Shown: positions 1 to 64,000 of the stretch, piece after piece | Numbering within the stretch: position 1 is the stretch's first letter | How the letters are laid out: each line of letters begins with the position of its first letter | NCBI RefSeq assembly: GCF_025847205.1 | Contig: NZ_JAOYTH010000009.1 | Coordinates: forward strand, 62,001 to 126,000 | DNA: 64,000 nucleotides | Direction of reading: 5' to 3' | Origin: Pararhizobium sp. YC-54 | GTDB taxonomy: Bacteria; Pseudomonadota; Alphaproteobacteria; Rhizobiales; Rhizobiaceae | Program-made: the position numbers and the translations under genes | Notes under the pieces: generated by a model | What the model was told of the DNA's origin: nothing | The model's input: only the letters and a program-made list of their open reading frames with translations | Database searches by the model: none

Positions 1-1
1 C

Positions 2-775
2 CGCATCAAGGTTTTCGGCAAGAACATCTATCGCACCGGCCTGCTCGGACGATTTATCGGTCTTGGCCACCTTTTGGCGCGGCTGCACGGTGTGGATCCG
101 AGCGAACTTGCCAATGCCAGTTCCATGCGCGAACAGCGCCAGTTCTTCGACGAGCGGCTCGCCCCCCTGTTCGACCGTCCGGTTATCCGCTGGATCACCA
201 GCCGCAAGAGCTCGCTATTCGGGCTCGGCATTCCGCCGCAGCAGTTCGACGAGCTGGCAAGCCTCAGCGCGGAAAAATCACTGGCGGGCGTGCTGCGCCA
301 TCGTCTCGAAAAGCTCTCCTGCCATTTTCCGCTGAAGGAAAACTACTTTGCCTGGCAGGCCTTTGCCCGCCGCTATCCGATGCCGCATGAAGGCGAACTG
401 CCCGTATACCTGCAGTCCGGCCGCCATGAGACGATCCGCAACAATGCCGAGCGCGTTCATGTACATCATGCCAGCTTTACCGAGCTTCTGGCCAAGAAGC
501 CCGCCGGTTCCGTCGATCGCTACGTGCTGCTCGACGCCCAGGACTGGATGAACGACCGCCAGCTCAACGACCTGTGGAGCGAAATCACCCGAACCTCGGC
601 TGAGGGCGCCATAGTGATCTTCCGGACCGCCGCCGAAGCCAGCATCCTGGAAGGTCGCGTCTCGGAAGCCCTGCTCGGACAATGGCGCTACGATGCATCA
701 CAGTCGCAGACGCTCAATCTGAAGGACCGCTCGGCAATCTATGGCGGCTTCCATATCTACAGGAAAGCAGCATGA
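2..775 (+). CDS. btaA: BtaA, S-adenosylmethionine:diacylglycerol 3-amino-3-carboxypropyltransferase (5' partial)
   Basis: The gene is cut by the left edge; the frame is open from base 2, so the N-terminus is missing. The visible 257 residues resemble the C-terminal two thirds of the DUF3419/BtaA family. BtaA transfers the aminocarboxypropyl group of S-adenosylmethionine to diacylglycerol, giving diacylglyceryl-homoserine, the first step of betaine-lipid (DGTS) synthesis. The TGA overlaps the ATG of the next gene (ATGA), and that gene is a BtaB-like N-methyltransferase, which strongly supports the pair. In rhizobia this pair is phosphate-starvation induced (family knowledge); the promoter lies outside the window. 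Confidence 0.85.
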   Translation, partial: RIKVFGKNIYRTGLLGRFIGLGHLLARLHGVDPSELANASSMREQRQFFDERLAPLFDRPVIRWITSRKSSLFGLGIPPQQFDELASLSAEKSLAGVLRHRLEKLSCHFPLKENYFAWQAFARRYPMPHEGELPVYLQSGRHETIRNNAERVHVHHASFTELLAKKPAGSVDRYVLLDAQDWMNDRQLNDLWSEITRTSAEGAIVIFRTAAEASILEGRVSEALLGQWRYDASQSQTLNLKDRSAIYGGFHIYRKAA

Positions 776-1440
776 CGGCGATCGAGACCGGTGCGGACAG
801 CAGCCATGCCGACCGCATGGACCGGATGTATCGCACGCAGCGGCATTTCTACGATCTGACCAGGAAATACTATCTGTTCGGACGCGACACGCTGATCCGC
901 GAACTCGACATCCCCGCTGGCGCCAGCGTGCTGGAAATAGGCTGCGGCACAGGCCGCAATCTGGCGCTGATCGGCCGGCGGTTTCCGCACGCCCGCCTGT
1001 ACGGGCTCGATATTTCCGCCGAGATGTTGATTTCGGCGCAGGCCAAACTGGCCCGGGAAGGCCGTAAGGACGCAGTGCTGCGCGTTGCCGACGCGACCGG
1101 TTTCACTTCCGGCGAATTCGGCCAGCCCGGCTTTGACCGCATCGTTGTTTCCTATGCGCTTTCCATGATCCCGGAATGGGAAAAGGCAATCGACGCGGCG
1201 ATCGGCGCGCTCAATCCGGGCGGTTCGCTGCACATCGCCGATTTCGGCCAGCAGGAGCGCCTGCCCCGCCTATTCCGGCGCGGCCTTCAGGGCTGGCTCA
1301 AGCGGTTCCACGTCACGCCGCGAAAGACCATGGCAACAGTGCTTGAGGCCAAGGCTGAAGCCCTTGGTGATGCGCTTGCGTTCCGCTCTATCGGCCGCGG
1401 CTACGCATGGCTCTTCACTTATCGCCGCCTGACGCAATAG
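772..1440 (+). CDS. btaB: BtaB, diacylglyceryl-homoserine N-methyltransferase
   Basis: 222-residue class I SAM-dependent methyltransferase. The glycine-rich SAM motif VLEIGCGTGRN lies at about residues 53-63, followed by an acidic residue in YGLDIS. It would trimethylate diacylglyceryl-homoserine to the betaine lipid DGTS at the inner membrane. Start chosen at the ATG overlapping the btaA stop by 4 nt, a typical coupled arrangement; an upstream in-frame extension lies wholly inside btaA and was not used. The assignment rests on the neighbour as much as on the sequence, since class I methyltransferases are generic. Confidence 0.85.
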   Translation: MTAIETGADSSHADRMDRMYRTQRHFYDLTRKYYLFGRDTLIRELDIPAGASVLEIGCGTGRNLALIGRRFPHARLYGLDISAEMLISAQAKLAREGRKDAVLRVADATGFTSGEFGQPGFDRIVVSYALSMIPEWEKAIDAAIGALNPGGSLHIADFGQQERLPRLFRRGLQGWLKRFHVTPRKTMATVLEAKAEALGDALAFRSIGRGYAWLFTYRRLTQ

Positions 1441-1658
1441 GCCGCCGCAAGCCCCGCATGATCCTGCCGGTCTATGATTTGACCGGCCGTAAACCACTCC
1501 TTTTTGGTCCGTGGCGCCACTTTTGCAATTGTAGCTTGAAACTAACTCATTTTTTACGATGATGTGATGAAGATGAGGCTCAGGCCTCCGGGGGAATTCA
1601 CATCAGCGGATATCATCGTGTGAGGCAGCTTCGTCGATCGTTTCAGAACGGGACCCCC
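1441..1658 (+). other. Intergenic region, btaB to GH25 lysozyme
   Basis: About 218 bases without a gene. A GCCGGTC/GACCGGC inverted repeat near 1467-1488 could fold but lacks a following T tract. An AT-richer stretch at 1500-1560 is a plausible promoter area for the lysozyme gene; I could not assign boxes with confidence. Confidence 0.4.
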
Positions 1659-2459
1659 ATGCGCCGGCTATTCCTGGCTCTCTTGCCTATTGTGAGCCTC
1701 CTTTCCGCCTGTACCTCGACAGACTACGATCTCGTCTCCACGGCATCCATCCCGCCCAAATTCCATGACAAGGATCCGCAGGATTTCGGCGCACGCACGC
1801 CACAGCATCATAATATCCACGGCGTCGATGTCTCGAAATGGCAGGGCGACGTCGACTGGGCCAAGGTGAAGGGTTCCGGCGTTTCGTTTGCCTTCATCAA
1901 GGCGACCGAAGGCAAAGACAGGATCGATGCGAAATTCAGCGAATACTGGCAGCAGGCCCGCGCCGCCGGCCTGCCCTATGCGCCCTATCATTTCTACTAT
2001 TTCTGCTCGACGGCCGACCAGCAGGCCGACTGGTTCATCGCCAATGTGCCGAAGAGCGCCGTATACCTGCCGCCGGTTCTCGATGTGGAATGGAACGGCG
2101 AATCCAAGACCTGCCGCTACCGGCCGTCGCCACTGACCGTCCAGACCGAAATGAAGCGTTTCATGGACCGGCTGGAAGCGCATTACGGCAAACGCCCCAT
2201 CATCTATACCTCGGTCGATTTCCATCGCGACAATCTCGTCGGCCAGTTCAAGGACTATCATTTCTGGGTTCGTTCGGTCGCGGCACACCCGACGGAAATC
2301 TACGCGGAACGCCGCTGGGCCTTCTGGCAATATACCAGCACCGGCGTGATCCCCGGCATCGACGGCAACGCTGACATCAATGTGTTCGCCGGATCGCCGA
2401 AGAACTGGACGAACTGGGTGGCGGCGGTCTCCAAGGCGCGCGAACAAGCCCAGAATTGA
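1659..2459 (+). CDS. GH25-family lysozyme, lipoprotein
   Basis: 266 residues. The N-terminus is a lipoprotein signal: basic MRR, hydrophobic stretch and lipobox LLSAC with the lipidated Cys at residue 18. From about residue 52 the protein follows the glycosyl hydrolase family 25 (N-acetylmuramidase) pattern: HGVDVSKWQG with the strand-1 Asp, AFIKATEG, then VLDVEW with the catalytic Asp/Glu pair near residues 142 and 144, and a late FWQYTS. It probably cleaves peptidoglycan from the periplasmic face of the outer or inner membrane. Start is the ATG at 1659, giving a clean signal sequence; an upstream GTG in frame would add 13 residues ahead of the lipobox. A lytic transglycosylase follows on the same strand. 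Confidence 0.85.
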   Translation: MRRLFLALLPIVSLLSACTSTDYDLVSTASIPPKFHDKDPQDFGARTPQHHNIHGVDVSKWQGDVDWAKVKGSGVSFAFIKATEGKDRIDAKFSEYWQQARAAGLPYAPYHFYYFCSTADQQADWFIANVPKSAVYLPPVLDVEWNGESKTCRYRPSPLTVQTEMKRFMDRLEAHYGKRPIIYTSVDFHRDNLVGQFKDYHFWVRSVAAHPTEIYAERRWAFWQYTSTGVIPGIDGNADINVFAGSPKNWTNWVAAVSKAREQAQN

Positions 2460-2595
2460 GCCCGTAAAAAGGGGGCATTTCTTCTTTCCGCCCCATTGCC
2501 GTGCGACAGCGGCTCTCATAATTTCAACGATAGCTGCGGCCGGTTTTATGAGGCCGCCTTCGGCCGGCTCCGGCCCGACACAACAAGGACTCGCG

Positions 2596-3804
2596 ATGAC
2601 ACGCAGCACACTGCGCTCCGTTCTTTCGATCGGTTTTCTCACCCTTTTGGCCTCATCTGCCCTTGCGCAACAGGCGGCCGTACCTGCCGCTCCGTGTGGC
2701 GGTGATCTCGCCACCTTCCTGCAGGGCGTCAAGGCCGAGGCGATTGCCAAGGGCATTCCCGCCGAGGCCGTCGATCGCGCGCTGGCCGGCGCTTCCATCT
2801 CCGAAAAGGTGCTGGGCCGCGACCGCGCCCAGGGTGTCTTCAAGCAGAGCTTTACCGAATTCTCCCAGCGCACCGTCAGCAAGGCGCGGCTGGATATCGG
2901 CGCCAAGAAGATGAAGGAATATGCAGCCGTCTTCGAACGCGCCGAGAAGGAATTCGGCGTTCCGGCCCCGGTGATCACCGCATTCTGGGCAATGGAAACG
3001 GATTTTGGCGCGGTCCAGGGCGATTTCAACACCCGCAACGCGCTGGTGACGCTGGCCCATGACTGCCGCCGCCCTGAAATGTTCCGCCCGCAACTGATCG
3101 CCGCGATCGAGATGGTCCAGCACGGCGACCTCGATCCGGAAACCACGACCGGCGCGTGGGCCGGCGAGATCGGCCAGGTCCAGATGCTGCCGGAAGACAT
3201 TATCGCGCAGGGCATGGACGGCGATGGCGACGGCCATGTGAACCTCAAGCAGAGCTCGCCGGACGCGATCCTGACGGCCGCAAAATTCATCAAGAGCCTC
3301 GGCTTCACTGCCGGCCAGCCCTGGATCCAGGAAGTGAGCCTGCCGGAAAACCTGCCCTGGGAGAAGACCGGGCTGCAGGCCGGCATGACTGCCGGCGACT
3401 GGTTCGCGCTCGGCGTCAAGCCACGCGACGGCAATACCGCCTTCCCGCAGCTTGCCTCATCGCTGGTCATCCCACAGGGTCGCCACGGCGTCGCCTTCCT
3501 GACCTATCCGAACTTCAACATCTATCTCGAATGGAACCAGTCGTTCATCTACACGACCTCGGCTGCCTATTTCGCCACCCGGCTGGCAGGCGCTCCGTCT
3601 TACGACACGCATGATCCGGAACCGGGATTGAACGACGAGGGCATGAAGGCACTGCAGACGAAGCTGCAGGGCATGGGCCATGACGTCGGCAAGATCGACG
3701 GCATCCTTGGCTCCGGCACACGTGCGGCCCTTCAGAAGGAGCAGCTGCGTCTCGGCATTCCCGCCGATGGCTGGGCAACGCCGGCCGTTCTCAGCGCTCT
3801 GTAA
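2596..3804 (+). CDS. Lytic murein transglycosylase, MltB family, with C-terminal peptidoglycan-binding domain
   Basis: 402 residues. A cleavable signal peptide ends near ALAQQ (residue 25). The SLT_2/MltB fold follows, with the catalytic Glu in AFWAMETDFG at about residue 134 and the GEIGQVQMLP stretch typical of the family. The last 60 residues (GMKALQTKLQGMGH onward) form a PG_binding_1 domain. It makes 1,6-anhydromuropeptides from periplasmic murein. The ATG at 2596 is chosen because it opens directly into the signal peptide; a longer in-frame reading overlaps the lysozyme gene. Its 3' end overlaps the convergent antiporter gene by 14 nt. Confidence 0.87.
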   Translation: MTRSTLRSVLSIGFLTLLASSALAQQAAVPAAPCGGDLATFLQGVKAEAIAKGIPAEAVDRALAGASISEKVLGRDRAQGVFKQSFTEFSQRTVSKARLDIGAKKMKEYAAVFERAEKEFGVPAPVITAFWAMETDFGAVQGDFNTRNALVTLAHDCRRPEMFRPQLIAAIEMVQHGDLDPETTTGAWAGEIGQVQMLPEDIIAQGMDGDGDGHVNLKQSSPDAILTAAKFIKSLGFTAGQPWIQEVSLPENLPWEKTGLQAGMTAGDWFALGVKPRDGNTAFPQLASSLVIPQGRHGVAFLTYPNFNIYLEWNQSFIYTTSAAYFATRLAGAPSYDTHDPEPGLNDEGMKALQTKLQGMGHDVGKIDGILGSGTRAALQKEQLRLGIPADGWATPAVLSAL

Positions 3805-5230
3805 GGTCCGTTTCGGGAGTATCCGCTTCGAGCTTGTTTTCCAATCTTGCCCGCCGCCGGTGGTGGCGGGCAAGACGGAACGCCCGGTAGCGCAGCTTCA
3901 GCGACCAGCGGGCACCGGCAAGTGCCGCACCCCGCTTCGACACTTCGCTCAATTCGCGCGCATAGGCGATCGCGAAGGCCTTGCGATAGGTCAGCAGATG
4001 TTCGGAAGCGATGTTTTCCAGCCGGTGCATCATGCTGACCCAGAGCGGCGAGACCAGCAACGAGACCGCCGTGACGGCGATTGCGACCTTGTAGGTATCA
4101 AACTGCAGGACGCCGGCACCAAGACCCGCCGCAGCAAGCACGAAGGAGAACTCGCCGATCTGCGCCATCGACAGGCCGGCGACCAGGGCGATCTGCGGCG
4201 ATGAGCCGGTTTTGCGCAGCAGGAAAATGTTCAAGACGGTCTTGGCGGCAATGACGATCAGCGCAGCGATCAGCACCGACCAGAAATTCTCGCCGATGAA
4301 AGTCAAGTCGATCAACAGCCCGATCGACAGGAAGAAGACCACCAGCAGCACGCTCTGGATCGGCTCGATCACCGGAATGACCCGGCTGCGCAGCGTCGAG
4401 TTGCCGATTACGATGCCGGACAAAAATGCGCCATAGGCCGGCGACATGCCGGCAAGGCCCGAAATGGCGGCGGCGCCGAAGCAGACGGCAAGCGCCCCAA
4501 GCGCCAGTATCTCGACCTTATCCTCGACCGCCTCGCTATAGGGAACCTTCAACTTGCCGTGGCGGCCGAACCACCAGAGCAGGGCCGCCAGAATGGCGAT
4601 GGCGATGACCATTTTGATCGCGATCGTTGCGAAATGCGTCTCCTCACCGCCAAGGCTTGAGACCAGGATCAGCATGGGAACAACGGCGATATCCTGCGCA
4701 ATCAGCACCCCGACGGCGATCCGCCCGGTCTCGCTGCGCAACTCGCCCATGTCCTCAAGCATCTTCATGGCAACGACGGTGGAGGACATCGCGATGACGA
4801 AGCCGAGGATCAGCCCCTCCGCCATGGTTGCGCCGGTGATCAGCGCGATCAGCCCCGCTGCTGCGATGGCTGCGATCACCTGCCCGCCCGCAACCAGCAA
4901 AGCCTGGCGCAGGCTCAGCACAAAGGCCTTGATTGACAGTTCCATGCCGATGAAGAACAAAAGGACGACAACGCCCATCTCGGCAAGCAGCGTGACGTTG
5001 GCGCTGGCGGAGATGAAACCGAACCCCGTCGGCCCCAGGGCAACGCCGGCCAGAATGAAACCGACCAGCGGCGGCTGGCGCAGGCGCAGAAAACCCAGCC
5101 CCAGAATGGCGGCGACCGCCACCACGATCGCGATGGGGATAAGCCCCTGCCCCTCATGTGCGGCGGCGGCGATGGATTGTGTCGTCACGGGCTCCAGCAG
5201 GTCATCCTTCCCATCTGTGGCGCGGTTCAA
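3791..5230 (-). CDS. Monovalent cation:proton antiporter, CPA2 family
   Basis: 479 residues with about 12 hydrophobic segments of the Na+/H+ exchanger fold (KefB/KefC/YbaL-like), for example RQPPLVGFILAGVALGP near residue 50, the family's first conserved repeat. It lacks the large C-terminal RCK/TrkA-N domain of KefB; after the membrane part only a basic tail of roughly 90 residues remains. It would exchange K+ or Na+ for H+ across the inner membrane. The start is uncertain: an in-frame stop lies just upstream, leaving a TTG at 5230 or a GTG about 15 codons later. The gene is divergent from the EamA exporter at 5307. Confidence 0.82.
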   Translation of the reverse strand: MNRATDGKDDLLEPVTTQSIAAAAHEGQGLIPIAIVVAVAAILGLGFLRLRQPPLVGFILAGVALGPTGFGFISASANVTLLAEMGVVVLLFFIGMELSIKAFVLSLRQALLVAGGQVIAAIAAAGLIALITGATMAEGLILGFVIAMSSTVVAMKMLEDMGELRSETGRIAVGVLIAQDIAVVPMLILVSSLGGEETHFATIAIKMVIAIAILAALLWWFGRHGKLKVPYSEAVEDKVEILALGALAVCFGAAAISGLAGMSPAYGAFLSGIVIGNSTLRSRVIPVIEPIQSVLLVVFFLSIGLLIDLTFIGENFWSVLIAALIVIAAKTVLNIFLLRKTGSSPQIALVAGLSMAQIGEFSFVLAAAGLGAGVLQFDTYKVAIAVTAVSLLVSPLWVSMMHRLENIASEHLLTYRKAFAIAYARELSEVSKRGAALAGARWSLKLRYRAFRLARHHRRRARLENKLEADTPETDLTER

Positions 5231-5306
5231 GAATCGGGTGGATAAATCCCCTCATACGTCATAACCGTCGTTATGTTCCGAATGAGGCAGGGGAAGGTCA
5301 AGTCAC

Positions 5307-6251
5307 ATGCACGCGAAAACGGACGGTTTGCAGAACCGCATGACGCTGGCCACCTGGGGTCTTCTGGCTCTGCTCGGGCTGATCTGGGGCGGCTCGTTCT
5401 TTTTCGCGCGCATCGCCATTCAGCATGTGCCGGCGTTTACGCTTGTTCTGCTGCGCGTGGCGCTGGCCGCGTTGGCGCTGCATATCTACGTGTTCGGCCG
5501 CCATGACATCTACCGCGAACTGAAGGCGCGCTGGCCGCAGTTCCTGCTTCTGGGCCTGATCAACAACGCCATTCCGCACACCTTCATTTTTCTCGGCCAG
5601 ACACAGATCGGCGCGGGCCTCGCAGCCATCCTCAACGCCACCACGCCTGTCTGGACGGTGCTGATCGCCAATGCACTGACGCAGGACGAGAAGCTGAGCC
5701 TTGCCAAGATCACCGGCTGCCTGCTCGGCCTTGCCGGTACGGCGGTTCTGATCGGCCCAAGCGCGCTGCCCGGCCTGACGCAGGCAGGCAGCAGCATTCC
5801 GCTCTGGGCCTTGCTTTTTCCGGTGGCAGCGGCGATCAGCTATGGTTTTGCCGCGACCTACGGCAAGCGCTTCCGGGGACTGGCAGCCCCCGTCACGGCG
5901 GCCGGACAGCTCACCGCATCGACGCTGATCATGCTGCCACTCTCCCTGGCCGTCGATCAGCCATGGCAGCTGGCATTCCCGCCGATGACCTCCGTGCTGG
6001 CGATCCTGGCATTGGCACTTCTTTCGACCGCTTACGGCTACATCCTTTTCTTTCGCATCATGAGCCGCGCCGGCGCCACCAATACGTCGCTGGTTACTCT
6101 CCTGGTGCCTCCGAGCGCCATTCTCCTCGGTTTTCTCTTCCTTGGGGAAACGCTGGAACAAACCGATATCGCCGGCATGCTGCTGATCGCCGCTGGCCTC
6201 GTCGTCCTCGACGGCCGCCTGCTGCCCGGCCGCCGCGCGCAAACGCAATGA
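5307..6251 (+). CDS. DMT-superfamily (EamA) transporter
   Basis: 314 residues, ten predicted transmembrane helices arranged as two EamA repeats; the first repeat carries LLALLGLIWGGSFFFARIA, the family signature. Such proteins are usually inner-membrane exporters of amino acids, nucleosides or other metabolites; the substrate cannot be read from the sequence. The ATG at 5307 is taken as start; a second ATG 11 codons later, closer to the first helix, is also possible. It is divergent from the CPA2 antiporter, leaving about 76 bp for two promoters. Confidence 0.82.
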   Translation: MHAKTDGLQNRMTLATWGLLALLGLIWGGSFFFARIAIQHVPAFTLVLLRVALAALALHIYVFGRHDIYRELKARWPQFLLLGLINNAIPHTFIFLGQTQIGAGLAAILNATTPVWTVLIANALTQDEKLSLAKITGCLLGLAGTAVLIGPSALPGLTQAGSSIPLWALLFPVAAAISYGFAATYGKRFRGLAAPVTAAGQLTASTLIMLPLSLAVDQPWQLAFPPMTSVLAILALALLSTAYGYILFFRIMSRAGATNTSLVTLLVPPSAILLGFLFLGETLEQTDIAGMLLIAAGLVVLDGRLLPGRRAQTQ

Positions 6252-6506
6252 AGGAATCAAACGGCCGATCGAGCGTTCATGCTGTGTCCAATCGGTCACT
6301 CACGGCGCATTTCAGTGCGTTACATTAACCAGATCGAAGACATTGTGAAAAAATTGTGGCAACCAGGAAAATACTATAAAATCATCAGTTTAACCCTGTG
6401 AATAAGCTGAGGCGGCAGCGTAAATGCCGCAACGCAGCATAACTTTTCCTTTCAAGCGTGACATTTTCCTCCTATCGTTCCCCGGTCAACGCAAGGAGGG
6501 CCGGTT
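6252..6506 (+). other. Intergenic leader upstream of the miniprotein
   Basis: About 255 bases without a gene. AT-rich around 6330-6400, a plausible promoter zone. A GCGGCA/TGCCGC hairpin lies at about 6411-6429. No T tract follows, so it is more likely leader structure than a terminator. Confidence 0.4.
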
Positions 6507-6584
6507 ATGGGAATGACACATTCGTTGAATGTCCTCATGATAAGTGCAGCGTTCGTATTCGTTGCAACCATGCTTTTCATCTGA
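6507..6584 (+). CDS. Candidate 25-residue single-span membrane miniprotein
   Basis: A 26-codon ORF starts with ATG at 6507, preceded by an almost ideal Shine-Dalgarno (AAGGAGGG, 6493-6500). The product begins MGMTHSLNVLM and is uniformly hydrophobic from residue 7 to the end, closing with FVFVATMLFI: one short membrane helix. A rho-independent terminator lies about 120 nt downstream, consistent with a small monocistronic transcript. I do not recognise a family. The strong ribosome site, the all-hydrophobic composition and the otherwise empty 520-bp gap argue that it is translated. Confidence 0.55.
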   Translation: MGMTHSLNVLMISAAFVFVATMLFI

Positions 6585-6702
6585 AAGCATCAGCAAACAG
6601 TCCAGCCGACGCAGAAGGGCTTTAAGACCGCAATCCATTGCAGCAATATCCAGCCAGGCAAGACGCTCCACGAAGGACCGCAAACCTAAAGCTGCCAAAG
6701 AC

Positions 6703-6741
6703 AAAAAGCCCTTGAAACCATCCGGTCTCAAGGGCTTTTTC
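6703..6741. terminator. Bidirectional rho-independent terminator
   Basis: Perfect 13-bp arms AAAAAGCCCTTGA / TCAAGGGCTTTTT separated by 12 nt, with a run of T on either strand. It can end the miniprotein transcript on the plus strand and metF on the minus strand. Confidence 0.85.
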
Positions 6742-6770
6742 TATTTGAGACGGCACACCGCTTGCCATTC

Positions 6771-7697
6771 TCAGGCAGCGGCACCCGCTGACCGGGACTG
6801 AACCGTAGCCGGTGCCAGCCGTTCAAACCCAACCAGATCGCACACGGCCGCGACCAGCGGCGACCGGTTCATCGTGTAGATATGGAAATCGCGAAGGCCG
6901 CGCCGGGCCAGATCGACGATCTGCTCGGCCGCGATATGCGTGGCTTCCTTGAAGCGTTCCTCCGGGCTTTCATCCAGATGGACCAGCCGCGTGACGATCG
7001 CGTCTGGAACCTTTGCCCCGCAGAGCCCGGCGAACCTGGTGATCGCCGCCAGATTGTTGATCGGCATGATTCCGGGAACGACCGGGATATTGATGCCCGC
7101 GCGCCTGACGCGCTCGAGATAGCGCTCGAAATCATTGTTGTCGAAAAAGAACTGGGTGAGCGCCCGCGTCGCGCCATTGTCGACCTTGCGTTTCAGCATG
7201 TCGATATCGGCATCGACATCCGGGCTTTCCGGGTGTTTTTCCGGATAGGCGGACACCGAAATCTCGAAATCCCCCTTCGCCCGAAGTGCCGAAACCAGCG
7301 CCGCGGCATTCTCATATCCATCCGGAAAGGGCTCGTAGCGCACCCCGATACCGCCCTGCGGGTCGCCGCGCAGCGCCACGAAATGGCGAACGCCATTGTC
7401 GATGAACTCCGCGACAACGGCATCGACTTCCGCTTTGGCCGCCCCCACGCATGTCAGGTGCGCAGCGGTGCTGGCGATCCCCTCGTCGTGGATCATCCGC
7501 CGCACGGCAGTCAGCGAACGCGCCTTGGTGGAGCCGCCGGCGCCATAGGTCATCGTTACGAAAGCGGGATCGAAGGCAGACAGCGCCGTGACCGTCTCGA
7601 ACAGCTGGACTTCCATATCGTCGTTCTTCGGCGGGAAATACTCGAAGGAAAGCTTCAGGTTTCCGCGTTCGGCCGGGTAAAGGGTGTGTATCGGCAT
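6771..7697 (-). CDS. metF: Methylenetetrahydrofolate reductase
   Basis: 308 residues, the usual length for bacterial MetF. Recognisable family blocks are LSFEYFPPKND near the N-terminus (with the catalytic Glu), VTMTYGAGGSTK, LRGDPQGG and FFFDNNDFERY. It is a FAD enzyme that reduces 5,10-methylene-THF to 5-methyl-THF for methionine synthesis. The start at 7697 follows the upstream gene's TGA by one base and has a GGAAGGA ribosome site; a longer frame runs into that gene. It is co-transcribed with an ArsR-methyltransferase regulator, so control by S-adenosylhomocysteine is likely. Confidence 0.94.
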   Translation of the reverse strand: MPIHTLYPAERGNLKLSFEYFPPKNDDMEVQLFETVTALSAFDPAFVTMTYGAGGSTKARSLTAVRRMIHDEGIASTAAHLTCVGAAKAEVDAVVAEFIDNGVRHFVALRGDPQGGIGVRYEPFPDGYENAAALVSALRAKGDFEISVSAYPEKHPESPDVDADIDMLKRKVDNGATRALTQFFFDNNDFERYLERVRRAGINIPVVPGIMPINNLAAITRFAGLCGAKVPDAIVTRLVHLDESPEERFKEATHIAAEQIVDLARRGLRDFHIYTMNRSPLVAAVCDLVGFERLAPATVQSRSAGAAA

Positions 7698-7698
7698 G

Positions 7699-8727
7699 TC
7701 ATGTCCTTCCGGCATAGGCGAGAGCGCGGTTGCTCTCAGGTGTATCGGATGCGACGGCCTGCCGCTGGTCGCGCGCAAGCCAGATCGTCACCGTCAGCTG
7801 CCGGTCACGATCCGTGTCCGGGGTCAGGTCCACCGTCTCCTCGACGGCCAGCCCGGCCTTCTCCAGCCAATCGGCCATCGTCTGGCGCGAAAAGCCGAGC
7901 CGCAAATGCGCATGCTCATCGCGCAGATATTCCAGCGCATGCGGCGCAAGATCGATGATCGCCAGCCGGCCACCGGGCACGAGCATGCGGGCAGCCTCGG
8001 CAATCGCCGCCTGCGGCTGCTGCAGGAAGTGCAGGACCTGATGGATGACAACGAGATCGAACTGGCGGCCGTCGAGCGGCAGGTTGAAGATATCGCCGTG
8101 GCGGATCGAGGCCTTGGTGATACCGGCGCGATCGAGATTGGCGCGAGCCACGGCCAGCATGTCGCGGCTGGCATCGACGCCGACACCGCGGCGGTAAAGG
8201 CCTTCGAAAAGCTGGAGGATGCGGCCCGTGCCGGTGCCAAGATCGAGCAGGCCGTCAACCGGCTCCGTGCCGACGACCTTCTTCAAGGCAGCTTCGACAT
8301 CCGCTTCGCTGACATGCAGGCGGCGCAGCTCATCCCATTCGGCGGCGTTGCGGCTGAAATAGTCCTGTGCCTTTTCGGACCGGGCCTGTTTCAGCGCCAC
8401 CAGCCGCTCGCCGTCGCGCCGCAGCACCGCATCCGCAATGTCGGAGGCCGAAAGCAGATCCCGCACCAGCGCGACACCCGCCCCCTCGCCCCTCAGGCGA
8501 AAATAGGCCCAGGCGCCCTCCTGATAACGATCGATCAGCGCGACTTCGGCAAGCAGCTTGAGATGGCGGGAAATTCGGGGCTGCGATTGACCAAGAATTT
8601 CGGTAAGATCGGTGACGGTCAGGTCGCCGGCAGCCAGGAGCGCCAGAAGACGCATGCGCGTCGGCTCGCCCGCCGCCTTCAGCACGTCCACCAACTCGTC
8701 CAGTCCCAGCCCGTGCTCGCGCGCCAT
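7699..8727 (-). CDS. ArsR-family regulator fused to a SAM-dependent methyltransferase (SahR-like)
   Basis: 342 residues with two domains. Residues 10-80 are an ArsR winged helix (EPTRMRLLALLAAGDLTVTDL, then SQPRISRHLKLL). Residues about 145-310 are a class I methyltransferase with LLDLGTGTGRILQLFEG. In alphaproteobacteria this fusion sits beside metF and is associated with the SahR regulon, which senses S-adenosylhomocysteine and represses methionine-cycle genes (family knowledge). The ATG at 8727 has an AGG ribosome site 6 nt upstream; GTG 8745 and ATG 8739 are alternatives but overlap the operator. The methyltransferase domain may serve as ligand sensor rather than enzyme. Confidence 0.88.
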   Translation of the reverse strand: MAREHGLGLDELVDVLKAAGEPTRMRLLALLAAGDLTVTDLTEILGQSQPRISRHLKLLAEVALIDRYQEGAWAYFRLRGEGAGVALVRDLLSASDIADAVLRRDGERLVALKQARSEKAQDYFSRNAAEWDELRRLHVSEADVEAALKKVVGTEPVDGLLDLGTGTGRILQLFEGLYRRGVGVDASRDMLAVARANLDRAGITKASIRHGDIFNLPLDGRQFDLVVIHQVLHFLQQPQAAIAEAARMLVPGGRLAIIDLAPHALEYLRDEHAHLRLGFSRQTMADWLEKAGLAVEETVDLTPDTDRDRQLTVTIWLARDQRQAVASDTPESNRALAYAGRT

Positions 8728-8742
8728 CACAAACCTCATCAA

Positions 8743-8764
8743 CACATAAAGATATGTTTATGTG
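8743..8764. promoter_or_regulatory. Palindromic operator for the ArsR/SahR-like regulator
   Basis: 22-bp nearly perfect inverted repeat, CACATAAA-GATATG-TTTATGTG, only one central pair mismatched. It lies 15-36 nt upstream of the chosen start of the regulator gene, as expected for autoregulation of the regulator-metF operon. Confidence 0.75.
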
Positions 8765-8819
8765 ATTTTTGGATTCTCTGCAAGTTGAAATGTGGCCTTG
8801 GCCACAGGCAGCAGGAAAG

Positions 8820-8848
8820 GAAAAAGGCGGCCCAAGCGGACCGCCTTG
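8820..8848 (-). terminator. Rho-independent terminator of ettA transcript
   Basis: Stem AAGGCGGTCC / GGGCCGCCTT with a GCTT loop, read on the minus strand, followed by TTT. It lies between ettA and the regulator operon, both transcribed leftward. Confidence 0.75.
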
Positions 8849-8910
8849 TTCTGTTTTAAGCCGGCGAAACAATTTGACGCTTCGCAACTGCAGGCGATGA
8901 AGCCTGCCCC

Positions 8911-9017
8911 TAAAGCGCGTCGCGATCTTTCAGATTCGCTTCTCACACTTTAGGTCTTTGATTTTACGCATGCCGTTATCGCAAAACCGCTTCGCACTTT
9001 TGCGCGGCATGCTTTAA
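8911..9017. repeat. Dispersed intergenic repeat, copy 1
   Basis: About 107 bp from TAAAGCGCGTCGCGATC to GCGGCATGCTTTAA. An inverted, diverged copy lies at 19846-19949. Shared blocks: CGCGATCTTTCAG, TTCGCTTC, TTATCGCAAAACCGC and TTTTGCGCG. It touches the ettA stop codon. Confidence 0.75.
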
Positions 9018-10667
<1,650 letters not shown>

Positions 10668-10741
10668 AGAGAGACTGCTCCGACGGGAATGGGATTTTGC
10701 CCGCTATGTAGGCGAATTATCCCGGCGGAGCAATGAAGAAA

Positions 10742-10759
10742 CCGGCTTTAACAAAGCCA
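10742..10759 (-). terminator. Possible short terminator after the RNase T2-like gene
   Basis: GGCTTT-GTT-AAAGCC hairpin immediately downstream of the stop codon on the minus strand; the T tract is interrupted (GGTTTCTTC), so this is weak. Confidence 0.35.
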
Positions 10760-10760
10760 T

Positions 10761-11528
10761 TCATTGAATGCCGGCGGCATCGACGATCCCTTTTGCGCAT
10801 TTGAAATCGGTATCGCCGGCGGCAAGGATCAGAGTTGAAAGCCCGGCATTGGCTGAAACATCGCCCGAGAGACCGATCGTCAGCCCGGTAACGACGTTGC
10901 GGGCGCCGGCCTTCTGGCAGCGCATCCGGACGCGCTTGCCGGCTCCTGCGCCAAAACTTTCGTCAAAGGCCTGCTTGACCTCGCCTTCCGTCACCTCCCG
11001 TCCGAGCCGACTGGCAAACAGTTTGCGCACCGCCGAGCCGTTGATTTCCTCGAGAAGGCGAAGCTGCACCGAAAAATAGTCCTGTGCCGTGCCGCCGTGG
11101 CAGGTGCCGCTGCGCAGCCACTGGTGCCGGTCGAGCCCGGATTGCGTCCCAGGCATGGCCACCAGCAGCTGGGCTGCCGTCTCCTGCGCCATGGCCAGTT
11201 GCGGCAGGTCCAGCCAGTCGCCCTTCCGGTCGCGGGCCTTGATCTCCGCGGATACGCCGCAATAGCTCTTCTTCACCGGCCACAGGCCATGCAGGGAAAA
11301 ATGCGTCGCATCGTAGCGCTCTTCGGTCTGCCCGGCACATTCCGTGCGGTTCGGCCGGGTTTCGCAAAATCCCGGCTGCCAGCTGACGGCAAGAATATAC
11401 TCGGTCTTGCCTTTGGCAGCCGTGGCTACTTCCCCCGCACCTGCCGATGACGCAAACATCGCAGCGAGCACGATCAGCCCCAGGCGATGCAGAAGCGGTA
11501 CAACGATAGTCCTCACATTTCCCCGCAT
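10761..11528 (-). CDS. RNase T2-family protein with altered active site
   Basis: 255 residues with a signal peptide ending near residue 32. The first conserved active-site segment is intact (HFSLHGLWP, His80). The second segment, which in active members carries Glu, Lys and His (E. coli RNase I has YEYAKHGAC), reads HQWLRSGTC at residues 135-143: Glu to Gln, Lys to Arg and His to Ser. The cysteines of the family are present. It is exported to the periplasm. The substitutions make ordinary RNA cleavage doubtful. Start is the ATG at 11528 with a GGAGAG ribosome site; a TTG 8 codons upstream is in frame. It could be an inactive or RNA-binding relative. Confidence 0.8.
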   Translation of the reverse strand: MRGNVRTIVVPLLHRLGLIVLAAMFASSAGAGEVATAAKGKTEYILAVSWQPGFCETRPNRTECAGQTEERYDATHFSLHGLWPVKKSYCGVSAEIKARDRKGDWLDLPQLAMAQETAAQLLVAMPGTQSGLDRHQWLRSGTCHGGTAQDYFSVQLRLLEEINGSAVRKLFASRLGREVTEGEVKQAFDESFGAGAGKRVRMRCQKAGARNVVTGLTIGLSGDVSANAGLSTLILAAGDTDFKCAKGIVDAAGIQ

Positions 11529-11720
11529 GACAGCCTCTCCAAAGAAGAACAAAACAAGATCAATTAGAGACTAAAACGGGAAAATTGCAACCGGAAATTC
11601 ATATCCGCGCGAATCTTTCCTGACCTGATGCCAAACAAGCACCAAGCAGCCGTTGCCTTTGGCTGATAAATCAAGTTGATAGCGGTTAAGCGCAGGACTT
11701 CGCCTGGGAGGATCAAAGGG

Positions 11721-12656
11721 GTGTTCGCCAAGGTCGAGACGTTGCAAAGCCCAAGCGGGGCAGCCCTTGCCTGGCGCCACTGGCCAGCCAGCGGCCCGCA
11801 CAAAGGCGTGCTGATCGTCGCCCACGGACTGGCCGAACATTCCGCCCGTTACGCCCGTTTCGCCGAAGTCATGGCTGCCCACGGTTTCAACGTCTATGCG
11901 CATGATCATCGCGGCCACGGCGCAACCAGGGCCGCCGATGCCCCGCTCGGCCGTTATGCGCAAGCGCAAGGGGCAGCCAAAGTCGTCGACGACGTCGCGG
12001 CAATGCGTGCGATGGCCGCAAGCCGTCATCCCGGCCTTCCCGTCATCCTGTTCGGCCATTCCATGGGCGGCCTGATCGCCCTGAACGCCGCAGAGGAAAA
12101 CCCGGGCCTTTACGACGGATTGGCTGTGTGGAATTCGAATTTCAATCCGGGCCTTGCCGGACGCGCAGCGCAAGCCGTCCTCGCCGTCGAGAAGATGCTC
12201 AAAGGCTCCGATGTGCCGAGCGGGCTGCTCTCCAAGCTGACATTCGGCGCCTGGGCCAAATCGATCCCCGAGCGCAAGACCGACTATGACTGGCTGTCGC
12301 ACGATCCGGTGGAAGTCGCAAAATATATCGACGATCCGCTCTGCGGTTTCGATGCCAGCGTTTCGATGTGGATCGACCTGTTCAAGCTGACCTTCGCCGG
12401 CGCAAGCCCGGACCGGCTCGCCGGGCTGCCGCAAGACCTGCCGGTCCACCTTGTCGGCGGAGGACAGGATCCGGCCACCACGGGCGGGCAGGAAATTCGC
12501 TGGCTGGAACGGCGCATGCGGGCCGCCGGCTTGAAGGGCGTGACGACGATCGTCTATCCGGCGATGCGCCACGAAACCCTGAACGAGACGGAACGCGATG
12601 GCGCCATGCGGGATTTTGCCGGATGGTGCCTCTCCGTTGTAGAACGGCGGACATGA
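11721..12656 (+). CDS. Alpha/beta hydrolase, monoacylglycerol-lipase type
   Basis: 311 residues of the Hydrolase_4 (lysophospholipase/monoglyceride lipase) group: oxyanion segment VAHGLAEHSARY, YAHDHRGHG, nucleophile elbow GHSMGG (Ser near residue 125), and the catalytic His in the late MRHETLNE segment. Likely a cytosolic esterase for monoacylglycerols or lysophospholipids. Start taken as GTG at 11721, 10 nt after GGGAGG; a TTG 15 codons earlier is in frame but lacks a ribosome site. It is followed closely by an EamA transporter and a TPP enzyme on the same strand. Confidence 0.8.
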   Translation: MFAKVETLQSPSGAALAWRHWPASGPHKGVLIVAHGLAEHSARYARFAEVMAAHGFNVYAHDHRGHGATRAADAPLGRYAQAQGAAKVVDDVAAMRAMAASRHPGLPVILFGHSMGGLIALNAAEENPGLYDGLAVWNSNFNPGLAGRAAQAVLAVEKMLKGSDVPSGLLSKLTFGAWAKSIPERKTDYDWLSHDPVEVAKYIDDPLCGFDASVSMWIDLFKLTFAGASPDRLAGLPQDLPVHLVGGGQDPATTGGQEIRWLERRMRAAGLKGVTTIVYPAMRHETLNETERDGAMRDFAGWCLSVVERRT

Positions 12657-12669
12657 GCGAAGGCACGGC

Positions 12670-13620
12670 ATGACCGACATTTCTGCAAAACCGGCCGCAC
12701 ACAACACCGACGTTTCCTTCGGTTTGGGCCTGATGGTCATCGCGGTGCTGATCTCGCCGCTGATCGATATCTTTGCAAAACTTGCGATCACCACCGTACC
12801 ATCGGCTGAAATCACCGCCGTCCGCTTCGTGCTGCAGATGATCTTCATCCTGCCGATCGTCTTTGTCCGGGGCACGCTGCTCGATCTGACCTGGAGGAAG
12901 ACCGGGCTGCATATGCTGCGCGGTGGCCTACTCGTCGTGTCCATGCTCTCCTTCATCACCACGCTCAAGGCGATGGAGGTGGCGGATGCCATCGCCATCT
13001 TCTTTGTCGAACCGATCATCCTGACCATCCTCGGCAGCATCTTCCTCAAGGAGACCATCGGCTGGCGGCGCTATACCGCCTGCGCCACCGGTTTTTTCGG
13101 CGCCATGCTGGTCATCCAGCCGAGCATGCAGGAAGTGGGGTGGATCGCGCTTTTGCCTGTTGTCTCCGCTTTCGGGCTTGCGGTCTTCCTGCTGGTCACC
13201 CGCCTCGTCGCACAGAACGAGGACCCATGGTCGATGCAGTTTCATGCCGGTGTCTGGGGCGCGGTGTTTTCCGGCATACTGCTTTATATCGGCGACGGTA
13301 CCGGTTCTGAGATTTTCGATCCGGTCATGCCGGATAGGACCGCCAGCCTCTATCTGCTCGGCGTCGGCGTCACGGCGACCATATCCGGCGTGCTCGGCGT
13401 CTATGCCTATCGCGCCGCCCCCGCTTCGGTACTGGCGCCGCTGCAATATCTGGAGATCGTCTCGGCGACGATCTTCGGCTGGCTGGTGTTCGGCGATCTG
13501 CCGGACGCGCTGAAATGGCTGGGCATCGCGATCATCATCGCGTCCGGCCTCTACATCATCTGGCGCGAGCGCCGGATCAATAAAACAGCAAGTATCGCGC
13601 CGGTGTCGCCGGCCATCTGA
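12670..13620 (+). CDS. DMT-superfamily (EamA) transporter
   Basis: 316 residues, ten predicted helices in two EamA repeats (first repeat MVIAVLISPLIDIFAKLAI; second around GVTATISGVLGVYAYR). Inner-membrane, probably an exporter; the substrate is unknown. It starts 13 nt after the hydrolase and ends 35 nt before the TPP enzyme, so the three genes may form one transcript. It is no closer in sequence to the EamA protein at 5307 than expected for the family. Confidence 0.82.
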   Translation: MTDISAKPAAHNTDVSFGLGLMVIAVLISPLIDIFAKLAITTVPSAEITAVRFVLQMIFILPIVFVRGTLLDLTWRKTGLHMLRGGLLVVSMLSFITTLKAMEVADAIAIFFVEPIILTILGSIFLKETIGWRRYTACATGFFGAMLVIQPSMQEVGWIALLPVVSAFGLAVFLLVTRLVAQNEDPWSMQFHAGVWGAVFSGILLYIGDGTGSEIFDPVMPDRTASLYLLGVGVTATISGVLGVYAYRAAPASVLAPLQYLEIVSATIFGWLVFGDLPDALKWLGIAIIIASGLYIIWRERRINKTASIAPVSPAI

Positions 13621-13655
13621 CAAGACAGTTTAAGACGCTTTGGGAGGAAGCAGAC

Positions 13656-15302
13656 ATGAAGACAGGCGGAGAATTGATCGTTGAGGCGCTGAAGGCGAAC
13701 GGCGTCAGGCGGGTTTCCTGCGTACCGGGCGAAAGCTACCTCGCCGTGCTCGACGCACTCTACGACACCGACATCGACGTGCTGGTCTGCCGCCAGGAAG
13801 GCGGCGCGGCAATGATGGCCGACGCGTGGGGCCGGCTGACCGGCGAACCCGGCATCTGCATGGTGACGCGTGGTCCAGGCGCCATGAATGCGTCCGCCGG
13901 CCTGCATATCTCCCGCCAGGACTCAATCCCGATGATCCTGTTCATCGGCCAGGTCCAGCGCGACGCCCGCGAGCGGGAAGCGTTTCAGGAAATCGAATAT
14001 CGCCGCGCCTTCACCGAAATCGCCAAATGGGTCGGCGAGATCGACGATCCCGCCCGCATCCCGGAATTCGTCACCCGCGCCTTCGCTGTCGCCACCTCCG
14101 GCCGCCCCGGACCGGTGGTTTTGACCTTGCCCGAGGATATGCTGACACAGAAGACCGAAGCGGTCCCAGCAAAGCCGTACCAGCCGGTGGAAAGCCATCC
14201 CGGCCCAAGCCAGATGCAGGCGCTGGAAACCTTGCTCGCCAAGAGCGAAAGGCCGATCGCCATTCTTGGCGGCACGCGCTGGAGCGATGAGGCCGTCCGG
14301 CAGTTCCAGTCTTTCGCCGAGCGCTTCGGCCTGCCGGTCGGCTGCTCCTTCCGCCGTCAGATGCTGTTTGATCACGTTCATCCCAATTATGCCGGAGATG
14401 TCGGCATCGGCATCAACCCGGCGCTGGCCAAGGAAATCCGCGAGGCCGACCTGGTGCTGTTGATCGGGGGCCGCTTCTCCGAAATGCCGTCTTCGGGCTA
14501 CACCCTGCTGGAGGTGCCCTACCCGCACCAAACCCTGGTCCATGTCTATCCCGATCCCGGCGAACTCGGCCGGGTCTACCGTCCGGATCTGGCAATTGCT
14601 GCTGCACCCGCCGATTTCGCAGCTGCCCTTGAGGCCCTAAAACCGGCGCAGAAGCATCATCAGTCCGAACGGACGGCAAGGATGCATCAGGCGTATCTCA
14701 CCTGGTCCACCCCGCCGGAAACCGGCCCCGGCGACGTACAGATGGGGCCGATCATGGGCTATATCGAGGCAAATACGGCAAAGGACACGATCTTTGCCAA
14801 TGGCGCCGGCAACTACGCCACCTGGCTGCACCGCTTCCACCGGTTCCAGCGCTTCAACACGCAGGCGGCGCCGACATCCGGCTCGATGGGCTACGGCCTG
14901 CCCGCCGCCGTTGCCGCCAAACAGTTGTTTCCGGAACGCGAAGTCATCTGCTTTGCCGGTGACGGCTGCTTCATGATGCATGGCCAGGAATTCGCAACCG
15001 CCGTGCGCTACAATCTGCCGATCATCACGCTGGTCATCAACAACGGCATCTACGGCACGATCCGCATGCATCAGGAACGGGACTATCCGGGGCGCGTGAG
15101 CGGCACGGATCTTACCAATCCGGATTTCGCAGCCTTTGCCCGCGCCTATGGCGGGCATGGCGAACTGGTTGAAAAGACGGATGATTTTGCCGCCGCATTC
15201 GAACGCGCCCGGCAAAGCGGCAAGCCATCGATCATCGAGATCAGGCTCGATCCGGAGGCAATCACGCCGACACGGACTCTGAGCCAGATCCGCAACGGCT
15301 AG
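13656..15302 (+). CDS. Thiamine-pyrophosphate enzyme, acetolactate-synthase large-subunit-like
   Basis: 548 residues with the three-domain TPP fold. The N-terminal pyrimidine domain has the proton-relay Glu in CRQEGGAAMMA (about residue 48). The central domain runs about 190-330. The C-terminal PP domain has the GDGCFMMHGQEFATAVRYN Mg-TPP motif. No regulatory small subunit (ilvH) lies nearby, so branched-chain biosynthesis is unlikely; a catabolic decarboxylase or carboligase role is more probable, but the substrate cannot be told. A GGGAGG ribosome site precedes the ATG. Confidence 0.82.
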   Translation: MKTGGELIVEALKANGVRRVSCVPGESYLAVLDALYDTDIDVLVCRQEGGAAMMADAWGRLTGEPGICMVTRGPGAMNASAGLHISRQDSIPMILFIGQVQRDAREREAFQEIEYRRAFTEIAKWVGEIDDPARIPEFVTRAFAVATSGRPGPVVLTLPEDMLTQKTEAVPAKPYQPVESHPGPSQMQALETLLAKSERPIAILGGTRWSDEAVRQFQSFAERFGLPVGCSFRRQMLFDHVHPNYAGDVGIGINPALAKEIREADLVLLIGGRFSEMPSSGYTLLEVPYPHQTLVHVYPDPGELGRVYRPDLAIAAAPADFAAALEALKPAQKHHQSERTARMHQAYLTWSTPPETGPGDVQMGPIMGYIEANTAKDTIFANGAGNYATWLHRFHRFQRFNTQAAPTSGSMGYGLPAAVAAKQLFPEREVICFAGDGCFMMHGQEFATAVRYNLPIITLVINNGIYGTIRMHQERDYPGRVSGTDLTNPDFAAFARAYGGHGELVEKTDDFAAAFERARQSGKPSIIEIRLDPEAITPTRTLSQIRNG

Positions 15303-15318
15303 GTTTCACGAATGTTCG

Positions 15319-15350
15319 ACCGGCGCGCAATCGGAAGAACGCGCGCCGTT
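15319..15350. terminator. Possible shared terminator between convergent genes
   Basis: CGGCGCGC / GCGCGCCG arms, 12-nt loop, between the TPP enzyme and the convergent DUF442 gene. The T run is poor. Confidence 0.35.
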
Positions 15351-15361
15351 CCTCAAATATC

Positions 15362-15700
15362 TCAGCCGCGAATGTGCTGGGTCTGCCGGTAGACATTGGT
15401 GGAGCGGGCACCGGAGCGGCAATAGCCGAGCATCGGGCGCTCGAACGTATCCAGCGCATCGACCATGTCACGCACGGCATCGGCAGTCACGCCCATCGGG
15501 CCGACCGGGATATGGGTGATATCGAGGCCAAGTTGCCTGGCGCGGGCGGCGATCGTTTCGAACTGCGGCTGGTCGGGCTGCTCGAAATCCGGGCGGTGGC
15601 AGACGATGGACTTGAACCCCATCGCCTTGATCGCATCGAGGTCCTCGACGGAAATCTGTCCGGTGACCGAATATTCATCGTTGATCTGGCGAATGTCCAT
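15362..15700 (-). CDS. DUF442 / TIGR01244-family phosphatase- or sulfurtransferase-like protein
   Basis: 112 residues. The Cys-based loop GYCRSGARS near residue 92 matches the C-x5-R(S) loop of dual-specificity phosphatases and of the Blh N-terminal domain. The opening IRQINDEYSVTGQISVEDL and the segment SIVCHRPDFEQPDQP are characteristic of the family, which is associated in rhizobia and relatives with sulfide or biofilm functions. The Cys and Arg are present, so it may be catalytic. It is a single-gene unit on the minus strand, convergent with the TPP gene. The precise substrate is unknown. Confidence 0.78.
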   Translation of the reverse strand: MDIRQINDEYSVTGQISVEDLDAIKAMGFKSIVCHRPDFEQPDQPQFETIAARARQLGLDITHIPVGPMGVTADAVRDMVDALDTFERPMLGYCRSGARSTNVYRQTQHIRG

Positions 15701-15773
15701 GGGAAGCCTTCCTCAAAATAATGTCCGGACTGATGTAGGACCGGCGGCGTAGCGCGTCAATTGGAAAGGCGGT

Positions 15774-16628
15774 TCACCGGATCTGGAACGCCAGGGCGTA
15801 TTCGACCGTCTTTCCTGGTTCGAGCACCGGCATTTCGCCAGCGGCGGCAAGCTCGGTCCGTTTGGCCAGCCGGTGGGAAACAGGCTCGATGCTGATCACA
15901 TCCGCCGTGCCGCGCTGGCACCGCCACATCTGCAGGAACGGCAGGGTACCGGTGGAAAACCGGACGGCCAGCGAGCGGCCGGCCAGAGCCTCGAAAGGCC
16001 CCAGCGCTACATGCGCCCAGCCGTCTTCGGCACCAGGTGCGGCCGGCAGGCAGAAATGCGCGCTGTCTCCTTCGCCGAATCGCCAGCCACGCTTTTCATC
16101 GGCAAACATCGTTCCGCAGATTCGCGTTTCCTCGCCAAGAAGCCAGCCGCCGATATTGATGTGATACATCAGCATCGGTGCAAACGGTGTGTTGCCGATG
16201 TTGGTGACACGATCGCAGAGCGTGACCTCCGCCGTATCGGCATTGACGGCCCATCGCCGGGAAACGCGCGCCCTTCCGCCGTTCACGAGCAGAACCTCGG
16301 TTTGTGCGCTACAGCCTGGCGGCGCATCCGGAGCGGACATCTGCGTTTGTTCGACCGGCGTGCCACATAGCGATCCGTGCAGCGGAAATGATTTCCCGTC
16401 ATCGCTCCTTTCCACGGGCTCGGGGTGGCGGATGTGGTCCGGACCGCAGGTGAAGAAAAAACCCTGCAGCGCATGGTCGATGCGCCGGTCACCGTCGGAT
16501 GGAATGGCCGTGCCCGGCGAAAGATCGACCCCATCGACGACGAAGGCACCGATGTCCAGGGCTGACTGCCGGTCGAGCAGAACCTGGAAGTCATTTTCCC
16601 GGCCGCCACCGGAGATGCTGATCGACAT
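15774..16628 (-). CDS. DUF4432 / aldose-1-epimerase-like protein
   Basis: 284 residues resembling the DUF4432 branch of the galactose-mutarotase fold: early DGVDLSPGTAIPSDG, the FFFTCGPDHIR segment, HGSLCGTP with the likely active-site His, and MLMYHINIGGWLL with a second conserved His. Such proteins bind or epimerise sugars in the cytosol; the substrate is unknown. The ATG at 16628 with GGGAGA upstream is preferred; a longer reading of 25 extra codons has no ribosome site. Confidence 0.7.
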   Translation of the reverse strand: MSISISGGGRENDFQVLLDRQSALDIGAFVVDGVDLSPGTAIPSDGDRRIDHALQGFFFTCGPDHIRHPEPVERSDDGKSFPLHGSLCGTPVEQTQMSAPDAPPGCSAQTEVLLVNGGRARVSRRWAVNADTAEVTLCDRVTNIGNTPFAPMLMYHINIGGWLLGEETRICGTMFADEKRGWRFGEGDSAHFCLPAAPGAEDGWAHVALGPFEALAGRSLAVRFSTGTLPFLQMWRCQRGTADVISIEPVSHRLAKRTELAAAGEMPVLEPGKTVEYALAFQIR

Positions 16629-16835
16629 TGCCTGTTCTCCCGTGGATACCACCGGCTGAATCGGTGACGGCCTAAAACTAGCGCAAAAAAAGGGGTTCAT
16701 CACCCGGCTGAAACGGGCAACCCACCGAATTCGAAGGATTTTAGGGAACCGTTCATAATGAATTCAGTTTATTCATATTACCGTCCCATTTGATTTGTAG
16801 GCCCCGAGTTCAACTGCCAGACAACAGGTTTCACC
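16629..16835. other. Divergent intergenic region
   Basis: About 207 bases between the DUF4432 gene and the L,D-transpeptidase gene. An AT-rich stretch at 16750-16800 is a likely promoter area for the transpeptidase. No further feature recognised. Confidence 0.35.
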
Positions 16836-18212
16836 GTGACGTTCGTTTTGAGAACCCGCCTTGCCCTTTTTGCCGCCGTCAGCGTGCTCGCTCTTGCCAC
16901 AGCTGCCAGGGCACAGGACAGCTTTGGCCGCCTGCCGCCCAATGCGGTTCTGGTGACGCCGCAGGGTGAAATTCTCGATTACATCCCCGAATCCCCCGAC
17001 GTGCAGATGATGCGCGACCGCCGCGGTCGGACCGTTCTGGTCGATAGCTGGGGCAATGTTGTCGCGACCGTGATGGGATCGGGACGGCCGCGCAATGACG
17101 TGCGCCGCCGCGAGCGCAACCGCGACGTCTATACCAATCCTGACTATGGTTATTCCGATCCCGCCTTCGCCGACCAGGGCTTTTCGGAGCCCGGCGATAT
17201 CACCGGCTCTATCCCGGACTACCGCGATGCGTCGCCGCGAAGCGTCGACCGTCAGGAACTGCCGGCAAGTCTGCCGATGCAGGACGAGAACGACATGGCG
17301 GCCCTGCCGCCGGAGGAAGGCATGCCTGAGCGCCAGACCTTGCCGTCGGCTGCCCGAATCACCAAGAAATCCAGCGCCGAGATTACGGCGTTGCAGGTCT
17401 TCCTCGATCGGGAAGGCTTTTCTCCGGGCGTGATCGACGGCAAGTCCGGCTCCAACGTGACCAAGGCGATCGAAGCCTGGCAGCAGGCAACCGGCGAAAC
17501 TCTGGATCCCAACAATACCGACGACATCCTCGAGCGCCTGCGCTTTACCGGCGGCCTGCCGATCACCACCTACACGATCACCGCAGCCGATGCTGCCGGT
17601 CCCTATGTCGCCTCCATTCCGGAAGACTATGCCCACAAGGCAGCCCTGCCGCACCTCTCCTTCACCTCGACGACGGAAATGCTCGGCGAGAAATTCCACA
17701 TGGACGAAGCCTATCTGCGCGAGCTGAACCCCGGCATCGACTTCACCATCCCGGGCACCATCATCAAGGTGATCAATCCGGGCGAGGTCAAGAAAGGCAA
17801 GGTGGCGCGCATCGTTGCGGACAAATACCGCAAGCAGGTGTTTGCCTATGACGAGGCCGGTACGCTGATTTCCGCCTACCCGGCAACCATCGGCTCGTCC
17901 GACACGCCATCGCCCTCGGGCACGGTTCAGGTCGATCGCATCGCCCTCAACCCTGGCTACACGTACAATCCGAAGATCAACTTCAAGCAGGGCCAGAACG
18001 ACAAGATCCTGACCCTGCAGCCGGGGCCGAACGGTCCGGTCGGCACCGTCTGGATCGCACTGTCGAAGCCGACCTACGGCATCCATGGAACACCGGAACC
18101 CTCCAAGATCGGCAAGACCCAGAGCCATGGCTGCGTGCGCCTGACCAACTGGGACGCCACAGAGCTCGCCAAGATGGTCAGCGTCGGCACGACGGTCGAA
18201 TTCCTCGATTAA
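16836..18212 (+). CDS. L,D-transpeptidase (YkuD) with peptidoglycan-binding domain
   Basis: 458 residues. A signal peptide ends near ARAQ (residue 26). A Pro/Arg/Asp-rich spacer leads to a PG_binding_1 domain at about 180-240 (LQVFLDREGFSPGVIDGKSG). A LysM-like or linker segment lies at 250-310 and a YkuD catalytic domain at about 315-455, with the catalytic IHGTPEPSKIG and SHGCVRL motif. It would make 3-3 cross-links in murein or attach proteins to it in the periplasm, important in Rhizobiales, where 3-3 links abound. The GTG at 16836 is the only start that opens the signal sequence. Confidence 0.88.
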   Translation: MTFVLRTRLALFAAVSVLALATAARAQDSFGRLPPNAVLVTPQGEILDYIPESPDVQMMRDRRGRTVLVDSWGNVVATVMGSGRPRNDVRRRERNRDVYTNPDYGYSDPAFADQGFSEPGDITGSIPDYRDASPRSVDRQELPASLPMQDENDMAALPPEEGMPERQTLPSAARITKKSSAEITALQVFLDREGFSPGVIDGKSGSNVTKAIEAWQQATGETLDPNNTDDILERLRFTGGLPITTYTITAADAAGPYVASIPEDYAHKAALPHLSFTSTTEMLGEKFHMDEAYLRELNPGIDFTIPGTIIKVINPGEVKKGKVARIVADKYRKQVFAYDEAGTLISAYPATIGSSDTPSPSGTVQVDRIALNPGYTYNPKINFKQGQNDKILTLQPGPNGPVGTVWIALSKPTYGIHGTPEPSKIGKTQSHGCVRLTNWDATELAKMVSVGTTVEFLD

Positions 18213-18236
18213 AGAAAAAAATCGCCGAACTCTCCC

Positions 18237-18317
18237 CTATTTGGAGGGTGACGAAATCCGCAGAACGGTCAGAATGGTTAGGTCAAGGTTACGATTAACC
18301 GCAGCCTTGGCGCGCAT
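18237..18317 (-). CDS. Doubtful 26-residue ORF
   Basis: A 27-codon ORF with ATG at 18317, GAAGG 4 nt upstream, in the gap after the transpeptidase and antisense to the gap's transcript direction. The product starts MRAKAAVNRNLDLTILTVLR. No family recognised; it may be chance. Confidence 0.2.
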   Translation of the reverse strand: MRAKAAVNRNLDLTILTVLRISSPSK

Positions 18318-18384
18318 AAAACCTTCGCCGTACCGGTTACGGAAACGCGAGACAATTGGGCACACTTCGCGAAGGCGGAGATCG

Positions 18385-18422
18385 GGGGCCGTGGCGCTTA
18401 AGCTTGGTAGCGCCGCGACCCC
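18385..18422 (+). ncRNA. Strong stem-loop in the leader of the FAD oxidoreductase gene
   Basis: GGGGCCGTGGCGCT pairs with AGCGCCGCGACCCC (13 of 14 positions, one G-U) around a 10-nt loop TAAGCTTGGT. No U tract follows. It lies about 135 nt before the next gene. It might be part of a structured 5' leader or a small RNA; the rest of this 340-bp gap (18213-18555) shows nothing else I can name. Confidence 0.4.
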
Positions 18423-18555
18423 ACTCGCTTGACCCCTTGGGCCGATATCCCGACGCTTCATAACCTCATCAGATATTGTCATTAAAAAACATTGCCGCGA
18501 TGCTTTATCTGTCGGAAAACTGAAAGACCAATTCCGACAGACGAGGAATGCCGTG

Positions 18556-19845
18556 ATGGCCGCCGAACGTACCCTCCCCAACCTCTGGCATGCCACGGCA
18601 CCGGCGGCTCCTGAAACAAAGCCGCTTGCAACCGACATCACGGTCGATGTCGCCGTGATCGGCGGTGGCTTTACCGGACTTTCCGCAGCTTTGCACCTTG
18701 CCGAAAAGGGCGTCAGCGTCGCCATCGCTGAAGCAAAAATGATCGGTTTTGGCGGCTCCGGCCGCAATGTCGGCCTCGTCAATGCCGGCATGTGGACGAA
18801 GCCCGAGGATCTTATTGCCACCCTCGGAACGCAGGTCGGCACACGGCTGCTGGCCGAACTCGGTGATGGTCCGTCGCTGGTCTACCAGCTTGTCGAAAAA
18901 CACGCGATTGCCTGCGAAGCCGTCCGCAACGGCACGCTGCATCTGGCCGTCGGCCCTGACGGCCTGAAGGATATCCGCGACCGCGAACGGCAGTGGAAGA
19001 CGTTCGGAGCGCCTGTGGAAGTGGTCGATGCGGACCGTACCCGATCGCTGACCGGTGCGCAGGGTTTTTCCGGCGCCCTGCTTGACCGGCGGGCAGGAAC
19101 GATCCAGCCCCTTGCCTATGCCCGGGGCCTTGCTCGCGCCGCCCTTGCCTCCGGCGCCCAAATCTACACGGAAACCGCGTTGCAATCCGCCGAACGCCGG
19201 GGCGACCTCTGGAAACTCGGCGTACCTGGCGGAACGATCACAGCCAAATCGGTCATCGTTGCAACCGAAGCCTATGGCGACCTGTTGCGCAAGACACCCT
19301 GGAAGGCGCATACCCAGGAATTGACGATCCTGCCCTACTTCCAGTTCGCCACGAACCCGCTGTCCGACAATATTGCCCGGACCATCCTGCAGGAACGGCA
19401 GGGCTGCTGGGACACGGGCCTGGTCATGACCTCGTTCCGCATGGACCAGCAGAACCGGCTGATTTTTGGTAGCGTCGGCCGTCTCGATGCGCTGGCCGAA
19501 GGCACCCACCGCGCTTTTGCCGAGCGCTCGCTACGCAAGCTTTTCCCAGTGCTCGGCGATTTCCGCTTCGAATACTGGTGGGACGGACGCATCGGCATGA
19601 CCACCAACAACCTGCCGCAGATGCATGTGATGGCTCCCAACGTCTTTTCGGTCAGCGGCTATAACGGCCGCGGCATCGCACCCGGCACCGTCTTCGGTCG
19701 GGCGCTGGCCAACCACGTCACGGGCGAACCGAACGCCCTGCCGCTTGTCGAAACGCCGCTGACGCCCGATCCATGGCGCACCCTCAAATCGGCCTTCTAT
19801 CATGCAGGCGCACAGGCCAAACATTTCATCGACCGCAGGTTTTAG
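18556..19845 (+). CDS. FAD-dependent oxidoreductase, DAO family (PuuB-like)
   Basis: 429 residues. The Rossmann FAD motif VAVIGGGFTGLSAALHLAE sits at about residues 33-51. The FGGSGRNVGLVNAGM stretch is characteristic of gamma-glutamylputrescine oxidase/PuuB and related amine oxidases. The C-terminal NGRGIAPGTVFGRALA closes the FAD site. It oxidises a primary or secondary amine with O2 in the cytosol; the substrate is unknown. The nearby glutamine-synthetase-like ligase and aldehyde dehydrogenase make a gamma-glutamylated amine plausible, although an orphan ParA on the other strand separates them. ATG 18556 is preferred (GAGGA 8 nt upstream); GTG 18553 is possible. Confidence 0.83.
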   Translation: MAAERTLPNLWHATAPAAPETKPLATDITVDVAVIGGGFTGLSAALHLAEKGVSVAIAEAKMIGFGGSGRNVGLVNAGMWTKPEDLIATLGTQVGTRLLAELGDGPSLVYQLVEKHAIACEAVRNGTLHLAVGPDGLKDIRDRERQWKTFGAPVEVVDADRTRSLTGAQGFSGALLDRRAGTIQPLAYARGLARAALASGAQIYTETALQSAERRGDLWKLGVPGGTITAKSVIVATEAYGDLLRKTPWKAHTQELTILPYFQFATNPLSDNIARTILQERQGCWDTGLVMTSFRMDQQNRLIFGSVGRLDALAEGTHRAFAERSLRKLFPVLGDFRFEYWWDGRIGMTTNNLPQMHVMAPNVFSVSGYNGRGIAPGTVFGRALANHVTGEPNALPLVETPLTPDPWRTLKSAFYHAGAQAKHFIDRRF

Positions 19846-19949
19846 AGCAATGTCGCGCAAAAGCGCGCGGCGGTTTTGCGATAACGATATGCGCAACTGA
19901 AAGACCTGAAGCACGGGAAGCGAACCTGAAAGATCGCGATGCGCGTTAG
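19846..19949. repeat. Dispersed intergenic repeat, copy 2 (inverted)
   Basis: Reverse-complement relative of 8911-9017, with conserved blocks GCGGTTTTGCGATAA, GAAGCGAA and CTGAAAGATCGCG. It starts directly after the stop codon of the oxidoreductase gene. Confidence 0.75.
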
Positions 19950-19965
19950 CCTTCTGCAAAATGCA

Positions 19966-19993
19966 AAAACGCCGCGCGAAAACGCGCGGCGCT
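19966..19993 (-). terminator. Rho-independent terminator of the parA-like gene
   Basis: On the minus strand a GCGCCGCGCG / CGCGCGGCG stem with TTTT loop is followed by TTTTTG, 20 nt after the ParA-like stop codon. Confidence 0.8.
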
Positions 19994-20013
19994 GAGATGT
20001 CGCGTGGTTGGCT

Positions 20014-20706
20014 TCACGCGGCGCGGCGCATGCCACCTGTGAGCCGGAGCGGAACCAGCCTGCGCACTTCGTCACCGAAGGCGCGGGCGTTTAGACAGGC
20101 CTTGTCGAGGTTGCTGACCCTTGCCGGGTCCATCGTCTGCAAGGTGCCGCCACAGTCGAAGATGTCGCGGAAGGCCGCGCGCTCGATGATCGGCGTATCG
20201 AGCACCGGCACGGAACGCTCAGACAGCAGTTGCTTGACCACCTGCAGCGCCCGCGTGGTTACCAGCGAATTGACCCGCGTCAAAACGACGGAATGTTTGA
20301 TGCGAATGCCGGCCTTCTCCTCGAGATGACCCAGCAATTCCAGCACCTGAGCGCCGCCCTTGGCGTCCATGGCACAGCCCTGGATCGGAATCATCACATG
20401 ATCGGACAGGCCGATCGCGGTTGCCATCAGCGTGTTGCGGGCGCCGGCGAGATCGATGATGAAATAGTCGGTCCTTGCCCGGTTGTCGTTGATATGCGTC
20501 TGGATCGAGGCCATCGTCACGGAGGAAATCACCTCGATATTCGCAACCTTTCCCGAAATATCGTGCCAATGCGAAATCCAGTGCTGCGGGTCGGCGTCGA
20601 GAATGGTGACGCGGGCGCCATTGCGCGCAAGTTCGGTCGCCAGGATAAGCGCTGCGGTCGTCTTGCCCGCTCCGCCCTTGGTGTTTGCGAATGTAATGAC
20701 TGGCAT
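20014..20706 (-). CDS. Orphan ParA/MinD-type ATPase, VirC1-like
   Basis: 230 residues with a deviant Walker A box KGGAGKTT at residues 10-17, LDADPQ (A') and a switch II region IIDLAGA. There is no parB, replication gene or plasmid origin beside it. Length, the tryptophan-containing TILDADPQHWISHW and the C-terminal PIIERAAFRDIF segment resemble Agrobacterium VirC1 (231 residues), the ParA-like protein that brings T-DNA transfer complexes to the cell pole. A polar or membrane positioning role is inferred. The ATG at 20706 is preferred over a longer frame lacking a ribosome site. Transcribed alone, with its own terminator. Confidence 0.8.
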   Translation of the reverse strand: MPVITFANTKGGAGKTTAALILATELARNGARVTILDADPQHWISHWHDISGKVANIEVISSVTMASIQTHINDNRARTDYFIIDLAGARNTLMATAIGLSDHVMIPIQGCAMDAKGGAQVLELLGHLEEKAGIRIKHSVVLTRVNSLVTTRALQVVKQLLSERSVPVLDTPIIERAAFRDIFDCGGTLQTMDPARVSNLDKACLNARAFGDEVRRLVPLRLTGGMRRAA

Positions 20707-20777
20707 CTGTATTCCTGTCTGAAAAAGACCGAGCCCCGGCATGGCTCACGGCAAAGCGTAAAATCCATTGCGCCTCG

Positions 20778-20807
20778 GTTAACCAAACCTTTCAGATCGT
20801 GGTTAAC
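20778..20807. promoter_or_regulatory. Inverted repeat upstream of the ParA-like gene
   Basis: GTTAACCA - 14 nt - TGGTTAAC, perfect 8-bp arms, 72-101 nt upstream of the ParA-like start. A candidate operator; the TTAA cores recall CtrA half-sites, but the spacing is not the CtrA 7 nt. Confidence 0.4.
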
Positions 20808-20870
20808 AAAGACTGAACGCCGCCCTCCCGAGAATTGACAAGCCGGTCTCCAGACGCGCCAGCTGACATG

Positions 20871-20903
20871 AAAAAGCCCGGAAAACCAAAGCTTTCCGGG
20901 CTC
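20871..20903 (-). terminator. Rho-independent terminator of the dehydrogenase operon
   Basis: On the minus strand AGCCCGGAAA and TTTCCGGGCT form a 10-bp stem followed by TTTT, 30 nt after the Fe-ADH stop codon. Confidence 0.85.
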
Positions 20904-20933
20904 TTCAACATCAACGTGACGGAACTGAAAAGA

Positions 20934-22079
20934 TTAGATGCAGTCGCGGAAAAGCTGCTTGGCGGCTTCGAGCGTCAGCTCGACCGGATTGCCACCGGCC
21001 GTTGGATCGACGATCGCCATCGCGGCCATTTCGTCGATGCGGTCGGTGCCGACGCCAAGCGCCGACAGCTTGTCCGGCACGCCCAGTTCCTCGCGCAGCT
21101 TCAGCACATAATCGTAAAAGCCGTCGAAGCCGCCGGAAATACCGAGATAGGCAGCTGCCATTGCGATCTTGGCCTCGATCGCCGGGCGGTTGAAGCGCAG
21201 AACCGGCGGCATGACGACAGCGTTGGTCATGCCGTGATGGGTGTTGTAGATCGCACCGACCGGATGCGACAGCGAGTGGATGGCGCCAAGCCCCTTCTGG
21301 AAGGCGACGGCACCCATGGCGGCAGCCGACATCATATGGGCGCGGGCTTCGATGTCCGTGCCGTCCTTGTAGGCGCGCGGCAGGTATTCCTTGACGAGGC
21401 GCAGCCCCTCCAGCGCGATACCGGCCGACATCGGATGGTAGAACGGCGAGGAATAGGCTTCCAGGCAATGGGCAAAGGCATCCATGCCGGTGCCGGCGGT
21501 GATGATCTTCGGCATGCCAACCGTCAGCTCCGGGTCGCAGATGGTCACTGCGGGCAAGAACTTCGGATGGAAGATCACCTTCTTGGTGTGCGTCTGCGAG
21601 TTGGTGATGACCGAGGCCCGGCCCACTTCCGAACCGGTGCCTGCCGTGGTCGGCACGGCGATGATCGGCGCAATACCCTCGACGCTGGCACGCGTCCACC
21701 AGTCACCGACATCCTCGAAATCCCAGACCGGGCGGGTCTGGCCAGCCATGAAGGCAACGCATTTGCCAAGGTCGAGGCCGGAGCCGCCACCGAAGGCGAT
21801 GACGCCGTCATGGCCGCCGGCCTTGAAGGCCTTGACGCCAGCATCGAGGTTGACGTCGGTCGGGTTGCTGTCGACATCGGCAAACAGTGCGCGGCCAAGG
21901 CCTGCGGCTTCCAGGATATCGAGCGCGTTCTGGGTGATCGGCATCGGCGCCAGGCCGCGGTCGGTCACCAGCAGCGGCTTCTTGATGCCGAGCGCCTTGC
22001 AATGGTCGGCAAGCTCCTTGATCCGGCCGGCGCCGAACTTGATGGATGTCGGGTAGCTCCAGTTGGCTGTGATGGTCAT
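20934..22079 (-). CDS. Iron-containing alcohol dehydrogenase
   Basis: 381 residues of the group III Fe-ADH family. GGGSGLDLGK near residue 97 binds NAD(P). The metal site is recognisable in DAFAHCLEAYSS and in HSLSHPVGAIYNTHHG (His residues). It interconverts an alcohol and an aldehyde in the cytosol; GTDRIDEMAAMAIVDP is close to 1,3-propanediol/4-hydroxybutyrate-type members. It lies 3 nt after an aldehyde dehydrogenase gene, so the two act as a pair, alcohol to aldehyde to acid. Substrate not determinable. Confidence 0.88.
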   Translation of the reverse strand: MTITANWSYPTSIKFGAGRIKELADHCKALGIKKPLLVTDRGLAPMPITQNALDILEAAGLGRALFADVDSNPTDVNLDAGVKAFKAGGHDGVIAFGGGSGLDLGKCVAFMAGQTRPVWDFEDVGDWWTRASVEGIAPIIAVPTTAGTGSEVGRASVITNSQTHTKKVIFHPKFLPAVTICDPELTVGMPKIITAGTGMDAFAHCLEAYSSPFYHPMSAGIALEGLRLVKEYLPRAYKDGTDIEARAHMMSAAAMGAVAFQKGLGAIHSLSHPVGAIYNTHHGMTNAVVMPPVLRFNRPAIEAKIAMAAAYLGISGGFDGFYDYVLKLREELGVPDKLSALGVGTDRIDEMAAMAIVDPTAGGNPVELTLEAAKQLFRDCI

Positions 22080-22082
22080 CGT

Positions 22083-23462
22083 TCAGGCTTTCTTCAAGTG
22101 GTAGGATTTCGGGCGGGTCAGGTTCTGGAAACCGATGACAGACAGCGAGCCGCCGCGGCCGGTTTCCTTGACGCCGGTCCAGCAGAGCGCCGGATCGAGA
22201 TAGTCGGCGCGGTTCATGAACACGGTGCCGGTCTCAAGGTCCTGGCCGATACGTGCGGCGCGCTCTGCGTCCCTGGTCCAGAGCGATGTGGTCAGGCCGT
22301 ATTTGCAATCGTTCATCAAGGCGAGCGCCTCGGCATCGTTCCTCACCTTCATGATGCCGACGACCGGGCCGAAGCTCTCTTCGGTCATCACCTTCATCGA
22401 GTGATCGACGTCGACGAGAACCTGGGGGGCGAGATAGGCACCGCCGTCATCCTGCGGAAACAGCTTCGGATCGACCAGCGCCTTGGCGCCCTTGGCAATA
22501 GCTTCCGCGGTCTGCGCACGCACTTCGGCGGCGAAACGCTTGTGCGCCATCGGCCCGAGCGAGGTTTCCTGTTCCAGCGGATTGCCGAGCGTGTAGGCCG
22601 AGGCAAAGGCGACGGCCTTCTCGACGAAATCGTCATAGAGGTTTTCATTGACGTAGATGCGTTCGATGCCGCAGCAGCATTGCCCGGAATTGAACATCGC
22701 GCCGTCCATCAGCGTATCGACGGCAGCATCCAGATCGGCGTCTTCCATGACATAGCCCGGATCCTTGCCGCCGAGTTCGAGGCCAAGCCCGGTGAAGGTT
22801 CCGGCCGCAGCCCGCTCGATCGACCGGCCACCTTCGACGGAGCCGGTAAAATTGACGAAATCGAAGCTCTTGGCCGCGATCAACTGCGACGTCGTCGCGT
22901 GGTCGAGGAAGATGTTCTGGAACACGTCTTCCGGAACGCCGGCCTCGACAAAGGCGCGCACCATGCGCTCGCCGACGAGGATCGTCTGGCTGGCATGCTT
23001 GATAATCACGGTGTTACCGGCCATCAGCGCCGGCGCGACCGTGTTGATCGCGGTCATGTAGGGATAATTCCACGGCGCGATGACGAAGACGACGCCATGG
23101 GCGACGCGCTCGATCCGGCGCTCGAAACTACCGCTGTCCTCGACGATGATCGGCGCCAGCGCATCGGCGGCAATGGTCGCTACGTAGTTGGAACGCTCGT
23201 TGAAACCGCGAAACTCGCCGCCGTAGCGAATGGGACGGCCCATCTGCCAGGCCAGCTCCGGCACGACCTCATCGACCATCTCGTTGAGGCGCGCGACACC
23301 GGCAAGCACCAGCTTGACGCGGTCTTCGACCGGCCGCCTGGACCAGCTTTTCTGCGCGGCGCGTGCACGCGCAACGGTGGCCGAAGCGACAACGGCGTCA
23401 ACCGCCGGGCGCTCCGCGTAAACCTCCCCGTTCACCGGGGAAATGCATTGGATCATGGTCAT
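22083..23462 (-). CDS. NAD(P)-dependent aldehyde dehydrogenase
   Basis: 459 residues. Class ALDH motifs are all present: IAPWNYPYMTAIN, NFTGSVEGG, LELGGKDPGYV with the general-base Glu, and NSGQCCCGIERIYV with the catalytic Cys. The length is near the short end of the family. It oxidises an aldehyde to its acid, perhaps a product of the neighbouring alcohol dehydrogenase or of the amine oxidase at 18556. Translation starts at ATG 23462. An alternative ATG (MIQC) lies two codons in. Confidence 0.88.
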   Translation of the reverse strand: MTMIQCISPVNGEVYAERPAVDAVVASATVARARAAQKSWSRRPVEDRVKLVLAGVARLNEMVDEVVPELAWQMGRPIRYGGEFRGFNERSNYVATIAADALAPIIVEDSGSFERRIERVAHGVVFVIAPWNYPYMTAINTVAPALMAGNTVIIKHASQTILVGERMVRAFVEAGVPEDVFQNIFLDHATTSQLIAAKSFDFVNFTGSVEGGRSIERAAAGTFTGLGLELGGKDPGYVMEDADLDAAVDTLMDGAMFNSGQCCCGIERIYVNENLYDDFVEKAVAFASAYTLGNPLEQETSLGPMAHKRFAAEVRAQTAEAIAKGAKALVDPKLFPQDDGGAYLAPQVLVDVDHSMKVMTEESFGPVVGIMKVRNDAEALALMNDCKYGLTTSLWTRDAERAARIGQDLETGTVFMNRADYLDPALCWTGVKETGRGGSLSVIGFQNLTRPKSYHLKKA

Positions 23463-23481
23463 TTCAGTTTACTCCAAAGGT

Positions 23482-23904
23482 CTAGCAGACAAGTGTTTTG
23501 ACATGACCGGCCGCGCCATAAGCAAGAATGGCGCGATCGCGGGTAATGATCGTCAAGTCGTGTTCACGCGCGGTGGCGATGATGATCCGGTCGGTCGGAT
23601 CGTTGTGAATGGGAGCGGGCAGGAAGGACGACGTCACCAGCAGTTCGGGTGTTACATCCAATACTGCCACGTCAGCCTCTTTCGCAAAATCCGCAAACCA
23701 GATCAGCGCATTTTTTGTTGTCGCTAAACGTCCTTTCGCGACCAGCATCCCGATTTCCCACGCTGACATCGCGGAAATATTCAACTGTCGGCGGTCATGA
23801 GGCTTGGCATTGAGCAGTACCGTCACGTCCTTGCTCATTGGTGCAAGCTGGGTAGCCCAAATCATGGCGCAGGTGTCCAGCAGATACCCCTCAGTCATCC
23901 TCAT
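23482..23904 (-). CDS. PIN-domain toxin-like ribonuclease (VapC type)
   Basis: 140 residues. The PIN acidic set is visible: LLDTCAMIW (first Asp), SAWEIGML (Glu), NDPTDRIIIATA (Asp-x-x-Asp) and TIITRD (last Asp). Such proteins cleave tRNA or rRNA when released from their antitoxin. The start (ATG 23904, GGGG 8 nt upstream) lies inside the end of the XRE gene with a 14-nt overlap, the coupled order antitoxin then toxin. It sits between metabolic genes rather than in an obvious mobile element. Confidence 0.82.
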   Translation of the reverse strand: MRMTEGYLLDTCAMIWATQLAPMSKDVTVLLNAKPHDRRQLNISAMSAWEIGMLVAKGRLATTKNALIWFADFAKEADVAVLDVTPELLVTSSFLPAPIHNDPTDRIIIATAREHDLTIITRDRAILAYGAAGHVKTLVC

Positions 23905-24361
23905 AGACTTTTCCCCAGCCTGGATCGGCGGGGGCCGTTAGATCCAGGTCGTCAGGGATAGTCATAGTCCCCTTCATGCATCCGAAAATCGGATGAAGCT
24001 CCAGCAGCGTTCCATCTGGCCCCTCCATCCAACGCTTGCCGTCCTTGTGGATGATGTCCGCTTCCGTAAACATTTTCATCGGCGGCTCGAGTTTCGGCGT
24101 CCCAATTCCCGCTTGGTAAGGCTCCTGTTTCGATTCAGAAAACCCCGAAGGTTCGCCCCGGCGATGCGCAGCAACCTCTTCGACACTGACGCCAAAGAAA
24201 GCTGCAATCCGATCCTGTTCTTCCGCGCTCATCTTGCGTTCGCCTTTCAGCATGCGCGAAACGGCGCTCGGATCAACGTTCATGAATCGCGCAAGGCCCC
24301 TTACCGATTGGTTGCGACGATTAAGCTGACGATGGAACCATGCGGTATCGATGCCAATCAT
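23891..24361 (-). CDS. XRE-family HTH protein, probable antitoxin/repressor of the PIN toxin
   Basis: 156 residues. Residues 8-60 form an XRE helix-turn-helix (NQSVRGLARFMNVDPSAVSR). The rest is a spacer and a compact C-terminal segment (MFTEADIIHKDGKRWMEG onward) ending in an acidic tail. VapC toxins usually pair with AbrB-, RHH- or Phd-type antitoxins, so an XRE partner is less common. The C-terminal part may be the toxin-neutralising region (inference). Start ATG 24361 with GGAGAG upstream. It is followed without a gap by the PIN gene. Confidence 0.75.
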   Translation of the reverse strand: MIGIDTAWFHRQLNRRNQSVRGLARFMNVDPSAVSRMLKGERKMSAEEQDRIAAFFGVSVEEVAAHRRGEPSGFSESKQEPYQAGIGTPKLEPPMKMFTEADIIHKDGKRWMEGPDGTLLELHPIFGCMKGTMTIPDDLDLTAPADPGWGKVYEDD

Positions 24362-24440
24362 CTCCACACTCTCCGTTGAAGGATGCGACCATCTCATACC
24401 TCGGGGATATCGTCAATATTCGCAACATGTTGTGATAATC

Positions 24441-25811
24441 TCACGCCCGCTCGAACCCTCTTGCTACTTCCCAATCCGTGATTCGGCGATCGTATTCCTC
24501 CTGCTCCCATTCCGCAGCACGGGTGTAGTGTTCGATGACATCCTCGCCGAAAGCATCGAGCAGCATCTTTGAGCTATTCATCGACGCTGTCGCGTCGCGC
24601 AGCGTGCGTGGAATCTCGCGGATGTTCTTGCCGCCATAGGCGTCGCCGACAAAGGCCGGTTCCAGTTCCAACTTGCCTTCGATCCCCGCAATACCGGCCG
24701 CAATCAGCGCCGCCATTGCAAGATACGGGTTGAGATCGGAGCCGCCGACGCGGCACTCGATGCGGATTGCCTTGGTACCTTCGCCACACAGGCGGTAACC
24801 GGCAGTGCGGTTGTCCTTGCTCCAGACGGCCTTGGTCGGCGCGAAGGTACCGGCCACGAAGCGCTTGTAGGAGTTGATATAGGGCGCCAGGAAATAGGTG
24901 ATCTCGCTCGCATGGTTCAAAAGACCGGCAACATACTGCCGCATCACCTCCGACATGCCGTATTTGGCTTCCTTGTCGAAGAACTGCGGCGTCTTGCCGT
25001 CAACGCTCCAGAGCGACTGGTGGATATGCGAGGACGAACCGGCGGCATTGTAGTTCCACTTTGCAAGGAAGGTGATCGCCTTGCCCTTCGTCCAGGCGAT
25101 TTCCTTGCAGCCGTTCTTGATGATCACATGCCGGTCGGCCATGGTCAGCGCATCGGCGTAGCGCACGTTGATCTCCTCCTGGCCGGCGGACGCCTCGCCC
25201 TTGGAGTTTTCAACCGGAATGCCGGCACCCTGCAGACCGTTGCGGATTGCCCGCATCACGTCTTCTTCCTTTGTCGTCTGGAAGATGTGGTAGTCCTCGT
25301 TGTAACCGCTGGCGAGCTTCAGGTTGCGATATCCGCTTTCGCGGGCGGTGTCATAGCTCTGGTCAAACAGGAAAAATTCGAGTTCGGTCGCCATGTACGC
25401 CTTGAGGCCCATGGCCTCCAGCCGGGCGATCTGGCGCTTGAGAATGGCGCGCGGCGAATGCGGCACTTCCTTGTGGGTGTGGTGATCGAGCATGTCGCAG
25501 AGAACCAGCGCCGTGCCTTCGAGCCATGGAATGCGGCGAAGCGTCGAAAGGTCCGGCTTCATCGTATAGTCGCCGTAGCCGGATTCCCAGCTCGTCGATT
25601 TGTACCCGGTGACCGTTTCCATTTCGAGATCGGTCGCCAAAAGATAGTTGCAGCTATGGGTCTCTTCCCAGGCGCTATCGACGAAGAACTGCGCGTGAAA
25701 GCGCTTGCCCATCAGGCGCCCCTGCATGTCGATCTGGCAGGCCAGAACCGTATCGATGCGGCCCTCGGCGACATCCTTCTTCAATTCTTCAAACGAATAG
25801 CTCGCGCTCAT
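24441..25811 (-). CDS. Glutamine-synthetase-like gamma-glutamyl-amine ligase (PuuA/GlnT type)
   Basis: 456 residues with a GS beta-grasp and catalytic domain: TELEFFLFDQSYD (metal-binding Glu), AGQEEINVRYADAL, the His segment GSSSHIHQSLWS, and RIECRVGGSDLNPYLAMAA (family C-terminal signature). Members outside the GlnA clade often ligate glutamate to amines such as putrescine, ethanolamine or isopropylamine using ATP. Its neighbours are an APC permease, an N-formylglutamate-amidohydrolase-like hydrolase, an ALDH and an ADH, which fits a gamma-glutamylation route. The ATG at 25811 is taken as start; an ATG 8 codons upstream (25835, AAGG before it) is also possible. Confidence 0.83.
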   Translation of the reverse strand: MSASYSFEELKKDVAEGRIDTVLACQIDMQGRLMGKRFHAQFFVDSAWEETHSCNYLLATDLEMETVTGYKSTSWESGYGDYTMKPDLSTLRRIPWLEGTALVLCDMLDHHTHKEVPHSPRAILKRQIARLEAMGLKAYMATELEFFLFDQSYDTARESGYRNLKLASGYNEDYHIFQTTKEEDVMRAIRNGLQGAGIPVENSKGEASAGQEEINVRYADALTMADRHVIIKNGCKEIAWTKGKAITFLAKWNYNAAGSSSHIHQSLWSVDGKTPQFFDKEAKYGMSEVMRQYVAGLLNHASEITYFLAPYINSYKRFVAGTFAPTKAVWSKDNRTAGYRLCGEGTKAIRIECRVGGSDLNPYLAMAALIAAGIAGIEGKLELEPAFVGDAYGGKNIREIPRTLRDATASMNSSKMLLDAFGEDVIEHYTRAAEWEQEEYDRRITDWEVARGFERA

Positions 25812-25915
25812 TGCAAAAATCCCGTGCTTGATCATACCGAAGCCTTGCGCGGCCCCGTTTGCTGGACGTCTGGCGGAAGCCGCACCGACGCGGCTTCCGC
25901 ACTGTTTTTATCGGA

Positions 25916-27463
25916 TCATTTCTGTCCAACGGCTTTTTCGGCGGCTGCGATTTCAGCTGCGCGGCGCGCAACTTCGTCGCCGATCGGCGGGCCCTTGAAA
26001 CGGCGCTGTTCAAAGCCGAACCAGACGATGCCGGTGACAATCAGGAAGCCTACGGTGATATAGAGCGCCCAGTCGTTCGGCGGCTGGATGCCGAGAACGA
26101 AGATCAGAACCATCGCGATAATCGACAGTACCGCGAACAGCTTGAACATGCCTTCGCCGAGGTTCCACGGACCCATCTTGTCCCACTTCGACGTGCCCCA
26201 GGCGAGAAGGCCGAGCGTGATCGGGATCGCAAAGGAGAAGAACAGGAAGATGACCGTGCAGGACACGACGATGGTGTAAACCGGCGTCTCGCCGATCGTC
26301 ACAAGCGACGAGCCCCAAACAAACAGCACCGAGAGGATGGAACCGGTCCAGATGGCTGACACCGGTGTGCGGTAGGTCGGGCTGACCTTTGCCAGAGCCT
26401 TCGATGCCGGCAGACCGCCGTCACGCGAGAAGGCGAAGATCATGCGCGACACGGACGTCACCGTGGCCAGGCCGCACAGCCATTGGCTGACCAGGATCGC
26501 GAGATAGAGAATGTCCTTGATGACTGGATTGACCTGCGTGTCCATCGCCCAGAAGAACACGTTCCAGCCCTGCTTGGCGGCATCGTCCATGCTGGGAAGC
26601 ATCAGAACGAAGCTGCACAGCATGATGTAGCCGAACAGAGCCGACCACAGAACCGAAGAGACCATACCGCGCGGAACCGACGTTGCGGCCTTGACGGTTT
26701 CTTCCGACGTATGGGCGGAGGCGTCGTAACCGGTAATGGTGTAGATCGGCAAAAGCAGACCCAGCAGGAAGACCCAGGTGCCCGATGTTGCCGGCCAGAC
26801 GTTGCCGCCGGCTTCGCCTGAATAGTTGGAGAAGGTGAACAGGCGGCCAAACTCGTAGGTATCCGCCGCGGCAAGGCAAACGGCCGAAAGCGCGATCGCC
26901 GTGGCAAAGATCAAATAGCCGGAGAAGTCCGTGAGCTTGGCCGTGAGGCCGATGCCCATATGGTTCACGATTGCCTGAAGCCCGGTGATCACAACCAGGA
27001 AAAGGATGCGAACCGTCGTGGAATCTTCCAGGCCGAAATATGGTGTGCCGAAAGACCCCATGAAGAAATAATAGGTGCCGACATTGATGGCGCCGAGAAC
27101 CGTGACAAGACCAAGCAGGTTGAACCAGGCGGTGACCCAACCGGTGAAACGGTTGCCGAGGATGGAACCCCAATGATAAAGGCCGCCGGCCGTCGGATAG
27201 GCGGAGCTGATCTGTGCCATGGCAACGGCAAAGACGAGAGAAACAAAGCAGCCGACCGGCCAGCCGATGCCGATAGCGGCACCGCCGGCACCCGAGGTTG
27301 CCTGGGCGAGCGAGTTGATGCCGCCCGAAAGGATGCAGATGATCGAGAAGGAAACGGCGAAGTTCGAGAAGGAGCTCATGCGCCGTTCAAGTTCTTGCGC
27401 ATAGCCCATCGAATGGAGGACCTGCATGTCCTCGTGTTTATCGGTATCTGAATAGTCTGACAT
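25916..27463 (-). CDS. APC-superfamily amino acid/amine permease
   Basis: 515 residues with 12 or more predicted helices and the APC opening SNFAVSFSIICILSGGINSL and GWPVGCFVSLVFAVAMAQ. The closest types are GABA/choline-like permeases of fungal/bacterial UGA4 type (GYDASAHTSEETVKA is a hallmark). It imports an amine or amino acid across the inner membrane by proton or cation symport. It lies about 100 nt upstream of the ligase gene, same strand, and probably supplies its substrate. A GGGGAAAA ribosome site precedes the ATG. Confidence 0.87.
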   Translation of the reverse strand: MSDYSDTDKHEDMQVLHSMGYAQELERRMSSFSNFAVSFSIICILSGGINSLAQATSGAGGAAIGIGWPVGCFVSLVFAVAMAQISSAYPTAGGLYHWGSILGNRFTGWVTAWFNLLGLVTVLGAINVGTYYFFMGSFGTPYFGLEDSTTVRILFLVVITGLQAIVNHMGIGLTAKLTDFSGYLIFATAIALSAVCLAAADTYEFGRLFTFSNYSGEAGGNVWPATSGTWVFLLGLLLPIYTITGYDASAHTSEETVKAATSVPRGMVSSVLWSALFGYIMLCSFVLMLPSMDDAAKQGWNVFFWAMDTQVNPVIKDILYLAILVSQWLCGLATVTSVSRMIFAFSRDGGLPASKALAKVSPTYRTPVSAIWTGSILSVLFVWGSSLVTIGETPVYTIVVSCTVIFLFFSFAIPITLGLLAWGTSKWDKMGPWNLGEGMFKLFAVLSIIAMVLIFVLGIQPPNDWALYITVGFLIVTGIVWFGFEQRRFKGPPIGDEVARRAAEIAAAEKAVGQK

Positions 27464-27575
27464 TTTTTTCCCCTGTATCGACCAGCCTCCGGCTTTATTG
27501 CCGGCCGGCTGAAGTGCCGTTGTCCATGGAAGCCCATGGACCAGTCTCCGCGGACATGCCGCTCCCCAGGTCTTT

Positions 27576-28415
27576 TTATTGTGACAGTGCAGCCAGGCTT
27601 TCGCCCAAGAGGCCCGTCAGATAATCGGCCATGACCCTTTGACCGATTTCATCCGAAACGAGATCGTTGCGGATCTCGATCATTACGTTGAGCAGGCCAT
27701 TCTTCAAGCCGTGCTTGATCAGAGTATGCGTAACGCCGTCGGCCGGTCCATAGGGCTCGTTCCGGCGCACGGCATAACGTGTCGTTTTCCCGGCAGCAGC
27801 CAGCATCGCGTCCGCCAGCCGGCTGTCCTCGTCATGCAGGATACCGATTTCGACGTCGCGTTTCCTGCCGTGATAGATCGGCGTGAATGTGTGCATCGTC
27901 ACCATGGCAGGCAGACGGCCATGGGCCTTTCGCGTGGCGATGAAGCCCGAGAGAGCGTCGGTGAAAGGCACATAGAGCGCCTCGGTCCGGGCCAGCCGTT
28001 CGGCAGCCGAAATGGCTGCATTGCCGGGTATTTCAAAAACTTCGCTGACCGGCGGCATGGCAGCCTCAGCGTCCGGTGGACGGTTGCAATCGTAGACCAG
28101 GCGGGAAAAACGCTGGTAGATCAACGCGGCATCGAGGCTTTTGACCAGCAGTTGCGACACCGCAAGTGCGCCGGGATCCCAGGCGATATGGCTGACCAGC
28201 GCTTCGGGTGAAAGACCGAGAGAACCCATTTTTTCAGGTAGGCGGCGCGAGGCGTGTTCGCAGACCAAGAGCACCGGGCTCGGCGCTTCTGCGTTTTCCA
28301 CTGCTACGGGCGATCCATCCGCCTCGGTCAAAAGTCTCGTCAAATCCGGTCCCCTTCCGGTTGCCTGATCGGCACCACGCAATATCTCCGTCAAGCTGGA
28401 AGCCGCTGAAATCAT
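27576..28415 (-). CDS. N-formylglutamate amidohydrolase-family hydrolase
   Basis: 279 residues of the FGase (DUF/PF05013) family: VLLVCEHASRRLPEKMG near residue 48, HIAWDPGALAVSQLL, YQRFSRLVYDCNRPPD, and MVTMHTFTPIYHGRKRD with zinc-ligand His and Glu. In hut pathways it hydrolyses formylglutamate. Here there is no hut gene beside it; in this position it might release glutamate from a gamma-glutamyl intermediate (inference). Start ATG 28415; the upstream TTG is less likely. No strong ribosome site is seen. Confidence 0.8.
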   Translation of the reverse strand: MISAASSLTEILRGADQATGRGPDLTRLLTEADGSPVAVENAEAPSPVLLVCEHASRRLPEKMGSLGLSPEALVSHIAWDPGALAVSQLLVKSLDAALIYQRFSRLVYDCNRPPDAEAAMPPVSEVFEIPGNAAISAAERLARTEALYVPFTDALSGFIATRKAHGRLPAMVTMHTFTPIYHGRKRDVEIGILHDEDSRLADAMLAAAGKTTRYAVRRNEPYGPADGVTHTLIKHGLKNGLLNVMIEIRNDLVSDEIGQRVMADYLTGLLGESLAALSQ

Positions 28416-28554
28416 ACGTGGAAGCAAGAATCGAACAGCCGGTGATTTTCCTCAACGCACGCTTGGCTGCCGATACTGAAAAGAATTCTTCACGTTTTGA
28501 CCCATGTCAACCGGAATCTGAAACGATCTCTTCAAAAAATCCGTTGACTCGAAT

Positions 28555-28581
28555 TGTGACAGCGATGTTTACTCTGTCACA
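28555..28581. promoter_or_regulatory. Palindromic operator in front of the RpiR-type regulator
   Basis: TGTGACAG - 11 nt - CTGTCACA, perfect 8-bp arms, 33-59 nt upstream of the regulator's start. A TTGACT (28544-28549) just before it could be a -35 box. Probable autoregulatory site; could also serve the divergent hydrolase gene. Confidence 0.6.
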
Positions 28582-28613
28582 AAGCTGGCAGAGACCGGCG
28601 CAGGGGATGAATT

Positions 28614-29492
28614 TTGACCAATACCGTAGGCACCATGACGGTGTCGGATGTGATCAACGCCCATTTTGCCGTGCTCACTCGCGCGGAAAAACAGTTGGCA
28701 GCGACGCTTCTCGACAACTATCCGGTTTCCGGACTCGGCAGCATCACGACTGTGGCCGAGAATGCCGGCGTGTCGACGCCGACGGTCGCCCGCATGGTGC
28801 AGAAGATCGGATTTCGCGGGTTTCCCGACTTTCAGTCGCGGCTTCATCAGGAGCTCGAAGCGACCATTTCCAACCCGATCAGCAAACATGACCGCTGGGC
28901 GGCCAATGCGCCGGGCACGCATATCCTCAATCGTTTCGCCGATGCGACGATGAACAATATGCGCGAGACGCTGGCGCAGCTGGAGACCGCCGAATTCGAC
29001 GGCGCGGCAGCGATGATCGCCGACCGCAAGCGCAATATCTACCTCGTCGGCGGACGCATCACCCGGGCGCTTGCCGACTATTTCTTCACCCATCTTCAGG
29101 TCGTTCGCTCCGGCGTCACCCAGATCGCCTCCAATTCCAGTTCATGGCCGCATTACGTGCTCGACATGAAAAAGGGCGACGTCCTGATCATGTTCGACAT
29201 CCGCCGCTACGAGCAGGAAATGGAAACGCTGTCGCGCATCGCCCGCGAGCGTGGTGTCGAAATCATCCTGTTCACCGACCAGTGGAGTTCCCCCATCGCC
29301 AAATCGGCGCGGCGCGTCTTCCGCATCCAGATCGAAGCGCCGTCCGCCTGGGATAGCTCGGTCGTCATCCTGTTTGCCGTCGAAGCGCTGATCGAGGCCG
29401 TGCAGAGTTCCATCTGGAACGAGACGCACGACCGTATGAAAACGCTCGAAGGCCTGTTCGATTCAACAAGGCTTTTTCGAAAGCCGCTTTAG
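28614..29492 (+). CDS. MurR/RpiR-family transcriptional regulator
   Basis: 292 residues: N-terminal HTH_6 (residues 8-85; LTRAEKQLAATLLDNYP and the recognition part GVSTPTVARMVQKIGF) and a C-terminal SIS sugar-isomerase-like domain (NIYLVGGRITRALADYFFTH onward). The family senses phosphosugars or related small molecules. Start is TTG at 28614, 6 nt after AGGGGA; the next ATG is 7 codons in. It is divergent from the FGase-like gene and directly upstream of an ABC importer, so it may control both. Confidence 0.85.
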   Translation: MTNTVGTMTVSDVINAHFAVLTRAEKQLAATLLDNYPVSGLGSITTVAENAGVSTPTVARMVQKIGFRGFPDFQSRLHQELEATISNPISKHDRWAANAPGTHILNRFADATMNNMRETLAQLETAEFDGAAAMIADRKRNIYLVGGRITRALADYFFTHLQVVRSGVTQIASNSSSWPHYVLDMKKGDVLIMFDIRRYEQEMETLSRIARERGVEIILFTDQWSSPIAKSARRVFRIQIEAPSAWDSSVVILFAVEALIEAVQSSIWNETHDRMKTLEGLFDSTRLFRKPL

Positions 29493-29732
29493 GAGGAGCA
29501 AGTGGTACGGCACGTGGCGCCGGGCAACCGGTACGGGAGACGCTACGATCCGCAAATCAGCATAAAACAAGTGGCGCCGGCACCCGGGCGGATGTAAATT
29601 TTCAAAATAAAATGAAGGTGTTCCGGCTGCGAACGTCTGGTCGCAAAGGGGACAATACCTGTCACATAAGCTTCATCGGACCCCAGTATCAGCTTCCTCG
29701 AAGTTGACTGACTAACCACAAGGAGAAGACCA
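29493..29732 (+). other. Promoter/leader region of the ABC importer
   Basis: 240 bases without a gene. The AT-rich block at 29595-29625 is a probable promoter zone. No clear palindrome matching the upstream TGTGACAG operator is present. Confidence 0.35.
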
Positions 29733-30836
29733 GTGATTTCACATATGCGCCGCCTGCTTTCGCTTTCGACCGCCATGGTCATGGCATCGACCGCTATTGC
29801 CGCTGCTGAACCGAGCGCCGAGCTGATCGCCGCTGCCAAGGCAGAAGGCACGCTGACAACCATCGCCCTGCCCCACGACTGGTGCGGCTACGGCGGCGTC
29901 ATCGAAGGCTTCAAGGCCAAGTATGGCCTGACCGTCAACGAACTCAACCCGGACGCCGGTTCGGGCGATGAAATCGAAGCCATCAAGGCCAACAAGGACA
30001 ACAAGGGCGACCAGGCTCCCGACGTGATCGACGTCGGCCTCTCCTTTGGCCCGTCCGCCAAGACCGAAGGCCTGATCCAGCCGTACAAGGTTGAAACCTG
30101 GGATTCGATCCCGGACACCGCCAAGGACGCTGACGGCTACTGGTACGGCGATTACTACGGCGTCATGGCCTTCGAAGTGAACAAGGACCTGGTCAAGGAA
30201 AGCCCGAAGGACTGGGCCGACCTGCAGAAGCCGGAATTCGCCAACATGGTGGCTCTCGCCGGTGACCCGCGCACCGCAAACCAGGCCATCTCCGGTGTTT
30301 TCGCCGCTGGCCTTTCGGCTGCGGCCGGTGACGTTGCCAAGTCCGGCGAAGCAGGCCTTGCCTTCTTCAAGGAACTGAATGCCAAGGGCAACTTCGTTCC
30401 GGTCATCGGCAAGTCTGCGCCGCTCGCCCAGGGCACGACCCCGATCATCCTGCGTTGGGACTACAACGCCCTGTCCGACCGTGACACGCTTGCCGGCAAC
30501 CCGCCGGTCGACGTTGTGATCCCGGCTACGGGCGTTGTCGCCGGGGTCTACGTCCAGGCGATTTCGGCCTACGCTCCGCATCCCAATGCTGCAAAGCTGT
30601 GGATGGAATACCTGTATTCCGACGAAGGTCAGCTCGGCTGGCTGAAGGGCTACTGCCACCCGATCCGCTTCAATGATCTTGCCAAGAACAACAAGATCCC
30701 GAAGGAACTGCTCGACAAGCTGCCGCCGGCCGCTGCCTATGAAAAGGCCGTGTTCCCGACGCTCGAACAGCAGGAAGCCTACAAGGAAGTCATCACCAAG
30801 GGCTGGGATACAGTCGTTGGCGCCAACGTACAGTAA
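29733..30836 (+). CDS. ABC transporter periplasmic substrate-binding protein (SBP_bac_6-like)
   Basis: 367 residues. A signal peptide ends near AIAAA (about residue 25). The mature part begins TLTTIALPHDWCGYGGVIE and follows the iron/thiamine/phosphonate cluster of binding proteins (AfuA/PhnS/PotD-like). Very Lys/Asp-rich surface. The GTG start at 29733 has a near-perfect AAGGAG 7 nt upstream, consistent with high expression. Two permeases and an ATPase follow. The ligand is unknown. Confidence 0.86.
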   Translation: MISHMRRLLSLSTAMVMASTAIAAAEPSAELIAAAKAEGTLTTIALPHDWCGYGGVIEGFKAKYGLTVNELNPDAGSGDEIEAIKANKDNKGDQAPDVIDVGLSFGPSAKTEGLIQPYKVETWDSIPDTAKDADGYWYGDYYGVMAFEVNKDLVKESPKDWADLQKPEFANMVALAGDPRTANQAISGVFAAGLSAAAGDVAKSGEAGLAFFKELNAKGNFVPVIGKSAPLAQGTTPIILRWDYNALSDRDTLAGNPPVDVVIPATGVVAGVYVQAISAYAPHPNAAKLWMEYLYSDEGQLGWLKGYCHPIRFNDLAKNNKIPKELLDKLPPAAAYEKAVFPTLEQQEAYKEVITKGWDTVVGANVQ

Positions 30837-30848
30837 GACTGTCGCAAC

Positions 30849-30886
30849 AAGGCCTTCCCGCCACCGTGCGGGAAGGCCATTTTTCA
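30849..30886 (+). terminator. Attenuating hairpin after the binding-protein gene
   Basis: GGCCTTCCCGC / GCGGGAAGGCC, 11-bp stem and 6-nt loop, followed by ATTTTTC. It probably gives partial termination or 3' stabilisation, so the binding protein is made in excess over the permeases. Confidence 0.85.
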
Positions 30887-30908
30887 ATTCTTGACAGACG
30901 GTTTCCGG

Positions 30909-31781
30909 ATGAGCGCCAACAGGGCCATTGATTTGAAGAAGACGGCCATCGATTGGCTGGGCATTACGCCGTTCCTGCTGTTTGCCGTGATGTTCCTGAT
31001 TGCCCCGACGCTCTATCTCGTCACCGGCGCCTTTCTCAACCCGGCCGGCGAATTCACGTTCGAGAACATTGGCGGCCTGTTCACCGACAAGATTCTCGCC
31101 TCCTACTGGATTTCCATCAAGGTCAGCCTGGCATCATCGATCGGCGGCGCCCTGATCGGCTTCTTCCTCGCCTGGGCCGTGGTGCTCGGCGGCCTGCCCT
31201 CGTGGATCCGGTCTTCGCTTCTGACTTTCTCCGGCGTTGCATCCAATTTTGCCGGCGTGCCGCTTGCCTTCGCCTTTCTGGCGACGCTCGGCCGTACCGG
31301 CCTCGTCACCATGATCCTGCGCGACTGGTTCGGCATCAATCTTTATGCCACCGGCTTCAATCTCCTGAGCTTCGTCGGCCTGACGCTGACCTATATGTAC
31401 TTCCAGATTCCGCTGATGGTGCTGATCATCACCCCGGCCCTCGACGGTCTGAAGAAGGAATGGCGCGAAGCTGCCGAAATCCTTGGCGCGACAAACAGGC
31501 AGTACTGGACCAAGGTGGCCCTGCCGATCCTGTTCCCGAGCATTCTGGGCACGACGCTGCTTCTGTTCGCCAACGCGTTTGGCGCCATCGCGACCGCCTA
31601 TTCATTGACCGGCTCAACCTTCAACATCGTGCCGATCCAGCTCTATGCGCAGATCCGCGGCGACGTTCTGCACAATCCCAATCTCGGTTACGCCCTGGCG
31701 CTCGGCATGATCGTCATTACCGGGATTTCCAACCTCATCTACATCTGGCTCCGCATGCGCGCCGAACGGTGGCAGAAATGA
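30909..31781 (+). CDS. ABC transporter permease (first)
   Basis: 290 residues, six predicted helices, with a binding-protein-dependent-transport EAA loop (EAAEILGATNRQYWTKVALP) at about residues 185-205 that contacts the ATPase. Inner-membrane half of the importer. Start taken as ATG 30909; a TTG 6 codons earlier is in frame. Its stop overlaps the next gene's start (ATGA). Confidence 0.85.
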   Translation: MSANRAIDLKKTAIDWLGITPFLLFAVMFLIAPTLYLVTGAFLNPAGEFTFENIGGLFTDKILASYWISIKVSLASSIGGALIGFFLAWAVVLGGLPSWIRSSLLTFSGVASNFAGVPLAFAFLATLGRTGLVTMILRDWFGINLYATGFNLLSFVGLTLTYMYFQIPLMVLIITPALDGLKKEWREAAEILGATNRQYWTKVALPILFPSILGTTLLLFANAFGAIATAYSLTGSTFNIVPIQLYAQIRGDVLHNPNLGYALALGMIVITGISNLIYIWLRMRAERWQK

Positions 31782-32566
31782 AGACACAAAAAATCGGCGC
31801 CTGGATCGCGGTTCTGTTCGGTGCGTCCTATTTCATCGTTCCGCTGATCGCGACGTTCGAGTTCTCGCTGCGCATGCGCCGTGGCGAGTATTCCTTCGAT
31901 GCTTATCGCTCGGTGTTCTCCGACGTCCAGTTCCGCGAATCCTTCAGCTATTCGATCGTGATGGCGATCCTGACAATCGTCTTCGGGGTGCTTCTGGTCG
32001 TACCGACGGCCTACTGGGTTCGCCTGCGCCTGCCGCAGATGCGGCCGGTGGTCGAGTTCATCACGCTGATGCCGCTGGTCATCCCGGCCATCGTCATCGT
32101 GTTCGGTTATCTGCGTCTCTACAACTCGTCTTCGTACATTCCCTTCACCGGCTCGGCACGCGGCACAGACCTGCTCCTGATGTTCTCCTTCATGACGCTG
32201 TCGCTGCCCTATATGTACCGCTCGGTCGATACCGCCATGCGCACCATCGACGTCGGCACATTGACGGAAGCCGCACAAAGCCTCGGCGCGTCCTGGCCGA
32301 CCATCATGTTCAAATGCATTTTTCCCAATGTCATGAGCGGCGTGCTCTCCGGCGCCTTCATCACCTTTGCCATCGTCATCGGCGAGTTCACCATGCCGTC
32401 ACTGCTCAACCGCCCGGCCTTCGGTCCCTACCTGCAGCTGATCGGCGCCAACCGCGCCTATGAGCCGCCGGCGCTCGCGGTCATCGCGTTTGCCATCACC
32501 TGGGGATGCATGGTGCTTCTGCAGCTCGTCTCCCGTTTCAGCAAATCGGCTCCTTCCAAGCCCTGA
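31778..32566 (+). CDS. ABC transporter permease (second)
   Basis: 262 residues with six predicted helices and an EAA loop near EAAQSLGASWPTIMFKCIFP. Starts on the ATGA overlap with the first permease, implying translational coupling. Together they form the heterodimeric channel of the 29733-33645 importer. A much longer reading of this frame upstream is only the shadow of the first permease. Confidence 0.86.
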   Translation: MKTQKIGAWIAVLFGASYFIVPLIATFEFSLRMRRGEYSFDAYRSVFSDVQFRESFSYSIVMAILTIVFGVLLVVPTAYWVRLRLPQMRPVVEFITLMPLVIPAIVIVFGYLRLYNSSSYIPFTGSARGTDLLLMFSFMTLSLPYMYRSVDTAMRTIDVGTLTEAAQSLGASWPTIMFKCIFPNVMSGVLSGAFITFAIVIGEFTMPSLLNRPAFGPYLQLIGANRAYEPPALAVIAFAITWGCMVLLQLVSRFSKSAPSKP

Positions 32567-32580
32567 GGTATTGATCGTCC

Positions 32581-33645
32581 ATGTCCTTTCTCGAACTCGC
32601 CGGCATTCAGAAGAGCTTTGGCCCCGTCCAGGTGGTCAAGGATTTCGACATGACCATCGAAAAGGGAGAATTCGTCTCCTTTCTCGGACCGTCTGGCTGC
32701 GGCAAGACGACAATTCTCAGAATGATCGCCGGCTTCGAAACGCCGTCGGCCGGAACGGTCATCATCAATGGCCGCAACCAGAATGAACTGAAACCGAACC
32801 AGCGCAATATCGGCATGGTCTTCCAGGCCTATGCGCTGTTTCCGAACATGACGGTGCACGACAACGTCGCTTTCGGCCTGAAGATCGCCGGCATGGAAAA
32901 GTCGGCGGTCGATGCCCGTGTCAAGGAAATGCTCGGCCTCATCCATCTCGGCCACCTCGCCGACCGCTTCCCCTATCAGATGTCCGGCGGCCAGCAACAG
33001 CGCGTGGCGCTCGCCCGCGCCCTTGCTCCGAAGCCGCAGGTCCTGCTGCTCGACGAGCCGCTGTCGGCCCTCGACGCCAAGATCCGCGTGTCGCTGCGCG
33101 AGGAAATCCGGGCGATCCAGCAGCAACTCGGCATCACCACCGTTTTCGTTACCCATGACCAGGAAGAAGCCCTGTCGATCTCGGACCGCATCGTCGTCAT
33201 GAACGGTGGACGCGCCGACCAGATCGGCACGCCGTTCGACATCTACAACAAGCCGGCCACCCGCTTCGTCGCTTCCTTTGTCGGCACGCTGAACATGATC
33301 GAAGCCAGGGTTGCCGATCCCGCGACCAACAGGATCACGATTGGCGATCAGGGCATCACGCTGCGCGAACCGCTCGGTTCCACGCTCAAGGCCGGCGACA
33401 AGCTGTCGCTTGCCTTGCGGCCGGAGGCGGGCTCGATCGCCGAAGGCGCCAAGGGCGACACGGCGCTGACCGGCACAGTCGTTTCCAGCAACTTCCTCGG
33501 CTCGGTCATCCGCACCCGCATGAAGGTCGGCGATGCCGTCATCTCCTTCGACATGTTCAACGCGCCGGGTCTGACGCCGCCGGCCGTCGGCGAGGTCGCG
33601 ACACTGCGCTTTACCGCCAGCGACCTGCTGATCATCCGCGAATAA
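32581..33645 (+). CDS. ABC transporter ATP-binding protein (PotA/FbpC type)
   Basis: 354 residues. Walker A GPSGCGKTT (about residue 38), Q-loop VFQAYALFPNMTV, signature MSGGQQQRVALARALA, Walker B VLLLDEPLSALD and switch His in VTHDQEEAL. A C-terminal TOBE regulatory domain occupies about residues 260-354. Drives the importer encoded upstream; 14 nt follow the second permease. Confidence 0.92.
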   Translation: MSFLELAGIQKSFGPVQVVKDFDMTIEKGEFVSFLGPSGCGKTTILRMIAGFETPSAGTVIINGRNQNELKPNQRNIGMVFQAYALFPNMTVHDNVAFGLKIAGMEKSAVDARVKEMLGLIHLGHLADRFPYQMSGGQQQRVALARALAPKPQVLLLDEPLSALDAKIRVSLREEIRAIQQQLGITTVFVTHDQEEALSISDRIVVMNGGRADQIGTPFDIYNKPATRFVASFVGTLNMIEARVADPATNRITIGDQGITLREPLGSTLKAGDKLSLALRPEAGSIAEGAKGDTALTGTVVSSNFLGSVIRTRMKVGDAVISFDMFNAPGLTPPAVGEVATLRFTASDLLIIRE

Positions 33646-33671
33646 CCACGGGGATCCGGAACAATGTGTTT

Positions 33672-33708
33672 CAGGCGACGGATTTTTAAGAAATCTGTCG
33701 CCTTTTTC
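33672..33708 (+). terminator. Rho-independent terminator of the ABC operon
   Basis: GGCGACGGATTT / AAATCTGTCGCC (one G-U) with a 5-nt loop and a TTTTT tail. Confidence 0.85.
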
Positions 33709-33774
33709 GTTGTAGGCGTCGCTCACCGCATTTGACGGCCGCCTGCCATTGTCTATAGTCGGCACTGCACGTTC

Positions 33775-33930
33775 TCAGGGCGGGGTGAAACTCCCCACCG
33801 GCGGTAACGGGAAGCAATTCCCGGAGCCCGCGAGCGCTTCATATCCCTATGTCCGCATGGAGATATGAAGGTCAGCAGATCCGGTTGAATTCCGGAGCCG
33901 ACGGTTAAAGTCCGGATGAAAGAGAGCAAG
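33775..33930 (+). promoter_or_regulatory. FMN riboswitch (RFN element)
   Basis: All conserved RFN blocks are present in order: AGGGCGGGGTGAAACTCCCC, ACCGGCGGTAA, GAGCCCGCGAGCG, a variable hairpin (TTCATATC/GATATGAA), GGTCAGCAGATCCGGTT and GGAGCCGACGGTTAAAGTCC then GGATGAAAGAG. It lies about 70-90 nt upstream of ribH, so flavin controls lumazine synthase expression. Confidence 0.96.
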
Positions 33931-33993
33931 CAGATCAGGAGACCTCCATCCAGGGGTCGCCGCGCCTGCGTGTTCGCCCAAGGGGATCATTGA

Positions 33994-34497
<504 letters not shown>

Positions 34498-34504
34498 TCC
34501 AACG

Positions 34505-34541
34505 GAGGCACGGCATCCTCGTAAGGAGCCGTGCCTCTCTA
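34505..34541. terminator. Terminator between convergent ribH and LuxR-type gene
   Basis: GAGGCACGGC / GCCGTGCCTC, 10-bp perfect stem with 13-nt loop, followed by a short T/C-rich stretch. Confidence 0.6.
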
Positions 34542-35342
34542 TTGTCCGAGATTTTTCAGGTAGATCGACAAGAGCTGCGTCTGCGAGGAGATGCCGAGCT
34601 TGCGGTAGACGTTGCGGCGATGGACCTTCACCGTTCCGGTGGAAATGCCCAGCCTCAGTCCGATCGATTCGGATGAATGGCCCTGCAGCACCAGTTCGAC
34701 GATCGAGGCCTCCCGTTCCGTCAGATTGAGATTGCGCCACACCCGATCGGCGGCCGGATGGGCAGACTTGCGCCCGCCCCTTTCCCTTTTGGCCAAAGCC
34801 GCATCGAAGCGCCGGCCAAGATCAGGCCAGGCATGGCGAACCAGACCGGCCACCACCGGTTCGGCCTTTTTCAACAGCGAAAATTCGGCTGCCGGAAACC
34901 CGCCTGACCGCTCCCGCCGCATCAGCGACAGGACGACAGTGATGCCCTCCTCCAGTGCGATGAAGAACCCGATCTCTTCCGCCAGTCCCGTCTGGGTATA
35001 GTAGCTGCGGAAATATTCGCTGGAAAAGAAACGGTCCGGAGCCAGTTCGCGCATCCGCCAGACACCGGGTCTGGGCTCACACGCCGCAAGATAGAACGGA
35101 TCGAGCAGGAACGGTCCGGCCTGATACAGGCTGACGAAGATCACATGCTCATCCGGCGTGAAGGTGCTGTAGAGATCGATCGGCCGCTCCTTTTCGCGAT
35201 AGGCGAAAATGACGGCATAATCGAAGCTGACCAGAGAGTGCATCAACGCACAGAAACGGCTGCCCGCCTCGCCGTCACTGATGGACGCGCCGCCAATCAT
35301 CGACCCGAGTGTCCTGAACAGTGCCTCCAGATCAATGCTCAT
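34539..35342 (-). CDS. LuxR-type (GerE HTH) transcriptional regulator
   Basis: 267 residues. The C-terminal 65 residues form a GerE helix-turn-helix (LTEREASIVELVLQGHSSES then GTVKVHRRNVYRKLGIS). The N-terminal 190 residues match no autoinducer-binding domain that I recognise and may be a GAF-like or family-specific sensor. Start ATG 35342 is preferred over a TTG/longer reading. Divergent from a polyamine-type ABC importer, across GGTATATACC-like sites it probably binds. Confidence 0.85.
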   Translation of the reverse strand: MSIDLEALFRTLGSMIGGASISDGEAGSRFCALMHSLVSFDYAVIFAYREKERPIDLYSTFTPDEHVIFVSLYQAGPFLLDPFYLAACEPRPGVWRMRELAPDRFFSSEYFRSYYTQTGLAEEIGFFIALEEGITVVLSLMRRERSGGFPAAEFSLLKKAEPVVAGLVRHAWPDLGRRFDAALAKRERGGRKSAHPAADRVWRNLNLTEREASIVELVLQGHSSESIGLRLGISTGTVKVHRRNVYRKLGISSQTQLLSIYLKNLGQ

Positions 35343-35384
35343 ATGTCCCGTCCAGCCTGCAAAAAAGAACGGCAATCGCCTTCA

Positions 35385-35442
35385 GGGTATACACCTTCCA
35401 TACCGGTGAATAACTTGAAATACCTCTTTCGGGGTATATACC
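35385..35442. promoter_or_regulatory. Two candidate operator half-sites in the divergent promoter
   Basis: GGGTATACACC at 35385-35395 and GGGGTATATACC at 35431-35442 (GGTATATACC is a perfect 10-bp palindrome), about 46 nt apart, between the regulator and the importer genes. Similar sequences, so probably bound by one dimeric regulator such as the LuxR-type protein. Confidence 0.5.
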
Positions 35443-35542
35443 GCCCATGGCCGTTTTGAATAGGCTATTGGCCAGACGGTGAGAAACGGGGCGGCCGCAA
35501 GAAAGCCCGGTATTCTGAAAAACAACCGCGGGGAATTTTTAA

Positions 35543-36625
35543 GTGACATCCGTTTCAGCGAACGACATCGAGTTCCGTTCGGTTACCAAGCTCTATGGCA
35601 GCGTGACCGCCGTTTCTGACATAAACCTTGCGGTGCCGAAGGGCGCCTTCGTGGCGCTGCTTGGGCCGTCCGGCTGCGGCAAGACCACATGCCTCAGAAT
35701 GATCGGCGGGTTCGAACAGCCGAGCGATGGCACGATCCTGATCGACGGCCGCGAGATGAACGGCGTCCCGCCCTATCGGCGCCCCGTCAACATGGTCTTC
35801 CAGCACTATGCGCTCTTCCCGCATTTCGATGTCGAGCAGAACGTCGCCTATGGCCTGAAGCAGGCCAGGCCGAAGCTGGCCGCCGCCGAAATTTCCGCCC
35901 GGGCGCGAGAAGCCCTCGAGATGGTCCGCCTTGGCGGTTTCGAAAAACGCCGCATCCATGAAATGTCCGGCGGCCAGCAGCAGCGCGTGGCGCTGGCCCG
36001 CGCCATCGTCAACAAACCGTCCGTGCTTTTGCTCGACGAACCCCTGGCGGCTCTCGACAAGAAGCTGCGCACCGCCATGCAGATCGAACTGCAGACGCTG
36101 CAGCGCGAACTCGGCATCACCTTCGTGCTCGTCACTCACGATCAGGAAGAGGCGCTGTCGATGAGCGATATGGTCTGCGTGATGAACGCCGGCCGTATCG
36201 TGCAGATGGCCAAGCCCCAGGAAATCTACGACCGGCCCGCCGATCTCTTCGTCGCCGATTTCGTCGGCAAGACCAACAGGATCGCGGCAACCGTCGAAGC
36301 CGGTGGCGCGACCTTGCGGCTGTCGAACGGAACGGCGCTTGCGGCACGGTCCGGCCTGAAACCGGGTGCCGCGACCGTGGCGCTGAGGCCGGAAGCGATC
36401 GAGCTTGTCCGGCAGTCAAACGGCAGCGGCAGCCAGCTCACCGGCACAGTCACCCACCGCATTTTCCTCGGCTCGACCGCCGAATACCAGATCAACGTCG
36501 ACGGCCTTGGCGATTTCCTCGTCACCGCCGACCGGCGCAGCGTGCAGGAAAGCGATCTCGTCGAACCGGGCGAACGGGTCGTGCTCAACTTCGATCCCGG
36601 CAAAGTGCATGTTTTTCCGGCCTGA
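35543..36625 (+). CDS. ABC transporter ATP-binding protein (PotA type)
   Basis: 360 residues. GPSGCGKTT Walker A, FQHYALFPHFDVEQNVAYGL (spermidine/putrescine-type Q-loop), MSGGQQQRVALARAIV, LLLDEPLAALDKKLR and VTHDQEEALSMSD. TOBE domain from about residue 280. GTG start at 35543 after GGGGAA. First gene of a PotABCD-like operon; polyamine or a related cation is the expected substrate class, not proven. Confidence 0.9.
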   Translation: MTSVSANDIEFRSVTKLYGSVTAVSDINLAVPKGAFVALLGPSGCGKTTCLRMIGGFEQPSDGTILIDGREMNGVPPYRRPVNMVFQHYALFPHFDVEQNVAYGLKQARPKLAAAEISARAREALEMVRLGGFEKRRIHEMSGGQQQRVALARAIVNKPSVLLLDEPLAALDKKLRTAMQIELQTLQRELGITFVLVTHDQEEALSMSDMVCVMNAGRIVQMAKPQEIYDRPADLFVADFVGKTNRIAATVEAGGATLRLSNGTALAARSGLKPGAATVALRPEAIELVRQSNGSGSQLTGTVTHRIFLGSTAEYQINVDGLGDFLVTADRRSVQESDLVEPGERVVLNFDPGKVHVFPA

Positions 36626-36667
36626 GGACAAGGCCGTACACGTCAAGACAAAAAAGGGAACAGCGTC

Positions 36668-37828
36668 ATGACAAAGTGGTACAGAGAAAATGCCCCGATC
36701 ACTGCCGAAAACCTGACTGACGAATGGATGCGCCTGAAGCGCGGCTCGGTCACCCGCCGCCACTTCCTCGGCGTCACCGGCCTTGGCCTGGCCGCAGCCG
36801 TTCTCGCCCGCCAGCCCGGCGTCTTCAACGCGACCGCCTATGCCGAAGACCTCGGCAAGACCATGTCGCTGGCGACCTGGCCGAACTATCATGATCCGGC
36901 CAGCTTCGAGGCTTTCACGGCGGCGACCGGCGTTGCCGTCGAAGTCAACGTCTTCGGTTCCAACGAGGAAATGCTGGCGAAGCTCCAGGCTGGCGGCACC
37001 GGCTGGGACCTGTTCGTTCCGACCAACTATACGATCTCCACCTATGTCAAGCTCGGCCTGATCGACCCGCTCGACATGGCAAAGCTGCCCGCGTTTTCAC
37101 AAGCGTCGCAATCGGCCCGCTTCACCTCCGAAGGCGCCATCGACGGCACGACCTATGCCCTGCCGAAGAACTGGGGCACGACGGGCATGGCCGTCAACAC
37201 CTCGAAGATCAAGACGAAGATCGCCTCCTGGAAGGACTTCTTCGAGGTCGCCATGACCGAGGCCGACGGCCGCGCCATGGTCCACGACTACCAGCTGACG
37301 ACCATCGGCAGCGCGCTTGTGTCGCTTGGCTATTCCTTCAATTCGATCAAGCCGGAAGAGCTCGCCAAGGCCGAAGAACTGCTGATCAAGGTCAAGCCCC
37401 ATCTCTACGGCATCAACAGCGACTACCAGCCCGGCATGCGCGCCACCGACGCCTGGATGACCATGTGCTGGACCAATGACGGCGCCCAGCTCAACCGCGA
37501 CATGCCGGAAATCGCCTATATCCTCGGCACCGATGGCGGCGAGATCTGGACGGATTTCTACGCCATCCCGAAAAGCGCCGCCAACAAGCCTGCCGGCTAC
37601 GCCCTGCTCGACTATCTGATGACGCCGGAACATGCCGTCAAGGAACACATCGCCAACGGCGCGCCGACCACCGACAGCCGTGTGCTGGCGCTGCTTCCAG
37701 CCGACGTCACGTCGAACAAGATCGTCTATCCGGACGAAGCGTCGCTGACCAAGCTGGAATTCGGCGCGGCCGTGACGTTGACCGATCCGGCCCGTGCCGA
37801 ACTGATGGCACGTTTCAAATCGGCTTGA
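36668..37828 (+). CDS. ABC transporter substrate-binding protein, PotD type, Tat-exported
   Basis: 386 residues. A twin-arginine signal (TRRHFLGVTGLGLAAAV, residues 29-45, after an unusually long charged start) suggests Tat export. Mature part opens MSLATWPNYHDPASFEAF and has GTGWDLFVPTNYTI, as in spermidine/putrescine binding proteins (SBP_bac_8/PotD). The aromatic cage typical of amine ligands cannot be verified by eye. The Tat signal is notable because most PotD homologues use Sec. Confidence 0.86.
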   Translation: MTKWYRENAPITAENLTDEWMRLKRGSVTRRHFLGVTGLGLAAAVLARQPGVFNATAYAEDLGKTMSLATWPNYHDPASFEAFTAATGVAVEVNVFGSNEEMLAKLQAGGTGWDLFVPTNYTISTYVKLGLIDPLDMAKLPAFSQASQSARFTSEGAIDGTTYALPKNWGTTGMAVNTSKIKTKIASWKDFFEVAMTEADGRAMVHDYQLTTIGSALVSLGYSFNSIKPEELAKAEELLIKVKPHLYGINSDYQPGMRATDAWMTMCWTNDGAQLNRDMPEIAYILGTDGGEIWTDFYAIPKSAANKPAGYALLDYLMTPEHAVKEHIANGAPTTDSRVLALLPADVTSNKIVYPDEASLTKLEFGAAVTLTDPARAELMARFKSA

Positions 37829-37830
37829 AT

Positions 37831-37881
37831 TCTCTTCTCCCCAGCGGGGAGAAGGTGGCCCGAAGGGCCGGATGAGGGGGG
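37831..37881. repeat. GC-rich palindromic intergenic repeat, family B copy 1
   Basis: Contains CTTCTCCCCAGCGGGGAGAA and GTGGCCCGAAGGGCCGGATG then a G run; two adjacent hairpins. The inverted partner is at 37919-37974 and further copies lie at 52332-52382 and 52459-52510. Confidence 0.85.
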
Positions 37882-37918
37882 CCGAAGGCAACTTCGTTTT
37901 GGCTCCAGCTTCGCTGAA

Positions 37919-37974
37919 GCCCCCCTCATCGCCTCACTGCGTTCGGCTCTTCTCCCCGCTGGGGAGAAGAGGGA
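37919..37974. repeat. GC-rich palindromic intergenic repeat, family B copy 2 (inverted)
   Basis: CCCCCCTCATC ... CTTCTCCCCGCTGGGGAGAA, opposite orientation to the copy at 37831. The pair fills most of the 215-bp gap between the binding-protein and permease genes. Confidence 0.82.
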
Positions 37975-38043
37975 GTTCGCGGCAGAAATCCATTCCGCAT
38001 ATCCGGCACAAGATGCCAGCTACCGAAAGTCGAACCAAGCACC

Positions 38044-38910
38044 ATGCCCATGACCACCGACCGAAAACGGCAACTGCTGACCGCGGCCCTTGTGGCGCCT
38101 GCCGGGTTATGGCTGTTCGTCTTCCTTGTCCTGCCGTTCATGGCAATGGTCGTCTTTTCCTTCGGCGAACGCGCACCGGAGGGCGGTTATCAGCCTGCCT
38201 TCACCTTCGCGCAATTCGCCAATCTCCCGTCGCGCGCGGCCGCTTTCTGGAACACCATGATGATCGCGCCCGCCGGCGCCCTCCTCTGCCTGATCGTCGC
38301 CTATCCCGTCGCCTACTATCTCGCCGTCAAATCCAACCCGAAGTACCGGCTGATGCTCGTCTCCCTCGTCGTCGTGCCCTTCTGGACAAGCCTGCTGGTG
38401 CGCACCTATGCCTGGATGTACATTCTGGGTTCACGCGGCATCCCGAACCTGCTGAGCATGATCGGCATCGAGGATGTGCGGCTCCTGAATACGCCTGGCG
38501 CCGTACTGCTCGGCATCGTCTATGGCTACCTGCCGCTGATGATCATGCCGATCTATGTCAGCCTCGAAAAGCTCGACCGCCGCCTGCTCGAAGCCTCCGC
38601 CGATCTCGGCGCCAGGCCGGTCTCGACCTTCTTCAGCATAACCCTGCCTTTGTCGCTGCCCGGCGTCATGACCGGTGTGGCGCTCGTCACCATCCTATTG
38701 CTTGGCGAATACCTGATCCCGCAGCTGCTCGGCGGCGGCAAGGTGTTCTTCATCGGCAATGCGCTGGTCGATCTCTTCCTGCAATCGCGCAACTGGCCCT
38801 TCGGCTCGGCGATCGCCGTGACGCTCGTCGTGGTCGTCGTAATCGTGCTGACGGTGGCGATGCGCATCGCCTGGAAAGTCTCCGGTTCAAGACAGGTGGA
38901 TCTCGTCTGA
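38044..38910 (+). CDS. ABC transporter permease (PotB type)
   Basis: 288 residues, six predicted helices. EAA loop at LLEASADLGARPVSTFFSITLP (about residues 183-204). First permease of the PotABCD-like importer. Separated from its binding-protein gene by the paired repeat, which might modulate downstream expression. The ATG at 38044 is used (38050 alternative); the stop overlaps the next start by one base (TGATG). Confidence 0.87.
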   Translation: MPMTTDRKRQLLTAALVAPAGLWLFVFLVLPFMAMVVFSFGERAPEGGYQPAFTFAQFANLPSRAAAFWNTMMIAPAGALLCLIVAYPVAYYLAVKSNPKYRLMLVSLVVVPFWTSLLVRTYAWMYILGSRGIPNLLSMIGIEDVRLLNTPGAVLLGIVYGYLPLMIMPIYVSLEKLDRRLLEASADLGARPVSTFFSITLPLSLPGVMTGVALVTILLLGEYLIPQLLGGGKVFFIGNALVDLFLQSRNWPFGSAIAVTLVVVVVIVLTVAMRIAWKVSGSRQVDLV

Positions 38911-39734
38911 TGCGCGCTCTCGTCACGTCCGTCTATCTCTTCCTCTACGCGCCGATCGCGCTGGTCGTGCTGTTCTCGTTCAATGCAGGGCGCAGCGCCA
39001 GCGAGTTCACCGGCTTCTCGACCGTGTGGTACGGCAAGGCGCTTGGGAACACGTTCCTGATCACGGCCTTGCAGAACAGCCTGATGATCGCCTTGACCAG
39101 CGCCGTTCTGGCGGCCGTCTTCGGCACCATGGCAGCGCTCGGCATGCAGCGCCTGAGCAGCCGCAGCCGCGCCATCTTCGACGGCCTGTTTGCAGCAGCC
39201 ATCGTCGTGCCCGGCGTCGTCATCGGCATTGCCACCCTGGTGGCGCTGGTCGAGGTCTTCTCGTTCGTCAACCCGGCGCTCGCCGCGATCTGGCCCGGCG
39301 ACAAGCCGCCGCAGCTCGGCCTCGGCTACGGCTCGATCATCGCCGCGCATGGCCTGTTCTCGCTGGCGCTGGTCACCATGATCGTCAAGGCCCGCATTGC
39401 CAGCCTCGGCCGCGATATCGTCGAGGCCTCGAGCGATCTCTATGCCACGCCGTTCACCACCTTCCGCCAGATCGTCCTGCCGCAGATCCTGCCGTCGGTG
39501 CTTGCAGGCTTCCTGCTCGCCTTCACGTTTTCCTTTGATGATTTCATCGTCGCCTTCTTCGTTGCGGGCTCGAAGACGACGTTGCCGATCTACGTCTTCG
39601 CCTCGATCAGGCGCGGCGTGACGCCGGAGATCAATGCGATTGCCACCATCGTCCTGGTCGCCTCGCTGTTCATGATCCTGATTGCCCGCGTGCTGATGCG
39701 GGACAAGACAACAAAAGTGCAGGCCGGGGAGTAG
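38910..39734 (+). CDS. ABC transporter permease (PotC type)
   Basis: 274 residues, six predicted helices beginning VYLFLYAPIALVVLFSFNAG, with the EAA loop VEASSDLYATPFTTFRQIVL. The asparagine-rich N-terminal segment and FSFDDFIVAFFVAGS are typical of PotC. Translationally coupled to the upstream permease. Confidence 0.88.
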   Translation: MRALVTSVYLFLYAPIALVVLFSFNAGRSASEFTGFSTVWYGKALGNTFLITALQNSLMIALTSAVLAAVFGTMAALGMQRLSSRSRAIFDGLFAAAIVVPGVVIGIATLVALVEVFSFVNPALAAIWPGDKPPQLGLGYGSIIAAHGLFSLALVTMIVKARIASLGRDIVEASSDLYATPFTTFRQIVLPQILPSVLAGFLLAFTFSFDDFIVAFFVAGSKTTLPIYVFASIRRGVTPEINAIATIVLVASLFMILIARVLMRDKTTKVQAGE

Positions 39735-39737
39735 ACC

Positions 39738-40499
39738 ATGATCCTGAAAGACCGGGTGGCCATCGTCACCGGCGCCGGTTCCGGCATCGGCCAGGCGGGT
39801 GCTGCGATCATGGCGCGCGAAGGCGCCCATGTCGCCGTCGCCGATCGCAGCGCAGAAGGTGCCGCAGAGACCGTGGCGATGATTGAGAACGCGGGTGGCA
39901 GTGCCGAAAGCCTCGTCCTCGACGTCACCGACGACATATCGCTTCAGGCGGGCATCGCTTCCGTGCTTGAGCGCCACGGCCGCATCGATATCCTGCACAA
40001 TCATGCGGGCGCTCAGGTGGCGGGCGATCTCGAACAGGTGGAAGTCGAAGGCTTCGACCGGTCCTGGAGCCTGAATGTCCGCGCCCATTTCATGGCGGCC
40101 CGCTTCGTCGTGCCGGCGATGAAGCGCCAAGGCTCCGGCGTCATCCTCAACACGTCGTCCTCCTCCGGCGTGCTCTACGACCGCGAGATGATTGCCTATA
40201 CCACCACAAAACACGCCGTCATCGCCATGACCAAACAGATGGCCGGCGACTACGCGAAATTCGGCATCCGCGTCAATGCGCTCTGCCCCGGCTGGGTCGA
40301 TACGCCCTTTAACAGCCCTTTCATCGCCCAGATGGGCGGGCGGGCCGCAATCGAGGCCTATGTGCGGGAAAAAGTGCCGATGGGACGATGGGCTGATGTC
40401 GGCGAGATCGCGGAATCGATCCTGTTCCTCGTTTCCGGCCGCTCATCCTACATGACCGGACAGATCCTTGTTGTCGATGGCGGCGAAGCCGTCGTGTGA
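39738..40499 (+). CDS. Short-chain dehydrogenase/reductase
   Basis: 253 residues, classical SDR. NAD(P) motif TGAGSGIGQAGA at residues 12-23, NHAG, active-site Ser in NTSSSSGVLY and YTTTKHAVIA (Tyr/Lys catalytic pair), and the C-terminal GQILVVDGGEA. It begins 3 nt after the permease gene and so belongs to the importer operon; it presumably oxidises the imported compound or its product. Substrate unknown. Confidence 0.88.
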   Translation: MILKDRVAIVTGAGSGIGQAGAAIMAREGAHVAVADRSAEGAAETVAMIENAGGSAESLVLDVTDDISLQAGIASVLERHGRIDILHNHAGAQVAGDLEQVEVEGFDRSWSLNVRAHFMAARFVVPAMKRQGSGVILNTSSSSGVLYDREMIAYTTTKHAVIAMTKQMAGDYAKFGIRVNALCPGWVDTPFNSPFIAQMGGRAAIEAYVREKVPMGRWADVGEIAESILFLVSGRSSYMTGQILVVDGGEAVV

Positions 40500-40530
40500 G
40501 ACGCGCGCCGCATGCCTGACGGCGGCGGGG

Positions 40531-41406
40531 CTATTCTCCAGATGGTATCTCGACGGAAAACGCGAAACGCGCCGTCGCACCCGGCTCCAGCGTCACGGTG
40601 TAGGGCCGCTCGTCGAGCGCATTGGAACCGCCGGTACGCGCCGCCATTCCATGCCAGGGCTCGATGCAAAGAAACGGCGCCCCGGGCTTGGTCCAGAGTG
40701 CCAGATTGGGCAGGTTGTCGAATTGAAACCGCAGGGACGGGCCGCCTTTGGCGCCATAGGCAAGACCGGTTCCGGCACCTTCAGGGAAGATCATCGCATC
40801 CGCATCAAACATCGCCGGATCGAGCTCCAGCCGCCCGCCCTGAAACGGTGACGGCAAGACAGCCGAGTCCAGAAGCCCGGCCTGAACACGAACAAGCGGC
40901 GGCTCGGCGCCGTTGTCCAGCGTGACGGCATGCGGCTGCCCCGCAGCGCCGGGCAAGGGCCAGACAAAGGCCGGGTGAAAACCGATCCCGAACGGCATTG
41001 CCTTGACGTCGCGATTGCCGACTTCGGCCGCCACCGTCAGCGTATGGCCGTCCAGCCGATGTTCAACGGCAAGGCTAAACTCGAAGGGATAGACCGGCCG
41101 CGTCGCCTCCGATGCGGCCAGCTCATACCGGCACATCGCCGGTGTCGATGCGGCAAGCGAGAATTCGCTGCGGCGGGCAAACCCATGCTGCGCCATGGGG
41201 TAAGTCTTGCCATCAATCGAAACCGTATCGCCGGGCGCCTTGCCGACGATGGGGAAGAGTATGGGAGAACGGCCGCTCCAGAAGGTCGCATCGCCGCTCC
41301 ACAGCCACGCACGCCCGTCCCGGCTGGTGATCGCCTGCATTTCGGCACCGAGCGACGATATGTCGACGGTCAGATGCTCGTTTTCGATCCGCACTGAAGC
41401 TGGCAT
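40531..41406 (-). CDS. Aldose 1-epimerase-family protein
   Basis: 291 residues with a galactose-mutarotase-like fold. RSPILFPIVGK and QHGFARRSEFSL carry the conserved Arg and His, IGFHPAFVWPLPG the second His, and FLCIEPWHGM the catalytic-Glu region. Closest to the LacX/YeaD-type group. Start ATG 41406; a long upstream reading overlaps the hydratase gene and was not used. Last gene of the leftward run after the hydratase, and apparently unrelated to its pathway. Confidence 0.8.
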   Translation of the reverse strand: MPASVRIENEHLTVDISSLGAEMQAITSRDGRAWLWSGDATFWSGRSPILFPIVGKAPGDTVSIDGKTYPMAQHGFARRSEFSLAASTPAMCRYELAASEATRPVYPFEFSLAVEHRLDGHTLTVAAEVGNRDVKAMPFGIGFHPAFVWPLPGAAGQPHAVTLDNGAEPPLVRVQAGLLDSAVLPSPFQGGRLELDPAMFDADAMIFPEGAGTGLAYGAKGGPSLRFQFDNLPNLALWTKPGAPFLCIEPWHGMAARTGGSNALDERPYTVTLEPGATARFAFSVEIPSGE

Positions 41407-41516
41407 GATCCGTGCTCTCCGCATTGTTCGCAGGTGCACACTAATGTTGTTCCAGAACAAACGGAACTGCTGAGACGGCGTAATTTTCAAGGCTTCGATG
41501 AAGCGTTCACCATCGA

Positions 41517-43178
41517 TCAATCCAGAGCGATATAGCCGATCCCCTTCTTGCCGATCTCATCCACCGACTCCTCATAACCGGCATCGGCATAGCGGATGAC
41601 ACCGAGCGACGTGTCGTTGGTCAGCGCATGACTGAGCCGCTCGGCACCGCCTTCCGTGCCATCGGCCACCACGGTCACGCCGCAGCTGGTCATGTAGCCG
41701 GCATAGCCGCCGCCGCCGGAATGGACGACGACGAGATCGGCCATCGATGAGCAAAGCAGCATGGCGTCAAGCAGCGGCCAGTCGGCGATGGCGTCGGAAC
41801 CGTCTTTCATCCGTTCGGTCATGATGTTCGGATGCGCCATGGCGCCGGCGTCGAGATGATCGCGGGAAAAGGCGATCGGCCCCTTGAGTTCGCCGGATGC
41901 GACCAGCGCGTTGACCGCGACAGCCAACTCTGTCCGCTCGCCATGGCCGAGCCACGCGATGCGGGCCGGCAGTCCTTCGAATGGTACATTTTCGCGGGCA
42001 AGGCGTATCCAGTTGGTGACGATCCTGTTGTCGGGGAACATTTCGAGCAAAAGATCGTCGATGCGGGCGATGTCGCTCTCCTCGCCCGACAGCGCCATCC
42101 AGCGGAAGGGGCCGATGGCGCGGGCAAACAGCGGCCTGAGATAGGCCTCGGTGAAGATGCGGATATCGAAGGCATTGGCAACGCCGCCCTCGCGCGCCTG
42201 GGTGCGGATCAGGTTGCCGTTGTCGAAGACTTCCGCGCCCTTGGCCTGGAACTCCAGCATGGCCTTCACATGATCGACGATCGAGGCGCGGCTTGCGGCC
42301 ATCAGCTGTCCCTGCCCGTCGACACGCAGCCGCTTGACCTCCTCAAGGCTCATGCCCTTCGGCACATAGCCGTAAACGAGATCGTGGGCCGAGGTCTGGT
42401 CGGTGACGATATCCGGCACGATGCCGCGCCTGGCGATTTCAGGGTAAAGTGCGGCCGCATTGCCGACGAGGCCGATGGAGGTGGCGCGCTTTTCCTTGAC
42501 CGCCTGATCAATCATCGCCAGCGCCGTATCGAGATCCGGCGCCACATGTTCGAGATAGCCGATCGCTTTTCGCTTTTCGGCGCGGACGGGATCAATGTCG
42601 ATGCAGAGGATCGCAGCCCCCGCCATGCGGCCGGCGAGCGGCTGCGCGCCACCCATGCCGCCCAAGCCGGCGGTCAGGATGAAGCGCCCGGCGAGATCGC
42701 CGCCGAACCGGTTTTCGGCGATCCGCATGAAAATCTCGTAGGTGCCCTGAATGACGCCCTGGCTGCCGATATATTGCCAGGCGCCGGCCGTCAGTCCGCC
42801 CCAGCAGATCAAGCCCTGCTTTTCCAGTTCGTAGAACACCTCGGCCTTCGCCCACTGGCCGACGATATTGCAATTGGCCATGATCACCAGCGGCGCCTTG
42901 GCATGGGTCTTCAAAAGCCCCACCGGCTTGCCGGACTGGATGATCAGCGTCTGGTCCTCGTCCATCTCCATGAGCGTCTTTACGATGGCCTTGTGGGAGG
43001 CCCAGTTGCGCGCCGCCTTGCCGAGTGCGGCATAGACGATCAGATTGTCCGGATCCTCGCCGACCGAAAGGACGTTTTCCAGTAGCCGCAGCAACGCCTC
43101 CTGCCGCCAGCCCTTTGCGCGCAAATCCGGGCCGCCGGGGATGGGAAAGTTCGGGTGACGGGGGTTGGCCTTCGGCAT
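41517..43178 (-). CDS. Urocanate hydratase homologue, probable thiourocanate hydratase
   Basis: 553 residues, full urocanase (HutU) length, with FILTAGLGGMGGAQPLAGRM NAD-binding block (about residues 167-186). The canonical Cys410 segment GLPARICW reads GLPARIAW here (Ala408), and the HHGGG segment reads VHSGGGG. In the ergothioneine route the paralogous hydratase converts thiourocanate to 3-(5-oxo-2-thioxoimidazolidin-4-yl)propionate (family knowledge). The partners around it (DUF917, carbamoylase, hydantoinase, MIO-less lyase) support that reading. A true urocanase remains possible, as some features of the site are not known to me for all clades. Confidence 0.8.
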   Translation of the reverse strand: MPKANPRHPNFPIPGGPDLRAKGWRQEALLRLLENVLSVGEDPDNLIVYAALGKAARNWASHKAIVKTLMEMDEDQTLIIQSGKPVGLLKTHAKAPLVIMANCNIVGQWAKAEVFYELEKQGLICWGGLTAGAWQYIGSQGVIQGTYEIFMRIAENRFGGDLAGRFILTAGLGGMGGAQPLAGRMAGAAILCIDIDPVRAEKRKAIGYLEHVAPDLDTALAMIDQAVKEKRATSIGLVGNAAALYPEIARRGIVPDIVTDQTSAHDLVYGYVPKGMSLEEVKRLRVDGQGQLMAASRASIVDHVKAMLEFQAKGAEVFDNGNLIRTQAREGGVANAFDIRIFTEAYLRPLFARAIGPFRWMALSGEESDIARIDDLLLEMFPDNRIVTNWIRLARENVPFEGLPARIAWLGHGERTELAVAVNALVASGELKGPIAFSRDHLDAGAMAHPNIMTERMKDGSDAIADWPLLDAMLLCSSMADLVVVHSGGGGYAGYMTSCGVTVVADGTEGGAERLSHALTNDTSLGVIRYADAGYEESVDEIGKKGIGYIALD

Positions 43179-43279
43179 CTTGGTCTTTCCTTCTTCCTAT
43201 CTGCGATCGCATCCCTGCCGCCTTCACGCTACTCCCGTGGAGAGTTCGCGCCAGGAGGAGGCACGGCACCGCTTGTTGT

Positions 43280-43609
43280 TCATTTTGGCGGCAGCGAGAG
43301 AACATAGGCGACCGCCGCATCGAGCAGGCGCTTGCGCAGGGCGTCGTCTCCAAAGGCCTGCGCGCCTGCGCGCACCCAACCGTTCATCCGGCGGTCACCC
43401 ATCACCATGAGCTCAATGCCGGCAAGGGCCAGCGCCCAGCCATCATTGCCCTTGCCGAGGCGCACCAGCATGCCGTCGTTGCGCGCACCGCAAAGAAGAT
43501 TGCCGTCGAGGAGAAAGGCAAGGCCACCGAACATCGGCTTCTCGGAAAGCCCCGATCTCTCGCCGAGCTCCTGCCTGATCAGTTCCTCAAGACCGGCATC
43601 GCGCGACAT
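43280..43609 (-). CDS. TfoX N-terminal-domain protein
   Basis: 109 residues. SEKPMFGGLAFLLDGNLLCG and MLVRLG match the TfoX_N fold; no C-terminal TfoX domain. TfoX/Sxy proteins affect competence genes in gammaproteobacteria, but short single-domain versions are widespread and uncharacterised. It lies 12 nt after the DUF917 gene in the catabolic run, with its own GGGAGAA ribosome site. Its role in the operon is unknown. Confidence 0.8.
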   Translation of the reverse strand: MSRDAGLEELIRQELGERSGLSEKPMFGGLAFLLDGNLLCGARNDGMLVRLGKGNDGWALALAGIELMVMGDRRMNGWVRAGAQAFGDDALRKRLLDAAVAYVLSLPPK

Positions 43610-43621
43610 GGCAAATTCTCC

Positions 43622-44719
43622 CTACATCCGGCCGGACAAAGCGTAGCTTGCAATGTCAATGCCCATCGCCTTCTCGACAGGCGGATAGACAGACGGATCG
43701 AGCACGCTCGACGCCAGAGGGATGACGGTTTTGGGCACATGCAGCACGAAGATTGTCATGCCGACCTGTAATTGCCCGACACTCAACGCTTCGCCCTCCG
43801 GCGACAGTGTGGTGATGACGTCGGGGAAGGTCGCAAGCCGCGTGCCGCCGGCATTCTCCACAGCCATATATTCGTTCATGACGTGGAGTACCGTAGAGTC
43901 ATCACCCTTCCCCAGAGTCACCGTGCCGATATCGAAGGCTTCCTTGGTGTAGACCACGGATTTGTCGGTAATGACGCCTTCCGCAAGGATGGTGCCATTG
44001 GTGGTTTTAGCGATGGTGTCGATGATGGCGCTGCCGCCCTTGCCTTCCGCTGCGATAATCGCCTCGCCCAGAGTCAAGGCCAGCGAGATGCCGCCAAGCG
44101 CTGCATTCCTGCGCACATAGGACGCGCGTAGCGGATTGCGGCACGACGCGATGAAGCCACCGGACATGTCGGATGCGGTGCGCAGGATCGGCGAGATCTT
44201 GGCGGTCGCGCCGCGCACGACCAGCTCGATATAGCGGTTCTCCTCGCGATTGCCGCCAACCGCCGTCTGGATCATCTGCTCGGGCGAGCCCGCCATGCCG
44301 ATCGACCCCATGTCGCCGGTCGGATGCGCCCGCATGTCGCCGACGGCATCGAGAACCTTGGTGCCGAGGATCGCCGATGGCAGCCAGCCGTTCAGCGTCG
44401 AGGACTTGCCGTTCTGCCCGACCATCAGCGCCGAAACTTTCTCGCCAAGCGCCTCCTGCAGCAGCTCGACCGCCTTGACGTAATCGACACCGCGCATTTC
44501 CCAGGGCGTCGTCGAGGCCGGTGCTCCGATGGCCGCAGCCGTCGCCACCCAATCATCGGCATTGAGTTCGTCGACGGAAACCAGCTCCGGCTTGCCGATC
44601 GACACCGCTGCATAGCCGAGCATTCGCCCATGATCGGCCCAGCCGCCACCGCCGGCCGCATAGACCGAGCCGCCCTTGACCGCCGCTTCGACGTCTTTTT
44701 CCGTGAGTATCCGGCCCAT
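43622..44719 (-). CDS. DUF917 protein, probable thiohydantoin desulfurase
   Basis: 365 residues of the DUF917 (S-Me-THD) family: GGGGWADHGRMLGYAAVSIG near the N-terminus, then PWEMRGVDYVKAVELLQ and GNREENRYIELV. Family members remove the sulfur of thiohydantoin propionate in ergothioneine degradation. The start at 44719 shares a base with the upstream stop (TGATG), so it is coupled to the carbamoylase gene. Assignment depends on neighbours as well as on the family. Confidence 0.78.
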   Translation of the reverse strand: MGRILTEKDVEAAVKGGSVYAAGGGGWADHGRMLGYAAVSIGKPELVSVDELNADDWVATAAAIGAPASTTPWEMRGVDYVKAVELLQEALGEKVSALMVGQNGKSSTLNGWLPSAILGTKVLDAVGDMRAHPTGDMGSIGMAGSPEQMIQTAVGGNREENRYIELVVRGATAKISPILRTASDMSGGFIASCRNPLRASYVRRNAALGGISLALTLGEAIIAAEGKGGSAIIDTIAKTTNGTILAEGVITDKSVVYTKEAFDIGTVTLGKGDDSTVLHVMNEYMAVENAGGTRLATFPDVITTLSPEGEALSVGQLQVGMTIFVLHVPKTVIPLASSVLDPSVYPPVEKAMGIDIASYALSGRM

Positions 44720-45987
44720 CACTGCTCTCCCTGTAAATCGCTGTCGAGTTTGCGGACGGCCTCGAACAAAACCGCCGTGCCAAGCGCGATGTCTTCGTTC
44801 TCGGCCCATTCGTCCGGCGTATGCGAGCGTCCCTCGCGGCAAGCGATGAAGATCATTGCCGACTTGGAAATCCGTGCCATCCAGGCGGTGTCGTGACCGG
44901 CGCCGGACGCCATGCGACGGCGCCTTGCCCCAACACGGTCACAGGCCTGTTCGAGATTGCGCATCACCAAGGGGTCGGCAGGTGTCGGAAAATTGTCTGA
45001 AATCAACTTTGGCGAGGCGATCGACACACCGGTTTCGCGCTGGATATCGACAGCGAGCTGGTCAATCTCGGCGATGAACCGTTCCATGTCCGGCCGCAGC
45101 TCCGCGCGTGCGTCGATCAGGATGCGGGCGCGCGACGGCACGACATTGGCCGCGTTCGGCTCGATCGAGAATTCGCCGACCGTCGCGGTGAAATGCCCCT
45201 CGCCCTTGGCATAGTCCATGGCCAGACGTTCGATCTCACCGACCATGCGCGCGGCGGCCACCAGCGCATCGCGCCTGTGTCCCATCGGCGTCGTGCCGGC
45301 ATGGTCCGCCTGGCCTTCGAAGAGGATTTCGATGCGGGTAATACCGGCGATCGCCGTGACGATACCGATATCGCAGCGCTCGGCTTCCAGCACCGGACCC
45401 TGCTCGATATGCAATTCCAGAAATGCCTTGATATCCGAGCGCTTCTGCCGTGCCAGCCGTGACGGGTCGCCGCCGGCATCGATCATGCCCTGCCGCAGAG
45501 TGAGCTCCCCTTGCGTGCGGCTCAGCCAGCCGTCCGGGATCAGCCCCGCCAAACCGCGGCTGCCGATACAGGACACGCCAAAGATCGAGACTTCCTCGGC
45601 AAGGAAATCGACAACCTCCAGATCATGATCGAGCCTTATGCCGGCATCGCTCAACGCCTGCGCCACTTCGAGTGCCGCAGCGACGCCCGCGATACCGTCG
45701 AAGCGGCCGCCTTCCGGCACCGTATCGGAATGCGAGCCGAGCATGATCGTCCCGAGCGTGGATTTACGCCCCTTGCGGCGGCCGATCAGGTTTCCGGAAG
45801 CATCGATGCGGGTTTCCAGCCCGGCCGCTTTGAAGCGCTGTTCGAGAAAGGCCCGCCCTTCGAGAAACAGTGGCGTGAAGGCACGGCGCGTATAGGGCCT
45901 GTCCGGCTCGGTGATGCGGGCAAGGCCCTTGATAATATCGGCAATGCGCCTGATATCGACGGGAAGATTGGTTTCGACCGTGGCCAT
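44719..45987 (-). CDS. M20-family N-carbamoyl-L-amino acid hydrolase (probable N-carbamoylglutamate amidase)
   Basis: 422 residues. Zinc ligands are visible: MLGSHSDTVPEGGRFDG (His/Asp), DFLAEEVSIFG (Glu-Glu), ELHIEQGPVLEAE (His), and GAGHDTAWMARI (late His). Belongs to the HyuC/AllC/UraC group, all acting on carbamoyl or ureido compounds. In this operon it would convert N-carbamoyl-L-glutamate to L-glutamate, the last step. TGATG overlaps join it to both neighbours. Confidence 0.86.
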   Translation of the reverse strand: MATVETNLPVDIRRIADIIKGLARITEPDRPYTRRAFTPLFLEGRAFLEQRFKAAGLETRIDASGNLIGRRKGRKSTLGTIMLGSHSDTVPEGGRFDGIAGVAAALEVAQALSDAGIRLDHDLEVVDFLAEEVSIFGVSCIGSRGLAGLIPDGWLSRTQGELTLRQGMIDAGGDPSRLARQKRSDIKAFLELHIEQGPVLEAERCDIGIVTAIAGITRIEILFEGQADHAGTTPMGHRRDALVAAARMVGEIERLAMDYAKGEGHFTATVGEFSIEPNAANVVPSRARILIDARAELRPDMERFIAEIDQLAVDIQRETGVSIASPKLISDNFPTPADPLVMRNLEQACDRVGARRRRMASGAGHDTAWMARISKSAMIFIACREGRSHTPDEWAENEDIALGTAVLFEAVRKLDSDLQGEQ

Positions 45988-47366
45988 CAGACAGCCTCGC
46001 GCAACGGCAGGCTTGGCAGCGGCCGGACGAACTGGCCAGTGCCGGGCGCTGCCAGCACCGTCTTGCCGTCGAAAACCTGTATGCCCCGGTTATAGGTCGC
46101 AGTCACCCGCCAGGGCAGGCGGATGCCATTATAGGGCGACCAGCCGACGACATTGTTGCCGCTTGCTGCCGCGTCATAGCTGTAGGACTCCGGCGTCAGG
46201 ACGACGATATCCGCATCCTTGCCGGCCTCCAGCGCACCCTTCTGGTGGTCCAGCCGGAAATGCCGGGCCGGGTTGAGTGACATCAGTTCGGCGGCGCGCG
46301 TCAACGGAATGCCGCGCTCCAGCAAGCCTTTGACAAACAGCGGGATCATCACCTCCAGCCCCGGAACACCGGAGGCATTGGACAGCATGTCCGGGTTGGT
46401 CTTGCGGTTTTCCGACCAGCTGACGTGATCGGTCGAAACCAGCGTCACCTTGCCGTCAGCCACATGCCGCCAGAGCTTTTCCACCTCGGCGCGCGGCCGG
46501 ATCGGCGGATTGATCTTCGCCTTGCCGCCCAGCCGCTTGACGTCGTTCTCCTCATCGAGAACGAGATAGTGGATGCAGCATTCGATGGTGGCCCGAAAAC
46601 CCTGTGCCCGATAGGCAGCGGCGATATCGTAGCCACGCCCGACCGAGCAGTGGACGACATGGGCCGGGCAGCCGGTCGCAGCCCCTGTTTCGTAGATCTG
46701 ATTGGTGGCAAGCAGCTCCGTCAGCGGCGGGCGTGACAGGCCGTGGGCGCGGTAGTCGGTAATGCCGGCCGCCTTGACCTTGTCGATCGCGGCCCGCACC
46801 GCCTCGTCGTCCTCGTTGTGCACGCCGGCAGCCAGGCCGGTTGGCGCGATCGCCGCAAAACAATCCTCCAGCAAACCGGCCGGAATGCGCGGAAAACGTT
46901 TCGGATCCGTGCCGAAGGTCGAAAACTTGAACGCGGCAACGCCCGCCTCGACCATCTCGGGAATACGTGCCGGGCCTTCCTCCGGATCAATCGTGCCGTA
47001 GAGCGCGAAATCGACGCGCGCCTGCGCCCCGGCATGATCGATCTTGCGCTGCACGGCCTGCGCCGAGCAGACAAGATTGCCTTCGTCATAGGGCATGTCG
47101 ACGATGGTGGTGACACCGCCTGCCGCCGCCGAACGCGTCGACCAGATGAAATCCTCCTGATCCTTTTGGCTCAGCGAATGCACCTGCGCATCTATGGCTC
47201 CGGGCAGGATCAGCGCGCTTCCAAGATCATAGCGTTCGCGTGCGCCCGGCATCGCGCCCTGCCCGACAAACGCCACCTTGCCGTCGCGCGCAGCGACGAA
47301 CCCGCCCTCGACGATGCGATCGGCCAGAACAACCGTCCCCTTCAGAACCAGATCGAAGTCAGACAT
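45987..47366 (-). CDS. Cyclic amidohydrolase, probable hydantoin-5-propionate hydrolase
   Basis: 459 residues of the dihydroorotase/allantoinase/hydantoinase superfamily. The metal-site motif that is usually DxHxH reads DAQVH (residues 59-63), a variant also seen in other dihydroorotase-like enzymes; AAAGGVTTIVDMP and VHCSVGRGYDIAAAYR and STDHVSW are recognisable. The expected reaction is ring opening of hydantoin-5-propionate to N-carbamoylglutamate. Coupled by TGATG to the carbamoylase; 12 nt after the lyase gene. Alternative: allantoinase. Confidence 0.8.
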   Translation of the reverse strand: MSDFDLVLKGTVVLADRIVEGGFVAARDGKVAFVGQGAMPGARERYDLGSALILPGAIDAQVHSLSQKDQEDFIWSTRSAAAGGVTTIVDMPYDEGNLVCSAQAVQRKIDHAGAQARVDFALYGTIDPEEGPARIPEMVEAGVAAFKFSTFGTDPKRFPRIPAGLLEDCFAAIAPTGLAAGVHNEDDEAVRAAIDKVKAAGITDYRAHGLSRPPLTELLATNQIYETGAATGCPAHVVHCSVGRGYDIAAAYRAQGFRATIECCIHYLVLDEENDVKRLGGKAKINPPIRPRAEVEKLWRHVADGKVTLVSTDHVSWSENRKTNPDMLSNASGVPGLEVMIPLFVKGLLERGIPLTRAAELMSLNPARHFRLDHQKGALEAGKDADIVVLTPESYSYDAAASGNNVVGWSPYNGIRLPWRVTATYNRGIQVFDGKTVLAAPGTGQFVRPLPSLPLREAV

Positions 47367-47378
47367 CCCCTGCCTCCC

Positions 47379-48917
47379 TTACTGTCCAAGCGCAAAGAAA
47401 TCGTCGAATTCGGGCATCGGCGCCGCCGCCACGATCGCCTCAAGCAGACGCCCGCAGGCAAAATCGTGATGCAGCACCTCGATCTCCTTCGACAGTGGCC
47501 GGTCCTTGAGATAGATCGGGCTGACGGCCCGCACCCGGTCATAGGCAATCCGGGTGACGCCGTGCGGTGCATCGCCCAAAAGATCGATGGCCTGGGCCGA
47601 TAGCATGGCCTCGATCGCCGCCATCTGCCTGAGATCGCGCACCTGCGTTTCCATGCGTTCGACGATCAGCGGCAGGAAGGTCGCCTCCTCCTCCAGACCG
47701 CCGGCAACGACGATCGATTGCGCCGACAAGGGAACAGCCAGCGACTGGACGCGCATGTAGAGTTCCACCACCAGCTTCATCACCGGGCCAAGGCCGCTCG
47801 CGACTTCGCCCGGTGCGACCAGGTTGATCGGCAGGTTTCGCCGCACGCCGTTGGAGAGAAGAATGCAGCGGTTCAGCACATTGCGCGCCACATGCGAAAA
47901 GGCGATCTGCGCCGTCTCGATATAGAGCGTCGTCGTCAAGGGTAGCGAGGCGCCGGAGGCATGCACCTGTCCGCCCAGTACCACCGGATTGTCGTCGGAC
48001 AGATAGGTCGCATCGACCAGCCGCTCGGCTGCGACGAGAAGTGTATCGACCGCTGCGCCAAACACCTGCGCGGTCATGCGCAGGCTCAAGGGATCGTGGA
48101 TCGCCGTCGGCAGCGGCCAGTCGACACAATCGGACTGGCCATAGAGCCAGGAGCCGACCAGCGCTTCGCCGCGCGTTCCAAGTGTTGCAGCAACCCGCCA
48201 TGGGTCGGCAGAAGCGCCGAGCGCCAGCGACGACATCAGGCCGGTGGTCATCAGCACACGCACGGCCGATGCCGCCTCGCGGAATACGTCGGCGGCCGCG
48301 GCAAAAGCCGTGGCGTTGACGCTGAGCGCTGCCAGCGCATCGCGCGGCAGCATGACGAAGGGTTCAAGCCCGGCGCGGCGCAGGGCTTTATCCGCGTCGA
48401 GCAATTCACCCTCGAAAAAGGCCTGGCCCGTACCGGTCAGCACCGAGGCGATTTGCCCCATCAGGCCGATATCGGCACAACCGATCGAGCCGTGGCGATG
48501 GACGGCCGGCACGACGCCACGCTCCAGAAGGGCCAGCAACGCCTTGACGAGATCGACGCTGCAGCCGGTGTGCCCCCCAAGCGCCGTGTTGACGCGGATA
48601 GCGATGGCCTTGCGCACGATGGCTGCGGAAAACAGTGGACCGGTGCCGAAATGGTGGGCCTTGACCAGAGCCGTGTTGAATTCCACGAGGTCATCGACCG
48701 TCCACAGCCGGTCCTTCATTGAGCCGACGCCGGTATTGGCGCCATAGACCGGCAGACCCATGGCAATACGACCGGCGATGACACTGTGGGCGGTATCGAC
48801 CCGTTCGAATGACTGCTCGGCAACGACGGGCACGAACAGGCCGGAGCCGATTTTCTCCAATGAGGAAAAATCCAGCGGGTTACCGTTCAGGGATATGGTT
48901 TTCACCGATGCATGCAT
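47379..48917 (-). CDS. Histidine/aromatic ammonia-lyase homologue without MIO triad, probable ergothionase
   Basis: 512 residues, the full HAL/PAL fold. The catalytic-Tyr block VYGANTGVGSMKDR (Tyr58) is intact. The Ala-Ser-Gly that would cyclise to the MIO cofactor is replaced: GSIG is followed by Cys-Ala-Asp (residues 147-149) and IGLMG, not ASGDLAPL. Without Ser in the triad MIO cannot form in the usual way. Ergothionase, which eliminates trimethylamine from ergothioneine, is the MIO-less member of this family (family knowledge). First gene of the operon; ATG 48917 after AAGGTGA, GTG 48929 as alternative. Confidence 0.85.
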   Translation of the reverse strand: MHASVKTISLNGNPLDFSSLEKIGSGLFVPVVAEQSFERVDTAHSVIAGRIAMGLPVYGANTGVGSMKDRLWTVDDLVEFNTALVKAHHFGTGPLFSAAIVRKAIAIRVNTALGGHTGCSVDLVKALLALLERGVVPAVHRHGSIGCADIGLMGQIASVLTGTGQAFFEGELLDADKALRRAGLEPFVMLPRDALAALSVNATAFAAAADVFREAASAVRVLMTTGLMSSLALGASADPWRVAATLGTRGEALVGSWLYGQSDCVDWPLPTAIHDPLSLRMTAQVFGAAVDTLLVAAERLVDATYLSDDNPVVLGGQVHASGASLPLTTTLYIETAQIAFSHVARNVLNRCILLSNGVRRNLPINLVAPGEVASGLGPVMKLVVELYMRVQSLAVPLSAQSIVVAGGLEEEATFLPLIVERMETQVRDLRQMAAIEAMLSAQAIDLLGDAPHGVTRIAYDRVRAVSPIYLKDRPLSKEIEVLHHDFACGRLLEAIVAAAPMPEFDDFFALGQ

Positions 48918-48994
48918 GCTTTGACTCACCTTGTTGGCGACATGCTATGCCCAACAGCCCGGTTTGTGTTATATCCCAAAAATGAAACACACGA

Positions 48995-49018
48995 TGCCGA
49001 TAACTGTACATATCGGCA
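48995..49018. promoter_or_regulatory. Palindromic operator between lyase and LysR-type regulator
   Basis: TGCCGATA - 8 nt - TATCGGCA, perfect arms, 39 nt upstream of the regulator and 78 nt upstream of the lyase start. Divergent position and symmetry fit a LysR-type site. Confidence 0.65.
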
Positions 49019-49056
49019 CTACCCCGCAATCCACCTGAAGAGGATCATCGCCGTCC

Positions 49057-50259
49057 ATGGACATTGCCACGCTCGCCCTTGTTCACGCGATCCTTGAAGA
49101 ACGCGGAATCCGCCGGGCAGCGAAGGCAAGCGGCAGGCCACCGGCAAGCGTCAGCGCCGCGTTGAAACGCTTCGAAGCGGCCATCGCGGTGCCGCTTGTC
49201 CGGCGCGAGCGCGCCAATCTGGTGCCGACATTGGAGGCGCTGAGCCGGATGGCTGACCTTGCGGCTGCAAGCGAGGCCATCAGGTTGCTCCTGTCCCCCG
49301 GCAAAAACCCTGACGCCACACCATCGATCAGCTTGATCGCTTTGGAGCGCTTCGTCACCGTCGCCCGCAGCGGCAGTATCCGCGGCGCCTCGAAAATGTC
49401 GGCGACCGGACAGCCGCAGCTGACGCGGCAGATGAACGACCTGGAGCGCGACCTCGGCTACGCGCTGCTCATCCGTTCGCCATCCGGTATCACCTGCACG
49501 GCCGAAGGCCTGGCGGCGATCCCGATCGTCGAAAACCTGCTCGAAATCTGGCGGCGGCTGTCGCGCGCCTCCGGCGACCGGTTCCGCCGGGCGGCGGCCA
49601 CCTGGCGTTTCGGCTCGGTGATGCCGCTCGGCCCGGAAAGCGAGATCGCCCGCATGCTGGCGGCACTGACAGCGCAGTGGCATCGCGCCCGCCCGCGCCA
49701 GCCGCTGTTCGTGTCCAGCACGACCGCCGACGAACTGATCGCCGGACTGAAAAACCGCCGCTTCGACGTGGTGCTGCTTGACCTTGAAACCTTCCCGTTG
49801 GAATTCGAAGGCAGGCTGATTTCGCGCACGCCGCTGGCGCTCGCCGGCCACCCGTCGCTGTTTGCCAAGCACGGCAGCGATATCGGTCGATTGCTGCAAG
49901 CCAATCCCATCGCCGTGCCGAGCGTCAAAAGCGGGCTGCGCCAGCAGGCTACCCATTTCATCGAGGCAACGCTGAGCGAACACGAACGCAGCAGGCTGAC
50001 ATTGACCGAGGTCGATTCGATCCCCGTCATTCTCAATCTGGTGATGGATCACGGTTATCTTTCGGTGCTTCCGGAAAGCTCCGCTGCCCGCGTGCGAAAT
50101 CCCCCGGCGATGCTAAGGCTTGGCCACGGCTACATGCAGAGCCTGTCGCTGGCCTGGCAGAAAAACGCGCTCTCGCGGCAGGTGGCGGAAGCCATGCTGG
50201 GCATGATGACGACGGACAGGACATTGGGCCAGCCCACGATTGAATCACCTCCTGCATAA
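49057..50259 (+). CDS. LysR-type regulator with two tandem HTH domains
   Basis: 400 residues, about 100 longer than a usual LTTR. Residues 1-65 form a first winged-helix segment (IRRAAKASGRPPASVSAALK then FEAAIAVPLVRRERANLVPT). Residues about 86-150 form a second complete LysR HTH (LERFVTVARSGSIRGASKMS, TRQMNDLERDLGYALLIR). The effector-binding domain follows from about 180. Divergent from the lyase operon, so probably its regulator. The tandem HTH is unusual and unlikely to be an artefact, because the frame is continuous. Confidence 0.85.
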   Translation: MDIATLALVHAILEERGIRRAAKASGRPPASVSAALKRFEAAIAVPLVRRERANLVPTLEALSRMADLAAASEAIRLLLSPGKNPDATPSISLIALERFVTVARSGSIRGASKMSATGQPQLTRQMNDLERDLGYALLIRSPSGITCTAEGLAAIPIVENLLEIWRRLSRASGDRFRRAAATWRFGSVMPLGPESEIARMLAALTAQWHRARPRQPLFVSSTTADELIAGLKNRRFDVVLLDLETFPLEFEGRLISRTPLALAGHPSLFAKHGSDIGRLLQANPIAVPSVKSGLRQQATHFIEATLSEHERSRLTLTEVDSIPVILNLVMDHGYLSVLPESSAARVRNPPAMLRLGHGYMQSLSLAWQKNALSRQVAEAMLGMMTTDRTLGQPTIESPPA

Positions 50260-50327
50260 TAGCCGCCAAACGCCTGATCGGACTCACGAATCCACCATCC
50301 GTTGAATCGATGCATGAAGGACTTGAA

Positions 50328-51299
50328 TCAGCTCTTGAGCTTGACGCGCCTTCGCGTCTCGCTCGGGCTTTCACGGTAGTGGGCGCGATAACTGCGCGAA
50401 AAGGCCGAGGATGAATTGAAGCCGGTGGCAGCGGCGATATCGGCAAAATCGGCCCGCGTCTCGATCACCTTGCGCCGCGCCGCATTCAGCCGAAGCGCCA
50501 GGTAATGGGCATGCGGCGCCACCCCCATAGTCTCCTGAAACAGATCCTGCAAATGGCGGGCGCTGACCCCTGCCCGTCGGGCAAGGCGGGTGAGCGTCAA
50601 CGGCGCATCGACCGTCTCTTCCATCAGCTTGACGGCAGCACCGACGCGGGCATCGAGAATGCGCATATTGCCGATGACGGGAACCTGGAGCAGATCGCCG
50701 CGCGTGCGCTCCTGTTCGTAGATGAACAGCCGCGATACTTCCAGCGCCAGCGAATAGCTGTGCTGGCGGCGGATCAGCTCCAGCATCAGGTCAAGCGTCG
50801 GCAGCGAACCGCCGGTGGTGATTCGCTTGCCGTCGATGACGAAACGCTCGCGCACCATGGTGATCTGCGGATAGGCGGCGGCGAAATCCTCAAAATCTTC
50901 CCAGTGATTGGTTGCCGAGAAATTGTCGAGCAGGCTGGTCTCGGCCAGAAACCATGTGCCGGCCTCGATCCCGGCCATCACCTCTCGATGCCGGGCCGTT
51001 CGCGACAATAGCATCTTCAATTGCGTGGTGGCGTAGGCCCGCCAGTTGTAGCTCGACAGGATGAACAGCGGGGCCGTCTCATTCTGCGGCCGGAAAGGCC
51101 CGGCAACGGGGATCGGGATTCCGCTCTTGGTTTCGATCGCCTGGCCGTCCGGGCTGAAAATCGCCCAGTCATACAGCACCTTTCCGGCAATGCGATTTGC
51201 GGCGCGGAGCGGCTCGATCACCGACGCAACGAGGATCAGATTGGTCTCCGGCAACACCAGCAGATCGATATGCTGGGTCCCATCCGCTGGAACGAGCAT
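50328..51299 (-). CDS. GATase1-like AraC-family regulator (GlxA/CdhR type)
   Basis: 323 residues. N-terminal DJ-1/PfpI-type amidotransferase-like domain (residues 8-190, no catalytic Cys recognised), C-terminal AraC HTH (LARRAGVSARHLQDLFQETM then DIAAATGFNSSSAFSRSYR). In Pseudomonas, CdhR of this family activates carnitine dehydrogenase genes. The carnitine-type genes start divergently at 51411. ATG 51299 is chosen with GGAGAT upstream; a longer in-frame reading runs through the BKACE gene on the opposite strand and was rejected. Confidence 0.87.
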   Translation of the reverse strand: MLVPADGTQHIDLLVLPETNLILVASVIEPLRAANRIAGKVLYDWAIFSPDGQAIETKSGIPIPVAGPFRPQNETAPLFILSSYNWRAYATTQLKMLLSRTARHREVMAGIEAGTWFLAETSLLDNFSATNHWEDFEDFAAAYPQITMVRERFVIDGKRITTGGSLPTLDLMLELIRRQHSYSLALEVSRLFIYEQERTRGDLLQVPVIGNMRILDARVGAAVKLMEETVDAPLTLTRLARRAGVSARHLQDLFQETMGVAPHAHYLALRLNAARRKVIETRADFADIAAATGFNSSSAFSRSYRAHYRESPSETRRRVKLKS

Positions 51300-51362
51300 T
51301 CGTCCATCTCCGGCTTCTATTTCCGAAAATGTATAACACACATCCGCAAAAGGAAAGCAGAG

Positions 51363-51388
51363 CCGGCATTCTTGGCTCGTAATGCCGG
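51363..51388. promoter_or_regulatory. Inverted repeat in the CdhR/BKACE divergent promoter
   Basis: CCGGCATT - 10 nt - AATGCCGG, perfect arms, 22 nt upstream of the BKACE start. A candidate activator or operator site for the AraC-type regulator. Confidence 0.55.
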
Positions 51389-51410
51389 TCAAGAACAAGG
51401 GGAGGCTTTT

Positions 51411-52313
51411 ATGCCACTGAGCATGAACCGCGACGTTTTCATCACCTGTGCCGTCACCGGATCCGGCGATACCGCCGGCAAGTCGCCGCATGTGCCGCGA
51501 TCGCCAAAACAGATTGCAGCCTCGGCCATCGACGCCGCCAAGGCAGGTGCTGCCATCGTCCATTGTCATGTGCGTGATCCGGATACGGGTGCGCCGAGCC
51601 GCCGCAATGACCTCTACAAGGAAGTCACCGATCTCATTCGCGCCGCCGATGTCGATGTGGTGCTCAACCTGACGGCCGGCATGGGCGGCGACATGATTTT
51701 CGGCAATGTCGAAAGCCCGCTGCCGCTCAATCCCAACGGCACCGACATGGCCGGCGCCACCGAGCGCGTTTCCCACGTCGCCGAATGCCTGCCGGAAATC
51801 TGCACGCTCGATTGCGGCACGATGAACTTCTCGCTCGGCGACTACGTCATGACCAATACGCCGTCGATGCTGCGCGCCATGGCCAAGATGATGACCGATC
51901 TTGGCGTGCGCCCGGAAATCGAAGCCTTCGATACCGGCCATCTCTGGTTCGCCAAGCAGCTGGTCGAGGAAGGCCTGATCGAAGACCCGGTCCTGATCCA
52001 GCTGTGCATGGGCATTCCGTGGGGTGCGCCCGACGACCTCAACACCTTCATGGCGATGGTCAACAACGTCCCGAAGAACTGGACATTCTCTGCCTTCTCG
52101 ATCGGCCGCAATGCGCTCGCCTATCCGGCAGCGGCAGTGCTTGCCGGCGGCAATGTCCGCGTCGGGCTGGAAGACAATCTCTATGTCGGCAAGGGCCAGC
52201 TCGCCACCAACGCGCAGCTCGTCGAAAAGGCCGTCGGCGTCATCGAAGGCATGGGCGCCCGGATCATCGGGCCGGCCGAAGTGCGTGAGAAGTTGAAGCT
52301 GGTGAAACGGTAA
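51411..52313 (+). CDS. Beta-keto acid cleavage enzyme (BKACE, DUF849), probable dehydrocarnitine-cleaving
   Basis: 300 residues. HCHVRDPDTG at residues 51-60 supplies zinc ligands of the family; AFDTGHLWFAKQLVEEGLI and GNVRVGLEDNLYVGKGQLA are BKACE hallmarks. It condenses a beta-keto acid with acetyl-CoA and cleaves it. Next to a carnitine dehydrogenase-thioesterase gene the expected reaction is 3-dehydrocarnitine plus acetyl-CoA to betainyl-CoA plus acetoacetate (known rhizobial route). Strong GGGGAGG ribosome site. Separated from the next gene by paired repeats. Confidence 0.86.
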   Translation: MPLSMNRDVFITCAVTGSGDTAGKSPHVPRSPKQIAASAIDAAKAGAAIVHCHVRDPDTGAPSRRNDLYKEVTDLIRAADVDVVLNLTAGMGGDMIFGNVESPLPLNPNGTDMAGATERVSHVAECLPEICTLDCGTMNFSLGDYVMTNTPSMLRAMAKMMTDLGVRPEIEAFDTGHLWFAKQLVEEGLIEDPVLIQLCMGIPWGAPDDLNTFMAMVNNVPKNWTFSAFSIGRNALAYPAAAVLAGGNVRVGLEDNLYVGKGQLATNAQLVEKAVGVIEGMGARIIGPAEVREKLKLVKR

Positions 52314-52331
52314 TTACGACTGTGAGGCGAA

Positions 52332-52382
52332 GCCCCCTCATCCGCCCTTCGGGCACCTTCTCCCCGTTGGGGAGAAGAGGGG
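52332..52382. repeat. GC-rich palindromic intergenic repeat, family B copy 3
   Basis: CCCCTCATCCGCCCTTCGGG then CTTCTCCCCGTTGGGGAGAA. Same family as 37831-37974, in the gap between the BKACE and dehydrogenase genes. Confidence 0.82.
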
Positions 52383-52458
52383 GATCGGGGCTACCCCCTG
52401 CTGGAACCGCTTTGCAAGGCGCACGTGTTTCGATCTGAATGCAGCAGACCCGCAGTCT

Positions 52459-52510
52459 CCCTCTTCTCCCCAGCGGGGAGAAGGTGGCCCGAAGGGCCGG
52501 ATGAGGGGGA
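52459..52510. repeat. GC-rich palindromic intergenic repeat, family B copy 4 (inverted)
   Basis: CTTCTCCCCAGCGGGGAGAA, GTGGCCCGAAGGGCCGGATG and a G run; nearly identical to the copy at 37831-37881. Together with copy 3 it forms an inverted pair. Confidence 0.85.
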
Positions 52511-52538
52511 ACCGGGAAGACAGAATTATAAGGGGAAC

Positions 52539-54038
52539 ATGACGATCATGACCAAAATTACCAAGGCAGCCTGCATCGGCGGCGGCGTTATCGGCGGGGC
52601 CTGGGCGGCGCGCTTCATTCTCGCCGGCATCGACGTCAACATGTTCGATCCGCATCCGGAGGCAGAACGCATCGTCGGCGAAGTGCTTGCCAACGCGGAG
52701 CGTGCCTATGCGATGCTGACCATGGCGCCGCTGCCTCCGAAGGGAAAGCTCACCTTCGTCAAGAGCATCGAAGAAGCCGTGCAAGGCGCTGACTGGATTC
52801 AGGAAAGCGTTCCCGAGCGGATCGACCTGAAGCGCAACGTCATCACCCAGATCGACGCGGCCGCCTCGCCGACGGCGCTCATCGGCTCGTCCACGTCAGG
52901 CATCATGCCGACGGACCTGCAGCGCGACATGAAGCATCCCGAGCGCATGTTCGTCGCCCATCCCTATAATCCGGTCTACCTGCTGCCGCTCGCCGAACTG
53001 GTCGGTGGCGAAAAGACCGCCAAGGCAACGCTGCAGGATGCCAAGGCAAAGCTTGCGCCGATTGGCATGAAGGGCGTGATCATCAACAAGGAGATCGAGG
53101 CCTTCGTCGGTGACCGCCTGCTCGAAGCCGTCTGGCGCGAAGGCCTGTGGCTGATCAAGGACGACATCTGCGATACAGAAACGCTCGACGACGTCATCCG
53201 CTATTCGTTCGGGATGCGCTGGGCCCAGATGGGCATGTTCGAGACCTACCGCATTGCCGGTGGCGAAGCCGGCATGCGCCACTTCCTCGCCCAGTTCGGC
53301 CCTTGCCTGTCCTGGCCCTGGACCAAGCTGATGGACGTGGTCGATCTCGACGACGAATTGGTCGACAAGATCGCCGGCCAGTCCGACGCACAATCCGGCG
53401 CGCGCGGCATCCGCGAGCTGGAACGCATCCGCGACGAAAACCTCGTCGGCATCATGCATGCCTTGAAGAGCGGCGATGGCGGCAAGGGCTGGGGTGCGGG
53501 CAAGCTGCTCGCCGATTTCGAGGACAGTCTGTGGGCCAACGCCGAAAAGCCCAAGACCGATCTCGGCCAGGCACAGCCGATCCGCATCCTTGACACCAAG
53601 GTCAACGCCGCCTGGGTCGACTATAACGGCCACATGACCGAACATCGCTACCTGCAGGTGTTCGGCGACACGTCGGACGGCGTCCTGCGCCTGATCGGCG
53701 TCGACCTCGACTACGTCAAGAACGGCCACAGCTACTACACGGTCGAAACCCACATCCGCAATCTCGGCGAAGCCAAGCTCGGCGACGCGCTCTACTCGAC
53801 CTGCCAGATCCTCTCCTATGACGAGAAGCGCCTGCATATCTTCTCGACCATCTACAACGCCGCCTCCGGCGAAGCGGTGGCCACCGCCGAACAGATGATG
53901 CTGCATGTCTCCTCCAAGGAGAGCAAGGCCGTGCCGGCTCCGGCTTCGGTGCTCGACAGGGTGAAGGCGATTGCCGAAGCGCATGCGGGGTTGCCGCAGC
54001 CGGAGGGCGTTGGGCGTGCCGTGGGGCAGAAGCGATAG
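52539..54038 (+). CDS. L-carnitine dehydrogenase fused to a betainyl-CoA thioesterase
   Basis: 499 residues, bifunctional. Residues 8-330 are 3-hydroxyacyl-CoA dehydrogenase-like: ACIGGGVIGGAWAARFIL (NAD), VPERIDLKRNV and the HPYNPVYLLPLAELVGG signature. Residues about 350-470 are a hotdog thioesterase of the 4HBT type (VNAAWVDYNGHMTEHRYLQV onward). The fusion is the documented rhizobial carnitine enzyme, which oxidises carnitine and hydrolyses the betainyl-CoA made by BKACE. ATG 52539 is used (AGGGGA directly upstream); ATG 52548 is also possible. Confidence 0.9.
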   Translation: MTIMTKITKAACIGGGVIGGAWAARFILAGIDVNMFDPHPEAERIVGEVLANAERAYAMLTMAPLPPKGKLTFVKSIEEAVQGADWIQESVPERIDLKRNVITQIDAAASPTALIGSSTSGIMPTDLQRDMKHPERMFVAHPYNPVYLLPLAELVGGEKTAKATLQDAKAKLAPIGMKGVIINKEIEAFVGDRLLEAVWREGLWLIKDDICDTETLDDVIRYSFGMRWAQMGMFETYRIAGGEAGMRHFLAQFGPCLSWPWTKLMDVVDLDDELVDKIAGQSDAQSGARGIRELERIRDENLVGIMHALKSGDGGKGWGAGKLLADFEDSLWANAEKPKTDLGQAQPIRILDTKVNAAWVDYNGHMTEHRYLQVFGDTSDGVLRLIGVDLDYVKNGHSYYTVETHIRNLGEAKLGDALYSTCQILSYDEKRLHIFSTIYNAASGEAVATAEQMMLHVSSKESKAVPAPASVLDRVKAIAEAHAGLPQPEGVGRAVGQKR

Positions 54039-54057
54039 GCTACTGAATTCGCGGATA

Positions 54058-54112
54058 CCTCCCCCCCTCTGTCGGCGACGCCGACATCTCCCCCTCAAGG
54101 GGGGAGATTGGC
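54058..54112. repeat. GC-rich palindromic intergenic repeat, family C copy 1
   Basis: CTCCCCCCCTCTGTCGGCG then CATCTCCCCCTCAAGGGGGG. An inverted partner lies at 54145-54196. Confidence 0.8.
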
Positions 54113-54144
54113 CGCAGGCTCTTGGGGCATAAGGGAAAAAGATT

Positions 54145-54196
54145 GATCTCCCCCCTTGAGGGGGAGATGTCCCGACAGGGACAGAGGGGGGTGGCG
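54145..54196. repeat. GC-rich palindromic intergenic repeat, family C copy 2 (inverted)
   Basis: CTCCCCCCTTGAGGGGGAGA then CCCGACAGGGACAGAGGGGG. The pair fills the 200-bp gap between carnitine dehydrogenase and acyl-CoA dehydrogenase genes. Confidence 0.8.
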
Positions 54197-54235
54197 CCGC
54201 AGGCGCACCCGCGGAACGATATGGAGGAATTTAGG

Positions 54236-55396
54236 ATGGATTTCGCACTGACCGAAGAACAGCAGATGATCGTCGATACCGTTCGCGGCTTCGTCGAGAC
54301 CGAAATCTATCCGCATGAAAACGAGGTGGAGAGGACCGGCATCGTGCCGAAGGAGCTCGGCCAGGAGATTGCGCAAAAGTGCAAGGATCTCGGCTTCTTC
54401 GCCTGCAACATGCCTGAAGAGGTCGGCGGCGCCGGTCTCGATCACCAGACCTTCACTCTGGTCGAGCGCGAACTCGGCCGCGGCTCCATGGGCCTTACCG
54501 TGTTCTTCGGCCGCCCCTCGGGCATCCTGATGGCCTGCAATGACGAGCAGCGCGAAAAATACCTGATCCCCGCCGTCAAGGGCGAGAAATTCGATGCGCT
54601 GGCCATGACCGAGCCGGATGCCGGCTCCGACGTGCGCGGCATGAAGTGTTTCGCGCGTCAGGATGGCGACGACTGGATCGTCAACGGCACCAAGCATTTC
54701 ATTTCGCATGCCAATATCGCCGATTTCGTCATCGTCTTCATCGCCACCGGCGAGGAAGAGACGCCGCGCGGCCCGAAGAAAAAGATCACCTGTTTCCTCG
54801 TCGATCGCGGCACGCCGGGCTTTGAAATCCGCAACGGCTATGACTCGGTTTCTCACCGTGGTTACAAGAACTGCATCCTCTCCTTCGACGATTGCCGTCT
54901 GCCCTCCTCCGCCATTCTCGGCGAGGTCCACAAGGGCTTCGACATCGCCAATGACTGGCTCTACGCCACGCGCATTACCGTTGCCGCGACCTGCGTCGGC
55001 CGCGCCCGCCGGGTGTTCGACTACGCCCTGCCCTATGCCGCCGAGCGCAAGCAGTTCGGCAAGCCGATCGGCGCCAACCAGGGCGTTTCCTTCAAGCTCG
55101 CCGATATGATCACCGAGATCGATGCCGCCGATTACCTGACGCTGGCAGCCGCATGGCGGCTCGACCAGAAGCTCCCGGCCAACCGCGAAATCGCGTCGGC
55201 CAAGCTCTATGCCTCGGAAATGCTCGCCCGTGTCACCGATCAGGCGATCCAGATCTATGGCGGCATGGGCCTGATGGACGACCTGCCGCTTGCCCGCTTC
55301 TGGCGCGATGCCCGGGTCGAGCGCATCTGGGACGGCACATCGGAAATCCAGCGGCACATCATCAGCCGCGACCTGCTCCGGCCGCTTGGAGCATGA
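54236..55396 (+). CDS. Acyl-CoA dehydrogenase, probable gamma-butyrobetainyl-CoA dehydrogenase
   Basis: 386 residues with all ACAD blocks: MDFALTEEQQMIVDTVRGF, AMTEPDAGSDVRGM (FAD), QFGKPIGANQGVSFKLADM and YGGMGLMDDLPLARFWRD with the catalytic base region, ending in TSEIQRHIISRDLL. Oxidises an acyl-CoA to the enoyl-CoA, passing electrons to ETF. Beside a CaiD-like hydratase and carnitine enzymes the likely substrate is gamma-butyrobetainyl-CoA (inference). Strong GGAGGA ribosome site. Its stop overlaps or nearly overlaps the synthetase start. Confidence 0.86.
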   Translation: MDFALTEEQQMIVDTVRGFVETEIYPHENEVERTGIVPKELGQEIAQKCKDLGFFACNMPEEVGGAGLDHQTFTLVERELGRGSMGLTVFFGRPSGILMACNDEQREKYLIPAVKGEKFDALAMTEPDAGSDVRGMKCFARQDGDDWIVNGTKHFISHANIADFVIVFIATGEEETPRGPKKKITCFLVDRGTPGFEIRNGYDSVSHRGYKNCILSFDDCRLPSSAILGEVHKGFDIANDWLYATRITVAATCVGRARRVFDYALPYAAERKQFGKPIGANQGVSFKLADMITEIDAADYLTLAAAWRLDQKLPANREIASAKLYASEMLARVTDQAIQIYGGMGLMDDLPLARFWRDARVERIWDGTSEIQRHIISRDLLRPLGA

Positions 55397-55398
55397 GG

Positions 55399-57453
55399 AT
55401 GACCCGTTCCCTCACCCGCCTGATCCGGCCCAGATCCATCGCCGTCTTCGGCGGCAAGGAAGCGCGCCGGGTCATCGAGCAATGCGACAAGATGGGGTTC
55501 ACCGGCGATATCTGGCCGGTGCATCCCAAACAGAACGAAATCCTCGGCCGCCGGTGCTACCGCTCGGTGGCCGAGCTTCCAGGCGCACCCGACGCTTCCT
55601 TCGTCGGCGTCAACCGTCAGCTCACCATCGAGATCATCCGCGATCTGTCTGCCCGCGACGCCGGTGGTGCCATCTGCTACGCATCCGGATTCCGCGAGGC
55701 CGTCAGCGAGCTTGCCGACGGCAACGATCTGCAGGAAGCGCTGGTCACTGCGGCCGGTGACATGCCGATCGTCGGCCCCAATTGCTACGGCTTCATCAAC
55801 GCGCTCGATGGCGCCCTGCTCTGGCCGGACCAGCACGGCATGCGGCGTGTCGAACGCGGCGTCGCGGTTCTCACCCAGTCGTCGAACATTGCCTGCAACA
55901 TCTCCATGCAGATGCGCGGCCTGCCGCTCGCCTATATCATGACGGCGGGAAACCAGGCGCAGACGGGCCTCTCGGAACTTGCCATCGCCGCACTCGAAGA
56001 CCCGCGCGTCACCGCCGTCGGTCTGCATATCGAAGGCTTTGACAGCATCGAGGCACTGCAGCGGCTGGCGGCGCGGGCGCGCGAGTTGAAAAAGCCGGTT
56101 GTCACCCTGAAGGTCGGCAAGTCCGAAGCCGCACAGCTGGCGACGGTCTCCCATACCGCATCGCTCGCGGGCAATGACGCCGTTTCCGGCGCCGTGCTCG
56201 AACGCCTTGGCATCGGCCGCGTCGATACGCTGCCGGAACTGCTGGAAACGCTAAAACTGCTGCACCTCCACCCACCACTCAAAAGCCTCGACATCTCCTC
56301 GATGAGCTGCTCCGGCGGCGAGGCTTCGCTGATGGCCGACGCCGGTGTGAAGCGGAAGACCGTGTTCCGGGCACTGAAGGGCGCGCAGCGCCAGCCCTTG
56401 CGCGAAAGCCTCGGCGAGATGGTCACCATCGCCAACCCGCTCGACTACCACACCTTCGTCTGGGGCAATCTGGAGAAGCAGACGACGGCGTTTACGGCGA
56501 TGATGAAGGGCGATTATGCGCTCAACCTCGTCGTGCTTGATTTCCCTCGCCAGGACCGTTGCGACGCTGCCGACTGGAACACCACCTGCGAGGCCGTCAT
56601 CGCCTCGGCCAAGGCGACCGACGCCGTCGCGGGTATCGTCGCCAGCCTCGGCGAAAACATGCCGGAAGACACCGCGCTGTCGCTGATGGCCGCTGGTGTC
56701 GTTGCCTTCTCCGGTATCGACGAAGCGCTGGCCGCCGCCGAAATTTCGGCCGGCATCGGCGCCATCTGGGCAAAACCGGCTCCGGCACCGCTCCTGTCCG
56801 CACAGTCGGAAGGCGGAGAAATCGTTGTGATCAGCGAGAGCGAGGCAAAAGCCGAACTGGCAAAATTCGGCCTCGTGGTACCGGCAGGCAGGGCTGCGTC
56901 CACGACAGATGAAGCCGCCGACGCCGCCGAAACGCTGGGCTTTCCGGTGGTGCTCAAGGGCCTCGGCGTCGCCCACAAGACCGAAGCCGGCGCCGTCAAG
57001 CTCAACCTTGCCGACCGGCAGTCGGTTCTTGACGCGGCAGAGGCCATGAAAAGCGTCGCGTCCGGCTATCTGGTCGAAAAAATGATCGCAAAACCCGTCG
57101 CTGAAATCATCGTCGGCGCGCTCCGCGATCCCGTCGCCGGGCTGGTGCTGACCATCGGCGCCGGCGGCATTCTGGTGGAATTGCTGGACGATTCGGCGAT
57201 TTTGACCCTTCCGACGACGCCTGAGGCTATCAGCGAGGCCATTTCCGGTCTGAAAATCAGAAAACTGCTCGACGGCTATCGCGGCGGCCCAAAAGGCGAC
57301 ATTCAAGCGCTTACCGCCGCTGTCGCTGCCGTGGCATCCTATGTCGCTGCAAACGCTTCAAAGCTCGAAGAACTCGATATCAATCCTATCATGGTGTTGC
57401 CGCAAGGGTCTGGAACCGTTGCGGCCGATGCCCTGATCCGTCGAAGGAAATAA
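55399..57453 (+). CDS. NDP-forming acyl-CoA synthetase (single-chain alpha-beta)
   Basis: 684 residues. N-terminal CoA-binding domain (SIAVFGGKEARRVIEQCDKM), succinyl-CoA-ligase-like region with the phospho-His segment VSHTASLAGNDA, and a C-terminal ATP-grasp domain (ESEAKAELAKFGLVVPAGRA then GFPVVLKGLGVAHKTEAGAV). Activates a carboxylic acid with CoA, reversibly. Its neighbours suggest gamma-butyrobetaine or crotonobetaine. ATG 55399 (GGAG 8 nt upstream) is preferred to ATG 55393, which overlaps the previous stop. Confidence 0.85.
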   Translation: MTRSLTRLIRPRSIAVFGGKEARRVIEQCDKMGFTGDIWPVHPKQNEILGRRCYRSVAELPGAPDASFVGVNRQLTIEIIRDLSARDAGGAICYASGFREAVSELADGNDLQEALVTAAGDMPIVGPNCYGFINALDGALLWPDQHGMRRVERGVAVLTQSSNIACNISMQMRGLPLAYIMTAGNQAQTGLSELAIAALEDPRVTAVGLHIEGFDSIEALQRLAARARELKKPVVTLKVGKSEAAQLATVSHTASLAGNDAVSGAVLERLGIGRVDTLPELLETLKLLHLHPPLKSLDISSMSCSGGEASLMADAGVKRKTVFRALKGAQRQPLRESLGEMVTIANPLDYHTFVWGNLEKQTTAFTAMMKGDYALNLVVLDFPRQDRCDAADWNTTCEAVIASAKATDAVAGIVASLGENMPEDTALSLMAAGVVAFSGIDEALAAAEISAGIGAIWAKPAPAPLLSAQSEGGEIVVISESEAKAELAKFGLVVPAGRAASTTDEAADAAETLGFPVVLKGLGVAHKTEAGAVKLNLADRQSVLDAAEAMKSVASGYLVEKMIAKPVAEIIVGALRDPVAGLVLTIGAGGILVELLDDSAILTLPTTPEAISEAISGLKIRKLLDGYRGGPKGDIQALTAAVAAVASYVAANASKLEELDINPIMVLPQGSGTVAADALIRRRK

Positions 57454-57458
57454 CGCCT

Positions 57459-58241
57459 ATGACCGGACCTATCAGAACGCGCCGCGAAGGCGGCATTCTC
57501 GAAGTCACCATCGATCGGCCGAAGGCCAATGCGATCGATCTGGTGACCAGCCGCATCATGGGTGAAATCTTTGCCGATTTTCGCGATGACGAAACGTTGC
57601 GCGTCGCAATCATTACCGGCGCCGGTGAAAAATTCTTCTGTCCGGGATGGGATCTGAAGGCGGCCGCAGGCGGCGACGCGGTCGATGGCGACTACGGCAT
57701 CGGCGGCTTCGGCGGCATGCAGGAACTGCGCGATCTCAACAAGCCGGTCATCGCCGCCATCAACGGCATCTGCTGCGGCGGCGGCCTGGAAATCGCCCTG
57801 TCGACCGACATGATCCTTGCTGCCGAACACGCGACCTTCGCCCTGCCGGAAATCCGCTCGGGCACGGTCGCCGATGCCGCCTCGATCAAGCTGCCAAAGC
57901 GCATCCCTTACCACATTGCCATGGACATGCTGTTCACCGGCCGCTGGCTGGATGCGGCTGAGGCGCACCGCTGGGGCTTCGTCAACGAGATCTTGCCCGC
58001 CGACAAGCTGATGGAGCGCGCCTGGGCGCTCGCCCGCCTGCTCGAAAGCGGCCCGCCGCTGGTCTACGCCGCGATCAAGGAAGTGGTCCGCGCTGCCGAA
58101 GGCGAGGATTTCCAGACGACGATGAACAAGATCACCAAGCGCCAGTTCAAGACGGTCGATATCCTCTATTCGAGCGACGACCAGCTGGAAGGCGCGCGGG
58201 CGTTTTCGGAAAAACGCGACCCGGTCTGGAAGGGAAAGTAG
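57459..58241 (+). CDS. Enoyl-CoA hydratase/isomerase, CaiD-like (crotonobetainyl-CoA hydratase)
   Basis: 260 residues. Crotonase fold: ITGAGEKFFCPGWDLKAAAG (oxyanion region), NGICCGGGLEIALSTDMIL and EIRSGTVADAASIKLPKRIP, with Glu of the catalytic pair in the usual place. CaiD hydrates crotonobetainyl-CoA to carnitinyl-CoA, linking this set to the carnitine dehydrogenase. Last of five same-strand genes; starts 5 nt after the synthetase. Confidence 0.83.
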   Translation: MTGPIRTRREGGILEVTIDRPKANAIDLVTSRIMGEIFADFRDDETLRVAIITGAGEKFFCPGWDLKAAAGGDAVDGDYGIGGFGGMQELRDLNKPVIAAINGICCGGGLEIALSTDMILAAEHATFALPEIRSGTVADAASIKLPKRIPYHIAMDMLFTGRWLDAAEAHRWGFVNEILPADKLMERAWALARLLESGPPLVYAAIKEVVRAAEGEDFQTTMNKITKRQFKTVDILYSSDDQLEGARAFSEKRDPVWKGK

Positions 58242-58548
58242 CTGCCGGGCAGCGCGTGACGGCAAGGGGCAACACGATTTTCTGCGCCTTGTCACCATAA
58301 GCCAGATTTATGATAACTGCGAAATTTTTATGTGAATACAGAGGCTCACTCTGAAGATACCATGATTTTTAACGGGTTTTTCGGAATCGGAGCACCCATT
58401 TCATGAAAGGCTCGATCGCGGCAAACCAAACCGCAAAAGTGACTGGCCTACCTGCCCTCGGGCAGGCATTCTAGCAACACCCCGATCAATCATGATCGAA
58501 AACAAGAATCAAAAACGGCGAAAAGCCATCAACATAGGGAACAGGGGA
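58242..58548 (+). other. Intergenic region before the dipeptide-type ABC operon
   Basis: About 307 bases without a gene. AT-rich at 58310-58390, probable promoter. A CCTGCCC/GGGCAGG hairpin at 58450-58466 precedes the start without a T run. Confidence 0.45.
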
Positions 58549-60138
58549 ATGAGCGATTACAAGAACTACCTCGCCAATCAGGTAATGATCGGCAAGATGA
58601 ACCGCCGCGAATTCATGGGCCGGACCTTGGCCGCAGGCGTCGCGCTGTCGAGCGCAAGCACGCTGTTTGCAACCAGCGCCTCGGCGCAGGAGCCGAAAAA
58701 GGGCGGGCACCTGAAACTCGGCCTCGAAGGCGGCTCGGCCACCGACGCGCTCGATCCGGCCAAGGCACTGTCGCAGGTGCTCTTCGTCGTCGGCCGCAAC
58801 TGGGGCGACATGCTGGTCGAATCCGACCCGCTGACGGGCGCCGCCGTGCCGGCACTTGCCGAAAGCTGGGAGCCCTCGCCGGATGCTGCCGTCTGGACAT
58901 TCAAGATCCGCAAGGGCGTGCAGTTCCACGACGGCAAGGAACTGACTATCGACGACGTGGTCAAGACCCTGCAGCGCCACACCGACGAGAAGTCGGAATC
59001 GGGTGCGCTTGGCGTCATGAAGTCGATCAAGACGATCGAGGACAAGGGCGGCGATCTCGTCCTGACACTGACGGAGGGCAATGCCGACCTGCCGCTGCTT
59101 CTGTCCGACTACCACCTGATCATCCAGCCGGGTGGCGGCTACGAGAACCCTAACGCGGCGATCGGCACCGGCCCCTACAAGCTGACCAGTTTTGAAGCCG
59201 GCGTGCGCGCCACCTTCGAGAAAAACCCGAACGACTGGAATCCGAACCGCGGTTACGTCGATAGCGTTGAAATCATCAATATGAACGACGCAACGGCCCG
59301 CATCGCCGCGCTTTCCTCCGGCCAGGTTCACTACATCAACCGCGTCGATCCGAAGACCGTAGCACTCCTGAAACGTGCGCCGACCGTCGAGATTCTCTCG
59401 ACCTCCGGCCGCGGCCACTACGTTTTCATCATGCATTGCAATACCGCGCCGTTCGACAACAACGACCTGCGCATGGCGTTGAAATACTCGATGGACCGCG
59501 AGAACATGGTGCAGACCATCCTCGGCGGCTACGGCAAGGTCGGCAACGACTTCCCGATCAACTCGACCTACGCTCTCTTCCCGGAAGGCATCGAGCAGCG
59601 CGCCTACGATCCGGACAAGGCGGCCTTCCACTACAAGAAGTCCGGCCATAGCGGTCCGGTCCTGCTGCGCACGTCCGATGTCGCCTTCCCTGGCGCCGTC
59701 GATGCGGCGGTCCTCTATCAGGAAAGCGCCAAGAAGGCGGGCATCGAGATCGAAGTGAAGCGCGAGCCAGGCGACGGCTACTGGTCGAACGTCTGGAACG
59801 CCCAACCGTTCTCGACATCCTACTGGGGCGGCCGCCCGACCCAGGACCAGATGTACTCGACGGCTTACCTTTCGACCGCCGACTGGAACGACACGCGCTT
59901 CCTGCGTCCCGATTTCGACAAGGTGCTGCTTGAAGCCCGCTCGGAGCTGGATGAAACCAAGCGCAAGGAAATGTACCGCTCGATGGCCATGATGGTCCGC
60001 GACGAAGGCGGCCTGATCCTGCCGATGTTCAACGACTTCGTGAATGCCTCCACCAAGCAGGTGAAGGGCTACGTCCACGACATCGGCAACGACATGTCGA
60101 ACGGTTACGTCGCAACCCGCGTCTGGCTCGACGCCTGA
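58549..60138 (+). CDS. Peptide/nickel-type ABC substrate-binding protein (SBP_bac_5), Tat-exported
   Basis: 529 residues. A twin-arginine signal (MNRREFMGRTLAAGVALSS, residues 17-35) ends near SASAQ. Then SBP_bac_5 blocks: ALSQVLFVVGRNWGDMLVE, WTFKIRKGVQFHDGKELTID and GTGPYKL. The ligand could be a dipeptide or a betaine-like molecule; it lies directly after the carnitine set. ATG 58549 with AGGGGA upstream. Confidence 0.88.
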   Translation: MSDYKNYLANQVMIGKMNRREFMGRTLAAGVALSSASTLFATSASAQEPKKGGHLKLGLEGGSATDALDPAKALSQVLFVVGRNWGDMLVESDPLTGAAVPALAESWEPSPDAAVWTFKIRKGVQFHDGKELTIDDVVKTLQRHTDEKSESGALGVMKSIKTIEDKGGDLVLTLTEGNADLPLLLSDYHLIIQPGGGYENPNAAIGTGPYKLTSFEAGVRATFEKNPNDWNPNRGYVDSVEIINMNDATARIAALSSGQVHYINRVDPKTVALLKRAPTVEILSTSGRGHYVFIMHCNTAPFDNNDLRMALKYSMDRENMVQTILGGYGKVGNDFPINSTYALFPEGIEQRAYDPDKAAFHYKKSGHSGPVLLRTSDVAFPGAVDAAVLYQESAKKAGIEIEVKREPGDGYWSNVWNAQPFSTSYWGGRPTQDQMYSTAYLSTADWNDTRFLRPDFDKVLLEARSELDETKRKEMYRSMAMMVRDEGGLILPMFNDFVNASTKQVKGYVHDIGNDMSNGYVATRVWLDA

Positions 60139-61247
60139 TGACGGGCAGCGGACCGAACAAGGGTCCGGCGTTGACGACGGGTCCGGCTGCGGGGGGCGAA
60201 AGCCTCTCGCAATCCGCTCCCGTTTCCGGAACGATGGTGACGCCCCCGGCGGGCGTCGTCACCGGTACGTTCTGGCGCCGTTTCACCCTGCGCCGTCCTT
60301 TGGCGGCCCTCATCGTCCAGCGTCTGGGTTTAAGCGTTGGCCTGCTCTTTGCCGTGTCGCTGATGATCTTCGGCGGCGTGGAAGCCCTGCCCGGCGATTT
60401 CGCCACCACCTATCTTGGCCAGTCGGCAACGCCGCAGGCGGTGGAAAACATCCGCAAGGACCTTGGCCTCGACCGGCCGCTGACCGAGCGCTACGTCACT
60501 TGGCTGGGTGGTGCGGTGAAGGGTGATTTCGGCACGTCCTGGGCCAGCAAGAATTCCGTCAGCGAGCAGATCGGCAAACGGCTTGGCAATTCGCTGTTCC
60601 TGGCTTTCTTCGCCGCTATCGTCTCCATCCCGCTGGCCGTCGCGCTTGGCATGCTCTCCGTGCAGTACCGAAACCGGTTGCCGGACAAGATCATCAACGT
60701 TGTCTCCCTGGCTGCCATCTCGCTGCCCGAGTTCTTCGTCGGTTATCTGCTGATCCTGTTCTTCGCCGTCCAGCTGGGCGTGGCGACTTTCCCCGCCACC
60801 GTCTACGACAGCATGGGCTTTGGCGAGCGGCTCTCGGCCATCGCGCTGCCGGTCGCAACGCTGGTGCTGGTCGTCCTCGCCCATATGATGCGTATGACCC
60901 GTGCGGCGATCCTCAACGTCATGGCGTCTGCCTATGTCGAGACGGCAGAACTCAAGGGCCTCAGCGCCTTCCGTATCATTGCAAGGCACGCCGCTCCCAA
61001 CGCCGTCGCCCCGGTCATCAACGTCATCGCGCTCAATCTCGCCTACCTCGTCGTCGGCGTCGTCGTCGTGGAAGTGGTGTTCGTCTATCCGGGCATGGGC
61101 CAGTACATGGTCGATGCCGTCACGGTGCGCGACATGCCGGTGGTGCAGGCCTGCGGCCTGATCTTTGCCGCCTTCTACATTTTCCTCAACATGGCCGCGG
61201 ATATTCTCGCCATCCTCGCCAATCCGAGATTGAGGCATCCACGATGA
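60138..61247 (+). CDS. Dipeptide/oligopeptide-type ABC permease (OppB/DppB)
   Basis: 369 residues. Six predicted helices after an extended Gly/Pro/Ser-rich N-terminus of about 50 residues, longer than usual for DppB. ALPGDFATTYLGQSA and YVETAELKGLSAFRIIARHA (EAA loop) are typical. Starts on the TGATG overlap with the binding-protein gene. The long N-terminus could be trimmed if translation begins later, but no ribosome site favours that. Confidence 0.87.
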   Translation: MTGSGPNKGPALTTGPAAGGESLSQSAPVSGTMVTPPAGVVTGTFWRRFTLRRPLAALIVQRLGLSVGLLFAVSLMIFGGVEALPGDFATTYLGQSATPQAVENIRKDLGLDRPLTERYVTWLGGAVKGDFGTSWASKNSVSEQIGKRLGNSLFLAFFAAIVSIPLAVALGMLSVQYRNRLPDKIINVVSLAAISLPEFFVGYLLILFFAVQLGVATFPATVYDSMGFGERLSAIALPVATLVLVVLAHMMRMTRAAILNVMASAYVETAELKGLSAFRIIARHAAPNAVAPVINVIALNLAYLVVGVVVVEVVFVYPGMGQYMVDAVTVRDMPVVQACGLIFAAFYIFLNMAADILAILANPRLRHPR

Positions 61248-62071
61248 GATTGAGCTCCATCCCCTTGAGTGCCTGGATCGGCATCGCCGGTATCGTCCTT
61301 GCCCTGTTCTGCGCCATCTTCGCGCCCTGGATCGCGCCCTTCGGCGAACGCGACGTCGTCGGCGACATCTGGCTGCCGATGGGCGGCGACTTCCTGCTCG
61401 GCACCGACAATCTCGGCCGGGACCTTTTGTCCCGCCTGATCTTCGGAGCGAGGACGACGATCTTCGTCGCCCTTGCCGCAACGGTCATATCCTTCTCGCT
61501 CGGCATGCTCTTGTCGTTCACGGCGGCCGTCACCGGCGGGCTCATCGACCAGCTGTTCTCGCGGTTCAACGACCTGATGATGGCAATCCCGACGCTGATC
61601 TTCGCCCTCGTCGTGCTCGCCGTCCTGCCGCAGCAGCTCTGGATCCTGATCCTGGTCATGGCGATCCTCGACAGTACCCGCGTCTTCCGCATCGGCCGCG
61701 CAGTCGCGCTTGATGTCGCGGTGATGGAATTCGTCGAGGCGGCGCGCCTGCGCGGCGAAGGCACGCGCTGGATCATCTTTCGGGAAATCCTGCCCAATAC
61801 CCTCTCACCGCTTCTGGCCGAATTCGGCCTGCGCTTCGCCTTCTCCATCCTGTTCCTCTCCACCCTCTCCTTCCTCGGCCTCGGCATCCAGCCGCCGGCC
61901 GCCGACTGGGGCGGCATGGTCAAGGACAACAAGGACGGCATCATCTTCGGCATCTCGGCGGCCCTCGTTCCGGGCGGCGCGATCGCCGGCCTTGCGATCT
62001 GCGTCAACCTCGTCGTCGACTGGCTGATGAAGCGAACCTCGAGCCTCAAGGGAGGGCGCGGCGATGCCTGA
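61244..62071 (+). CDS. Dipeptide/oligopeptide-type ABC permease (OppC/DppC)
   Basis: 275 residues, six predicted helices, EAA loop EFVEAARLRGEGTRWIIFRE, and GTDNLGRDLLSRLIFGARTT near residue 47, the family signature. Overlaps the first permease by 4 nt (ATGA) and the ATPase gene by 8 nt. Confidence 0.88.
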   Translation: MRLSSIPLSAWIGIAGIVLALFCAIFAPWIAPFGERDVVGDIWLPMGGDFLLGTDNLGRDLLSRLIFGARTTIFVALAATVISFSLGMLLSFTAAVTGGLIDQLFSRFNDLMMAIPTLIFALVVLAVLPQQLWILILVMAILDSTRVFRIGRAVALDVAVMEFVEAARLRGEGTRWIIFREILPNTLSPLLAEFGLRFAFSILFLSTLSFLGLGIQPPAADWGGMVKDNKDGIIFGISAALVPGGAIAGLAICVNLVVDWLMKRTSSLKGGRGDA

Positions 62072-63695
62072 TCTGCTTTCTGTCAAGAACCTGAAGATCG
62101 AGGCCACCAGCTATCCGCCGGGTGAGCCGCCGAAAACGGTAACGCTGGTCGAAAACGTTTCCTTCGATGTCCAGAAGGGCAAGGTGCTTGGCCTGATCGG
62201 CGAATCCGGCGCCGGCAAATCCACGATCGGTCTCTCTGCCCTTGCCTATGGCCGTGGCGGCGCATCGATCACCGGCGGTGAAGTCCTGCTCAACGGCAAG
62301 GATATCCTGACGCTCGGCCGTGACGGTGTGCGCACCATCCGCGGCTGCAAGGTCTGCTATGTCGCCCAGTCTGCGGCAGCCGCCTTCAACCCAGCCCACA
62401 AGCTCGGCGAACAGGTGATCGAGGCGTCCTTGCGCCACAAGATCATGAGCCGGGCGGATGCGGAAAAGCGGGCGCTCTACCTCTTCAAGGTGCTTGGACT
62501 ACCGAGCCCTGAAACGTTCGGTGATCGCTTTCCCCATCAAGTCTCCGGCGGCCAGTTGCAGCGCGCCATGACAGCCATGGCGCTCTGCCCCAATCCCGAA
62601 CTGATCGTCTTCGACGAGCCGACGACCGCGCTTGATGTCACCACGCAGATCGACGTTCTGGCGGCGATCAAGCACGCGATCGAGGAAACGCATACCGCAG
62701 CGCTCTACATTACCCATGATCTTGCCGTGGTTGCCCAGATTTCCGACGACATCATGGTGCTGCGTCACGGCAAGACCGTGGAATATGGAACAACCAGGCA
62801 GATCATAGAGGCTCCGAAGGAGGACTATACAAGGGCACTGGTCAGTGTGCGCCAGACCAAGCGCGAGGAAGCCCGCGACCAGAGCAACACGCTCCTGAAG
62901 ATCGACCATGTCAGTGCCGGTTACGCCAATGGCTTCAAGGTGCTGCACGATGTGTCCATGCACCTGCCCAAGGGCCAGACGCTGGCGATCGTCGGCGAAA
63001 GCGGTTCCGGCAAGTCGACGCTGGCCCGCGTCATCACCGGTCTTCTGCCGCCATCGGAAGGCACAATCACTTTCGACGGCAAGGTGCTTCCAAAAGCTCT
63101 GAGCGGGCGCAGCAAGGAGGAATTGCGCCGCGTTCAGATGATCTACCAGATGGCCGATACCGCGATGAACCCGCGTCAGACGGTGCGCGACATCATCGGC
63201 CGGCCGATCTCCTTCTACTATGGCCTGCATGGAGCCAGGAAGACGGAGCGGGTCAAACAGCTGCTCGACCAGATCGAGATGGGCGACCGTTTCCTCGATC
63301 GCTACCCGGCCGAACTGTCGGGCGGCCAGAAGCAGCGCGTGGCGATCGCGCGCGCGCTCGCGGCCAAGCCGGAACTGATCCTCTGCGACGAGCCGACCTC
63401 GGCGCTCGACCCGCTGGTGGCCGAGGGCATCCTGAATCTGCTTCTGAAGCTTCAGGAGGAAACCGCTGTTTCCTATGTCTTTATCACCCACGACATCGCC
63501 ATCGTCCGGGCGATTGCCGATAGTGTCGCCGTCATGCATCGCGGCAAGCTGGTGCGCTTCGGGCCCAAGTCCAAGGTGCTCTCGCCACCTTTCGACGATT
63601 ATACCGACCTGCTCTTGAAGTCGGTTCCGGAAATGGAAATCGGCTGGCTGGAAAAGGTGCTCGCGACCCGGCGGATGGAAAGCGCCGGAAATTGA
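62064..63695 (+). CDS. Fused ABC ATPase (OppD-OppF in one chain)
   Basis: 543 residues with two ABC domains. Walker A GESGAGKST (about 48) and GESGSGKST (about 316), signatures VSGGQLQRAMT and LSGGQKQRVAIARALA, Walker B LIVFDEPTTALD and LILCDEPTSALD, with OPP C-terminal regions after each. Both halves normally separate proteins. Energises the 58549-62071 importer. Confidence 0.91.
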   Translation: MPDLLSVKNLKIEATSYPPGEPPKTVTLVENVSFDVQKGKVLGLIGESGAGKSTIGLSALAYGRGGASITGGEVLLNGKDILTLGRDGVRTIRGCKVCYVAQSAAAAFNPAHKLGEQVIEASLRHKIMSRADAEKRALYLFKVLGLPSPETFGDRFPHQVSGGQLQRAMTAMALCPNPELIVFDEPTTALDVTTQIDVLAAIKHAIEETHTAALYITHDLAVVAQISDDIMVLRHGKTVEYGTTRQIIEAPKEDYTRALVSVRQTKREEARDQSNTLLKIDHVSAGYANGFKVLHDVSMHLPKGQTLAIVGESGSGKSTLARVITGLLPPSEGTITFDGKVLPKALSGRSKEELRRVQMIYQMADTAMNPRQTVRDIIGRPISFYYGLHGARKTERVKQLLDQIEMGDRFLDRYPAELSGGQKQRVAIARALAAKPELILCDEPTSALDPLVAEGILNLLLKLQEETAVSYVFITHDIAIVRAIADSVAVMHRGKLVRFGPKSKVLSPPFDDYTDLLLKSVPEMEIGWLEKVLATRRMESAGN

Positions 63696-63717
63696 CGATG
63701 AGCCGTGGGAAGCCTAA

Positions 63718-63736
63718 TATGACCACTATGGTCATA
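63718..63736. promoter_or_regulatory. Palindromic operator of the Phd/YefM-type antitoxin gene
   Basis: TATGACC - ACTAT - GGTCATA, perfect 7-bp arms, 14 nt upstream of the GTG start. A typical autorepression site for toxin-antitoxin loci. Confidence 0.7.
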
Positions 63737-63750
63737 CTCTGGAGGTTTCA

Positions 63751-63999
63751 GTGAACGAGATTCAGCTGAAGGACGCCAAGGCAAAGCTGTCTGCGGTGAT
63801 CGATGAGGCGATGAACGGCAATGGCGCGATCATCACCCGCCATGGCCGCAAGGAGGCAGTTGTCATTTCGTTCCAGGAGTTCGAGCGGCTCTCACGCGCC
63901 GTGCCGAGTTTCGCATGGCTCTTGACGCATTCGCCGCTGGAGGAAGGCGACCTGCCGGAACGCAAACCGGCCCGAGCGCTACGCGACCCGCAGTTCTGA
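63751..63999 (+). CDS. Phd/YefM-family antitoxin
   Basis: 82 residues. Starts with the Phd/YefM fold NEIQLKDAKAKLSAVIDEA, then GAIITRHGRKEAVVISFQEF, the DNA-binding and dimerising part. The C-terminus is Pro/Arg-rich, which usually binds the toxin. GTG start at 63751 with GGAGG 8 nt upstream. Ends one base before the window edge; the toxin gene, probably of the VapC/RelE/Doc type, should follow outside. Second toxin-antitoxin-like unit of the window. Confidence 0.85.
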   Translation: MNEIQLKDAKAKLSAVIDEAMNGNGAIITRHGRKEAVVISFQEFERLSRAVPSFAWLLTHSPLEEGDLPERKPARALRDPQF

Positions 64000-64000
64000 T

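Follow-up and report, generated by a model that had tools for sequence, protein, structure and literature searches.

Organization of the locus

The window analysed here, a stretch of 64,000 nucleotides from Pararhizobium sp. YC-54, contains a gene cluster on the minus strand that encodes, in this order, a HAL-like lyase, a cyclic amidohydrolase, an M20 carbamoylase, a DUF917 protein, a small TfoX_N-domain protein and a HutU-like hydratase (Table 1). These gene identities and their order are demonstrated by gene calls and profile matches, which agree with the first-pass annotation in placing the five enzyme types on one strand; the TGATG overlaps that it had described among the middle three genes are present at both junctions, ErtD/ErtE and ErtE/ErtC. 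The TfoX_N gene, which it does not mention, is matched by tblastn in 58/80 related loci. Starting at the ATG at 48917, the lyase has 512 aa, like most of its close relatives, and a GTG at 48929, from which the lyase residue numbers used below are counted, is likewise in frame. All five enzyme genes occur together in 77 of the 80 kept related loci, and in the other three the missing genes fall at contig or locus ends, so that the grouping is not due to chance.

The LysR-type regulator probably controls the operon. Its two HTH_1 domains lie at residues 5-60, with E 3.1e-10, and at roughly 95-151, with E 3.8e-12, and its gene has a tblastn match in 50/80 related loci and also in the lyase-less ert clusters L120, L121 and L123. 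The aldose-1-epimerase-like gene is matched in only two of the 80 loci, whose ends are some 9 kb from the lyase, and probably lies outside the pathway.

Table 1. Features of the predicted ert operon and its borders (window coordinates).
Feature	Position	Strand	Role and basis
Ergothionase, predicted (MIO-less HAL-fold lyase, divergent clade; ergothioneine trimethylamine-lyase)	47379..48917	-	step 1; PF00221 256 bits
Hydantoin-5-propionate amidohydrolase ErtD	45987..47366	-	step 4; NF058538 795 bits, cut-off 600
N-carbamyl-L-glutamate amidohydrolase ErtE (M20)	44719..45987	-	step 5; NF058540 611 bits, cut-off 520
Thiohydantoin desulfurase ErtC (DUF917 / S-Me-THD fold)	43622..44719	-	step 3; NF058529 598 bits, cut-off 440
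Small TfoX_N-domain protein within operon	43280..43609	-	PF04993 37.6 bits, cut-off 30.1
Thiourocanate hydratase (HutU-like)	41517..43178	-	step 2; NF058530 1045 bits, cut-off 930
Lyase/LysR divergent intergenic region, presumed promoter/operator	48930..49056	.	inferred from position only
LysR-type regulator, divergent, two tandem HTH_1	49057..50259	+	HTH_1 x2, then LysR_substrate
Aldose-1-epimerase-like gene, overlapping 3' end of hydratase gene	40531..41520	-	PF01263

The lyase

The lyase has a HAL fold without the MIO Ala-Ser-Gly, as had been noted before: the site reads GSIG-CA-D, compared with GSVG-ASG-D in the HutH of the same genome. Its best PDB sequence match is the Treponema denticola ergothionase 6s7j (E 3.2e-54). 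An AF2 model (mean pLDDT 90.1) likewise has 6s7j as top Foldseek match, with a TM-score by target of 0.93-0.94 against 0.86-0.88 for the HAL of P. putida, a fold comparison biased by the underlying alignment, which held 11 ergothionase-type sequences and zero HutH. The same fold without MIO is common to the Treponema structures 6s7j and 6s7q and the window lyase.

The signatures of the clade were counted in 87 rows (86 distinct) and compared with 28 MIO-lyase rows (26 distinct); one of the 80 loci, L044, yielded no intact lyase row. DDNP is present in 87/87 clade rows and in none of the MIO lyases, GVG..KD in 86/87 versus 1/28, and GxGPxxK in 86/87 versus 0/28, whereas QDPY is found in 0/87 versus 25/28. 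The MIO motif is missing from all 87 clade rows and present in 28/28 MIO lyases, which were picked by that motif. At 90% conservation, 15 positions link the lyase clade to the ergothionase clade alone and 2 link it to HutH alone; the contrast weakens when the wider MIO set is used, to 3 versus 1 (MIO lyases) at 90% and 10 versus 2 at 80% conservation. The residues Val68, Lys72, Asp73, Asn85, Leu281, Asp312 and Lys385 are common to the lyase and the ergothionase clade and absent from HutH, the last six being present in the T. denticola enzyme itself, although Lys385 and Leu281 also occur in a third MIO-less group. Tyr62, Arg284 and Glu413 are found in the lyase, the Treponema enzyme and HutH alike, and Gln159 of the lyase is a histidine in both the ergothionase clade and HutH.

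The first-pass annotation had named clustering of the lyase with ergothionases as support for its call, and this holds only in a wider sense. The lyase clade and the ergothionase clade lie on one side of a branch with support 97/91 and HutH on the other, but the window lyases form a deep clade of their own (support 100/100) on a very long stem of 2.6-3.1 changes per column, for which the tree tool gave a long-branch warning; a second tree was calculated without five long rows. In this comparison, run without the Burkholderia HME13 ergothionase BAM63550, the lyase falls outside the clade of the Treponema enzyme, the only characterised ergothionase among its 14 rows. It is 23-33% identical to that clade and 28-29% identical to the Treponema enzyme, and at the former MIO position it has Cys (85/87 clade rows, Thr in 2/87), not the Glu of the 14 ergothionase-clade rows. 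At this distance and with such a long stem the lyase could have changed its substrate, and its assignment rests on context and residues and not on close homology.

We think it improbable that the substrate of the lyase is a different derivative of histidine, such as hercynine, 2-thiohistidine or selenoneine, with the four downstream enzymes degrading the resulting (thio)urocanate. The separate clade, the loop Cys and the existence of ert clusters in which no lyase was seen in the sequence read would fit such a substrate, but the lyase shares with the ergothionase clade the residues listed above that HutH lacks, and on mechanistic grounds the loss of the MIO would suit a trimethylammonium better than an amine leaving group. 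Also the OpuAC-type importer genes that adjoin lyases of this clade in five loci, and the thio-specific models passed by hydratase and desulfurase, argue against it.

The downstream enzymes

Four of the five enzymes exceed NCBIfam equivalog cut-offs that are specific to ergothioneine breakdown; the curated thresholds for ErtC, ErtD and ErtE are all passed. The generic model NF009531 ("Zn-dependent hydrolase") outscores NF058540 for ErtE (683 bits, cut-off 486, versus 611), and the ErtD and ErtE families are present too in L114, a cluster of apparently other chemistry. The hydratase lacks the cysteine of HutU, as the first-pass annotation had it, and reads GLPARIAW. In the related loci, GLPARIxW was found in 74/80, always with Ala (the remaining six gave no pattern match or were cut), and in 16 of 24 HutU loci, always with Cys. 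For the hydratase, NF058530 outscores both the hutU model (685 bits, above its cut-off of 375) and the S-methyl-type model (742 bits, below its cut-off of 880); the best PDB match, 7ned (E 2.4e-244), was deposited as "Urocanate hydratase".

A pathway for S-methyl-ergothioneine or ergothioneine-sulfonate in place of plain ergothioneine is very unlikely. Related routes exist, NCBIfam includes S-methyl models, and the locus L126 on pAt of Agrobacterium tumefaciens, which we take to be of the S-methyl type, has homologous DUF917 (36% identical), hydratase (52%; Gly-type), ErtD and ErtE genes together with genes for a glutathione S-transferase and an S/N-oxide reductase, and no lyase in the stretch read. 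In the window operon, we reject the S-methyl variant by the model cut-offs, since not only the hydratase but also the desulfurase failed the S-methyl-type model (NF058532, 278 bits, cut-off 450) and passed the thio model, and no reductase-type gene is among the scanned operon genes.

Genome context and uptake

A cluster for histidine utilisation (hut), whether ordinary or duplicated, is the least probable reading, although the related lyase and hydratase folds and a hydratase score above the hutU cut-off might point to it. Against it stand the lyase score of 200.6 bits, where hutH requires 539.15, the lack of MIO, of the urocanase Cys and, among the scanned operon genes, of an imidazolonepropionase (HutI), and a separate true hut set on contig C16 (hutH 730.6 bits, cut-off 539.15; hutI 468, 298; hutU 967, 375); we reject a duplication on the first and the last of these. 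The expectation that automatic annotation would call the operon histidine utilisation is borne out in part. Four of the genes receive their correct names from NCBIfam 20.0, in which the lyase stays far below the hutH cut-off, but in public databases the corresponding entries of relatives are still labelled histidine ammonia-lyase, aromatic amino acid lyase or urocanate hydratase, and no NCBIfam 20.0 ergothionase model matched any lyase scanned. We dropped this missing match as counter-evidence, since neither the ergothionase of Treponema nor the lyases of Burkholderia and Paracoccus match such a model.

Among 151 genomes of the same family, the lyase is found in 13, all 13 of which also carry the thiourocanate hydratase; it occurs in 13 of 16 genomes with ErtB and in 0/135 others. 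In several ert clusters (L120, L121, L123, L124, L143, L153 and L154) the sequence that was read contains no lyase, so the presence of the downstream genes is not by itself proof of an ergothionase at the same locus. No match to PF10017, the EgtD family, was found in the genome.

Breakdown of ergothioneine, an antioxidant, releases trimethylamine, and a trimethylamine-oxidation cluster is located on the window's contig about 60 kb away, with a trimethylamine monooxygenase (848 bits, cut-off 675), a TMAO demethylase (1254, 1100) and a TMAO permease (842, 690). An obligate coupling to trimethylamine oxidation is unsupported, the monooxygenase being present in just 6/16 genomes with ErtB and 17/135 others.

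Genes of an OpuAC-type (quaternary-amine) ABC importer lie between lyase and ertD in L050, L065, L068, L076 and L155. The binding protein of L050 is homologous to the ergothioneine-binding EgtUC (E 1.6e-28) but closer to glycine-betaine/OsmF-type proteins (5teu, E 2e-145). The window operon contains no such importer, and tblastn (E 1e-5) found no orthologue of this binding protein in 8 OpuAC loci searched of the genome's 11 matches. Polyamine-type ABC genes at 35543-39734 were considered as the ergothioneine importer, which the genome distribution does not support: the binding protein (at least 78% identity) is found in 16/151 genomes, 9 with ErtB and 7 without, and away from the operon in 2 of those 9.

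Proposed pathway and comparison with known systems

With four equivalog cut-offs passed and a MIO-less lyase that groups with the ergothionase clade and has 6s7j as best fold, the assignment of the operon to ergothioneine degradation, already proposed in the first-pass annotation, is strongly supported. This soil relative of the rhizobia very probably carries a complete ergothioneine-catabolic (ert) operon leading from ergothioneine to glutamate and headed by a divergent, probably cytosolic ergothionase. For catalysis, substrates, location, flux and regulation we infer the following scheme. The MIO-less lyase would eliminate trimethylamine from ergothioneine in the cytosol to give thiourocanate, which the hydratase would convert to 2-thiohydantoin propionate. 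The DUF917 desulfurase would then strip the sulfur to give hydantoin-5-propionate, ErtD would open the hydantoin ring, and ErtE would take off the carbamoyl group to yield L-glutamate. Trimethylamine may be further oxidised by the enzymes of the contig's monooxygenase/TMAO-demethylase cluster, and the operon would probably be under the divergent LysR. The reaction chemistry of the five steps is that of the published pathway.

A five-step bacterial ergothioneine catabolism was reportedly described by Beliaeva, Leisinger and Seebeck in ACS Chem Biol in 2021, and the pathway itself is already published. The same five enzyme classes are found here in one operon, which differs in the additional TfoX_N gene, the tandem-HTH LysR and a lyase that belongs to a clade of its own, outside the ergothionase clade used for comparison. 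The ert clusters of Burkholderia arboris (L119) and Paracoccus denitrificans (L125) have the same ErtB, ErtC, ErtD and ErtE set near a MIO-less lyase. Unlike the window lyase, both belong to the Treponema type (about 35% to 6s7j); by eye, they start with an export-signal-like leader, and an MFS transporter gene adjoins. One may tentatively suppose, with somewhat more doubt than confidence, that the window lyase represents a second, cytosolic "type II" class of ergothionase, which would have split early from the Treponema/Burkholderia class and exchanged the loop Glu for Cys. Such a class would combine betaine-type ABC import with cleavage in the cytosol, in place of an exported lyase and an MFS thiourocanate importer, and would be regulated by a tandem-HTH LysR.

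A recent survey concludes that ergothionase occurs in a few genera only; its search used one known ergothionase, from Burkholderia, and its authors caution about divergent homologues (PMC13405746). The lyase clade is not mentioned in the accessible parts of PMC13405746 and PMC9732360, and a literature search pairing thiourocanate hydratase with ergothioneine, whose coverage excluded most subscription literature, found nothing. At 23-33% identity, this clade is of the kind that a single-query search can miss. With it, a defined group of rhizobial genomes and a single enzyme are at hand for testing whether a second ergothionase class exists.

Operon layout and downstream enzymes

Six co-directional genes make up the ert operon (table), of which the first-pass annotation correctly listed the five enzyme genes and omitted only the small TfoX_N gene. 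The TGATG overlaps that it reported among the middle three enzyme genes are present at both ErtD/ErtE and ErtE/ErtC. Among the related loci, for which the best 80 of 241 relatives were kept, all five enzyme genes occur in 77 and LysR in 50, and TfoX_N occurs in 58, retained between ertC and ertB. A gap of 127 bases separates the divergent LysR-type gene of the window from the GTG at 48929. A literature search gave no paper that, judged from the listing, was evidently on a regulator with tandem HTH_1 domains.

Coordinates of the features discussed
Feature	Locus	Position	Strand	Remark
ert operon	window	41517-48917	-	lyase, cyclic amidohydrolase, M20 hydrolase, DUF917 protein, TfoX_N protein, HutU-like hydratase
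TfoX_N protein	window	43280-43609	-	109 aa, between ertC and ertB
LysR-type regulator	window	49057-50259		two tandem HTH_1 domains ahead of substrate domain
Carnitine-type cluster	window	50328-54038		adjoins operon
Second HutH-like lyase	L134 (window's genome G000, contig C16)	5900-7213		near hut genes; 41% identity to genome's HutH
LysR of Paracoccus aminophilus lyase-less ert cluster	L120	5043-6242		extra N-terminal HTH_1
Lyase of third MIO-less group	L117	8007-9467		pattern GSxGA[AG]D
Related plasmid cluster	L114	2829-10422
Related plasmid cluster	L115	2809-10422

Enzyme names are based on the equivalog models of NCBIfam 20.0 with their curated cut-offs (bits/cut-off), which are exceeded for ErtD (795/600), ErtE (611/520), thiohydantoin desulfurase (598/440) and thiourocanate hydratase (1045/930). 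The S-methyl models stay under their cut-offs with the DUF917 protein (278/450) and the hydratase (742/880). As previously noted, the hydratase lacks the Cys of GLPARICW and reads GLPARIAW, with Ala at the urocanase Cys position; Ala stands in every match to this motif in related loci (74 of 80 matched) and other ert loci (20 of 25), and Cys in every match in HutU loci (16 of 24).

The view that the operon is disguised as a hut cluster is partly overtaken, since the new NCBIfam models name four of the enzymes, but the lyase has no name there as yet, since none of the lyases scanned, among them the Treponema enzyme, hit an ergothionase model. On another contig, C16, the genome carries hutH (731/539), hutI (468/298) and hutU (967/375) of its own. 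The second HutH-like lyase on that contig scores under the hutH cut-off (436/539), and the usual GSVGASGDL pattern was looked for in it and not found.

The lyase

By the residue, fold and tree tests made here, the window lyase looks like an ergothionase in kind, though it lies outside the clade of the characterised enzyme. Its closest solved relative by sequence is the T. denticola ergothionase 6s7j (E 3.2e-54), followed by a HAL (E 1.8e-41). The best match of an AlphaFold2 model (mean pLDDT 90.1) is likewise 6s7j, with a TM by target of 0.93-0.94 and an rmsd of 1.9-2.0 A; P. putida HAL comes next (0.86-0.88, 2.8-3.3 A).

The MIO Ala-Ser-Gly is indeed absent, as it is from all 87 window-clade rows (86 relatives plus the window copy, with 86 of the sequences distinct). 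For this motif the contrast is circular, since its presence was the criterion for picking the comparison set of 28 lyases (26 distinct); other motif contrasts are unaffected. The former MIO site reads Cys-Ala in 84 rows, Thr-Ala in 2 and Cys-Gly in 1. In window-clade versus MIO-lyase rows, DDNP is found in 87 versus 0, GVG..KD in 86 versus 1, GxGPxxK in 86 versus 0 and QDPY in 0 versus 25. Compared with HutH at 90% conservation, the window clade has 15 positions in common only with the ergothionase clade and 2 only with HutH, while 6 are common to these two and not the window clade; with the other MIO-side lyases included, the corresponding counts are 3, 1 and 3 at 90% and 10, 2 and 6 at 80%. 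Tyr62, Arg284 and Glu413 (numbered from the GTG; 516 aa) are conserved in HutH also, and Lys385 and Leu281 are present also in the third MIO-less group.

The ergothionase clade as used here is the Treponema enzyme with 13 predicted relatives. The earlier expectation that the lyase would cluster with ergothionases was borne out in part: it groups with their clade apart from HutH, but lies outside it. In a 58-row tree the window clade has support of 100/100, and a 98/95 branch runs between these two clades on one side and HutH, the third MIO-less group and other lyases on the other; in this tree L130, an unexplained lyase, is nested in the ergothionase clade. With five long rows omitted (53 rows), the two clades together make up one side of a 97/91 branch. 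A very long stem (2.6 and 3.08) carries the window clade, and the tree tool warned of long branches. Identity between the two clades is 23-33%, against 34-79% within the ergothionase clade. The third MIO-less group comprises lyases of L117, L136, L137 and L138, one of which adjoins an ornithine-cyclodeaminase-like gene.

Co-occurrence and lyase-less clusters

Thiourocanate hydratase exceeds its cut-off in 6 of 398 genomes across the phylum and in 16 of 151 of the window's own family. A window-type lyase (E 1e-60 or better) is found in 13 family genomes, all among these 16, and in none of the other 135 (Fisher p 2.8e-16, kinship ignored). Three family genomes have the hydratase without this lyase; in one such genome, G486 (L152), a Treponema-type lyase adjoins the operon, and the other two (L153, L154) have none within the stretch read. 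Clusters of ErtB to ErtE with no lyase within the stretch read include L120, L121, L123, L124, L153 and L154, which possibly use thiourocanate made elsewhere. L120 and L121 adjoin TRAP transporters, and the DUF917 match of L124 is split in three pieces.

Fate of the amine, uptake and neighbouring clusters

The fate of TRIMETHYLAMINE was examined through trimethylamine-oxidation genes on the same contig and in family genomes. Trimethylamine monooxygenase (848/675), TMAO demethylase (1254/1100), TMAO permease (842/690) and a heme N-demethylase-like gene (PF11927, 243 bits) lie on that contig, about 60 kb from the operon. Family-wide the link is weak: of the 16 genomes with the hydratase, 6 carry the monooxygenase, as do 17 of the 135 others (p 0.019). 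The window's genome was searched for PF10017, the EgtD family, with no match. In the adjoining carnitine-type cluster, carnitine 3-dehydrogenase scores 902.8 bits (cut-off 592), and a GbdR-like regulator and a 3-keto-5-aminohexanoate-cleavage-type enzyme fall under their cut-offs.

In four Devosia loci and genome G479 the lyase is separated from ertD by OpuAC-type ABC importer genes, and in Ochrobactrum (L127) the binding-protein gene adjoins the LysR gene. The binding protein of L050 shows homology to EgtUC, a domain that binds ergothioneine (PDB 9egi, E 1.6e-28), but is closer to proteins of the glycine-betaine/OsmF type, for example 5teu (E 2e-145). Cation-pi contacts of EgtUC grip the betaine group of ergothioneine, according to PMC9732360.

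L114 and L115, on plasmids of Paraburkholderia graminis and Burkholderia ambifaria, carry ErtD and ErtE together with a MIO-type HutH, a hydratase, a further amidohydrolase and an ABC importer. The L114 hydratase exceeds the hutU cut-off but neither of the ert-type ones, and the further amidohydrolase there resembles TRZ/ATZ enzymes; such clusters perhaps break down another 2-substituted histidine.

The ergothioneine catabolic pathway itself is already published, reportedly by Beliaeva in 2021 for bacteria. The lyase clade may be the new part of the finding.
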